In this document: positions 1-31,262 of the stretch, piece by piece
Layout of the letters: each line of letters opens with the position of its first letter
Position numbering within the stretch: the first letter of the stretch is position 1
Origin: a virus
Strand: one strand, 5' to 3'
Virus record (IMG/VR): IMGVR_UViG_3300042890_002117
Location: 1 to 31,262 of that record
DNA: 31,262 bases
The notes under the pieces: generated by a model
What the model was told of the DNA's origin: nothing
The model's input: the letters and a program-made list of their open reading frames with translations, nothing else
Database searches by the model: none
Made by a program: the position numbers and the translations under genes

Positions 1-757
1 CAAATCCACTCTCAGCATCTAATGTATTTTGAATTGCTTGTAAAGATTGAAGCACAGCCATTGCTCCATTGACCTTTAATAATGCTTTCTCTACATCTGC
101 ACTTTGCTCTCCAAATAATGCACTTGCTCCTTGAAGTCCAGCGAATACTCCGACTCCTAATTGAAGTCCTTGCATGGTAGTATCTAAAGCTCTTGTATCG
201 GATGCGAGTAACTTAATCTGTGCTTGTTGATCACCCATTGCATCAGTCAAGTTAGCTAACTTTGCTTGAGCTTGTACATATTCTTCTCCACTTAATGTAG
301 GTAAGATAGCTTTTAATTCAGATATCTGTGCCTTATAAGACTTCATTTTACCTGCCATCTTCTCAGTCTCAACAGCCATCTTTTGAGTAGCAACCACTCC
401 TTTATCAATAGCATCTCCAAGCTGTTTAGTAGCTTGAACTTGGTCAATCTTACCTTTCTTATAAGCATCAACAGTCTCTTTTCCTGCCTTGCCAAAGTCC
501 TTTTCTTTAGCAGTAGCATTTGACAATTCAGAACTAAGCTCCTTAATCTCATTGGTGGATTCAGCTATTGAGATGTCGTTAAATGTCTTTTTTGCTTTCG
601 CCAGGTTACTCAATCCTTCAGCACCACCCTTGACATTCTTAGTGAACTCATCAACTTGCTTGGTGGCATTCTCCATTACTCCATCCAATGAAGCGACTTG
701 CTTAGTAGCATCAGTTGTGTCAAAAAGTACCTTAAATATTATATTTTCTGTTGCCAT
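1..757 (-). CDS. Tape measure protein, N-terminal 252 residues (3' end outside window)
   Basis: This gene runs off the left edge, so only the N-terminal part is visible. The start is the ATG at 757-755 (protein begins MATENIIFKVLFD). The sequence is rich in Ala, Lys, Gln and Glu and looks almost wholly helical, with coiled-coil stretches (for example TKQVASLDGVMENATKQVDE and KMAGKMKSYKAQISELKAIL) and then a more hydrophobic helix beginning near GLQLGVGVFAGLQGASALFG. That pattern is typical of tape measure proteins, which set tail length in siphophages and take part in DNA entry. It is the last visible gene of the terminase, phosphoesterase, 85-residue, tape-measure series. The identity rests on composition and position, not on a catalytic motif. 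Most family members are far longer, so most of the protein should lie beyond the edge. Confidence 0.72.
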   Translation of the reverse strand, partial: MATENIIFKVLFDTTDATKQVASLDGVMENATKQVDEFTKNVKGGAEGLSNLAKAKKTFNDISIAESTNEIKELSSELSNATAKEKDFGKAGKETVDAYKKGKIDQVQATKQLGDAIDKGVVATQKMAVETEKMAGKMKSYKAQISELKAILPTLSGEEYVQAQAKLANLTDAMGDQQAQIKLLASDTRALDTTMQGLQLGVGVFAGLQGASALFGEQSADVEKALLKVNGAMAVLQSLQAIQNTLDAESGF

Positions 758-819
758 TATATTATTTTATGAATTGAAATATAGTAATTTTATACCAAAT
801 AGTATTATACCATTTAGTA

Positions 820-1077
820 TTAAGATTCAAGCTCCTCTCTATCTTCAAACAGCTCATCATACATCTCAGCAGACATCACATCAATAATCTTATAGCATCG
901 CCTTAGTATATTCTTTTTTAAAATACTTTCCTCAGATGTCATTGGATTAATCATGTCGGCTATCTGAATAAGAGTAGAGCAGGAAGTAAAGTATTCCTCA
1001 CGAGTGGTAAACTCAACCTCAAAGTCCAAGTCATCATCATCCTCATCATCTATAATTGGTGCTTCTTTTTCTGACAT
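820..1077 (-). CDS. Small acidic protein upstream of tape measure
   Basis: This 85-residue protein is of unknown function. The N-terminal third is strongly acidic (IIDDEDDDDLDFEVEF), and the remainder looks helical with two conserved-looking Cys residues (FTSCSTL and LRRCYKI). It starts at an ATG only 2 nt after the stop of the phosphoesterase gene and ends 62 nt before the tape measure start, so it is co-transcribed with both. In many siphophages the position directly before the tape measure gene is held by a tail assembly chaperone. That is a positional suggestion only. No slippery sequence extending this frame was found, and another locus (29494-30236) has the stronger claim to that role. 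Confidence 0.7.
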   Translation of the reverse strand: MSEKEAPIIDDEDDDDLDFEVEFTTREEYFTSCSTLIQIADMINPMTSEESILKKNILRRCYKIIDVMSAEMYDELFEDREELES

Positions 1078-1079
1078 GA

Positions 1080-2264
1080 TTAAAAAATATTAGTGATTCG
1101 AGCTATCTGCCCATTATGTTTGCAATGCAAAAACCCCTCAATAGCCTTGATACTTAAATAGCCATTTCGATGATGCCAGCTATCTGTGCCTGATGGACTC
1201 CTCAAGCTCTCAACAGTTATGCCGATAAAGTCCTTAGCAGTCTTATGATGAACATGATGTGTATAAACGTATCTGTGCTTAGTAGATGCCCATTCTTGAC
1301 TGAACTCCTGAGCCATCAATAAAGGTAAGTCAGCTAACTTAGCACCATCGCCATGTGTAGTGCCTATCAAGTTATTGTAATACTTAAATCCCTTCCGATG
1401 TGCTATTGAACAATCAAATGTGATGTTCTTGCAGTCCTTAAAGTAAGTCTTTATAACATCTGCTAAAAAGAAACCATTAGTATAATCGTGATTGCTTGGA
1501 TTGAAAGTGAAGTGAACATCAGCTACCGTTACCAACTTTAAAAGTATATCAATATAAAGCTGTTTAGCAATTAGAAAGTTATCATACCACATCCCATCAG
1601 TATCTTGTGGAGTGCCTGATGTAGTCATTCTCTTTGGATTATCCACATGGAGAATATCATTACCACCGATAAATAAAATCTTATCAATGGCAAAGGATGA
1701 TACCTTTTGCAATATGCCATCAACTCCTTCCAATGCTCTCTTGACTGCTATCTGATTGTTGTAATCTTCGCCAGTCTCGAATGCTGTACATAACTTGCCA
1801 ATGTGAATGTCTGCAGGATCTAATACAAGTAAGTAGCTATTCTTATCAACTATTCTTTTTAATTTTGGGAACTTAGGGATGAATGCTTGTAGGTCCTTAA
1901 TCAAGTCTGCTTTAAGCTCACTTACCTTTACTATCTCATTAGGCACAAAGTCAGGATTCACAACAAAGGCACTCACTCCTGGAGTAGTATCTGTTGGCTT
2001 AGTCTTAATCCATATGTTTTTAGCCGATGTCAATGGCACATCTGTAAGCTCGCAAGCATTCAAGATGCCCTCATGCAAGTCTAATATCCTCTTTTTATTC
2101 CTCATGATATAAATCTTCAAGGCATTTATATCAAGATTATCATCGGAACTATCTTCTGTGTTTAAAAGTATCTTGGATAACTTGGTATATGAGTCGTGAA
2201 AGGATGGATTGGCTATAATTAAGTCCCTAATTTGTTGGTCTAAATGACTAAATTTTGACTTCAT
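1080..2264 (-). CDS. Calcineurin-like metallophosphoesterase
   Basis: This 394-residue protein has the full motif series of the calcineurin-like phosphoesterase superfamily: DIH at 152-154, GGND at 200-203, SNHD at 257-260, His304 in TTHGDG, and HHVHH at 336-340. These residues bind two metal ions and hydrolyse phosphomono- or diesters. The first 140 residues are a separate, mostly helical region that could hold a DNA- or protein-binding domain. It lies 86 bp downstream of the large terminase and 2 nt upstream of the acidic 85-residue gene. A phage phosphoesterase next to terminase could act in DNA processing (a nuclease or 2',3'-phosphatase) or in removing a host nucleotide signal. The sequence does not tell which, and the substrate is unknown. 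Confidence 0.88.
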   Translation of the reverse strand: MKSKFSHLDQQIRDLIIANPSFHDSYTKLSKILLNTEDSSDDNLDINALKIYIMRNKKRILDLHEGILNACELTDVPLTSAKNIWIKTKPTDTTPGVSAFVVNPDFVPNEIVKVSELKADLIKDLQAFIPKFPKLKRIVDKNSYLLVLDPADIHIGKLCTAFETGEDYNNQIAVKRALEGVDGILQKVSSFAIDKILFIGGNDILHVDNPKRMTTSGTPQDTDGMWYDNFLIAKQLYIDILLKLVTVADVHFTFNPSNHDYTNGFFLADVIKTYFKDCKNITFDCSIAHRKGFKYYNNLIGTTHGDGAKLADLPLLMAQEFSQEWASTKHRYVYTHHVHHKTAKDFIGITVESLRSPSGTDSWHHRNGYLSIKAIEGFLHCKHNGQIARITNIF

Positions 2265-2321
2265 TGCATGATTAATTAGACATTAGTGTTGTCAGATTGA
2301 CTTAATGAATTGTAACTCATA

Positions 2322-2329
2322 CAAAGTTA
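2322..2329 (-). promoter_or_regulatory. Weak candidate -7 box before phosphoesterase
   Basis: On the minus strand the 86-bp gap between the terminase and phosphoesterase genes contains TAACTTTG, a full match to the Bacteroidetes -7 consensus TAnnTTTG, about 57 nt before the phosphoesterase ATG. No good TTTG or TTG lies 19-20 bp further upstream, so it is weak evidence for an internal promoter. Confidence 0.3.
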
Positions 2330-2350
2330 TTCATAAATTATTGAATTACA

Positions 2351-3655
2351 CTATAAATCTAACTTAGTCCGATAAATATTTACTAAGCTATATTTGAAAG
2401 CGTCTAATAAATGCGACAACTCCTTACCCTCGCCACTACTCTTTTTGATTAGATTACCATGCATATCTGCTTCACAATAGGTAAGGTCCTTGATTAGATA
2501 AGGCATTGATTCATTGATAAAGCACTTGTTAAAATGGAAGGCTCTGTTCATTATCTCTCTACTATTATGATTGGAGTGATTCATTCCTGGTATAGTGAAT
2601 GCCCTGTCATGTAAATTTAACTCATCTTTTATTACATGATAATAATTCAACCCACCTCTACTGATGGCTTGGCGATTCTTACCTGTGCTGTCTCCTGTTA
2701 CTATCACATAGTTTGACTTTGGAAGCTTGCTCCTTATCTCAGCACATAACTGCCATATGTCGCTATTCCTTAGCCGATACTCCTCAATAAAGTAAACTAC
2801 TCCAGCTCTAATCTGCGATGCCACACAAGTCATTGGATCTACGTTAAAGTCAAATGATAGTAAGATATCCGACTTATCAAAGTCAAAATTGCCAACGTGT
2901 TTATTCTTGTCAAAGTTAGTGATGTAAGGCTTATCAACCTCAGCTCTACCCCATTTACCATATAGATTGATGTCTAATAGGTTTTGATTATGCTCATACT
3001 TCCTTCTTAAACTTATCTCATAGGCTTCCTTATCAATGTACTCATTGTCATTTAAGGTAGAGTGATGGATGAGTAGGTCATCTCCATAATCAGCTCTCGG
3101 CTTGCTGATATCATCAGGACTAAAGAAATAGGACCGTATAAAGTTATTCTCATCAACTGGATTAAAGGCACAGATGAATTGTAGGTATTCGGCTTGTGGA
3201 GTCCTTAGAACTGAGTCAATCATATCAATAGATTCTTTAGAACATTCGGTTATCTCATCAACGAACACATGAGTAGCTTGACTTATCCCCTTAGTCTTTT
3301 CAGCTTCTACTAATCCATAAGGCATTATCTTATGTCCTGTTATCTTATTAGTGAATACCATTGATGAATTGGCTACTTCTGAATACTCAAAATAATGCTT
3401 CATTCCAAACATCTTGATGGCAAAGCAGATGTCTTTAAATGTAGTTGAACGTATTGTCTCGTGATTCTTTCTGCAATAATAAATTGCCCTGTGCTTAGGT
3501 GCAAATGATTCTATTAATAGCTTGAGGATGATGTGGAAAGTCTTGGAGCTTCCTCTGCTCCCATAACAAACAAGATATCTCTGTTTGCTTTCTAATACAG
3601 GTATGAATGCTTTTGAATAAAACTTACGAGGTATTTTTGGTTTCTCATTCTCCAT
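2351..3655 (-). CDS. terL: Terminase large subunit
   Basis: This 434-residue protein is the ATP-driven DNA packaging motor and headful or site-specific nuclease. The ATPase half carries a Walker A box GSRGSSKT (32-39), a Walker B FVDE (131-134) and a coupling motif region with FNPVDENNF (165-173). The C-terminal half is an RNase H-like nuclease, with acidic residues in LSFDFNVDP (Asp269), VTGDSTGKN (Asp322) and HLLDAFKYS (Asp418). Length and motif order match the Terminase_3/PBSX-type large subunits of siphophages. It overlaps the small subunit gene by 11 bp, which suggests translational coupling. It acts with the small subunit and portal, but the portal gene lies about 23 kb away on the same strand, unlike the usual adjacent order. 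Confidence 0.95.
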   Translation of the reverse strand: MENEKPKIPRKFYSKAFIPVLESKQRYLVCYGSRGSSKTFHIILKLLIESFAPKHRAIYYCRKNHETIRSTTFKDICFAIKMFGMKHYFEYSEVANSSMVFTNKITGHKIMPYGLVEAEKTKGISQATHVFVDEITECSKESIDMIDSVLRTPQAEYLQFICAFNPVDENNFIRSYFFSPDDISKPRADYGDDLLIHHSTLNDNEYIDKEAYEISLRRKYEHNQNLLDINLYGKWGRAEVDKPYITNFDKNKHVGNFDFDKSDILLSFDFNVDPMTCVASQIRAGVVYFIEEYRLRNSDIWQLCAEIRSKLPKSNYVIVTGDSTGKNRQAISRGGLNYYHVIKDELNLHDRAFTIPGMNHSNHNSREIMNRAFHFNKCFINESMPYLIKDLTYCEADMHGNLIKKSSGEGKELSHLLDAFKYSLVNIYRTKLDL

Positions 3656-4094
3656 CCTTTTCTAAATCAAAGTAGAATCCTTTATTGATGATAAGCTCCT
3701 GCTTCTGTGCTTCATTCAATCCGAGCATCTTGGCTTGGACCTCAATAGCCTTGATGACTGCTTGAGTGTTTATTCGACCAGCATTATCAGGTACTTTTGC
3801 CAACTCCTTAACTTCTTCTAATTCGAGCAGTAGGCTTTCTTTAGTGATATTAGTCGATTTAACGAGTGCTATTGTATTTGCTATGGATTGCTCATTAGTA
3901 GCTTTATCTTGTAACTGAGTCCATAAAGGATAGTAAGAATCATGTAATTTTAATGACCTTGTCTTGTCTAAAGACCAATTAGTTTGTAAAAGTGTATAAA
4001 AGTTTGTTTTAAGATGTGCTTGTGTATTACCACTATTCAACTCCTTAAACAATAAATCCTTAAAAGACTCATCTGTTAATCTTGCCTTACCCAT
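3645..4094 (-). CDS. terS: Terminase small subunit-like protein
   Basis: This 149-residue, largely helical protein sits directly upstream of and overlaps the large terminase gene, the standard place for the small subunit that recognises phage DNA and stimulates the motor. The N-terminal half has alternating short helices with Lys and Arg (SLDKTRSLKLHDSYYPLWTQL). The C-terminal part holds a repeated acidic-hydrophobic helix and the segment RINTQAVIKAIEVQAKMLGLN, a pattern seen near the C-terminus of many small subunits. The start codon overlaps the stop of this gene's upstream neighbour by 1 nt (TAATG). The call is by position and general shape; a helix-turn-helix could not be demonstrated by eye. 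Confidence 0.72.
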   Translation of the reverse strand: MGKARLTDESFKDLLFKELNSGNTQAHLKTNFYTLLQTNWSLDKTRSLKLHDSYYPLWTQLQDKATNEQSIANTIALVKSTNITKESLLLELEEVKELAKVPDNAGRINTQAVIKAIEVQAKMLGLNEAQKQELIINKGFYFDLEKDGE

Positions 4095-4297
4095 TAATAA
4101 TCAAAAAAGTTTAAAAATTGTTTAAGTATTTCTATGTCGGAGATAGGTTTTAGGTCTATTTGTTCGTAATTTTTAACAATAGATGTAACTGTTCTATTTG
4201 TCATTAATAAAAATTGAATATCTCCAAATGTAAAAATATCGCCACCTTTAAAATGTTCCTTTACTCCCTCTATTGATAATATTTCTTCTCTGGTCAT
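4094..4297 (-). CDS. Small hypothetical protein
   Basis: This 67-residue protein is not recognised. It begins MTREEILSIEGVKEHFKGG and continues with a stretch that could form a helix-turn-helix (FTFGDIQFLLMTNRTVTSIVKNY), so a DNA-binding role near the terminase is possible but unproven. Both ends touch their neighbours by 1 nt (TAATG junctions with the small terminase gene downstream and the 65-residue gene upstream), which supports it as a translated member of the operon. Confidence 0.7.
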   Translation of the reverse strand: MTREEILSIEGVKEHFKGGDIFTFGDIQFLLMTNRTVTSIVKNYEQIDLKPISDIEILKQFLNFFDY

Positions 4298-4494
4298 TAC
4301 TCATTGATGTTATTTATGATTTCAGCATACTTGTCCTTGAATAGCTTTAAAGTGGTTTCACAATTAAACACTAAATCAATCTTATCTTGATGTGCATTGA
4401 CTTGTTGTGGCTCTCCATACTTGCGAGTCGCTAATATTAAATTGCTTATTGAGATGAAGCAGTCATGTGCTATGTGGTTATTCGGTTTCTGCAT
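4297..4494 (-). CDS. Small hypothetical protein
   Basis: This 65-residue protein has no recognised family. It contains two Cys residues (HDCFIS and VFNCETT) and ends in a helix with alternating Lys and hydrophobic residues. It overlaps the upstream 63-residue gene by 17 bp in another frame and shares a TAATG junction with the downstream gene. Its support is tight operon packing and the lack of another open frame in the interval. Confidence 0.65.
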   Translation of the reverse strand: MQKPNNHIAHDCFISISNLILATRKYGEPQQVNAHQDKIDLVFNCETTLKLFKDKYAEIINNINE

Positions 4495-4669
4495 CCTGTT
4501 TGTTTTTCATTTCAGCAAATCGTTGCAATGTGCCAGCTTCACATTTGAGTATCTTGTCAAACTTTAATGATTGCTTGATTATTTTTTTGGCATGAAGCTC
4601 ATTGTCTGCCTTTACTTCAAATTGGACCTTATTACCACCTAAATCTAAAAATATTAAGTAATGATTCAT
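4478..4669 (-). CDS. Small hypothetical protein
   Basis: This 63-residue protein begins MNHYLIFLDLGGNKVQFEVKADNE and appears to be a small beta-beta-alpha fold followed by a basic helix. No function is recognised. It is preceded by the A/T-rich leader CAAATG typical of starts in this genome and lies 17 nt downstream of the 47-residue basic gene. Confidence 0.65.
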   Translation of the reverse strand: MNHYLIFLDLGGNKVQFEVKADNELHAKKIIKQSLKFDKILKCEAGTLQRFAEMKNKQDAETE

Positions 4670-4686
4670 TTGTTTTTTCTTTTAAA

Positions 4687-4830
4687 TTACTTCTTACCTG
4701 CTTTCTTTTTTGCTTTCGCTGCTACACTTAATGCAATGGCTACTGCTTGAGCTTGTGGCTTATTACTTTTTAATTCAGTCTTGATGTTCTTGGCGATCGT
4801 TTTATCGCTGTACCCTAATTTTAAAGGCAT
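4687..4830 (-). CDS. DUF6496-like small basic protein
   Basis: This 47-residue gene fits the gap between its neighbours exactly. The protein begins MPLKLGYSDKTIAKNIKTEL and ends with a Lys/Ala-rich tail. From memory this matches a widespread family of very short phage proteins (MPLKKGKSKKTISKNI followed by GKPQKQAVAIAL), annotated as DUF6496. Function is unknown; the basic tail suggests nucleic acid binding. The start is the ATG at 4830, 10 nt after the stop of the SSB-tip gene, and the same operon orientation supports it. Confidence 0.8.
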   Translation of the reverse strand: MPLKLGYSDKTIAKNIKTELKSNKPQAQAVAIALSVAAKAKKKAGKK

Positions 4831-4840
4831 TGTATATTAT

Positions 4841-5089
4841 TTAAAATGGATAATTATCATCTTTTTTGGTAGCATCAGGCTTAAAATCGTTGAGTGTAGC
4901 ACTCCACTTGCTTGGATCAGTTTTGTTCTCTAATAGGTCCAAATTCACATACCCTGCATCGTTCTTATGCTCATTGAGGAACGTGATAAAATCTTCTACT
5001 TTGATTGATAGGCTACCTTTCACAAATGCTGGAGCTTTTTCATTCTTGGCTTTAGCATATAATCCTTTTGCAAATACTTTTTCTGACAT
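4841..5089 (-). CDS. Small protein with SSB-like C-terminal tip
   Basis: This 82-residue protein has a compact body (MSEKVFAKGLYAKAKNEKAP, then FVKGSLSIKVEDFITFLNEH, then a GYVNLDLL strand) and ends in the acidic tail DDNYPF. Bacterial single-stranded DNA-binding proteins end in a similar acidic-hydrophobic tip (DDDIPF), which docks onto many replication and repair enzymes. The body is too short for a standard OB-fold SSB of about 110 residues, so it may be a minimal phage ssDNA-binding protein or a mimic of the tip. It lies in the minus-strand operon that diverges from the replication block. Function is inferred; the tip is seen directly. Confidence 0.75.
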   Translation of the reverse strand: MSEKVFAKGLYAKAKNEKAPAFVKGSLSIKVEDFITFLNEHKNDAGYVNLDLLENKTDPSKWSATLNDFKPDATKKDDNYPF

Positions 5090-5108
5090 CGTTTGTTTGT
5101 TTTTTCGT

Positions 5109-5498
5109 TTATTTAATAATTCCTTTTAATTTTCGATTCTCTATGTTGATGATAAACTCTTGACCTGCATCCAATGTTCCCTTTATCAAGATGCTTGTCT
5201 TTGCTCTTACATCCTTCTCCTCTGATAAATGGCTGTTGAATGATGTGGTCCTGGCAGAGTCTAACTTTATAATCACTTCCGATTCAAATAAGTTTCTTAT
5301 AAATAGCTTATTTTCTTTTATCTCACATACAGCAAATTCAATCCCTTGTGCCACTATCTTGGACTTCTCACTATCGAATGCCGATACCTTGAAGCTCATC
5401 ACTTGTCTTATGCTTCCTAAGTCGTTAAAGCTATATACCCTGCAAAAAGCTGAATAGTCTGATGTGATGATCTTAATTAATTCACAATGGAATTTCAT
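5109..5498 (-). CDS. Hypothetical protein, first gene of leftward operon
   Basis: This 129-residue protein is unrecognised. It appears rich in beta strands (MKFHCELIKIITSDY, then FCRVYSFNDLGSIRQVMSFK). The next gene encodes the SSB-tip protein, so an OB-like nucleic acid-binding fold is conceivable but not shown. The ATG lies 4 nt after a perfect -7 box (TATCTTTG, 5510-5503), so the mRNA is probably leaderless or nearly so. It is the first gene of the operon running to the terminase and tape measure genes. Confidence 0.75.
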   Translation of the reverse strand: MKFHCELIKIITSDYSAFCRVYSFNDLGSIRQVMSFKVSAFDSEKSKIVAQGIEFAVCEIKENKLFIRNLFESEVIIKLDSARTTSFNSHLSEEKDVRAKTSILIKGTLDAGQEFIINIENRKLKGIIK

Positions 5499-5502
5499 TT
5501 AT

Positions 5503-5532
5503 CAAAGATAGTTTATTTATATTTAGTATCAA
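5503..5532 (-). promoter_or_regulatory. Leftward promoter, probably leaderless
   Basis: On the minus strand, TTTTG ending at 5530 is followed by 19 bp and then TATCTTTG (5510-5503), matching the Bacteroidetes -33/-7 pattern in sequence and spacing. The ATG of the 129-residue gene starts only 4 nt after the -7 box. Confidence 0.75.
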
Positions 5533-5596
5533 AATTAATTTTTAACTCATTTTATTGCTTTAATTATCAATCAGTTACAACATTGATTTAATTATC

Positions 5597-5640
5597 TTCA
5601 AAATATATTTTGAATATCAATCTTTATTGTTTTATCTTTG
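5597..5640 (+). promoter_or_regulatory. Rightward early promoter with palindromic operator (O1)
   Basis: A perfect 18-bp palindrome, TTCAAAATATATTTTGAA (5597-5614), supplies the -33 TTG (5610-5612). After 20 bp comes the -7 box TATCTTTG (5633-5640), 33 nt before the ATG of the 72-residue gene. The same palindrome and flank (TTTAATTATC just upstream) recur at 7981. A protein bound here would cover the -33 element, so repression is the simplest reading. Confidence 0.8.
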
Positions 5641-5673
5641 CTTTATAATTAATAAACACTAAATAAATACATC

Positions 5674-5892
5674 ATGAATTACATTACATTTATCAATCCA
5701 CCTGAATCTACTGAACGAATGAAAACTAACTACTTACCACCTAAGGCAAGCAGAAGCCTAAATGAACGATTTAAAGCTACTCACAAAGCTATTATTCATG
5801 AGCTTGACTATATCAGCAGACCTCGAACACACTATGACCACCTGGCGAGAGTGCTGGAAGCAAAAAGACAAATGGGACTTATCAATTATTAA
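5674..5892 (+). CDS. Small hypothetical early protein
   Basis: This 72-residue protein is the first gene of the rightward early operon. It is basic, with an extended Pro-rich N-terminus (INPPESTERMK) followed by an Arg/Lys-rich helical half (SRSLNERFKATHKAIIHELD). No family is recognised. First genes after an early phage promoter often encode small host-takeover proteins; that is context only. It sits 33 nt downstream of the -7 box of O1. Confidence 0.65.
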   Translation: MNYITFINPPESTERMKTNYLPPKASRSLNERFKATHKAIIHELDYISRPRTHYDHLARVLEAKRQMGLINY

Positions 5893-5908
5893 TCATAAAA
5901 TCAATAAA

Positions 5909-6301
5909 ATGTCAATCGTTAAAAAATTAGATCAGATATTAACCCACATAGATGGAGTGCTTTCAGCTGATAGGGAGCAAAATGTCAAGATACTTATCAG
6001 ACAAATCAAAGATGAGCTTTCCAGCAACAATGACAAGACAATGGGAGACCTACTTAATGTCATCAAGCCTGCTAAATATGTGATATCTTTTACTTATAGC
6101 AACTTTACAAAGCAATATTTAACAAAACATGGTGCTTATGTTAGAGATATGAAAGATGCTTATGGCTATAACTCATTACAAAGCATTGCAACTGCCATTA
6201 ATAAATTTAGCAAAGAAAATGCACATTTAGACTTCAAGATAGAACAAATCAAGCAATCCATTGGATTCAGCGACTTCAACGATTTCCATGAGAATTGCTA
6301 A
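5909..6301 (+). CDS. Hypothetical early protein
   Basis: This 130-residue protein starts at the ATG at 5909 (MSIVKKLDQILTHIDG). A longer frame is open back to 5762 but overlaps the preceding gene and lacks an A-rich start context, whereas 5909 is preceded by AATCATAAAATCAATAAA. It is mostly helical, with a first amphipathic segment and a central motif FTYSNFTKQYLTKHGAYVRD that could be a DNA-binding helix pair. No family is recognised. It is co-transcribed with the 72-residue gene. Confidence 0.7.
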   Translation: MSIVKKLDQILTHIDGVLSADREQNVKILIRQIKDELSSNNDKTMGDLLNVIKPAKYVISFTYSNFTKQYLTKHGAYVRDMKDAYGYNSLQSIATAINKFSKENAHLDFKIEQIKQSIGFSDFNDFHENC

Positions 6302-6307
6302 ATTAAA

Positions 6308-6338
6308 TTTGCTAATTCAGATAAATTGATTATTTTTG
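6308..6338 (+). promoter_or_regulatory. Constitutive-type promoter before replication initiator
   Basis: TTTG (6308-6311), 19 bp, then TATTTTTG (6331-6338): a full match to the Bacteroidetes consensus. Unlike three other plus-strand promoters it carries no TTCAAAAT palindrome. Transcription should begin just upstream of 6350, so the RNA would start with the paired element described at 6350-6429. Confidence 0.75.
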
Positions 6339-6349
6339 CATAGTAAATT

Positions 6350-6429
6350 ACAACCACATATGACAAAATATTATGCCCCATTTTTGACTGAAACGCCTCG
6401 TGGTTGTGGCTATCCTCGAATTTGGGGCA
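6350..6429 (+). ncRNA. Possible H-type pseudoknot in the leader of the replication gene
   Basis: Two GC-rich complementary pairs interlock. ACAACCAC (6350-6357) pairs with GTGGTTGT (6400-6407), and TGCCCCA (6374-6380) pairs with TGGGGCA (6423-6429). The order 1-2-1'-2' is that of an H-type pseudoknot with loops of 16, 19 and 15 nt. Such GC-rich arms are rare in this AT-rich DNA, and they lie exactly between a strong promoter and the initiator ATG. It could be a translational operator. It overlaps a 27-codon reading frame, so both uses or only one may be real. Confidence 0.45.
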
Positions 6430-6443
6430 AACTTTTTAAATAA
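6360..6443 (+). CDS. Possible 27-residue leader peptide
   Basis: An ATG at 6360 opens a 27-codon frame that stops 6 nt before the replication initiator ATG. The peptide is basic and aromatic (starts MTKYYAPFL, ends IWGKLFK) with the central motif PRGCGYP. Its start is preceded by ACAACCAC, very like the ACAACCA before the next gene's ATG. It fits neatly between promoter and gene, but the interlocking complementary arms in the same DNA offer a competing explanation. Confidence 0.4.
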   Translation: MTKYYAPFLTETPRGCGYPRIWGKLFK

Positions 6444-6449
6444 CAACCA

Positions 6450-7280
6450 ATGGCAAAGGAACTTCCATACTTCAGATTTACTGTCCAAGAGTGGCAGAAC
6501 GGTAAAATTTCACTAGAAAGCTATGAGCTTCAAGGTGTATTTATGTCAATATGTGGCTATTATTGGCTACAGGATTGCTGTCTTTCACGCACTTTATTGT
6601 GCAAAAAGTTTCGTGGATATGAAAATTTAGTTGATGAATTGATTGAATTATCTATTTTGAAATTTAATAAAAAAACTGATGAAATAGAGATTACATTCTT
6701 AAATATGCAGTTTGATTTATTGTCGAAAGCTAGACAGAGTAAGCAAAAAGCAGGCTCAATAGGTGGTAAGCAGAAGTCTAGCAATGCTAGAGCTGTGCTA
6801 AAGCAGAATCCTAGCTATAAAGATAAGGATAATGATAATGATAATAATAAAGATAATAATAAAGAGAAAGATAATGTTTTTCAAAATTCTATCGAATTTT
6901 TACACCCTCACGATTTAGAAGATAATAATCAATCCTTAGAAGTTAAAAAAGAAAATACAGTCTTTCCGGTCGGCAAAAATGATGTTGATAACCGAAAGCT
7001 CCAATTTAGAGACAAGCTCATCCCTTTCTTAGATGAATATGGCAAAGATACATTGAGAGACTTTTACAACTATTGGACCGAAAATAGTAAGGATGGATTG
7101 AAGTTTAGAATGGAAGCTCAAAAGTTTTTTGATATAAAAAGGAGATTGGCCACCTGGAACAAATCAGATAAATTTAAACAGGCAGAACCAAAGCAGGAAA
7201 GCAGACTAAGCAAGAACTTATCAGTTTTACAATCAGCATTACAAACACTTAACGAAAGAGAACAAGATGGAATACAATAA
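6450..7280 (+). CDS. Replication initiator-like protein (DUF4373/Lin1244-type N-terminus)
   Basis: This 276-residue protein begins MAKELPYFRFTVQEWQNGKI, the signature of the N-terminal winged-helix domain found in many Bacteroidetes phage and mobile-element replication proteins (DUF4373, Lin1244/Lin1753-like). Residues 1-95 form that domain. Residues 96-165 are a low-complexity basic/Asp-Asn linker coded by GATAAT repeats. The C-terminal part (LIPFLDEYGKDTLRDFYNYW) resembles a DnaD-like or helicase-loading domain. It probably binds the phage origin and starts replication, like lambda O. Its gene overlaps the next by 14 bp, suggesting a coupled pair, and it has its own promoter and a possibly structured leader. 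Confidence 0.78.
   Translation: MAKELPYFRFTVQEWQNGKISLESYELQGVFMSICGYYWLQDCCLSRTLLCKKFRGYENLVDELIELSILKFNKKTDEIEITFLNMQFDLLSKARQSKQKAGSIGGKQKSSNARAVLKQNPSYKDKDNDNDNNKDNNKEKDNVFQNSIEFLHPHDLEDNNQSLEVKKENTVFPVGKNDVDNRKLQFRDKLIPFLDEYGKDTLRDFYNYWTENSKDGLKFRMEAQKFFDIKRRLATWNKSDKFKQAEPKQESRLSKNLSVLQSALQTLNEREQDGIQ
6821..6876 (+). repeat. GATAAT-type microsatellite inside the initiator gene
   Basis: The stretch is built of imperfect GATAAT/AATAAA units, very AT-rich and mostly purine-A on this strand, encoding the Lys/Asp/Asn linker. In lambda the origin lies within the initiator gene, so an AT-rich repeat inside this initiator is a candidate unwinding region. It may equally be simple linker drift. 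Confidence 0.5.
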
Positions 7281-7938
7281 AAAACAATTTATGATTGAAA
7301 TAGCAAAAGCATTTCAGATTACAGGTGACAAAAACTGCACACAGGATGATATATTATTCATTACTGAAACGATGGCTGATGACTGCCAGCAGTATAAGAA
7401 CTTAGACTTTACCGAGCTGTTAAACATAGTAAATTTAGGAGCAAGGAAGAAGCTATGCGAGTTTTTTGGATTGAATGTAGCCACGATCCATTCATGGATT
7501 CAATTCTACTTAAAGTCAGATTATAAGAAAACTTACGATAAGGCAAAGTTTAATCCAAAGGATGAACTTCCTGACTTGACCGAGAGTGCTAAGGATGAGA
7601 TATTCAAAAACACGATTATACCCACCTTGAGAAGCAATAACCTACACGATGCATCATTGCCAGTTATTTACGATTACTTGGCCAAGAATGGCTATATTGA
7701 CATCACAAACGGAGCAGTCAAGCACTTAGCAGAAGCCAAAGAAATGATTAAGACTGATTTATTCAGGAGAAAGGCTGAAGCTTCCAATAAAAGTGATGCC
7801 ACCATCAACAAGTCAATCATGAAGGAGATTGCCTTGATTATGTCAGATGATTACAATCAAAACGATGTTAGGTATTTTGCTAAAATAATCTATATGAAGC
7901 AGATTGATATGGAGCTTTTAGAGGGTAAACTAAAATAA
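7267..7938 (+). CDS. Hypothetical replication-associated protein
   Basis: This 223-residue, mainly helical protein starts at an ATG inside the end of the initiator gene (14-bp overlap). Residues 1-75 resemble N-terminal domains that recur in Bacteroidetes phages next to the initiator (AKAFQITGD, then FTELLNIVNLGARKKLCEFFG followed by a short helix-turn-helix-like NVATIHSWIQFYLKS). No Walker motif is present, so it is not a DnaC-type ATPase. Translational coupling with the initiator suggests a partner in origin binding or helicase loading; this is inference. It ends 42 nt before the O2 operator. Confidence 0.7.
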   Translation: MEYNKKQFMIEIAKAFQITGDKNCTQDDILFITETMADDCQQYKNLDFTELLNIVNLGARKKLCEFFGLNVATIHSWIQFYLKSDYKKTYDKAKFNPKDELPDLTESAKDEIFKNTIIPTLRSNNLHDASLPVIYDYLAKNGYIDITNGAVKHLAEAKEMIKTDLFRRKAEASNKSDATINKSIMKEIALIMSDDYNQNDVRYFAKIIYMKQIDMELLEGKLK

Positions 7939-7980
7939 ACACTATTATAAATCAATAACTTGCAATAATCTTTAATTATC

Positions 7981-8023
7981 TTCAAAATAAATTTTGAATA
8001 TTGAAATATCCTATTTATATTTG
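7981..8023 (+). promoter_or_regulatory. Promoter with palindromic operator (O2)
   Basis: The perfect palindrome TTCAAAATAAATTTTGAA (7981-7998) carries the -33 TTG (7994-7996). Nineteen bp later is the -7 box TATATTTG (8016-8023). The ATG of the 126-residue gene follows after 31 nt. The flank TTTAATTATC upstream is shared with O1. It should drive the recombination genes. Confidence 0.8.
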
Positions 8024-8054
8024 CATATCATTAATCACTAAAAAACAATAAAAA

Positions 8055-8435
8055 ATGACAAAATTAAGAAGCTTATTAGCCATTCACGAGCTAAACATCA
8101 AGACACTTTGCTCCTACGAAAGAACAGCAGAGATGACTAATCATTCACTTGACCTGTACAACTTACAGATGCAAAAACAGAAAGTAAAGGGTATCGAAGA
8201 TGAGATACTTGATCTATTCCAAGCACCTAAGATTACATCTGAAGAACAAGCATTGCTAAATCTTTCTGACTTCTTAGCTACTCAGATTGAAAAGTTGAAT
8301 ACCTTGACGATTGATATTGAAGAAGATGAAGATGAGGAGGAGGAAGAAGAAGAACAGGAGATGTCTGCTGCCGACAAAGAAGAAGAACGTGGCATTGCTG
8401 CTTTTGAAGATGATAGACAAAGTAACTGGGATTAA
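8055..8435 (+). CDS. Acidic protein upstream of the recombination genes
   Basis: This 126-residue protein has a helical N-terminal part (MTKLRSLLAIHELNIKTLCS, central coiled-coil-like helix), then an extremely acidic tract (IDIEEDEDEEEEEEE near 95-109) and the tail AAFEDDRQSNWD. No family is recognised. It is transcribed from the O2 promoter ahead of the ERF annealing protein. Acidic tails occur on ssDNA-binding proteins and on DNA mimics that occupy nucleases or restriction enzymes; either would fit here but neither is shown. The start is preceded by ACTAAAAAACAATAAAAA, the A-rich pattern that also precedes the next gene. Confidence 0.72.
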   Translation: MTKLRSLLAIHELNIKTLCSYERTAEMTNHSLDLYNLQMQKQKVKGIEDEILDLFQAPKITSEEQALLNLSDFLATQIEKLNTLTIDIEEDEDEEEEEEEQEMSAADKEEERGIAAFEDDRQSNWD

Positions 8436-8459
8436 TTAACAAACTAAAAAACAATAAAA

Positions 8460-8996
8460 ATGAAGAATTTATTTAAGGCATTAGCCAACTTTCAAAATGA
8501 AGTACCTGTTATTCTTAAAGACACTCAAGCATACGGTTACAAATATGCTGACCTTCCTGCTGTATTCTCAACCATCAATCCATTGCTAAAAAAGCATGGA
8601 TTGGGATTTACCCAACTGATAAATGGAATGCAAGTAAAGACTATTGTGTTTCACATTGAGTCAGCTGAACAAATTGAAAGCAATACAGACATCCCTCAAG
8701 GAGTCCAACTTAAAGGAATGAACGACTTTCAGGTACTTGGATCAGCCATCACTTACATTCGTAGATATGCTTTATCATCAATTTTAGGATTGGTAACTGA
8801 TAAAGACACAGATGCAAGTGGAGAGCAGACTAAGGAAGCACCAAAAGAAACTGGTAAGAAGCCTTTAATGTTTGAGACAAAGGACTACAACAACTGCTAT
8901 GCTAAATTGCTTGAAGGAGCTATTACACTGGCAACGATTAAACAACATTACTCACTTACTACCGAAGTAGAAAAAGCCTTGAAAAATGCAATCTAA
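8460..8996 (+). CDS. erf: ERF-family single-strand annealing protein
   Basis: This 178-residue protein matches the ERF recombinase family, which coats single-stranded DNA and anneals complementary strands during phage recombination and genome circularisation. The core includes YKYADLPAVFSTINPLLKKH (27-46) and the diagnostic segment GSAITYIRRYALSSILGLVT (94-113) followed by DKDTDA. The C-terminal 55 residues are a short variable tail. It overlaps the exonuclease gene by 11 bp, giving the usual annealing protein/exonuclease pair. ATG context is A-rich. Confidence 0.93.
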   Translation: MKNLFKALANFQNEVPVILKDTQAYGYKYADLPAVFSTINPLLKKHGLGFTQLINGMQVKTIVFHIESAEQIESNTDIPQGVQLKGMNDFQVLGSAITYIRRYALSSILGLVTDKDTDASGEQTKEAPKETGKKPLMFETKDYNNCYAKLLEGAITLATIKQHYSLTTEVEKALKNAI

Positions 8997-9639
8997 CACA
9001 GCACCTGAACGATTCGGCAAATTTACAGCATCTTCCATTTGGAAGTTGCTTGTCGGTGGCAAGGCAAAGGACCAGGAGTTTGGCGAGACTGCCCTAACTT
9101 ACATTGATGAGAAGATAGTTGAAGTACTTACTCAAGAACGACCTTTAAATTTCACTACATCAGCAATGTCATGGGGCATTGAGCATGAGTATATTGCCAA
9201 TGAAAAGTACAAGTCAATGTTTGATATTCAAGATTCCGATATCGAATATTTTGGAATTGAGAATCCTAAATTCTTTCCTTGCCCTAACTTTCCATTGAAT
9301 GCTGGAGCAAGTCCTGATGCCTTACATGGCGATTGGTATGTTGAATTTAAATGTCCTTACAATTCAACTGTGCATCTAAAAAACTTGACTATATCACGAA
9401 TGAAAGAAGGAAAGCTTGATGCATTCAAAAAGCAATACAAGGATTATTATCCACAGATTCAGTATGGAATGTGGTGTACATCCCTCAAACAAGCAAGATT
9501 TGTTTCCTTTGATCCACGATTCAAAGATGAGTTTAACAAGATAGCCATCATTGAGATTCCACTTGATGAGGAGTTTATTAAGGCATTACTAAAGAAGATT
9601 GAATTTGCTGTGGACTGCTTAAATGATGCAATCAAATGA
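8986..9639 (+). CDS. YqaJ/lambda-type recombination exonuclease
   Basis: This 217-residue PD-(D/E)XK nuclease of the YqaJ family probably digests one strand of linear duplex DNA to make ssDNA for the ERF partner. Visible motifs are WGIEHEYIA (63-71, catalytic Glu), AGASPDAL (106-113, Asp111), VEFKCP (119-124, Glu120 and Lys122) and QIQYGMW (157-163). Its start lies within the end of erf and its stop overlaps the next gene by 4 nt, so the three genes are coupled. A TTATCCACA 9-mer at 9447 is explained by the coding sequence. Confidence 0.93.
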   Translation: MQSNTAPERFGKFTASSIWKLLVGGKAKDQEFGETALTYIDEKIVEVLTQERPLNFTTSAMSWGIEHEYIANEKYKSMFDIQDSDIEYFGIENPKFFPCPNFPLNAGASPDALHGDWYVEFKCPYNSTVHLKNLTISRMKEGKLDAFKKQYKDYYPQIQYGMWCTSLKQARFVSFDPRFKDEFNKIAIIEIPLDEEFIKALLKKIEFAVDCLNDAIK

Positions 9640-10070
9640 AGTATAAATCAACTGCCTATATTGAAGATGGAATGCTGAAGCTCCGAAATTCAAAGGAAGC
9701 TACTAAGTTTTGCCAGTCATTAAATTGTGCTGAGTTTACCGTTACTTTTGAGAAGAAGAAAGCCATCAGGAGCTTGGAGCAGAATGCTTACTATTGGTCG
9801 GCAGTAGTGCCACTAATGAGACAAGGATTCGAGGATTTAGGCAATAGCTTTACTTTGGAATCAGCTCATGAATTTATAAAGAGTGAGTTTAACTTCAAAG
9901 AAATTATTAACGAAAAGACAGGCGAAATCAAGCGAGTGCCACAATCAACTACAACACTATCAAAGAGTGAGTTTTGCGAGCTGATAGATAGGTTAAATGT
10001 GTTCTGTGGCGAGTGGTTTGGTTTCAATATTCCTGCACCTGGCGAACAGGTCGAATTAGAATTGCACTAA
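9636..10070 (+). CDS. NinB/Orf-like recombination mediator
   Basis: This 144-residue protein contains KKAIRSLEQNAYYWSAVVPL (41-60), close to the RSxxQNxxxW motif of lambda NinB/Orf, which loads recombinases onto SSB-coated ssDNA. The C-terminal half has helices of the kind seen in that family (LSKSEFCELIDRLNVFCGEW). ATGA overlap with the exonuclease gene supports co-translation. It completes an ERF, exonuclease, NinB recombination module. The family assignment is from motif memory and is moderately secure. Confidence 0.75.
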   Translation: MKYKSTAYIEDGMLKLRNSKEATKFCQSLNCAEFTVTFEKKKAIRSLEQNAYYWSAVVPLMRQGFEDLGNSFTLESAHEFIKSEFNFKEIINEKTGEIKRVPQSTTTLSKSEFCELIDRLNVFCGEWFGFNIPAPGEQVELELH

Positions 10071-10075
10071 AATAA

Positions 10076-10118
10076 TTCAAAATAAATTTTGAATATCAAA
10101 AATAAGATTATATCTTGC
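10076..10118 (+). promoter_or_regulatory. Promoter with palindromic operator (O3)
   Basis: TTCAAAATAAATTTTGAA (10076-10093) is identical to O2. The -33 TTG lies at 10089-10091 and after 19 bp TATCTTGC (10111-10118) is a near match to TAnnTTTG. It lies just after the NinB-like stop and 31 nt before the helicase-methyltransferase ATG, giving that gene its own regulated start. Confidence 0.75.
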
Positions 10119-10149
10119 ACCCATTATCAAACTAAAAAAACAAACTAAA

Positions 10150-12318
10150 ATGAAAAAAGAATACTCTGACTTTTTAAAGTCAAAACAAAAGAATCATATT
10201 TATTCAGGATTCGATATTGAAGAAAATGAGTTAAATAATAACTTATTTCCATTTCAAAAATTTATCGTTAAAAGAGCATTAAAAGCTGGTAAGTATGCTA
10301 TTTTCGCTGATTGTGGATTAGGTAAAACTTTAATGCAATTATCATGGGCAAATGAAGTATCAAAGAAAACAAATAAAAAAGTATTGATATTAGCTCCTTT
10401 AGCTGTTGTTGAACAAACAAGACAAGAAGCAGTTAAATTTAATATTGATATTGATTGCTTTGATGCAGATAATTATGAGCAAATTGCTAATATTGACTGC
10501 TTATCTTATTCAGGAGTAGTTTTAGATGAAAGTAGCATTCTTAAAAACTTTGAAGGAGCTACTAAAAAATTGATATTAGATACTTTTGCCAATACTCCTT
10601 ATAAATTAGCTTGTACAGCAACACCATCTCCTAATGATCCTATGGAGTTGGGCAATCATTCAGAGTTTTTAGATGTAATGAGCCGTAATGAGATGCTTGC
10701 AATGTACTTCGTTCATGATGGTGGAGAGACAGCTAAATGGAGATTAAAAGGTCATGCAATAAAATTATTTTATCAGTTTATTGGTAGCTGGGCAATCATG
10801 CTTAATAAACCTCAGGATATAGGATTTGAAATGCAAGGATATGCATTGCCACAACTTAATATAATTGAAAAGCAAATTATAACTGAGAATAGAGATAATG
10901 GTCAATTATTTAATGATGTTGCAATATCAGCAACTAACTTCAATACTGAGTTAAGAATGACTAAAAAAGAAAGATTGAATGAAGTAGTTAAGATAATTGA
11001 ATCAAAGCCTAATGATAATTTTATAGTATGGATTAAACAAAATGAGGAAGGAGATATGCTTAAAAAATTATTACCTCATGCTGTTGAAGTAAAGGGATCA
11101 GATACTGATAAATGGAAAAAAGAAAAACTATTAGGATTTGCAAATAATGAATTTAGGATTTTAATTACAAAGACTAAAATAGCATCTTTTGGAATGAATT
11201 ATCAAAATTGCCACAATCAAATATTTGCTTCTTTAGATTTTAGTTTTGAAGGATTATATCAGGCAATGAGGAGGTCATATAGATTTGGTCAAAAACATGA
11301 AGTAAATATTTATTTAATAACTACAGATACAATGAGCAACGTAAAACAATCAATTAACAATAAACAAAAACAATTTGAAATTATGCAAGATGAAATGGCT
11401 ATAAGCGTAAATGCTAACTTAAACAATAATACAATGACACAAGCAGACTTTGATATTGAAAGCGAAAACAATGAATGGTTTGATATTAAAAGAGGGGATT
11501 GTGTTGAGCTAATTAAAAATGTACCAAGTGAGACAGTTGGATTAAGTGTATTTAGTCCACCATTTGCTGAGCTTTACACATACTCAAGTCATGTTGAAGA
11601 TATGGGCAATTCAAAAGATTATAATGAATTTTTAGAGCAATTTGGATATCTTATTAAAGAGCTTTATAGAGTTATGATGTCAGGCAGAAACGTAGCTGTG
11701 CATTGTATGGATATTCCAATTCAAAAAGGCAAGCATGGATTTATAGGATTGAGAGATTTTAGTGGATTGCTTTTAAAGGCATTTGAAGAAGCAGGATTTA
11801 TTTATGCATCTCGTGTAACTATTTGGAAAGATCCTGTAATTGAAATGCAAAGAACTAAAGCACTTGGATTGTTACATAAGCAAGTAAAAAAAGATAGCAC
11901 AATGTCAAGAGTTGGTATTCCTGATTATGTAATGATATTTAGAAAGGATGGAGATAGAACTAATCCTGTAACAAGTTTAGATATACCAGTGGACCTTTGG
12001 CAAAAGTACGCATCTCCTGTATGGATGGATATTGACTATGGCAATACTTTAAATGGATTTAGGAATGGTCGTGAAAGCAATGATGAAAAGCATATATGTC
12101 CTTTGCAATTAGATACTATTGAAAGATTAATACATCTTTATAGCAATAAAGGAGATACTGTATTAACTCCGTTTATGGGGATTGGTAGTGAAGTTTATCA
12201 AGCTGTTAAAATGGGCAGAAAAGGTATAGGATTTGAATTAAAAGAAAGCTACTACTCAATAGCAAAGCAAAATGCTCAATCTGCTGTAACTGCAAAGAAT
12301 CAATTAACTTTAATCTAA
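10150..12318 (+). CDS. Fused SNF2-type helicase and beta-class DNA methyltransferase
   Basis: One 722-residue chain joins two enzymes. Residues 1-430 are a superfamily 2 helicase/translocase: Walker A DCGLGKT (54-60), DESS in place of DEAH (126-129), TATP (156-159) and motif VI QAMRRSYRFGQ (371-381), closest to SNF2 proteins. Residues 440-722 are an amino-methyltransferase with motif IV SPPF (469-472) before the AdoMet motif FMGIGS (675-680), that is beta-class order; it could make N6-adenine or N4-cytosine. No nuclease motif is seen, so it is not a complete restriction enzyme. Protection of phage DNA from restriction is the likely role. It has its own O3 promoter, and its codons look more AT-rich than those of neighbouring genes, hinting at separate acquisition. 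Confidence 0.93.
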   Translation: MKKEYSDFLKSKQKNHIYSGFDIEENELNNNLFPFQKFIVKRALKAGKYAIFADCGLGKTLMQLSWANEVSKKTNKKVLILAPLAVVEQTRQEAVKFNIDIDCFDADNYEQIANIDCLSYSGVVLDESSILKNFEGATKKLILDTFANTPYKLACTATPSPNDPMELGNHSEFLDVMSRNEMLAMYFVHDGGETAKWRLKGHAIKLFYQFIGSWAIMLNKPQDIGFEMQGYALPQLNIIEKQIITENRDNGQLFNDVAISATNFNTELRMTKKERLNEVVKIIESKPNDNFIVWIKQNEEGDMLKKLLPHAVEVKGSDTDKWKKEKLLGFANNEFRILITKTKIASFGMNYQNCHNQIFASLDFSFEGLYQAMRRSYRFGQKHEVNIYLITTDTMSNVKQSINNKQKQFEIMQDEMAISVNANLNNNTMTQADFDIESENNEWFDIKRGDCVELIKNVPSETVGLSVFSPPFAELYTYSSHVEDMGNSKDYNEFLEQFGYLIKELYRVMMSGRNVAVHCMDIPIQKGKHGFIGLRDFSGLLLKAFEEAGFIYASRVTIWKDPVIEMQRTKALGLLHKQVKKDSTMSRVGIPDYVMIFRKDGDRTNPVTSLDIPVDLWQKYASPVWMDIDYGNTLNGFRNGRESNDEKHICPLQLDTIERLIHLYSNKGDTVLTPFMGIGSEVYQAVKMGRKGIGFELKESYYSIAKQNAQSAVTAKNQLTLI

Positions 12319-12327
12319 AAAAACATC

Positions 12328-12654
12328 ATGCAATTAGATATATTTACATCCCAAAATTTAAGAGATAAAGGCATTCAACAAGCAATCAATCATGCCGATC
12401 AAGTCAAGCCTTTATGGAGTGAACAAGCCTACAACTGCTTATTAAATTACATCAGATACAATGATGAGTTTATGACTGAAGATGTCAGAGAAGCATCCAA
12501 GAATCAGTTATCTGAGCCACCAAGTGCGAGAGCTTGGGGAGGAATAATAGTCAAGGCAGTTAAATGTGGATTGATTTACCGGAAAGGATTTAAGAACGTA
12601 TCAAATGTAAAAGCTCATTGCACTCCAGCGACTTTATGGGCAGTAAATAAATAA
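12328..12654 (+). CDS. Conserved phage protein, winged-helix-like
   Basis: This 108-residue protein begins MQLDIFTSQNLRDKGIQQAI and contains SEPPSARAWGGIIVKAVKCG and the ending KAHCTPATLWAV. From memory these are landmarks of a small conserved protein common in phages near replication and methylase genes, whose fold appears winged-helix-like. The biochemical role is not established. It starts 9 nt after the helicase-methyltransferase stop and is probably read from the same mRNA; a strong hairpin follows it. Confidence 0.75.
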   Translation: MQLDIFTSQNLRDKGIQQAINHADQVKPLWSEQAYNCLLNYIRYNDEFMTEDVREASKNQLSEPPSARAWGGIIVKAVKCGLIYRKGFKNVSNVKAHCTPATLWAVNK

Positions 12655-12664
12655 ACTATAAATC

Positions 12665-12687
12665 GGCACTAAACTTAATTTAGTGCC
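12665..12687 (+). terminator. Perfect hairpin, possible terminator or processing site
   Basis: GGCACTAAA and TTTAGTGCC form a perfect 9-bp stem with a CTTAA loop. It lies 10 nt after the conserved 108-residue gene. No long T-run follows, so an intrinsic terminator is only one possibility; RNA stabilisation or cleavage is another. The remaining 57 nt up to the next gene include a GCAAATTGCAAAT direct repeat and an A-rich start region. Confidence 0.5.
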
Positions 12688-12744
12688 ATAAATTAGACTA
12701 ACAATTCTCAATTCGCAAATTGCAAATCATAAAATAAACTAAAA

Positions 12745-12954
12745 ATGGAAAAACAAACAGTAACAGAATGGCTATTCGATAAATTATGGGATCAGCCAAG
12801 AGATAAATTTAATTGGTTTGTCTTGTTAAAACAAGCTGAAAAGATGGAGAAGGAGCAGATTGAAGATGCTTATCAACAAGGCTACAATAATGCTTATTTC
12901 AATAATCCTTTAAGCAAAGAACAATATTATCAAGAAACATTTAAAAAAGACTAA
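12745..12954 (+). CDS. Small hypothetical protein, paralogue of the 13250 gene
   Basis: This 69-residue protein has the layout WLFDKLW, then KQAEKMEKEQIEDAYQQGYN, ending YYQETFKKD. The product at 13250-13510 has the same arrangement (NWLINTL, KAKEIERDQLINAHTRAY, YYNQKYKQD). From memory this small helical family is frequent in Bacteroidetes phages; no function is known. It starts after the 12665 hairpin with an A-rich leader and is 1 nt from the next gene. Confidence 0.75.
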   Translation: MEKQTVTEWLFDKLWDQPRDKFNWFVLLKQAEKMEKEQIEDAYQQGYNNAYFNNPLSKEQYYQETFKKD

Positions 12955-12955
12955 C

Positions 12956-13228
12956 ATGACATACCAAAAATACATTGATTTAGGATTTAAGAGAACTGAC
13001 ATGAACGATTCAGTAGAGTTTAAGCAGACTGGCTATTATGGATTTGCTTTAGAGAAACGAATTAATAAAAAACAGATGGTTTGTGTAGTTAGTGGAGAAC
13101 TTGATAATCCAAAATTATACATTAAGAAAAGTAATAGTGATACATATCACATTATGCCAATTTCAACAGAAGCAGTTATTGATTTGCTAACTAAGTATGA
13201 AAGCATTGATTTTACTAAATTTGCTTAA
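12956..13228 (+). CDS. Small hypothetical protein
   Basis: This 90-residue protein is of unknown function, with alternating strands (VEFKQTGYYGFALEKRIN, then MVCVVSGELDNPKLYIKK) and a C-terminal helix. It begins MTYQKYIDLGFKRTDMND. It is placed between the two paralogous small genes and starts 1 nt after the first, so it belongs to the same operon. Confidence 0.72.
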   Translation: MTYQKYIDLGFKRTDMNDSVEFKQTGYYGFALEKRINKKQMVCVVSGELDNPKLYIKKSNSDTYHIMPISTEAVIDLLTKYESIDFTKFA

Positions 13229-13249
13229 TAACCTTTAAAAAAGACTAAC

Positions 13250-13510
13250 ATGGAACAAAAATACACAGCAGTAAATTGGCTAATAAATACTTTAGAAGCT
13301 CTTGAATCCAACCTTGAAAAAGGATTGATTAGTGTTGATGACTTCATCATTGATGTAGCTTGGTCAAAGGACAAAGCCAAAGAGATTGAACGTGATCAGT
13401 TAATTAATGCACACACACGAGCTTATTTAATCGAAGAAGAACATATCAGCAAGGAGTTTGCAGACAAAGTAAGCACCGAATATTACAATCAAAAATATAA
13501 ACAAGATTAA
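13250..13510 (+). CDS. Small hypothetical protein, paralogue of the 12745 gene
   Basis: This 86-residue protein shares the N-terminal Trp helix, the central KAKEIERDQLINAH helix and the YYNQKYKQD ending with the product of 12745-12954, with a 16-residue longer middle. Two divergent copies separated by an unrelated gene suggest an old local duplication or repeated gain. It starts 21 nt after the preceding gene and ends 1 nt before the DnaA-like gene. Confidence 0.75.
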   Translation: MEQKYTAVNWLINTLEALESNLEKGLISVDDFIIDVAWSKDKAKEIERDQLINAHTRAYLIEEEHISKEFADKVSTEYYNQKYKQD

Positions 13511-13511
13511 G

Positions 13512-14009
13512 ATGAATGAATTAGCACCTAATAAGATTGAATTAGCAAATGGAATGCTGGCAGATATCAAGCACCTGGAGATTACACTACTAAATAAGAA
13601 GCTCGAATACTCAAAATATTGCTTTGAAAATGGAGTGCTTGACCTCACACATTTAAAGGCTGATGATGTGATAAACATCGCCTGTGATACATTCAACCTT
13701 ACAAGGAAGCAACTTACAAATGTAGGCAGAAAGGCTGTGATTTGCCAACCAAGACAAGTGCTTATGTACTATTTACATCGAATATTCAATGACCTACGAG
13801 TTACCGAATCAGGCAACAAGCAGGATGGTTTCTTATCTTTAAAAGAGATAGGGAATATCTTTGATAACAAGGATCACTCAACCATCATTCATTCGATTAG
13901 GAAAGTTGAATCATGCATCCAGCAACCTGAATGGAATCCTTTTTTACATAGCTTTTATGTGAAGCTGAAAGATGCCATCTTCTCTAAAATTGGAGTTGAT
14001 ATTAAATAA
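13512..14009 (+). CDS. Stand-alone DnaA domain IV-like DNA-binding protein
   Basis: In this 165-residue protein, residues 45-160 look like the DnaA C-terminal DNA-binding domain (Bac_DnaA_C): a helix pair around DDVINIACDTFNLTRKQLTN, the RQVLMYYLHR helix, LSLKEIGNIFDNKDHSTIIH and the signature DHSTIIHSIRKVE (121-133), the equivalent of the DnaA box-reading helix. There is no AAA+ ATPase, so it cannot melt an origin alone. It could bind DnaA boxes to compete with host DnaA, or act at the phage origin or as a regulator. The N-terminal 44 residues look like a helical oligomerisation segment. It joins the XRE gene by a TAATG junction. Confidence 0.85.
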   Translation: MNELAPNKIELANGMLADIKHLEITLLNKKLEYSKYCFENGVLDLTHLKADDVINIACDTFNLTRKQLTNVGRKAVICQPRQVLMYYLHRIFNDLRVTESGNKQDGFLSLKEIGNIFDNKDHSTIIHSIRKVESCIQQPEWNPFLHSFYVKLKDAIFSKIGVDIK

Positions 14010-14320
14010 TGAGTTACAATAAAAACATAGCTAAAAATATTAAACTGCTTAGGCTATCCAAAGAATTAACGATAAAAGACTTTGCTGAAAAAGTGAGCAT
14101 TGGAGTAGGTATATATGGATTCTATGAAACTGAAAGAGCAAATGTGCCACTTGACAATCTCATTAAAATAGCCAATTTCCACTCAGTAAAGTTAGATGAT
14201 TTGATAAACGATAAGATAGGCAATCAGTTAAGAAAAAAGATTGTTTCTATTGAGTATCGTAAGCAAAAGGAAAATTTACAAAAGAAAAGACATAGTATAA
14301 TGGTAAGCAGACAAGCTTAA
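14009..14320 (+). CDS. XRE-family helix-turn-helix regulator
   Basis: In this 103-residue protein, residues 5-70 form an XRE-type helix-turn-helix (IAKNIKLLRLSKELTIKDFA, then VSIGVGIYGFYETERANVPL, then IKIANFHSVKLDDLI), followed by a basic tail. Cro/CI-type phage regulators have this form and usually bind palindromes of 14-18 bp as dimers, so it is a natural candidate for the TTCAAAAT palindrome at O1-O4. The link is inferred. It is the last gene of the rightward block, and its stop is 1 nt from the convergent endolysin stop with no terminator between. Confidence 0.85.
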   Translation: MSYNKNIAKNIKLLRLSKELTIKDFAEKVSIGVGIYGFYETERANVPLDNLIKIANFHSVKLDDLINDKIGNQLRKKIVSIEYRKQKENLQKKRHSIMVSRQA

Positions 14321-14321
14321 T

Positions 14322-14777
14322 TTATACATACCTTAAATACCCTTTTATAGATGTTTTAGGTCTGCTTCTTTTACAAACTTCATAACCCTCTCTTGATCCT
14401 TCATCATTACTATTACCTTCAATAGTGTTGATATGAGTAGATGTTACTGATTCAACTATTCCTGTATGACCTAATCCTTTGCCAAAATCCATTATAAATA
14501 TATCGCCAGGTGCAGGAGATGTAACCCTATTTTTTACATTAGCTTTATTCCAATGAGCCAACACACCACCAGTCTTTACCAATGGATTAGGTATTTTTAA
14601 ATCTATACAAGTCTTTTGAAAACACCAATAAACAAATGCAGCACACCACGAAGCAGGAAATGTTATGCCTACTGATGCTAAATAATCTTGAACAGGTTTA
14701 CCCCAATTAGAGTTTTTTGGATGTTCTTCTTGTCCTATTTGAGTTATTGCTAATTGCAATGCTTTTTCTTTTAACAT
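14322..14777 (-). CDS. CHAP-domain endolysin
   Basis: This 151-residue cell-wall hydrolase of the CHAP (NlpC/P60-related) family is probably an amidase or endopeptidase acting on peptidoglycan at lysis. The catalytic Cys45 lies in SWCAAFVYWC, His104 in GLGHTGIVES, and the third polar residue near IEGNSND (120-126). No signal peptide or separate wall-binding domain is present, so it would need a holin to leave the cytoplasm; holin candidates lie at 18071-18801 on the same strand. It is the last gene of the leftward lysis/NinG block. Confidence 0.9.
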   Translation of the reverse strand: MLKEKALQLAITQIGQEEHPKNSNWGKPVQDYLASVGITFPASWCAAFVYWCFQKTCIDLKIPNPLVKTGGVLAHWNKANVKNRVTSPAPGDIFIMDFGKGLGHTGIVESVTSTHINTIEGNSNDEGSREGYEVCKRSRPKTSIKGYLRYV

Positions 14778-14794
14778 AGTTTTTTTGTTTTATA

Positions 14795-15430
14795 TTAATA
14801 AATTCCTATTCTTTTATTCAAGCTTTCTCTTAGCTCAATTCTTATCTTGGCAGGATATGTCAAATCAACTTTTTTAAGCTCCCTTACTATTGTTCTGCAA
14901 GTAGCTATTTTTTCAATAATATCATTTATTGATAGCTTTATCAATGGAGTAGCTCTAAGGCTCTCTACACGTTCAAAATAGTCATTGCCATATACTTTCC
15001 TTAATCCATCTTGATAACGCAATGTATCGCCTGATAAGTAGCTATTTGAGTATTCAGATTGGATATGTATATTGTGAAGATTATATCTTATGCTATCGTG
15101 AGCTTTGACTCCTACGTAATGACCTGCATTCATCTTACCATTTAATGAGTTAGAAGATATGCATGGATGACCTTTATCAATTAATCTTACTATTGTGTTT
15201 ATCTCAACTTGTAAATCCTTTTTCCAATCCCCTAACTTTTTTAGCTTATCCTTTAAAACAGCCTTTTCTTTGCTCCATTCCTTTTTCTCTTTCTTTGCTT
15301 CCAAGACTTTGTTATGAGCAATGGCACATTTAGGAGAGCAGACCGATTGCAACGGTCTTGCTGGAGTGAATAGGATTAGACATTCCTTGCACTTTTTATC
15401 CTTCACTTTAAAATCTTTTGGACCTAACAT
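14795..15430 (-). CDS. ninG: NinG/Rap-like recombination nuclease
   Basis: This 211-residue protein resembles the lambda NinG (Rap) family of Holliday-junction nucleases. The N-terminal zinc-binding motif is KKCKECLILFTPARPLQSVC then SPKCAIAHN. The middle is a charged coiled coil. The core has INTIVRLIDKGHPCISS, AGHYVGVKAHDSIRYNLHNI and HIQSEYSNSYLSG. I chose the ATG at 15430 (MLGPKDFKV). A frame open further upstream would begin with TTG at 15466 and overlap the previous gene by 59 bp, against 23 bp here. Its partners in recombination (ERF, exonuclease, NinB) are on the other strand, so NinG is expressed with the lysis genes instead. Confidence 0.88.
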   Translation of the reverse strand: MLGPKDFKVKDKKCKECLILFTPARPLQSVCSPKCAIAHNKVLEAKKEKKEWSKEKAVLKDKLKKLGDWKKDLQVEINTIVRLIDKGHPCISSNSLNGKMNAGHYVGVKAHDSIRYNLHNIHIQSEYSNSYLSGDTLRYQDGLRKVYGNDYFERVESLRATPLIKLSINDIIEKIATCRTIVRELKKVDLTYPAKIRIELRESLNKRIGIY

Positions 15431-15701
15431 TCTTTTGTTTATTATATTCGATTCCCACCATCTCAATCACTCCCTGCACCGACCTATCATAAATGGCTAT
15501 CTTGTTCTTTATTATCTCGATTGAATGATTGGTCCATAAAGAGTAAAAGAACTGTTTAGCGAAGCTGTAAGGTGGTTTGGATTCAAAGTTTAGAATAATC
15601 TTGTCATAGTCAAAGTAAAGATTGATGCTTTCTGATAGCAATCTGCCACTATTAGGCACTTGCATAAATTCGGTGCTTATCTCTATCTTGAGCTTATCCA
15701 T
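15408..15701 (-). CDS. Hypothetical protein before NinG
   Basis: This 97-residue protein is not recognised. It looks beta-rich at the start (MDKLKIEISTEFMQV, LYFDYDKIILNFES) and helical afterwards. It overlaps the NinG start by 23 bp. Its ATG lies 4 nt after TATCTTTG, the same spacing as the leftward promoter at 5503, so its mRNA is probably leaderless. The tRNA-Cys ends just upstream. Confidence 0.7.
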   Translation of the reverse strand: MDKLKIEISTEFMQVPNSGRLLSESINLYFDYDKIILNFESKPPYSFAKQFFYSLWTNHSIEIIKNKIAIYDRSVQGVIEMVGIEYNKQKNVRSKRF

Positions 15702-15705
15702 AAAT

Positions 15706-15733
15706 CAAAGATAGTGTTTTATTTTTGAGACAA
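15706..15733 (-). promoter_or_regulatory. Leftward promoter overlapping the tRNA 3' end
   Basis: Minus-strand TATCTTTG (15713-15706) is a full -7 match. TTG (15733-15731), 17 bp upstream, would serve as -33 and lies inside the 3' acceptor strand of the tRNA. The spacing is slightly short, but the -7 to ATG geometry (TATCTTTGATTTATG) repeats that at 5510-5496. Confidence 0.6.
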
Positions 15734-15798
15734 GTAAGCGAATCGAACGCTTTACAAAAGTTTTGCAGACTTTCTCACATCCATTGTGAATACCTGTC
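15728..15798 (-). tRNA. tRNA-Cys (anticodon GCA)
   Basis: A full cloverleaf folds on the minus strand: acceptor GACAGGT with ACTTGTC (7 bp, one G-U), D arm TCAC-AATGGAT-GTGA, anticodon arm AAAGT-CTGCAAA-ACTTT with anticodon GCA after U33, variable loop TGTA, and T arm AAGCG-TTCGATT-CGCTT with a canonical T loop. The discriminator is U, as in bacterial tRNA-Cys. CCA is not encoded (UCAA follows). Oddities are A instead of U at position 8, a short D loop and a 4-nt variable loop, as in divergent phage tRNAs. It begins 5 nt after the second spanin-like stop, so it is probably processed from the lysis transcript. Confidence 0.82.
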
Positions 15799-15803
15799 TT
15801 ATA

Positions 15804-16229
15804 TTACCAGTAAGGAGCAAATCTTGTTATTAGCACGATGTTGCCTATTAAGGAAATACCACACAAAGAACTGCTGATGACATTCCTTACTTGCAGAGTC
15901 TTTCTCTTATGCTTTTCAATAGCTAAATCACTTTTGATTGCTACTATCTGAGTATCTTTTTGAGCCACAATCATTTCGTTAGCATCAATTATTCGATGCA
16001 AATCATTAATGACTACATCTTTACTGCTTATGGCAATCCTTAGCTGAGTATTCTCTCGCTGGCAGTCAAAAAATAGTGTATCAAGTACATCTTTCTGCTG
16101 ATAAGTCTTGATGACATCCTTCTCCTGTTCAATGGTCCGACAATAAAGGCTATCTCTTTTGATGACTTGCCCAAAACTTAATGATGTCGCTATCATCATA
16201 AGCATTAACATTGTTATTAATTTTTTCAT
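15804..16229 (-). CDS. Spanin-like protein with signal peptide and C-terminal membrane segment
   Basis: In this 141-residue protein the first 21 residues (MKKLITMLMLMMIATSLSFG) look like a signal peptide. No Cys follows directly, so it is not a lipoprotein. Residues 22-110 are a charged, helical, coiled-coil-prone region, and the C-terminus has a hydrophobic segment (SSLCGISLIGNIVLITRF). A two-ended membrane-anchored coiled coil recalls spanins, which fuse the inner and outer membranes at the end of lysis. Unimolecular spanins have a lipobox at the N-terminus, missing here. Its start lies 80 bp inside the preceding coiled-coil gene in another frame, an Rz/Rz1-like layout. Confidence 0.65.
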   Translation of the reverse strand: MKKLITMLMLMMIATSLSFGQVIKRDSLYCRTIEQEKDVIKTYQQKDVLDTLFFDCQRENTQLRIAISSKDVVINDLHRIIDANEMIVAQKDTQIVAIKSDLAIEKHKRKTLQVRNVISSSLCGISLIGNIVLITRFAPYW

Positions 16230-16545
16230 ATTCTATTTGGTTTAAAATGATTTTTTTAGATATTCTATTTGCTTTAGCGATGGATGAGTCGGCTATAATG
16301 GTATGCAAGATTACATCCTTCTTTAATTTGTCAATCTCTTTCTGCTTCTCTATGATGACTCTTTGAGACTCCTTGATAGTTTGCTTGTTTGCCCTTTTTA
16401 AGTCGTTTAATTCGCTATTGTGAGCCTTTGTGGTCGTTATTATAGCTAAAATATAGATAATTATTACTACCAAAAGTAAATTTACAAATAATCTAAAGCT
16501 ATGATTGAATTTATATGCTTGAATGAACGATTTAATGCTTTTCAT
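16150..16545 (-). CDS. Inner-membrane spanin-like (Rz-like) protein
   Basis: This 131-residue protein has a single N-terminal membrane segment (about 18-40, LFVNLLLVVIIIYILAIITT) followed by a long Lys/Glu coiled coil (SELNDLKRANKQTIKESQRV, KQKEIDKLKK), the plan of Rz inner-membrane spanins. The gene overlaps the next one by 80 bp in a different frame. Start ATG at 16545 lies 12 nt after a minus-strand TATCTTTG box (16565-16558). It probably takes part in outer membrane disruption together with its overlapping partner. Confidence 0.7.
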   Translation of the reverse strand: MKSIKSFIQAYKFNHSFRLFVNLLLVVIIIYILAIITTTKAHNSELNDLKRANKQTIKESQRVIIEKQKEIDKLKKDVILHTIIADSSIAKANRISKKIILNQIEYEKINNNVNAYDDSDIIKFWASHQKR

Positions 16546-16557
16546 GATGATTTTTTA

Positions 16558-16618
16558 CAAAGATAATCAATTTTTATTCAAAATAAATTTCATTATTCAA
16601 AATAAATTCATAAATTTG
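16558..16618. promoter_or_regulatory. Divergent promoter with two tandem half-operators (O4)
   Basis: TTCAAAATAAATT occurs twice as direct repeats (16577-16589 and 16596-16608, 19-nt period), each the left half of the O1-O3 palindrome. They sit between a minus-strand -7 box TATCTTTG (16565-16558, spanin side) and a plus-strand -7 box TAAATTTG (16611-16618, methyltransferase side). The plus -33 is weak (TTTC at 16588). A single regulator could control both directions. Confidence 0.65.
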
Positions 16619-16636
16619 CATCAAAACTTAAATAAA

Positions 16637-16888
16637 ATGTTAAAAGTTAAAAATACTAAGAGGATGTTAGATCCAATATTGCCCAGTAATCCAACAGTTG
16701 AAGCCATAATCAATAAAGTTGTTGAATTTAGGAAGCAACAGGACTTAAAAAGGACTCACAAGATAAGTGATTACAGATTATCAATGATATTGAATGAAAA
16801 GACTCTCCATGAAAGCGAATTAAGAGGATTGATAGCCTATAATACTGCTAATTTCTCTGCACCAACAGAAAGCGAAGGAGCAGAATGA
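16637..16888 (+). CDS. Small basic protein preceding the cytosine methyltransferase
   Basis: This 83-residue protein starts at the ATG at 16637 (MLKVKNTKRMLDPILPSNPT). An open frame extends upstream to 16523, but the promoter and operators lie inside that extension. The middle reads VEFRKQQDLKRTHKISDYRL, and the arrangement of helices could be a helix-turn-helix. The stop overlaps the methyltransferase ATG by 4 nt, which indicates coupled translation. A small regulator of its methyltransferase, as in controller proteins of modification systems, is possible but unproven. Confidence 0.72.
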   Translation: MLKVKNTKRMLDPILPSNPTVEAIINKVVEFRKQQDLKRTHKISDYRLSMILNEKTLHESELRGLIAYNTANFSAPTESEGAE

Positions 16889-18081
16889 AAGTATTAAGTT
16901 TATTTGATGGAATGTCATGTGGGCAACAAGCTTTAGAACGTGCTGGATTTAAAGTAGATAAATACTTTGCATCCGAGATAGATAAGTATGCTATACAAGT
17001 TACAATGGCTAATTATCCTAACACAATTCAGTTAGGTAGTGTAGTAAATGTAGATGGATATTCTTTACCTAAGATTGATTTATTGATTGGTGGCAGTCCT
17101 TGTCAATCATTTAGCTTTGCTGGTAAGAGAAAAGGAATGGCTACTAAATGTGAAACAGAAATATTGACTTTGGAGCATTACTTGGAATTAAAAGAGCAAG
17201 GATTTGAATTTGAAGGTCAGTCTTATTTGTTTTGGGAATTTATGAGATTGCTTAATGAATGCAAACCTACTTACTTTTTATTGGAGAATGTAGAGATGGG
17301 AGAAAAGTGGGAGAAGGTATTGAGCAAGGCTATTGGAGTGAATGGCATCCATATCAATTCATCACTTGTATCAGCACAAAATAGGAAAAGAATATACTGG
17401 ACAAATATTGGAATGGAATCAAAAGGATTGTTTGGAGATATGGAAAGTATTATTAAGCAACCAAAAGATAAAGGTATATTGTTAAAGGATATTTTAGAAA
17501 GTGAAGTTGCTGAAAAGTATTTTTTAAGTGAGAAATCTTTTATTTTTGATAGAATTAAAAACAATCATCCATTTACTCCAAGAATACCAAATGCTAATGA
17601 AAAATCTAATTGCATAAAAATAGGTGGAAGTGGTGTAGATGATTTAATTAAAATTGATAAAAAAGGAAATATAAAGTCTAATCAAGATAAAGCATCTTGC
17701 TTCACAGCAGGTGGTCACTCAGGAGGGAATCACTCAGATATGGATTTAATAGTCCACAACACAATGCCACGTTCATCTACAACAGGTAAAGGTGGAACAG
17801 GACCATTGAGCAGAAACGATGGTAAGACTTACTGCTTAGATACTGGCAACACTAATGCTGTTGAGATAGTAGGACTAACAGAAGTAAGAAAGCACCCAAA
17901 AACATTAATAAATTCAAGAATTAGAAGATTAACACCCATTGAATGCGAACGATTGCAAACAGTTGCAGATAATTACACAAACCACGTTAGTGATTCACAA
18001 AGATACAAGATGCTTGGCAATGGCTGGACTATTGATGTGATAGCTCACATATTCTCTTATATTAAATTACCTACTTTTTAG
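16885..18081 (+). CDS. DNA cytosine-5 methyltransferase
   Basis: This 398-residue C5-methyltransferase carries motif I SLFDGMSCGQQA (5-16), catalytic Cys73 in GGSPCQSFSFAGKRKG, ENV at 134-136, QNRKRIYW (165-172), a target-recognition region about 200-340, and the C-terminal motifs RRLTPIECERLQTV and MLGNGWTIDVI. All key residues are present, so it should be active. No restriction endonuclease is adjacent, so a solitary modification enzyme protecting phage DNA is likely. With the 83-residue gene it forms a plus-strand cassette in the midst of minus-strand lysis genes. Its end overlaps the convergent holin-like gene by 11 bp. Confidence 0.94.
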   Translation: MKVLSLFDGMSCGQQALERAGFKVDKYFASEIDKYAIQVTMANYPNTIQLGSVVNVDGYSLPKIDLLIGGSPCQSFSFAGKRKGMATKCETEILTLEHYLELKEQGFEFEGQSYLFWEFMRLLNECKPTYFLLENVEMGEKWEKVLSKAIGVNGIHINSSLVSAQNRKRIYWTNIGMESKGLFGDMESIIKQPKDKGILLKDILESEVAEKYFLSEKSFIFDRIKNNHPFTPRIPNANEKSNCIKIGGSGVDDLIKIDKKGNIKSNQDKASCFTAGGHSGGNHSDMDLIVHNTMPRSSTTGKGGTGPLSRNDGKTYCLDTGNTNAVEIVGLTEVRKHPKTLINSRIRRLTPIECERLQTVADNYTNHVSDSQRYKMLGNGWTIDVIAHIFSYIKLPTF

Positions 18082-18454
18082 GCACATAGTAAGTCTTACT
18101 TACAAGTTGCAACACAAAGGACACAATAGAGATTACAAAGGTTATATTCACTCCTAACTGCCCATCAATAGGCATAATCTTTACCAATTCATTTAACCCT
18201 CCACAAGTTGAGATAAATGCCATTAGCAAGCCACTAATGGCTATCTTGCTTGGAATACTATCATGCAAATATTGATAAAGAGCTGTGTTTAATCCTGCTA
18301 TAATTGAGATGCACCCCATTATTATTGCCATTGTATTATTATCCAATGCACTAAACTGAGATGATGATAAAAGTAGTTGAATAGTGATAATTATACCACC
18401 GACTTTGAATAGTAACTTAGCTAAACTAAGTCTCTTAGCTCTTGTTAGCTTCAT
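18071..18454 (-). CDS. Holin-like membrane protein with four predicted segments
   Basis: In this 127-residue protein, hydrophobic segments lie at about 13-32, 41-60, 69-90 and 103-122, joined by short loops; the N-terminus (MKLTRAKRLS) and C-terminus (YYVPKK) are basic. The size and location between receptor-binding genes and the lysis cluster suggest a holin or lysis accessory protein. It overlaps the upstream membrane protein gene by 4 nt (ATGA). Function is by context and topology only. Confidence 0.65.
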   Translation of the reverse strand: MKLTRAKRLSLAKLLFKVGGIIITIQLLLSSSQFSALDNNTMAIIMGCISIIAGLNTALYQYLHDSIPSKIAISGLLMAFISTCGGLNELVKIMPIDGQLGVNITFVISIVSFVLQLVSKTYYVPKK

Positions 18455-18801
18455 GGTTTAATTTTTTTAACGATTGATTTTGCTAATGTATCAATGTGTG
18501 TGCTTGTTTTAGTCATGACATAAGATACCAACGATTTAGAAGCAAGGCAACTGATTAAAGCAGCTGATAGCATCATGCTTGGATTGTTAGTGAACTTCAA
18601 TACTATCCACCCAATCGAATAACCTAAGATAAACCCTATTGCACTCTCGAAAACTGCATCCCAAAATGGCTGTTTCTTGATGTGGTAAGCATTTAATAAG
18701 ACAATAAATGAGCCACCAATAGTGATAAATAGCAAGTTAGCCTTAGCGAATATCTGAGTGATTATGTCCCAAGCCATGTTGGTTAATTGTTCCTTTGACA
18801 T
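18451..18801 (-). CDS. Holin-like membrane protein
   Basis: This 116-residue protein has about three membrane segments (NLLFITIGGSFIVLLNAYHI, AIGFILGYSIGWIVLKF, MLSAALISCLASKSLVSYV) and a basic C-terminal tail (IVKKIKP). It resembles the LydA/holin-type small membrane proteins of phages. Translational coupling to the next membrane protein gene suggests the pair acts together, for example holin and a regulator. It follows the 75-residue gene by 6 nt, at the end of the fibre operon. Confidence 0.65.
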   Translation of the reverse strand: MSKEQLTNMAWDIITQIFAKANLLFITIGGSFIVLLNAYHIKKQPFWDAVFESAIGFILGYSIGWIVLKFTNNPSMMLSAALISCLASKSLVSYVMTKTSTHIDTLAKSIVKKIKP

Positions 18802-18807
18802 TAGTAT

Positions 18808-19035
18808 CTATGAGTTTATTGTATCTAAAATTTGTTGTAAATAAAAGAAGTCGCATCCTCCACTTGAAAGATAGATGGCATACTTCAATGCCTTTGTCTC
18901 CGAGTCTCCAATAGCATCTATGACTTGTTTATGTTCTGCATCTAATGGATCTAAACATATTATAATAGAGCCACTATCCACTATTACTTCCATGTGATAT
19001 ATACCATCTTTGTCTGAATAATATTTATATGTCAT
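18808..19035 (-). CDS. Small hypothetical protein after the fibre gene
   Basis: This 75-residue protein has a beta-hairpin-like first half (MTYKYYSDKDGIYHMEVIVD, SGSIIICLDPLD) followed by an acidic helix. It is not recognised. It starts in a TAATG junction with the fibre gene stop, so it is translated with it, and could be a fibre chaperone. That is positional inference. Confidence 0.68.
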   Translation of the reverse strand: MTYKYYSDKDGIYHMEVIVDSGSIIICLDPLDAEHKQVIDAIGDSETKALKYAIYLSSGGCDFFYLQQILDTINS

Positions 19036-20609
19036 TAGAATAAATTAAATGATATTTGAGTAAAAAATGTACTATTGCCTGTAGCATTATTGACCACTTT
19101 AATAGTGAGATAATCTCCAGCAGAAACAGCAATCGAATTGACATAGTCAGTAAATACTCCTGCAACAGAGCCTGCAGCTATTGTTACACTTATGCCTGTA
19201 GCCACCCCATTCTTATTGATTGAAACAACGCATGAGCCACTACTACTTTGAGTATTGGCAGTCTGTACTAATAACCTTGCAGCCACACAATCATTATTCA
19301 CAAAGTATCTTCTGTTATTTTCAGTAGTGTTATCTGCTTGAGCAGATGCTGGCTGATAGTATGAAGTAGTCGAAGCAGCAACAAAGTCAGATATCAACAT
19401 TGAATTTAAGATTGCTCTTGGATTAGATGAAGCAGTAGCAACACCAGCCACACCTAAGAAGATTTTGCCTGTTGCCAATGCACTATCCAACTTGCCATTA
19501 AATGTACTCCAATTTGCAGAAGATAAAGCTCCTCTATTAGTAGCAGATGCAGTAGGTAAGTTAAAGTTATGAACTGCCAATGATGAAGCAATATTAAAGT
19601 CAGCTCCTGTTGTTCCTACAGCAAATGATTGTACACTATCAGTCAATCCATTTAAAGCACTTATGCCTGTTGAGAATGAAGTGATAATCTCACATAAATG
19701 GCTGTTTTGAGTATGTAAAGTGATAGTTCTACCTGAATGAACGATATTAACGCTTATAGCAAGTCTATCAGTAGCAGTTAAGATTGTAGCAGGAACAGCT
19801 AAAGCGGTAAAATAAAGGTCAATTGAAGTGCCATTAGTTATTCCCTCAGGAGTGCCTGATGAAGTAGCTATCGAAGTGAACGAAGTACCATCATACTTAT
19901 ATAAAGTTACAGAAAAAGTAGGAGAGCCACCACTTGATGATGCACTAAACCACATCTCAAAATTCCAATTACCAGCAGGAATATTTAATAAACCAGGATC
20001 GCCAGCATCAGTTAAGAATCGTGCTATAATTCCATCAGCTGCAATAGTGAAGTCAGCACCGACACCAATTACAGGAGTCTTGCTCATCTCGTAATAAGTA
20101 TTGCCAACGAACACACCTTGATTAGTACCACCATTAAGATAGTAAGGCTGACTTGCACCACCACCACCACCTGAAGGGAAGTTAGCAAGCGAGCCATCTC
20201 CTCTAATATATTGACTTACTAAGCCTGCTCCTGTAACTGCTAATGTTCCAGCAGTTGTGATAGGATTGCCACTAACACTAAATGCTGATGGCATAGTAAG
20301 GTCTACACTTGTAACTGTGCCTGAGCCACCACCACCACCACATCCACATTGGCATAGGTTTCTTTGAGTTTCTATATATGTAAACAAATCCAATAGAGTA
20401 GCAAAAGCTCCCCCATTGATAGATGGAAGCTGAGCAAGATTGATTGTGATTTCTGTTGAGCCATCATTCAAGTAAAGAGTCCCCATCGTATCATTTTGGA
20501 ACATCTTTAAATTAGCCAACATAAATTCATTTATAGTGATGCCACCTGAATCTTGAATAGTCAAGATGCAGTCAGTATAACTTATGGTTTGTATATTACA
20601 ACTTATCAT
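19035..20609 (-). CDS. Tail fibre / receptor-binding protein with paralogous N-terminal module
   Basis: In this 524-residue protein, residues 1-94 form a module ending in the Cys-Gly cluster LCQCGCGGGGGSG. The same module makes up the whole 95-residue protein of the next gene upstream. Then come phage fibre linkers (GTVTSVDLTMPSAFSVSGNP, AGLVSQYIRGDGSLANFPSG), glycine-rich joints, a beta-rich part and a Ser/Ala/Asn-rich C-terminal region (about 410-524) likely to bind the host. GTVTSV... and QYIRGDGSL elements are common in Bacteroidetes phage tail fibres. The N-terminal module probably attaches the fibre to the virion, and the C-terminal end sets host range. Confidence 0.82.
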   Translation of the reverse strand: MISCNIQTISYTDCILTIQDSGGITINEFMLANLKMFQNDTMGTLYLNDGSTEITINLAQLPSINGGAFATLLDLFTYIETQRNLCQCGCGGGGGSGTVTSVDLTMPSAFSVSGNPITTAGTLAVTGAGLVSQYIRGDGSLANFPSGGGGGASQPYYLNGGTNQGVFVGNTYYEMSKTPVIGVGADFTIAADGIIARFLTDAGDPGLLNIPAGNWNFEMWFSASSSGGSPTFSVTLYKYDGTSFTSIATSSGTPEGITNGTSIDLYFTALAVPATILTATDRLAISVNIVHSGRTITLHTQNSHLCEIITSFSTGISALNGLTDSVQSFAVGTTGADFNIASSLAVHNFNLPTASATNRGALSSANWSTFNGKLDSALATGKIFLGVAGVATASSNPRAILNSMLISDFVAASTTSYYQPASAQADNTTENNRRYFVNNDCVAARLLVQTANTQSSSGSCVVSINKNGVATGISVTIAAGSVAGVFTDYVNSIAVSAGDYLTIKVVNNATGNSTFFTQISFNLF

Positions 20610-20613
20610 TTAT

Positions 20614-20901
20614 CTATCCTCTTGCACATGGACAATAGCAAGCATCAATCTGATTCTGAATAGCTGCCAATAACAAGTCAAATGTCGCATAAGTCGTAGG
20701 TACTAAGTTAGCATCTACCGTAGTTGTTGAGATAGTAAATGAGCTTACCAAGTCTCTCATGACAAATGATTCAGGCATATTGCCAGCATCAAGCATAAGC
20801 TCCGTTAAATCAAAGGTCATAAATGTATAACCAGCAGTATTTATTAGTAATAGTCTGCAATTTGCAAATGCTATTGAATATATTTTCTCGCAACAAGCCA
20901 T
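20614..20901 (-). CDS. Virion protein made only of the fibre's N-terminal module
   Basis: In this 95-residue protein the overall pattern matches residues 1-95 of the fibre: an N-terminal Cys strand region, then DLxxS-type strands, then a helix ending in a Cys cluster (ATFDLLLAAIQNQIDACYCP here, ATLLDLFTYIETQRNLCQCG in the fibre). It may form a collar or adaptor in complex with the fibre. It starts with MACCEK and sits 4 nt before the fibre gene, downstream of the capsid terminator, so its own promoter or read-through is needed; none is clear. Confidence 0.72.
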   Translation of the reverse strand: MACCEKIYSIAFANCRLLLINTAGYTFMTFDLTELMLDAGNMPESFVMRDLVSSFTISTTTVDANLVPTTYATFDLLLAAIQNQIDACYCPCARG

Positions 20902-20920
20902 AATTTTAATAATTAAAAGT

Positions 20921-20955
20921 TAAAAAAAAAGGGATGGGCAAGTACCCACCCCTTT
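20921..20955 (-). terminator. Intrinsic terminator after the major capsid gene
   Basis: On the minus strand AAAGGGGTGGG (20955-20945) pairs with CCCATCCCTTT (20938-20928) over 11 bp (one G-U), with a 6-nt loop, and is followed by a run of T. It lies 24 nt after the capsid stop codon and is the best terminator in the window. Confidence 0.88.
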
Positions 20956-20979
20956 AAAAAGAAAAAACAAACGAAATTT

Positions 20980-22059
20980 TTAGCAGATATTAAGTTGTGA
21001 GCAATCCATATCGCCACAAGCTAATTTCCATTGTAATTTTAAGTTAGCACCTGAAGGCAAACAACTGAATGCTGCAGTCGGAACGTAGAATAAGTCGTAA
21101 GATTTACGAGCAGTAATAGTATGCTTATCAGTACAAGCGTCATAATGCATAGTGAAGTCAAACATAACACCATTGTACTCTCTTACCTCTTTAACATCAT
21201 AATCAGTGTACAAAGCTCTATCGCCATTGTATCTATAAGACTCCATAAGTTGAACAGTACCATTAGCCCAAGTCAATGCTTTACATCCTGTAGCAGTTAA
21301 CAAAGCATCCATTCCACTATCAAAGTACATTGGTTGATTTCTTACCTTAGTAGCATCAATTCCTAAAGATGAGTTAGCAACTGCCAATCCACTCAAGTTT
21401 TGATACATATTAACGAAAGAGCCACCTACCATTGTGAATCCGTTAGTAACACCTAACTTGTTAAATTCATTTTCGATGATTGGAATACCTGCAGGATTGA
21501 TTTGTCCGTTAGTACCAATCAAGTTGATTGTTCTTGGAGCAGTCAATGAAGAAGTTACACCATCAGCATAGTTACCCATCAAAGCTTCAAGCTTCAAAGT
21601 GATGTCAGCATTTACTGCTCTTAATACTGTATCGAATAATTGAGTTACTTTAATCAACTTGTCAGTCTCTTGAGAATAACAAAGTGTATCATACTCAACA
21701 CGAGATAAAGTGATTTTCTTCCATACATCGCCAGTGATTTTTACTGAAGCATAACCATAAGGATCAGCTCCAACAGTTGCAGCAGTACAGATGTCTGTAG
21801 CAGTTACACCATCGCCACAATCAGGCTTTAGATATTGTAAGTCAATTTTAGGAAAAGTAGAGTTGATAGCTGCTTTATCTTCTAAAGTCTTAGTGATAGC
21901 TGCTAACCAATCTGTATAACCAGCCATGTTAGGCTCAGATTTCAATGCCAATAATACTCCGTTTTTGTTTACCCATTGAGAGGGAAGGTTTTGTTGCCCT
22001 TCTAATAAGATAGTAAGGTTTTTGCAACACGTTAAACCTGATGTAGCTGTAACACCCAT
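20980..22059 (-). CDS. Major capsid protein (probable)
   Basis: This 359-residue protein has its own late promoter, a roughly 110-nt leader with a 5' hairpin, and a strong terminator right after it, as expected for the most abundant virion protein. Features are an N-terminal Cys pair (TSGLTCCKNLT), a long helix then LKSEPNMAGYTDWLAAITKT, a central beta region with VRNQPMYFDSGMDALLTATG, and a C-terminus with CGDMDCSQLNIC. The lack of an obvious catalytic motif, size and gene context fit an HK97-fold capsid protein, though the fold cannot be proven by eye. The several Cys residues near both ends might cross-link neighbouring subunits. Confidence 0.72.
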   Translation of the reverse strand: MGVTATSGLTCCKNLTILLEGQQNLPSQWVNKNGVLLALKSEPNMAGYTDWLAAITKTLEDKAAINSTFPKIDLQYLKPDCGDGVTATDICTAATVGADPYGYASVKITGDVWKKITLSRVEYDTLCYSQETDKLIKVTQLFDTVLRAVNADITLKLEALMGNYADGVTSSLTAPRTINLIGTNGQINPAGIPIIENEFNKLGVTNGFTMVGGSFVNMYQNLSGLAVANSSLGIDATKVRNQPMYFDSGMDALLTATGCKALTWANGTVQLMESYRYNGDRALYTDYDVKEVREYNGVMFDFTMHYDACTDKHTITARKSYDLFYVPTAAFSCLPSGANLKLQWKLACGDMDCSQLNIC

Positions 22060-22145
22060 GTTTTTTTATAATTTAATTTGAAAAATAAATGATTGTGAGT
22101 ACACTCCTGGAAACCATTTTTAGAGATGTATGGCAAACATCGAAA

Positions 22146-22171
22146 TTAAGTTATCTTAATAAGATACTTAA
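22146..22171 (-). promoter_or_regulatory. 5' hairpin of the capsid mRNA
   Basis: Arms at 22146-22157 and 22161-22171 pair over 11 bp with a single bulged base and a 3-nt loop, located just downstream of late promoter A. A hairpin at the very 5' end of an mRNA can shield it from decay, as in ompA. The rest of the 88-nt leader has shorter inverted repeats (GAGTGTACTC; GATGT/ACATC). Confidence 0.55.
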
Positions 22172-22177
22172 CGAAAA

Positions 22178-22208
22178 GAAAGTTAGTATATCTTTTTGAT
22201 AAAGCAAA
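22178..22208 (-). promoter_or_regulatory. Late promoter A (capsid)
   Basis: Minus strand: TTTG (22208-22205), 19 bp, TAACTTTC (22185-22178) followed by TTTTC. The 13-mer TAACTTTCTTTTC and the upstream AATTTGC are identical in promoters B and C with the same spacing. Confidence 0.8.
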
Positions 22209-22242
22209 TTTTTTATAAACTATTTTTTTAATTAATTTTTAC

Positions 22243-22255
22243 TATATTTCTTTTC
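22243..22255 (+). promoter_or_regulatory. Candidate late promoter for the plus-strand structural trio
   Basis: TATATTTCTTTTC, matching the late -7 form TAnnTTTCTTTTC, lies 13 nt before the ATG at 22269 and diverges from the capsid promoter. The -33 position shows no TTTG, so it is weaker than A-C. Confidence 0.5.
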
Positions 22256-22268
22256 ATAAAAATATATC

Positions 22269-23099
22269 ATGGATTGTTTTCAAAATATAGTCGGAGTAGA
22301 AGCTTGCTCAAATTCAGTAAGCACAAGTGGATTGTGGATTAATGGTAAGCTTGGATTGCCAGGCATCAACATAAATAATGCAGCTCGAAGTGTAGATGGC
22401 GAGACCATTAGTGGATTTGAATTATTGGAAGGATGTGTTATGAATGCATCATCTGAGATAGTCTTATTAGCTACTGAGCATCTATCTAAATACTTTCAGT
22501 TTAATACTGTGGTCCAAGATTACAGCTCATCAAACAATGGAGCTTACACAACTAATCCTCCTAACTTATATATTCAAATTAGAGATGAGTGCAGAAAGTA
22601 CACATCATTCTATATTGATACCATGACCTTTTTAAGCACCGACACTCAAACTGCTGTGCTTACTATCAATGGCACTAATTATAATCTTGACTTGGTAGCC
22701 AACACCAATTATACATTTGAAGCTAATCTATCCTTTAATGCCGATTTGACTATCTCAATAGTAGGAACGAATATCAGAACTTTAGATTCTTTCTTTGATG
22801 GACTTATCCAGCAACGATGTGATGAGACTTTGTTCTGGTGCCAATATAAGAAGGAGCTTGCAATGGCTATCAGATATATGGCTGCCCATTTATTCTTTAA
22901 GGAAGTGGAGCTAACAGATAGATTCAACCTTTATACAACGATGACAAAGGATAATGCCAAGAATGAGAGTCTATTCAACTATAATAAATCAATGCAATAT
23001 CTTAAATCAGGAATCGAAAAGATAAAGAATATCGTATCTCGTGAGAACTGCTGTTGCATTACTTGTTCATCAATCAATTTTACTTACGCTAAACCTTAA
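22269..23099 (+). CDS. Cys-rich virion protein, possible head-tail connector
   Basis: This 276-residue protein begins MDCFQNIVGVEACSNSVSTS, then GLWINGKLGLPGI, and ends with the Cys cluster ENCCCITCSS. From memory many Bacteroidetes phages carry a protein with this kind of start (Cys near residue 3, short loop, then GLYIND-like) within the structural region, thought to be a connector or adaptor. A central beta-sandwich-like region (90-165) and a helical C-terminal third follow. It is the first of three plus-strand genes inside the minus-strand structural operon. No enzyme motif is present. Confidence 0.62.
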   Translation: MDCFQNIVGVEACSNSVSTSGLWINGKLGLPGININNAARSVDGETISGFELLEGCVMNASSEIVLLATEHLSKYFQFNTVVQDYSSSNNGAYTTNPPNLYIQIRDECRKYTSFYIDTMTFLSTDTQTAVLTINGTNYNLDLVANTNYTFEANLSFNADLTISIVGTNIRTLDSFFDGLIQQRCDETLFWCQYKKELAMAIRYMAAHLFFKEVELTDRFNLYTTMTKDNAKNESLFNYNKSMQYLKSGIEKIKNIVSRENCCCITCSSINFTYAKP

Positions 23100-23104
23100 A
23101 TATT

Positions 23105-23410
23105 ATGGCTGTATGTTGTTCTGCTTTCCAGCAATTAGGATGTATCAATGCTTGTGATCCTATTACATTAGGAACTGCTCCTGCTGATGGAGATTATATC
23201 TTACAAATTTCTTTTAATGACCACATTCAAATCTATCAAAAATACTTTTATTGGTTTCAACCTTTAGTATTTGATATTCCATTGAATGAGAATGCTAATT
23301 ATAAAGCAAAAGTAATCATGCCTAATGCTACTTATGACTTATGCTATCAGTTTACTACTTCTCCATCTACATTTCATGTATTACCTGACTCATTACCAAC
23401 TCCTCCATAA
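23105..23410 (+). CDS. Small Cys-rich structural protein
   Basis: This 101-residue protein has a Cys-rich start (MAVCCSAFQQLGCINACDP) and a beta-rich body (YILQISFNDHIQIYQKYFYW) with a Pro-rich end. It resembles small virion decoration or adaptor proteins in general form only. It follows the 276-residue gene by 5 nt and shares a TAATG junction with the membrane protein gene. Confidence 0.65.
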   Translation: MAVCCSAFQQLGCINACDPITLGTAPADGDYILQISFNDHIQIYQKYFYWFQPLVFDIPLNENANYKAKVIMPNATYDLCYQFTTSPSTFHVLPDSLPTPP

Positions 23411-23721
23411 TGATATACTTATTAATAATTGGCTTCTCTTATTGCTTGTCTGTAGTGTTTAACTCATGGACCGAGCCTGATATGATATTCGGCTTTTATT
23501 ATGAATGGCTGAAGAAGATTGGTAAGGTAGAACTAAATGAGGATGGCAGTATAAAGAGCTTCAAGAAGTTTATCAAACCTTTAGGATGGTGCATGATATG
23601 TACAAATGTATGGATTACTATCCTTTTGTTTGCTATTACAAGCATCTTCTATCCTATGGAGTATCTTTTATTGATACCTTGTATAATCGTGGCTAATTGG
23701 CTTGTAATTAAGTTTGGTTAA
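23410..23721 (+). CDS. Membrane protein with CxxC motif
   Basis: This 103-residue protein has an N-terminal hydrophobic segment (MIYLLIIGFSYCLSVVF), a short cytoplasmic or exposed part, then GWCMICTNVW and two closely spaced hydrophobic segments. The WCMIC pair could bind metal or undergo redox change. From memory small membrane proteins with this GWCxxCxNxW motif recur in Bacteroidetes phages. Its role in virion assembly or superinfection control is unknown. It converges with the minus-strand 23784 gene after 62 nt. Confidence 0.68.
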   Translation: MIYLLIIGFSYCLSVVFNSWTEPDMIFGFYYEWLKKIGKVELNEDGSIKSFKKFIKPLGWCMICTNVWITILLFAITSIFYPMEYLLLIPCIIVANWLVIKFG

Positions 23722-23783
23722 TTAACTGCAATTATAAGCTCACAGCCTTACAAATTAATCTATAAAGTAAGTTTACAACTTGA

Positions 23784-24245
23784 CTATGTGCAACAGCATT
23801 GCTCTTGTGAATATTCACAATCATTTACACTTCCTGATAATATAATATCAAATTCAGTAAGGAATAGATTGTCTCTTAATCTTGTCTCAGTTATTGTGTC
23901 CATTAATAAAATGATGTCATCAATATTAGGAGTATCAGTAAATATCAATGATTGAAATTTCTTCATCAGCCAAAAGGTCCAGTTGCAATCAGTTATAAAC
24001 TTTAAAGTATATCGCTGAGTAGCTCTCAATGAGCCACAAGACTGAAATTCATTTAGCTGTGTTATATCAATCTTGCCCTTAACAGCAAACATATAAAGAC
24101 CTCTATTATCATCATACCCAATCTGCTCATTATTCTTTTCTGAAAAGAACTGCTTGTTGGTTTCATAATATACTCCTAAATTATCTATCTTTTGCATGGA
24201 TGGATTATCATAAAAGTACATTGCATCAATAACTTGGCTAAACAT
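23784..24245 (-). CDS. Head-tail or tail-terminator-like protein
   Basis: This 153-residue protein has a helical start (MFSQVIDAMYFYDNPSMQ), a mixed alpha/beta body and a C-terminus with CEYSQEQCCCT. The position after the connector-like 159-residue gene corresponds to the head-completion or tail-terminator slot in siphophage modules, but no family motif was recognised. It is 12 nt downstream of that gene. Confidence 0.55.
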   Translation of the reverse strand: MFSQVIDAMYFYDNPSMQKIDNLGVYYETNKQFFSEKNNEQIGYDDNRGLYMFAVKGKIDITQLNEFQSCGSLRATQRYTLKFITDCNWTFWLMKKFQSLIFTDTPNIDDIILLMDTITETRLRDNLFLTEFDIILSGSVNDCEYSQEQCCCT

Positions 24246-24257
24246 ATCTCAATTAAT

Positions 24258-24737
24258 TTATTGGTTATAATATTCGTCTGTTTTTCTTTTAACAAATTTA
24301 TCTCCGATGATTTCAATCTCTTTAACTTCGGCTTCTGTTGGTGCAAAGATTTCTCCATATTGATTATTTAAGTAGTTAGCTACTTCTACTGTGCTTTGAC
24401 CGGTGGGATATTTCACATCAGTAACTGCTACATAAGTATTATTCGCACTCTTTACTTGTTTAACCGAGCCATACAATGTGCCACTTGCATATAGATTAAC
24501 CTTGCTTGCTAATGATGCTCCGTACTTCTTTGTCTTGGCTGTCTTGTAAGCTTCTGAATAAACTCCTAATGATTCACTCGCTGCATTCTTACTGCCCTCC
24601 TGGTTATTAAACATTCGCTTACTCATGATACCAATCATAGAAGTTGAGATGAGGACTTGAAGCTCGCCCTCACTCTCATTTATCACTTTGATTAGTCCGT
24701 TAAGACTATCCTTAACTTGTTGGCTTAGTTGTCCCAC
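24258..24737 (-). CDS. HK97 gp10-like head-tail connector (tentative)
   Basis: This 159-residue protein has an N-terminal helix pair (SQQVKDSLNGLIKVINESEG), a central region with NLYASGTLYGSVKQVKSANN and strand VAVTDVKYP, then a helix YLNNQYGEIFAPTEAEVKEI. This order (basic helix, SGxLYxSV segment, Y-x-x-YLN-x-YG) recalls HK97 gp10 proteins, which join the head and tail. Its start overlaps the 41-codon Cys-Gly gene by 26 bp. Confidence 0.6.
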   Translation of the reverse strand: MGQLSQQVKDSLNGLIKVINESEGELQVLISTSMIGIMSKRMFNNQEGSKNAASESLGVYSEAYKTAKTKKYGASLASKVNLYASGTLYGSVKQVKSANNTYVAVTDVKYPTGQSTVEVANYLNNQYGEIFAPTEAEVKEIEIIGDKFVKRKTDEYYNQ

Positions 24738-24837
24738 TTGCTCTTATATCTACAATAGTTATTTTTGGTGGTATCTTTTTTGATACCTCCGATATTCTTG
24801 GAACACCTCCACCTCCTCCTGAACAATTACATCCCAT
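24712..24837 (-). CDS. 41-residue Cys-Gly protein
   Basis: The ATG at 24837 opens a 41-codon frame reading MGCNCSGGGGGVPRISEVSK and ending ASGTTKPTS. Its A overlaps the stop of the preceding scaffold-like gene (TAATG), and its stop lies 26 bp inside the next gene, a tight fit for a genuine operon member. The N-terminal Cys-x-Cys and Gly run match the Cys-Gly clusters of other virion proteins here. Function unknown. Confidence 0.65.
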   Translation of the reverse strand: MGCNCSGGGGGVPRISEVSKKIPPKITIVDIRASGTTKPTS

Positions 24838-25631
24838 TACTTAGCTCCTAAACTGTTTAACATATCAATCTTTGCCTGCTGTTGTGGAGTAAGATTTCTG
24901 CTTCCTACCATTGTTGTAGTTGCTACTGCTCCACCAACTGCTGCTGCACTTGCTCCTGGACTTGCTGAATTAGATTTTTGATTGTAACTATCTAAGACAG
25001 TCCCCATGATAGCATCAACCTCATCAAACTTAAAAGTCTTATCGCCAATCTGTGGCTGTAGTCCATTTGCCTTCTGCTTGATTAATGTCTTTCTCTCTAC
25101 TGCATCATACTCAGCTACCAATCCCATTGATGCTAACTTCTGCTTGCCAATCAATACTCTATCTTCTAAAGTAAGTAAAGACTTATCCAACTTACTCGCT
25201 GAACTATTCAAAGTCATATCAATATAAACCTGATTAACCTCATCTCTTACCTTTGCCAATTCGCCAGGCATTCTTACCGTCTCTAAATCTGTGTACTTTT
25301 CTTTAATAGCAATTAACTCGTTCTGCAAAGCAATAGCAGTTTCTTGACCATTTGCTTGTAATAACTCTTTGCCCTTAGCAAGCACACTATCAATAGTATC
25401 TTCTTTATCTACAGACACCCCTAATGCTTTAGCTATCTTCTTTTGAGTAACCAATGTAGCTTCTTGATATCCTTTATTCTTATACTCATCAAATAGCTTA
25501 GGATCATTCTTGACCCCATCAATGATTGAGCCTTTCACTCTTTCAATAATCGCTGTCTGCTCATCTTCTGTTCCACTTGATAACTTTGTGATTTCCTCAG
25601 CTGTAAAGCCTAATTTTGATAATACTTCCAT
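24837..25631 (-). CDS. Scaffold-like head protein
   Basis: In this 264-residue protein, residues 1-175 are helical and coiled-coil-prone with many Lys/Glu/Leu (QEATLVTQKKIAKALGVSVD, LQNELIAIKEKYTDLETV). Residues 215-250 are a Ser/Ala/Gly-rich flexible segment (SPGASAAAVGGAVATTTM). The short C-terminal helix (TPQQQAKIDMLNSLGAK) could dock to capsid subunits, the design of gp20/GPO-type scaffolds. It is preceded by promoter B and the 102-residue gene. The capsid gene lies downstream beyond the plus-strand insertion. Confidence 0.66.
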   Translation of the reverse strand: MEVLSKLGFTAEEITKLSSGTEDEQTAIIERVKGSIIDGVKNDPKLFDEYKNKGYQEATLVTQKKIAKALGVSVDKEDTIDSVLAKGKELLQANGQETAIALQNELIAIKEKYTDLETVRMPGELAKVRDEVNQVYIDMTLNSSASKLDKSLLTLEDRVLIGKQKLASMGLVAEYDAVERKTLIKQKANGLQPQIGDKTFKFDEVDAIMGTVLDSYNQKSNSASPGASAAAVGGAVATTTMVGSRNLTPQQQAKIDMLNSLGAK

Positions 25632-25656
25632 TTGTTTTTTCTTTTTAAATTAATGA

Positions 25657-25965
25657 TTATTTTTTCTTTTTTTCTGTTTCGATTGGAGCTTCAACTGCAG
25701 GAGCTGAAACATTCAATCCTTTTTCTGCTATTACTAAATCCAATATCTCAGTAGTAACCATGATCCAATCAGTCTTAGTAACTCCACCATCTTCATTGGC
25801 ATTGATGTTTACATTATCATTGCCACACATCCTTGTAAGTGCTACTCTCCACTTCTCTGAATTTTCTTTGATAGAGATGATACCTGTGCTTCTCTGCATA
25901 AATACAAGCTCATCGCCTTTAACCTTATAGCCTAATGTCTGTAATTGTTTGTAAATTCCTGTCAT
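25657..25965 (-). CDS. Small head-region protein
   Basis: In this 102-residue protein, residues 1-80 appear to be a compact alpha/beta unit (MTGIYKQLQTLGYKVKGDEL, RWRVALTRMCGND-like region, TDWIMVTTEILDLVI), and the end is Lys-rich (IETEKKKK). No family is recognised. It is the first gene after late promoter B, about 25 nt from the expected start. Confidence 0.66.
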   Translation of the reverse strand: MTGIYKQLQTLGYKVKGDELVFMQRSTGIISIKENSEKWRVALTRMCGNDNVNINANEDGGVTKTDWIMVTTEILDLVIAEKGLNVSAPAVEAPIETEKKKK

Positions 25966-25997
25966 TTGTTTTTGTTTTTAAATATGAATGATGAAAA

Positions 25998-26028
25998 GAA
26001 AGTTAATTAAATTTTGTCAAGTTGCAAA
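25998..26028 (-). promoter_or_regulatory. Late promoter B (scaffold block)
   Basis: Minus strand: TTTG (26028-26025), 19 bp, TAACTTTC (26005-25998), followed by TTTTC; the same elements as promoters A and C. It fills the 63-nt gap after the MuF-like gene. Confidence 0.8.
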
Positions 26029-26871
26029 TTAAACTAAAGTAGGGTAAGCTTTATGGATGCAGTTATAACCACCCCTATTTTTTAAGAACTCGGCAATAGT
26101 GTTTGTCCCCTCAATCATGCCAGCACCGAATCCTGTTGGATCTTTCTCTGCTTTCTTTAGCGACTTTAAAACCTCATCATAAGGGATTGCTCCTGTGAAG
26201 TCATCAATGAAATGCTTACAGATAGGTCGTGAGCCTTCAATTAAAATCGAAGGAGTATAAAATAATGCATTCAATTTAAGCTCTGTGCTTATTCCTGCAT
26301 TCAATTCGCCTGTATATTGGTAAAGTGCATCTTGTGCTGTCTGCTTGGCCCACTTAACTAAGTCCCCTGTATCGTTAGTAGATTGGCCCATAAAATACTT
26401 TTCTAAGTTGCCCTGCAATTCAACTACTGATAGATTATTGTACATGGCTTCATAGAGTAAAGTCTGAACACGATTGACTACATTAACCTCATAGCCACCT
26501 GCAGTAAGTCCATCAGTAAATATACCATTGTTGTTTAAGAGTCTATCAGCCACCCTCTGAGATACCTTGTTGCCTAACTCCTTATTGATACCGATGTCAG
26601 TCCTTCCAACATCTTTGGCACTATCAACAAATTTTAATACATTAGCTTCATAGGTACTCTTATCCCTTGCATCAATGACATACTGCCTAACCTGGTTTAT
26701 CAAGTCATCATCAATAACTAATCTACCTTTCTTGGAAGATAAATCTTTGAGTATAAGCTTAAACAATTCTTTAAAAGTTTTTTCAGAGCTAATCTCTAAA
26801 CCCTTTAAAAAATCATTGATAGCTTGCTCAGATTCCTGTTGGGATTGTTCGTATAATTTGAGTATTGGCAT
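26029..26871 (-). CDS. MuF-like minor head protein
   Basis: This 280-residue protein overlaps the portal gene by 44 bp, the usual position of Mu gpF/SPP1 gp7-type proteins, which bind the portal and enter the capsid. The N-terminal two thirds are helical. The C-terminal domain has the Cys/His pattern of the MuF core: IEGSRPICKHFIDDF near 221-235 and the ending RGGYNCIHKAYPT. The domain probably helps DNA ejection or capsid assembly. Promoter B lies just after its stop. Confidence 0.8.
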   Translation of the reverse strand: MPILKLYEQSQQESEQAINDFLKGLEISSEKTFKELFKLILKDLSSKKGRLVIDDDLINQVRQYVIDARDKSTYEANVLKFVDSAKDVGRTDIGINKELGNKVSQRVADRLLNNNGIFTDGLTAGGYEVNVVNRVQTLLYEAMYNNLSVVELQGNLEKYFMGQSTNDTGDLVKWAKQTAQDALYQYTGELNAGISTELKLNALFYTPSILIEGSRPICKHFIDDFTGAIPYDEVLKSLKKAEKDPTGFGAGMIEGTNTIAEFLKNRGGYNCIHKAYPTLV

Positions 26872-28549
26872 CGTTTATTAATTCTTGGTCAGTTTTATTC
26901 CAATTAGAATCTATCTCTAACAACGATGTAAGTATTTTGTAGCCTTGCATATGGAAGTCAAAAGCATCATTAGACAATAACTGCATAGCCTTTAACTTGC
27001 TTATCTCATCAAGTGAATAGCCATAGTAGATATCGTTATTGATTAGCATCTTCATTGCTCTTTTCTCTACATCATCATATTCCTTATCTACATACTCATC
27101 ACTTAAAGACTTTACTAAGTCCTTACTGATTGTTCCTACCTTGATAATCTCGCTTAATACATCATCCTTGCTTCTTATCTCGTACTTAGTAGGCTTGACT
27201 ACTTTTACAGGCTCAGGATCTTGTAAATAACCAGCTATACATTGTAAAGAAAACTCCAATAGATTCATTAAATTGTCTCCAATGACTGCAATAAAATCTC
27301 TTTTTTGCTCAAGGTCATACTCTTTTGCTACTCCACTTTGAGTATTGTTCGACTGATAAACTGAGATAGACTGCTCCATCTTATCCATCATCTCAAACCA
27401 TATATCTTTATTTATTCCTACTGCTTCAAATGGTGGTGCATAAAATCTTACACTCGGAGTATCATTGGCTGTCTGCCCATCTAAATTGCTTGGTGCTGGT
27501 CTTACTATAACAGAATAAGGAGACAAGTCAGGAACAATCCCTCTGCCATGACAAGCTGAACAAGGACCTACGTTACACATCCCTCTTTCATGATTACATT
27601 TATTATCCATGCAATCCCCTAACATGACTTGACCTTTACCACGACAAGCAACACACTCAGTAGATAGTCTCTCCTCAATAGGAAATGAGAATCTCATCCT
27701 TACTGCATCAAAGTCAGATGAAGTAGTGATGGCTTTATTTGCCCATGAATTATAAGCAGTAAAGTAAGTATCGAATAACTTGTAGCTCTTTGTTTTTCTG
27801 CCCTTCTTAATCGTTCTAATAGTCTCCAATCCACCCAATACACGATAAGGAACAAACCCTAAATTATGATTATACCACAACGATAATTCATAGACTAATT
27901 TATTATCCTTATCCAATCTCACTGGAGTATTAATCCATATATCAGTATCCGTTATAATAGTGTAAATATCGCCCTCAATATCGCCAACCTTAGCTTCTCC
28001 ACTCTCATAGATTAGTATCTTGTCATCAATGTATTCAATCTCATCACTATTTAGATATTGGATAGCAACATCAACCCTCTCAGTAGTAGGCTGACCATAA
28101 GCTTCTAAAGGTGGCAAATTAGAATCATAAGTGTTAATCGGCAAAGCAATTATTAAACCATTGGCATCTTCAACTCCTAATTGTAGAAAGGTCTTAAAGA
28201 TAAGGTCAGTAATTGTCTGCTTATTGATTGATACAACAGAATCAAATCTATGAGTAGCTATATACTCCTTAGTGATATCGCCAGCAATAATCTTATAATC
28301 CGATTGCTTGACTAAATGATAAGTAGAATTTAATGCCTTTAAAATTGGATCTTGTGTTATCTTTTGAAAGATGCTAATCCTATAATCCAATATCTCTTTT
28401 GGCTCGTTAGGTCTCGCTATCTTTAATAACTTCTCAGGCATGACTCCTCTTGTATGGACAATCATCTCCTCATAAAAAGAAACCCAAAGCTCTCGTAACT
28501 TTGGGTCTATTTCTTTATCTAAATATTTCTGTACGATTTCTAATTCCAC
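26828..28549 (-). CDS. Portal protein with DnaJ-like zinc motif
   Basis: This 573-residue protein is the probable portal, the dodecameric ring through which DNA enters the head. The evidence is its size, position before the MuF-like gene, and the helical C-terminal part (GYSLDEISKLKAMQLLSNDA, FDFHMQGYKILTSLLEID). Unusually, residues 299-337 carry a zinc-finger-like set: CVACRGKG (299-306), C313, C318, C325 and CSACHGRG (330-337), the CxxCxGxG repeat of DnaJ. It lies 15 nt after the tail-tube-like gene and may be read from promoter C. Confidence 0.76.
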   Translation of the reverse strand: MELEIVQKYLDKEIDPKLRELWVSFYEEMIVHTRGVMPEKLLKIARPNEPKEILDYRISIFQKITQDPILKALNSTYHLVKQSDYKIIAGDITKEYIATHRFDSVVSINKQTITDLIFKTFLQLGVEDANGLIIALPINTYDSNLPPLEAYGQPTTERVDVAIQYLNSDEIEYIDDKILIYESGEAKVGDIEGDIYTIITDTDIWINTPVRLDKDNKLVYELSLWYNHNLGFVPYRVLGGLETIRTIKKGRKTKSYKLFDTYFTAYNSWANKAITTSSDFDAVRMRFSFPIEERLSTECVACRGKGQVMLGDCMDNKCNHERGMCNVGPCSACHGRGIVPDLSPYSVIVRPAPSNLDGQTANDTPSVRFYAPPFEAVGINKDIWFEMMDKMEQSISVYQSNNTQSGVAKEYDLEQKRDFIAVIGDNLMNLLEFSLQCIAGYLQDPEPVKVVKPTKYEIRSKDDVLSEIIKVGTISKDLVKSLSDEYVDKEYDDVEKRAMKMLINNDIYYGYSLDEISKLKAMQLLSNDAFDFHMQGYKILTSLLEIDSNWNKTDQELINDANTQIIRTIPTGI

Positions 28550-28564
28550 CTATAAGTTGGTTTA

Positions 28565-29155
28565 TTAAATTCCTAAAGCAGCTTCAATACCAGCAACAAC
28601 ATGACCAACGATAACAGGATTGTCATTGATAAAGCTCAATGTCAATTCATATACTTGGTTATCTTTTGTGCCATCTTCTCCAACCATCAAACCACCATCA
28701 ACGATAGCATCAATGCCACTATGAACAGTTGTAGAACCTGTTGTGTAATCAGGATTGTAGAATATTTGACCATTACAATCTACCCAAAAGAATCTGTATA
28801 AAGGACTATTCTTGATAATATCATTAAAGAAAGCATAGTCAGTCGCCGTAACTGAATCAATGTAGTAAGTCTTGAATGCTAAAGTATGAGTGTATGTTCC
28901 AATAGGGAAATCTACTTGGCAACTTTCATACTTCTTCTTGTCTGAACTTGGCAATGGCTTAGAGCCGATACCCAATGGAAGTCCTACAATAGTGCCAGCA
29001 GTAACTGCTGCTGCAACATCAACTATATCAGTAAGGTCAATGGATGTATGACAGTCCATCACTCCGATATATTTAATACCTGCTTTTCTTTTCGCTTTCT
29101 TACAGTCGCCATAAGCTGTTGGCAACGTAGCCGTACATAATGCATCACAAATCAT
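28565..29155 (-). CDS. Probable major tail tube protein
   Basis: In this 196-residue protein a Cys-rich start (MICDALCTATLPTAYGDCKK) precedes a beta-rich core with THTLAFKTYYIDSVTATDYA, a helix (FNDIIKNSPLYRFFWVDC), and the C-terminal QVYELTLSFINDNPVI. A strand-helix-strand fold with QVYELTLSF near the end is like tail tube proteins of other Bacteroidetes phages. It stands between the 81-residue gene (4-nt overlap) and the portal, and the chaperone-like locus diverges from it 340 bp away. The tube order is unusual, since portal genes normally come before tail genes. Confidence 0.62.
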   Translation of the reverse strand: MICDALCTATLPTAYGDCKKAKRKAGIKYIGVMDCHTSIDLTDIVDVAAAVTAGTIVGLPLGIGSKPLPSSDKKKYESCQVDFPIGTYTHTLAFKTYYIDSVTATDYAFFNDIIKNSPLYRFFWVDCNGQIFYNPDYTTGSTTVHSGIDAIVDGGLMVGEDGTKDNQVYELTLSFINDNPVIVGHVVAGIEAALGI

Positions 29156-29397
29156 GATTTATTTTTTTTAGATTTAGTAAAAGTTTCGTTTGTTTTTTCT
29201 ATATCTAAACCCACTTCTTCTGTGGTAGTGTTTTCTTCTATTGCTTGCTCAACAGCCTTTTCAACTGCTTCAATGTGCTTAGGAATATCAACATAAACCT
29301 CATAGCTAATCATAAGACCTTGACCTGCTAATTTATCAAAGATTGAATCCTTGATTTCTGAAATTTTGCCTGTACCTCTATTGATGTATAACCCCAT
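29152..29397 (-). CDS. Small hypothetical protein, first gene of late block C
   Basis: This 81-residue protein has the compact start MGLYINRGTGKISEIKDSIF and an acidic helical middle (HIEAVEKAVEQAIEENTTTE), then a Lys-rich tail. Unknown. Its ATG lies only 5 nt after late -7 box C, so its mRNA is probably leaderless or nearly so. ATGA junction with the tail-tube gene. Confidence 0.65.
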   Translation of the reverse strand: MGLYINRGTGKISEIKDSIFDKLAGQGLMISYEVYVDIPKHIEAVEKAVEQAIEENTTTEEVGLDIEKTNETFTKSKKNKS

Positions 29398-29402
29398 GAA
29401 AA

Positions 29403-29433
29403 GAAAGTTAATTAAAATAAATTAACTTGCAAA
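29403..29433 (-). promoter_or_regulatory. Late promoter C (tail tube/portal block)
   Basis: Minus strand: TTTG (29433-29430), 19 bp, TAACTTTC (29410-29403), then TTTTC and the start codon ATG at 29397. Identical core to promoters A and B. Confidence 0.8.
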
Positions 29434-29468
29434 TTTTTATTTAATTATTTTTTACTAACTAAATTTAG

Positions 29469-29476
29469 TATTTTTG
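29469..29476 (+). promoter_or_regulatory. Candidate promoter for the plus-strand chaperone-like locus
   Basis: TATTTTTG matches TAnnTTTG and lies 17 nt before the ATG at 29494. No clear TTTG lies 19-20 bp upstream. It diverges from late promoter C. Confidence 0.5.
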
Positions 29477-29493
29477 AATCAAGAAAAAACAAT

Positions 29494-30072
29494 ATGAAGA
29501 ATCCATTAAAAAAGCTATTCACTAAAAAGAAACGAATAAGTAAGATAGGAAACAAAGAAGTCCATCTTAATCTTGTCTATACCGATGCATTTGGCAATAA
29601 TTGGTATGAGCCTACCGACTTAGCCGACTATCCATTTATCAGAATTAACCATATACAGACTTATTCAAGGTATGCAGAGCTTAAAATGACTCCTGATAGG
29701 CTTAATAAAATCAATAAAGCAATACTTCAATGTGCTACTGATGGAGATATGAATGGAATCATAGTCCTGGCAACCGAAATACAGATTGCAGAGCAGATGT
29801 TTTGTGAGAAAACTACCCTACTAAGATTGGCAAGTGCAATGTTTCTCATCAATAATGAGCCACCAAACTCGTGGAATGAAGAATATGAGCAGAAGAAAAT
29901 TGAATCAATGCTTAACGATGCTGATTGTATGGCTTTTTTTTTGCCCATGGCCTACCGAAACTTGAAGTCCTACAGCGAAAACTCCGATTTGCAGGTTATA
30001 GAGTATTTGCAGGAATCGTTGAACAAGATGAACAGATTGTCTTATCTGCTAGAGAATATTTTGCAAAAGTAG
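29494..30072 (+). CDS. Tail assembly chaperone-like protein, frame 0 product
   Basis: In this 192-residue protein the N-terminus is very basic (MKNPLKKLFTKKKRISKIGN), followed by a beta/alpha region (YTDAFGNNWYEP) and a helical part (MTPDRLNKINKAILQCATDG). The frame ends at 30072, but 9 Ts at 29934-29942 allow a -1 shift into an overlapping open frame reaching 30236, giving a longer fusion. Such a short/long pair is the hallmark of tail assembly chaperones (lambda G/GT), which guide tube polymerisation around the tape measure protein. The location beside a tail-tube-like gene agrees, though the tape measure lies elsewhere. Confidence 0.65.
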   Translation: MKNPLKKLFTKKKRISKIGNKEVHLNLVYTDAFGNNWYEPTDLADYPFIRINHIQTYSRYAELKMTPDRLNKINKAILQCATDGDMNGIIVLATEIQIAEQMFCEKTTLLRLASAMFLINNEPPNSWNEEYEQKKIESMLNDADCMAFFLPMAYRNLKSYSENSDLQVIEYLQESLNKMNRLSYLLENILQK

Positions 30073-30236
30073 CCGAAGATACCAACATGAATCTACTGAC
30101 TGTCTCTGAGCATTCAGGCATTCCACTTGACACATTGACCTATTCAATCACTACCTTAGAGCTGTTTAGTATATGGTCATCCATTATAAGAAAGATAGAG
30201 ATATCAAACGAACAAATCGAAAAAGCAAACAAATGA
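29925..30236 (+). CDS. Downstream -1 frame (extension domain of chaperone-like fusion)
   Basis: This frame has no ATG at its start (it opens with TTG at 29925) and is entered from the 29494 frame through the slippery T run; the joined product would be about 247 residues. It begins FFFAHGLPKLEVLQRKLRFA and ends SNEQIEKANK, with an amphipathic helix (VSEHSGIPLDTLTYSITTLE) and a Trp-containing helix (LFSIWSSIIRKIEIS). In other phages the extension (T domain) binds the tape measure protein. It is joined to the next gene by ATGA. Confidence 0.6.
   Translation: MYGFFFAHGLPKLEVLQRKLRFAGYRVFAGIVEQDEQIVLSAREYFAKVAEDTNMNLLTVSEHSGIPLDTLTYSITTLELFSIWSSIIRKIEISNEQIEKANK
29934..29942 (+). promoter_or_regulatory. 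-1 ribosomal slippery run (T9)
   Basis: Frame 0 reads GCT TTT TTT TTG, containing the heptamer T TTT TTT in the right phase for a -1 slip. It is the longest homopolymer noted in any gene here and lies where the two overlapping frames meet. Confidence 0.6.
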
Positions 30237-30475
30237 AATTAACAACTAAAATAAACGAAATGACACTAAGAGACAAAATGAAACAAAGAGCCACATATAC
30301 CAATTATTGTGATGGCTTAAATGGAGATGATAGAATCAATATTGACAATCTAATCCTTGATAGAAAGGAATATGCTGAAGCTTTCTTAAATACCAACATC
30401 CCTAAACAGCAGGATCATTGGCAAAAGAAAATCAATCAAACAAACGATTTAATAAAACGAATCTTACTACTCTAA
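30233..30475 (+). CDS. Small hypothetical protein
   Basis: This 80-residue protein is basic and helical (MKLTTKINEMTLRDKMKQRA, KQQDHWQKKINQTNDLIKRI). I chose the ATG at 30233, which overlaps the preceding stop as ATGA; a longer frame from 30173 overlaps that gene by 64 bp. It overlaps the end of the minus-strand tail gene by 4 bp. No family is recognised. It could be a small partner of the chaperone-like protein. Confidence 0.6.
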   Translation: MKLTTKINEMTLRDKMKQRATYTNYCDGLNGDDRINIDNLILDRKEYAEAFLNTNIPKQQDHWQKKINQTNDLIKRILLL

Positions 30476-31262
30476 CAGCTCTTGTTAAATATCTGACATA
30501 CCTTCTCAAGCTTGATGGTAGGAAACCACATTGAACTCTTATCATTGCCCTTAGTAAATCCACCTTTAACTTGATAGTATTGAGTATCGCTACCAATAGT
30601 TATTCTTAAATTCTTACCACCTAAGATAGCTTTTAAGTTTTGAACTTGCCATTGTGGAATCTTCCATACATTTAATTCTTTATTCTCAATCATCCTTGAC
30701 TTGGTATGCTTAGTTATGCTGGAGATAGTCGTATCTACTTCTAAGTAAGTATTCTCAATAGCCACTTCCATATACTCTACAACTGCCTTTAAACGGATGC
30801 AGTTAGACATTGGAACGATAGTGCCAGGAGTAGTGTAGTAGTCTGTTGAATAGCTCCATACTCGGTTATTACAATCAATATTATCATAGTCTGAACATAT
30901 CAAGATAGAACTTTCATTGCATTGAATAAGGCAGTAAGGCTCACTCATGTAAGCTTCAAAATCATAAACAAATTTAAGTCTAAAACAATCCTCATCAGTT
31001 ACATCTCGAATATCACTAAACAGAAATTGAGTAGTTGATTGAACTCCATACTCATTGAATGAAGTAGTTGAATTGAATGTAGTTGTGCTTCCTAATAAAG
31101 TAGCACCATCAGCTGAATAGACATCTATCCTTATTAGCTCTTGACTTCCATAATGAAGTGATAATTGAGTAGTGAATGAATCATCAATAAGGTAAGGCTG
31201 GCAATAGCACTCGCCACATAAGACATCATGATTGAATCCTATGTTGGTGGCACAATTACCTA
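30472..31262 (-). CDS. Tail-associated protein, C-terminal part (5' end outside window)
   Basis: The frame is open from the right edge to the stop at 30472 (262 residues visible). A shorter version beginning at ATG 30948 exists, but the open frame continues upstream with protein-like sequence (FNHDVLCGECYCQPYLIDDS and many S/T strands), so the ATG is internal. The visible chain is beta-rich with many Cys, Ser and Thr, and a repeated type of element (DVYSADGATLLGSTTTFNST). It fits a distal tail or tip protein by context: its tail neighbours, the tape measure at the other window end and the same strand. Family not recognised. Confidence 0.65.
   Translation of the reverse strand, partial: GNCATNIGFNHDVLCGECYCQPYLIDDSFTTQLSLHYGSQELIRIDVYSADGATLLGSTTTFNSTTSFNEYGVQSTTQFLFSDIRDVTDEDCFRLKFVYDFEAYMSEPYCLIQCNESSILICSDYDNIDCNNRVWSYSTDYYTTPGTIVPMSNCIRLKAVVEYMEVAIENTYLEVDTTISSITKHTKSRMIENKELNVWKIPQWQVQNLKAILGGKNLRITIGSDTQYYQVKGGFTKGNDKSSMWFPTIKLEKVCQIFNKSC

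Follow-up and report, generated by a model that had tools for sequence, protein, structure and literature searches.

The window analyzed here is the whole of the viral record IMGVR_UViG_3300042890_002117, a linear stretch of 31,262 bases with 34% G+C, which is a fragment of the genome of an uncultured phage. The genes that could be recognized encode the terminase large subunit (2351-3655, minus strand), Erf (8460-8996), a YqaJ-like exonuclease (8986-9639), NinB (9636-10070), a helicase/methyltransferase (10150-12318), an endolysin (14322-14777), and NinG (14795-15466), and two further genes encode the HTH proteins of the phage, one with a DnaA_C match (13512-14009) and one with an HTH_3 match (14009-14320). 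The helicase shares 55% identity with its counterpart in Flavobacterium columnare phages, and this resemblance, together with the Bacteroidota type of the promoters, makes a host from the Flavobacteriales likely. No near match to the window was found among 50,697 phage records, with 21 kb of the window compared. Seven related contigs each matched parts of its left half; one of them, L060, was 99.95% identical over 4.1 kb and is nearly the same genome, while the identity of the others was mostly about 80-99% in the aligned segments. The putatively late right half had no known relatives in the collections searched. Three late proteins had no relatives in viral contigs, and two of them also had none in phages; for the portal candidate the search of 399 Flavobacteriaceae genomes was empty, a result obtained without a positive control, and the terminase profile search of genomes gave no match.

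A composite sequence, AATTTGC-N18-TAACTTTCTTTTC, occurs in the window in three exact copies, all on the minus strand (22173-22210, 25993-26030, and 29398-29435), as had been noticed in an earlier sequence-only reading. The expected number of matches in the window is 0.03, even when up to 3 mismatches are allowed, and this is the sole composite of 7 and 13 nt with a fixed spacing (10-25) that is present three times; no such composite reached three copies in five shuffled windows. Each copy lies 0-113 nt upstream of a gene start. At site 1 the box (22173-22185) with its upstream element (22204-22210) lies 113 nt before a gene for a protein of 359 aa (20980-22059); at site 2 the box (25993-26005, upstream element 26024-26030) is 27 nt before the gene 25657-25965; and at site 3 the box (29398-29410, upstream element 29429-29435) abuts the ATG of the gene 29152-29397. 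In these three sites, referred to as class I, the TTTG contained in AATTTGC is placed 19 bp before the box, which is the distance of the host -33 element. Sites 2 and 3 resemble each other in the spacer too.

The set proved to be wider than these three copies and one weaker match. The fourth match, at 22243-22255 on the plus strand (TATATTTCTTTTC, site 4), is real, although it lacks AATTTGC at -33; it is divergent from site 1 and lies 13 nt before the gene 22269-23099. A fifth box, TATATTTCAATTC at 771-783 on the minus strand (site 5), had been missed, and it surfaced through an inverted-repeat comparison, in which the 22243 site paired with the minus-strand sequence 754-787. It is located 13 nt before the ATG of the gene 2-757, which extends past the contig end and which is identified as a tape measure gene, because tail tape measure families are matched by its full-length relative, a protein of 994 aa in contig L063. 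Neither of these two class II sites has TTTG at -33. The frame common to all five sites, TAnnTTTCnnTTC, is present in six copies in the window, five of which are in gene-upstream regions, in intergenic sequence that makes up 6% of the window bases. Each of these five general boxes has the orientation of the gene that follows it, which begins 0, 13, 13, 27, or 113 nt later. The general box was found in five of the 24 gene-upstream regions, while dinucleotide shuffles gave 0.031 on average and not once five in 2000 trials, a figure that overstates the case, since the general box was partly defined from the same sites on which it is counted. Among the five, the tape measure site depends least on this definition.

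In both classes the box ends in TTC and is followed by A or G, so that the consensus can be written as TAnnTTTCnnTTC plus a starting purine, to which three of the five sites add TTTGC at -33. It is plausible that this purine is the start of transcription, 5 nt after the box. As at site 3 this position coincides with the A of the ATG, the mRNA transcribed from there is predicted to be leaderless. Leaderless mRNAs make up about 5.5% in F. psychrophilum (PMC9723704). A geometry like that of site 3 is also seen at two TAnnTTTG promoters of the window (5503-5510 and 15706-15713), where the box is 4 nt from the ATG. The possibility that the boxes are a translation signal was rejected because their distance to the ATG spans 0-113 nt.

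Most other promoters of the window bear the host-type box TAnnTTTG, in agreement with the sequence-only reading. Such promoters were found at 5503-5532 on the minus strand, upstream of the terminase operon (TTG-N19-TATCTTTG), and on the plus strand at 5610-5640 (TATCTTTG) and at 7994-8023 (TATATTTG), the latter two being early promoters, as well as at 15706-15713. A perfect palindrome, TTCAAAATnnATTTTGAA, is present at 5597, 7981, and 10076; it overlaps and provides the -33 TTTG of the early promoters, it is also found in the relatives, and an imperfect version of it lies at the terminase promoter. The palindrome looks like an operator, and the HTH_3 protein (14009-14320) would be a natural candidate to bind it. 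Neither the class I nor the class II promoters have this palindrome. The non-host box of the five sites precedes several putatively structural operons, one of which is that of the identified tape measure, and it is absent before all of the replication genes. The terminase operon, which is usually late, carries the host-type box.

The comparison of the tape measure upstream region between the window and five contigs (L060-L063 and L065) showed that AAATTAC-TATATTTC-nn-TTCATAAA is unchanged, while gaps and many substitutions have accumulated in the segment from the preceding stop codon to the box; this alignment covers one of the five sites, as the relatives found reach the left half only. The sole changes within the box are at the free nn positions, which are AA in the window and TT in L065, and the same positions also vary between the sites of the window (TTTTC versus AATTC). 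The class II string TACTATATTTCNNTTCATAAA is restricted to relatives of this phage. When viral contigs and GTDB genomes were searched for the composite, in exact or relaxed form, 56, 26, and 8 stretches were returned, without promoter-like recurrence. Most of the matches that were inspected were antisense within genes, and one recurrent family consisted of related AT-rich phages. As a promoter, the exact composite was found nowhere else. The general box is kept at the tape measure gene in five contigs.

To which polymerase these boxes could belong was considered by comparison with known promoters. The -7 element of F. johnsoniae is TAHHTTTG, in which T-12, A-11, T-8, T-7, T-6, and G-5 are nearly invariant, and transcription starts 4 or 5 nt downstream of it (PMC6847099). 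The boxes of the window resemble this Bacteroidota sigma-A (sigma-ABfr) promoter, with its -33 TTTG and -7 TAnnTTTG elements, in the TA..TTT core, in the expected start 4-5 nt downstream, and, in all three class I sites, in the TTTG at -33 with 19-bp spacing. They differ from it in that all five have C instead of G at -5, in the added nnTTC, and, for both class II sites, in the lack of the -33 TTTG. Host sigma-A promoters of the ordinary kind, degenerate in their last base and alike through recent duplication or through selection for weak or tuned strength, would need no phage factor and could account for the retained core, for the -33 element at the host distance in three sites, and for the spacer likeness of sites 2 and 3. 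Moreover, the three sigma-A motifs of F. psychrophilum are subtle variants around TAnnTTTG (PMC9723704). On the other hand, five of five boxes have C at -5, a position that is almost always G in F. johnsoniae, and simple duplication does not cover all five, because the spacers of site 1 and of the class II sites differ. Additionally, the TTC extension is conserved, and the split between TTTG and TTTC follows the gene class. In 149 upstream regions of one Flavobacteriaceae genome TAHHTTTG was about threefold over the shuffle, whereas TAHHTTTC did not exceed the shuffle, and none of these regions contained the general box. This box was found once in all upstream regions of eight Flavobacteriia phages combined, some of which were in partial sequence. 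These data make an explanation by unmodified host promoters doubtful. In Cellulophaga phage phi10:1 TAnnTTTG precedes the blocks for terminase, portal, protease-capsid, and tail, so that the TTTC box is not a rule for the late genes of phages in this host group.

The identity of 13 bases among the class I boxes exceeds the need of a -7 element, and the phage encodes HTH proteins, which could suggest that the 13-mer is the operator of a phage regulator, placed over ordinary promoters and read by this regulator rather than by the polymerase. This explanation is quite unlikely, since the 13-mer is non-palindromic, while the early genes of the same phage show a perfect palindrome as the operator form, and its conserved letters match the TAnnTTT frame of a -7 element and its spacing to the start site. 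An activator touching the box would merge this explanation with that of a phage-altered promoter.

A still lower probability is assigned to reading by an alternative sigma factor of the host, such as the one proposed in F. psychrophilum, where the putative alternative sigma motif SM5 is TAnnTTGY at -12 to -5 (PMC9723704). The boxes of the window share with this motif its position, the TA core, and a pyrimidine at -5, and the helicase promoter of the window, TATCTTGC, fits SM5 exactly. However, the motif needs G at -6, where all five boxes have T, and a TTC extension is not reported for SM5 in the part of the study that was available. Chance, or a repeat unrelated to promoters, is a negligible explanation; it would agree with the scattered and mostly antisense matches of the composite in the public collections, but it is opposed by the position, strand, and statistical significance of the boxes in this genome and by the conservation of the tape measure box.

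A repeated box of its own ahead of structural-type operons is also present in another phage of Flavobacteriia, Nonlabens phage P12024L, the member of the P12024L/S pair in which repeats were examined. In six of its operons a CGTTA-type repeat precedes the ATG at a distance of exactly 4 nt, and it encodes a Sigma70_r2 protein just over the Pfam cut-off (25.2 versus 24 bits), so that a dedicated phage sigma factor is possible in this host group. The system in P12024L differs from that in the window in sequence and in layout, the latter being ECF-like (AAC...CGT) and fixed at 4 nt from the ATG. ECF-type promoters have AAC about 16-17 nt ahead of CGT, and the corresponding sequence AAC-N15-18-CGTTA has no match in the window, which led to the rejection of an ECF promoter, and the sigma-like protein of P12024L has no relative among the window proteins.

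Overall, the comparisons suggest that the boxes are probably the -7 elements of a dedicated class of promoters for structural, and hence late, genes, which would be read by the host polymerase with a phage factor that alters the reading at -5. Judged only from gene content and position, the five promoters would be late. The retention of the TA..TTT core and of the class I -33 element argues for continued use of the host polymerase and its sigma-A, while the C shared by all five boxes at -5, together with the added TTC, points to an altered acceptance by this polymerase. The separate promoter class proposed by the sequence-only reading is supported, as the boxes look like promoters of one gene class, are distinct from TAnnTTTG, lie before gene starts, and are conserved in relatives at one site. 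The sigma-like factor offered as their reader gained no support: in a scan against Pfam by HMMER, which would miss a divergent sigma-like factor, neither a sigma-like nor a late-activator protein was recognized among the window proteins, which represent a fragment of the genome. Because the -33 element and the core are kept, an activator working with host sigma-A, or a polymerase that has been modified, would fit equally well. In the proposed mechanism the host polymerase with sigma-A would read the core and, at class I sites, the TTTG at -33, and with C at -5 the box would be a poor one for sigma-A alone. The TTTC box would be licensed by a product that the phage makes earlier, which could be a small sigma-like factor, a sigma-A-binding protein, or an activator, perhaps by way of the additional TTC at -3 to -1. 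The early genes would depend on the host TAnnTTTG with the operator palindrome over -33, so that each class could be switched independently of the other. The more specific proposal that the phage factor shifts the sigma-A reading at -5 from G to C and adds contacts to TTC at -3 to -1, while the -33 contact is kept, is more tentative.

Late promoters at which phage factors assist the host polymerase are known from T4, in which gp55, gp33, and gp45 are involved. The promoters of the window are similar to them in that one repeated, non-host, -10-like box stands ahead of several putatively late operons, but the sequence is unrelated and the host-type -33 element is partly kept. The primary sigma factor of Bacteroidota reads a non-standard promoter, and little seems to have been published on early-to-late transcription switching in Bacteroidota phages. 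A switch that depends on the final position of the -7 element is not described in the Bacteroidota phage literature that was found, and no study on late promoters in Flavobacterium phages was found there. The box pattern suggests that the virus retunes the host transcription machinery midway through infection. This departure by one base, specific to a gene class, gives a clear handle on how a phage might retarget the Bacteroidota polymerase, and the TTTC promoters could supply an infection-dependent promoter for flavobacterial genetic tools.

The genes downstream from the boxes other than the tape measure gene gave nothing usable in searches of Pfam, PHROGs, NCBIfam, and PDB sequences, and single-sequence AlphaFold models of two late proteins were unusable (pLDDT about 30). 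The capsid, scaffold, and tail-tube/portal labels given to these genes from the sequence therefore found no support in profile or PDB sequence searches, and the capsid, scaffold, and portal names are unproven guesses from size and order. An Rfam search gave no match. Right after site 1, in the 5′ leader, there is a hairpin (22145-22172, minus strand) with a modest score (z = -1.75), and the 359-aa gene is followed by a strong intrinsic terminator (20928-20955, minus strand), so its transcript would be single-gene. Together with site 1 and the 113-nt leader containing the hairpin, this single-gene, high-output layout would suit a major capsid gene.

The TTTC boxes at 22173-22185 on the minus strand and at 22243-22255 on the plus strand form a divergent pair (22171-22255) with about 60 bp between them, and, as putative promoters, they would drive oppositely directed structural-type operons. 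Most proteins encoded at 18000-31262 had no match in Pfam, PHROGs, NCBIfam or the sequence collections searched, in contrast to the left half of the window, which has close relatives. Contigs like this right half may simply escape viral detection.

Leaderless mRNAs are predicted for three genes of the window, because their -7 boxes, two of the TTTG type and one of the TTTC type, are located 4-5 nt from the ATG (5503-5510, 15706-15713 and 29403-29410). The -7 box of the helicase gene, TATCTTGC (10111-10118), matches the alternative F. psychrophilum motif SM5 (TAnnTTGY) rather than TAnnTTTG.

A perfect 18-bp palindrome, TTCAAAATnnATTTTGAA, which overlaps the -33 element of early promoters (5597-5614, 7981-7998 and 10076-10093), is kept in the related contigs L061 and L063, while L065 contains a near copy, and an imperfect copy is present at the terminase promoter of the window (about 5528). 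This palindrome is probably an operator. Upstream of the tape measure gene in L061 (about 9855-9885) and in L063, the dyad TTATACT-AATC-AGTATAA lies close to the -7 box on its 5′ side, and a weaker version is found in the window; this dyad could be an operator or mark the end of the upstream transcript.

In Nonlabens phage P12024L, TTTYCGTTAWTA-like elements precede six operons (at 162, 3015, 5394, 24754, 25995 and 27595), with the ATG exactly 4 nt after the element and AAC about 16-17 nt 5′ of it, an arrangement that identifies them, from sequence, as putative ECF-like promoters. The phage also encodes a Sigma70_r2 protein (21405-21884), possibly a phage sigma factor with its own promoters.

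Follow-up and report, generated by a model that had tools for sequence, protein, structure and literature searches.

The gene at positions 29494-30236 of this phage sequence raises the question of whether two tail proteins are made from one gene by a −1 slip on a run of Ts. The window, that is, the whole stretch of DNA that was analysed, comprises the 31,262 bases of an IMG/VR virus record and comes from a phage known from metagenomes only. Recoding of the G/GT type in tail chaperones has long been known and is widespread (PMC5009743; PMC10885494; PMC3711429), and the roles of lambda G and GT have been described (PMC5009743). With a probability of roughly 0.74, we consider the locus to be a lambda G/GT-type tail-assembly chaperone gene that belongs to an undescribed sequence family, is expressed through −1 ribosomal slippage, and has been displaced from its usual place.

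Reading Frames at the T Run

The run of nine Ts lies on the plus strand at positions 29934-29942 and is read in frame 0 as GCT TTT TTT TTG. The slip heptamer T TTT TTT (29934-29940) begins at codon position 3, which is exactly the phasing claimed in an earlier note on this DNA. Frame 0 of the gene extends from an ATG at 29494 to a TAG at 30072 (29494..30072, plus strand), with 130 nt remaining past the run, and its predicted product is a "G-like" chaperone of 192 aa, for which tblastn found homologues with E-values down to 6e-18. The −1 frame is open from 29925 to a TGA at 30236; ATG is absent from its start, and a TTG is the sole candidate. All of this agrees with the earlier note, as does the ATGA junction with the next gene, whose ATG lies at 30233 and overlaps the TGA of the −1 frame (30234-30236). 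This next gene (30233..30475, plus strand) has a weak match to phrog_480.

Past the slip, the −1 frame would encode a "T" domain of 98 aa (29940..30236, plus strand), which is probably produced only as a G-T fusion. The predicted GT fusion is 247 aa long and has its first 149 residues in common with G, from which it differs in the C-terminus. Late in the G frame, the window and its relatives alike have a slip site past which the −1 frame stays open. Codon statistics in the window show the coding signal shifting from frame 0 to the −1 frame past the T run: over positions 29943-30072, where the tail of G (frame 0) and the start of T (−1) would be dual-coded on the plus strand, the coding log-odds are +3.2 bits for the −1 frame vs. 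−10.0 for frame 0. This shift fits a missing base equally well, and relatives were therefore required.

Relatives and Conservation of the Slip Site

PHROGs recognised the terminase, exonuclease, Erf-like annealing protein, tape-measure, and endolysin genes of the window, and many of its structural genes had no matching PHROGs model. The endolysin-like gene (14322-14777, minus strand) has 99% protein identity to that of a near relative, L006. Direct scans with the chaperone, tube-like, and portal genes of the window did not find close relatives; these were reached only through an alignment of the terminase large subunit, which gave 80 loci. A tblastn search with the fused protein matched approximately 60 of the 80, all of them contigs of uncultivated viruses (best E 6e-18), and the frame-0 similarity found with this query mostly stops at the T run. 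In one locus (L030), the −1 part is also matched, in the −1 frame. With an E cutoff of 1, a search of whole records matched 33 of 40, and for 32 of these E was below 0.002.

The 58 complete gene copies were reduced to 33 non-redundant ones (<90% DNA identity), the window included, and L057 was excluded from the G alignment because of a stop within its frame 0. Relatives as low as ~21% identical in G (21-29%) keep the slip site and both frames. L018 and the L019/L020 pair, which lie beyond the reach of BLAST, have the same arrangement with a T10 run in phase, and profile comparison, as tested on L018, ties this locus to the family in G (E 1.4e-4) as well as in T (E 5e-5). One contig (L038) carries a 2.67-kb stretch with the chaperone gene twice (11968-14633 and 18541-21206, 97.3% identity), possibly as a result of chimeric assembly. 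Among 50,697 phage records, tblastn gave no significant match for the window protein or for G or T of a relative, and a weak search of 395 Bacteroidota genomes, run without a positive control, gave no match. To judge from the best tape-measure and portal matches, the host may be a Bacteroidota bacterium.

The T run was compared across the relatives, as the earlier note had suggested. The heptamer T TTT TTT is in frame, and the run starts at codon position 3, in all 33 non-redundant copies, with run lengths of T7 (n = 10), T8 (n = 1), T9 (n = 21), and T10 (n = 1). In 32 of the 33, the −1 frame extends 110-236 nt beyond the G stop. Relatives with one uninterrupted frame, which the earlier note had named as evidence against recoding, were sought and are absent among the homologues examined. 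The excess of TTT at the slip site is clearly beyond chance: Phe is encoded there by TTT in 62 of 62 cases, vs. 46% elsewhere in the family genes (P about 1e-21, a value that treats rows as independent and is overstated, the direction being clear despite this). The residue preceding the two Phe varies (D, G, N, S, or A), and its codon always ends in T. The sole T8 homologue, L071 (5149-5160), has lost the usual −1 frame relation, which probably reflects an indel, either an error or a real mutation.

Ribosome or RNA Polymerase

The two products, G and GT, most likely arise through −1 slippage of the ribosome, with GT as the rarer of the two. The alternative that survives best is that the same two products arise through slippage of RNA polymerase, wherein mRNAs from T9 and T10 members would gain one U or lose two. 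Bacterial RNA polymerase slippage has been reported on runs of nine As or Ts (PMC5009743), and the T9 run has this length, so transcriptional slippage is possible for the T9 members. Constructs tested in E. coli shifted less at U_UUU_UUU than at A_AAA_AAG (PMC5009743).

Furthermore, runs of 9-10 dominate the family and are mostly structureless, whereas the T7 members are all structured. Most T9/T10 members have no downstream RNA structure beyond that of shuffled sequences; the mean z for T9 members is −0.83, the same as in the control region. In the window, no downstream structure beyond shuffles was found (z about 0), and an Rfam search of the window found nothing. All ten T7 members, in contrast, show downstream structure (z −2.6 to −6.2, mean −4.2), and their clade has a stem that starts 7 nt after the heptamer and shows compensatory changes. 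Across all 31 sequences, no consensus RNA structure was found. An observation from L088 (9056-9155) and the other T7 loci is that the stem occurs in one clade and seems to be tied to the shorter run.

These patterns do not speak for the polymerase alone. The ten members with T7 only carry a bare ribosomal heptamer with a stem at ribosomal spacing, and the contrast between run length and structure falls within one clade, with about three changes each, so that it is phylogenetically confounded and is to be read as a lead, not a test. Treating stem and run length as a case of independent evolution was rejected, there being too few independent pairs. Given the bare heptamer of the T7 members and the invariant phase of the run, slippage of the ribosome rather than the polymerase is favored in this phage, and an origin of the two products in polymerase slippage appears unlikely. 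A mixed situation, in which one family uses two levels, with polymerase slippage on structureless T9/T10 runs, ribosomal slippage on T7 runs with a stem, and a switch between them inside one clade, is a tentative idea that we also regard as doubtful.

Under ribosomal slippage, most ribosomes would translate frame 0 as far as 30072, yielding the 192-aa G-like protein. On UUU UUU, a minority whose P and A sites both contain Phe-tRNA would slip back one base and continue in the −1 frame to 30236, producing the rarer 247-aa GT fusion. As in lambda, the tape measure protein would be coated by G together with the G part of GT, and the T part would bring in the tube protein; these binding partners and the G:GT product ratio are predictions.

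Gene Order and Displacement

In the relatives, the chaperone gene lies directly between the large terminase and the tape measure, which is the position of lambda G/GT. The gene 3′ of it encodes ~1,100 aa and is homologous to the window tape measure, and homologues of the next tail gene follow. In the window, the chaperone gene instead has the opposite orientation and lies at the distal end of the tail genes, not upstream of the tape measure. The slot that it fills in the relatives, between the tape measure and the terminase large subunit gene (2351..3655, minus strand; recognised with PHROGs and used to find relatives), is occupied by an exonuclease and an 85-aa gene (820..2264, minus strand). 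Near-identical relatives of the window phage have an exonuclease and an 83-85-aa gene in the same slot. From this comparison of gene orders, the window chaperone gene appears to have moved out of the terminase-tape measure slot.

A tail-tube-like gene (28565..29155, minus strand) lies upstream of the portal and has homologues in L069, L018, L019, and L020; its putative role is in keeping with its position, which matches that of a "putative tail protein" of Parabacteroides phage PDS1. Between it and the chaperone gene is a small gene of 81 aa (29152..29397, minus strand) with a weak match in relatives. The portal-like gene (26828..28549, minus strand) is matched by tblastn in L018-L020, and in the full phage search it weakly matched the portal of Polaribacter phage P12002L (E 0.08). 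At the right end of the window lies the C-terminal part of a tail-cluster gene (30472..31260, minus strand) whose homologue in the relatives stands fourth in the tape-measure cluster. Upstream of the chaperone gene, AT-rich intergenic sequence at 29400-29435 has a second copy at 25995-26030, between two minus-strand genes (83% over 36 nt), and it is possible that the two copies are a shared promoter or regulatory site.

The earlier note had placed the chaperone gene on the plus strand next to a tube-like gene and far from the tape measure. The first part holds, but the distance is partly an effect of the contig ends. Both ends of the contig are open and fall within the tail cluster. The left end cuts the tape-measure gene, so that only its N-terminus is present (2..757, minus strand, with the start at 757; PHROG match), and a complete homologue of 994 aa is present in L006. 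Because both ends lie within the tail cluster, the tape measure is, on a presumed closure of the genome, probably some kb from the chaperone gene and not at the far genome end.

Probable Identity as a Tail-Assembly Chaperone

As no curated family or fold is matched, it is the position and architecture of the gene that support a chaperone role. Neither Pfam nor PHROG has a model that matches G, and the PHROG chaperone models give no match for T as a family, known chaperones being very diverse. In the AF2 model of G (mean pLDDT 75), helices follow a small beta element, and T modelled alone is helical at low confidence (mean pLDDT 68). Foldseek and VIA-align searches with the G model gave no convincing solved or viral match, an absence that does not demonstrate a new fold.

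These negative results, together with the location of the gene directly 3′ of the terminase in relatives, would also fit a protein that is truly recoded and has some other assembly or packaging role. However, a gene directly before the tape measure, with −1 recoding near its end and a helical domain, has the classical G/GT arrangement, which makes a role other than tail chaperone quite improbable. The relatives thus support the G/GT chaperone proposed in the earlier note, and its proposal of −1 recoding gains from the conserved heptamer and phase, both downstream frames, and the startless second frame.

Two genes of Bacteroidales phages, PDS1_56 and AS73P1_00056 (256-257 aa), lie upstream of a tape measure homologue, have about the length of GT, and show weak collinear profile similarity to the family (hhalign E 0.05). 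Unlike the present family, each is one uninterrupted frame. At this E-value, PDS1_56 was rejected as a single-frame homologue, and possible kinship of the two genes with the family is only a lead. Another chaperone-like pair of overlapping frames lies upstream of a tape-measure homologue in a gut phage clone (L016:2217-2974); it resembles two genes of Porphyromonas phage007a_Bg4 (L015:8206-8915) and has no evident kinship to the present family.

Selection on Both Products

Across the family, the dual-coded stretch after the slip comprises ~45 codons (range 37-60), and both of its frames are conserved. Residues H8, N9, Y44, I45, N49, N52, Q53, C56, Y75, and Y76 of the T domain are near-invariant, and the tail of G, in frame 0 past the slip, is likewise conserved. 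Variation by codon position was computed from pairs with an identity of 60% or more upstream of the slip. It amounts to 0.32/0.22/0.52 before the slip and to 0.31/0.22/0.52 in the −1 frame past the G stop, vs. 0.27/0.35/0.38 (frame 0) and 0.38/0.26/0.36 (−1) in the overlap (29943..30072 in the window), where the triplet periodicity of the family is flattened in both frames. This damping of the wobble position in both overlapping frames indicates that both products are selected, as dual coding predicts.

From the upstream stop to codon 25, the T frame is without ATG, GTG, or TTG in 20 of 31 members, and ATG occurs in this start region in only four of the 31. Together with the selection on both frames, this makes separate initiation, error, and pseudogene poor explanations. 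Two independently started overlapping genes, with T made from the TTG at 29925 or from an internal start, are thus very improbable; the window does have that TTG 15 nt before the first T codon, but separate starts leave the invariant phase of the run unexplained. A base lost from the T run through an error of sequencing or assembly, or mutation of a single-frame gene, is next to impossible. Homopolymers are error-prone, and L071 combines eight Ts with a broken frame relation, but the relatives contradict this reading: of the 33 non-redundant loci, which come from many metagenomes, 32 share the −1 relation despite varied run lengths, and both frames are under selection.

Comparison With Known Systems and Implications

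Like lambda G/GT and the broader G/GT class found in long-tailed phages, the family features overlapping frames upstream of the tape measure (in the relatives) and a predicted −1 slip, with a long and a short product that have a common N-terminus and a T without its own start. It differs from lambda in its slip site, which is an all-U run of 7-10, as well as in matching no known family model and in the inversion and displacement of the window gene. The 37-60 conserved dual-coded codons after the slip differ from the mean of 26 nt to the in-frame stop in annotated SEA-PHAGES cases (PMC10885494). The HK97-like fs-gene cluster of GeneTack is a similar case of conserved recoding in phage tail chaperones, with recoding of 6-7% in reporters (PMC3711429). 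That cluster is similar to HK97, whereas the present family found no match among library models or isolate phages.

A search of the open literature, with partial coverage, found no description for Bacteroidota phages. What appears to be new is a family without a match among isolates, an all-U site of variable length, a long dual-coded stretch that is conserved, and a displaced gene. This would put a name to a chaperone family that is missing from the libraries tried, and would show that a G/GT gene can move away from the neighborhood of the tape measure. The 33 non-redundant copies form a deep natural series with constant output frames but varying run length and RNA structure, and the cause and level of slipping on U runs thus become testable.
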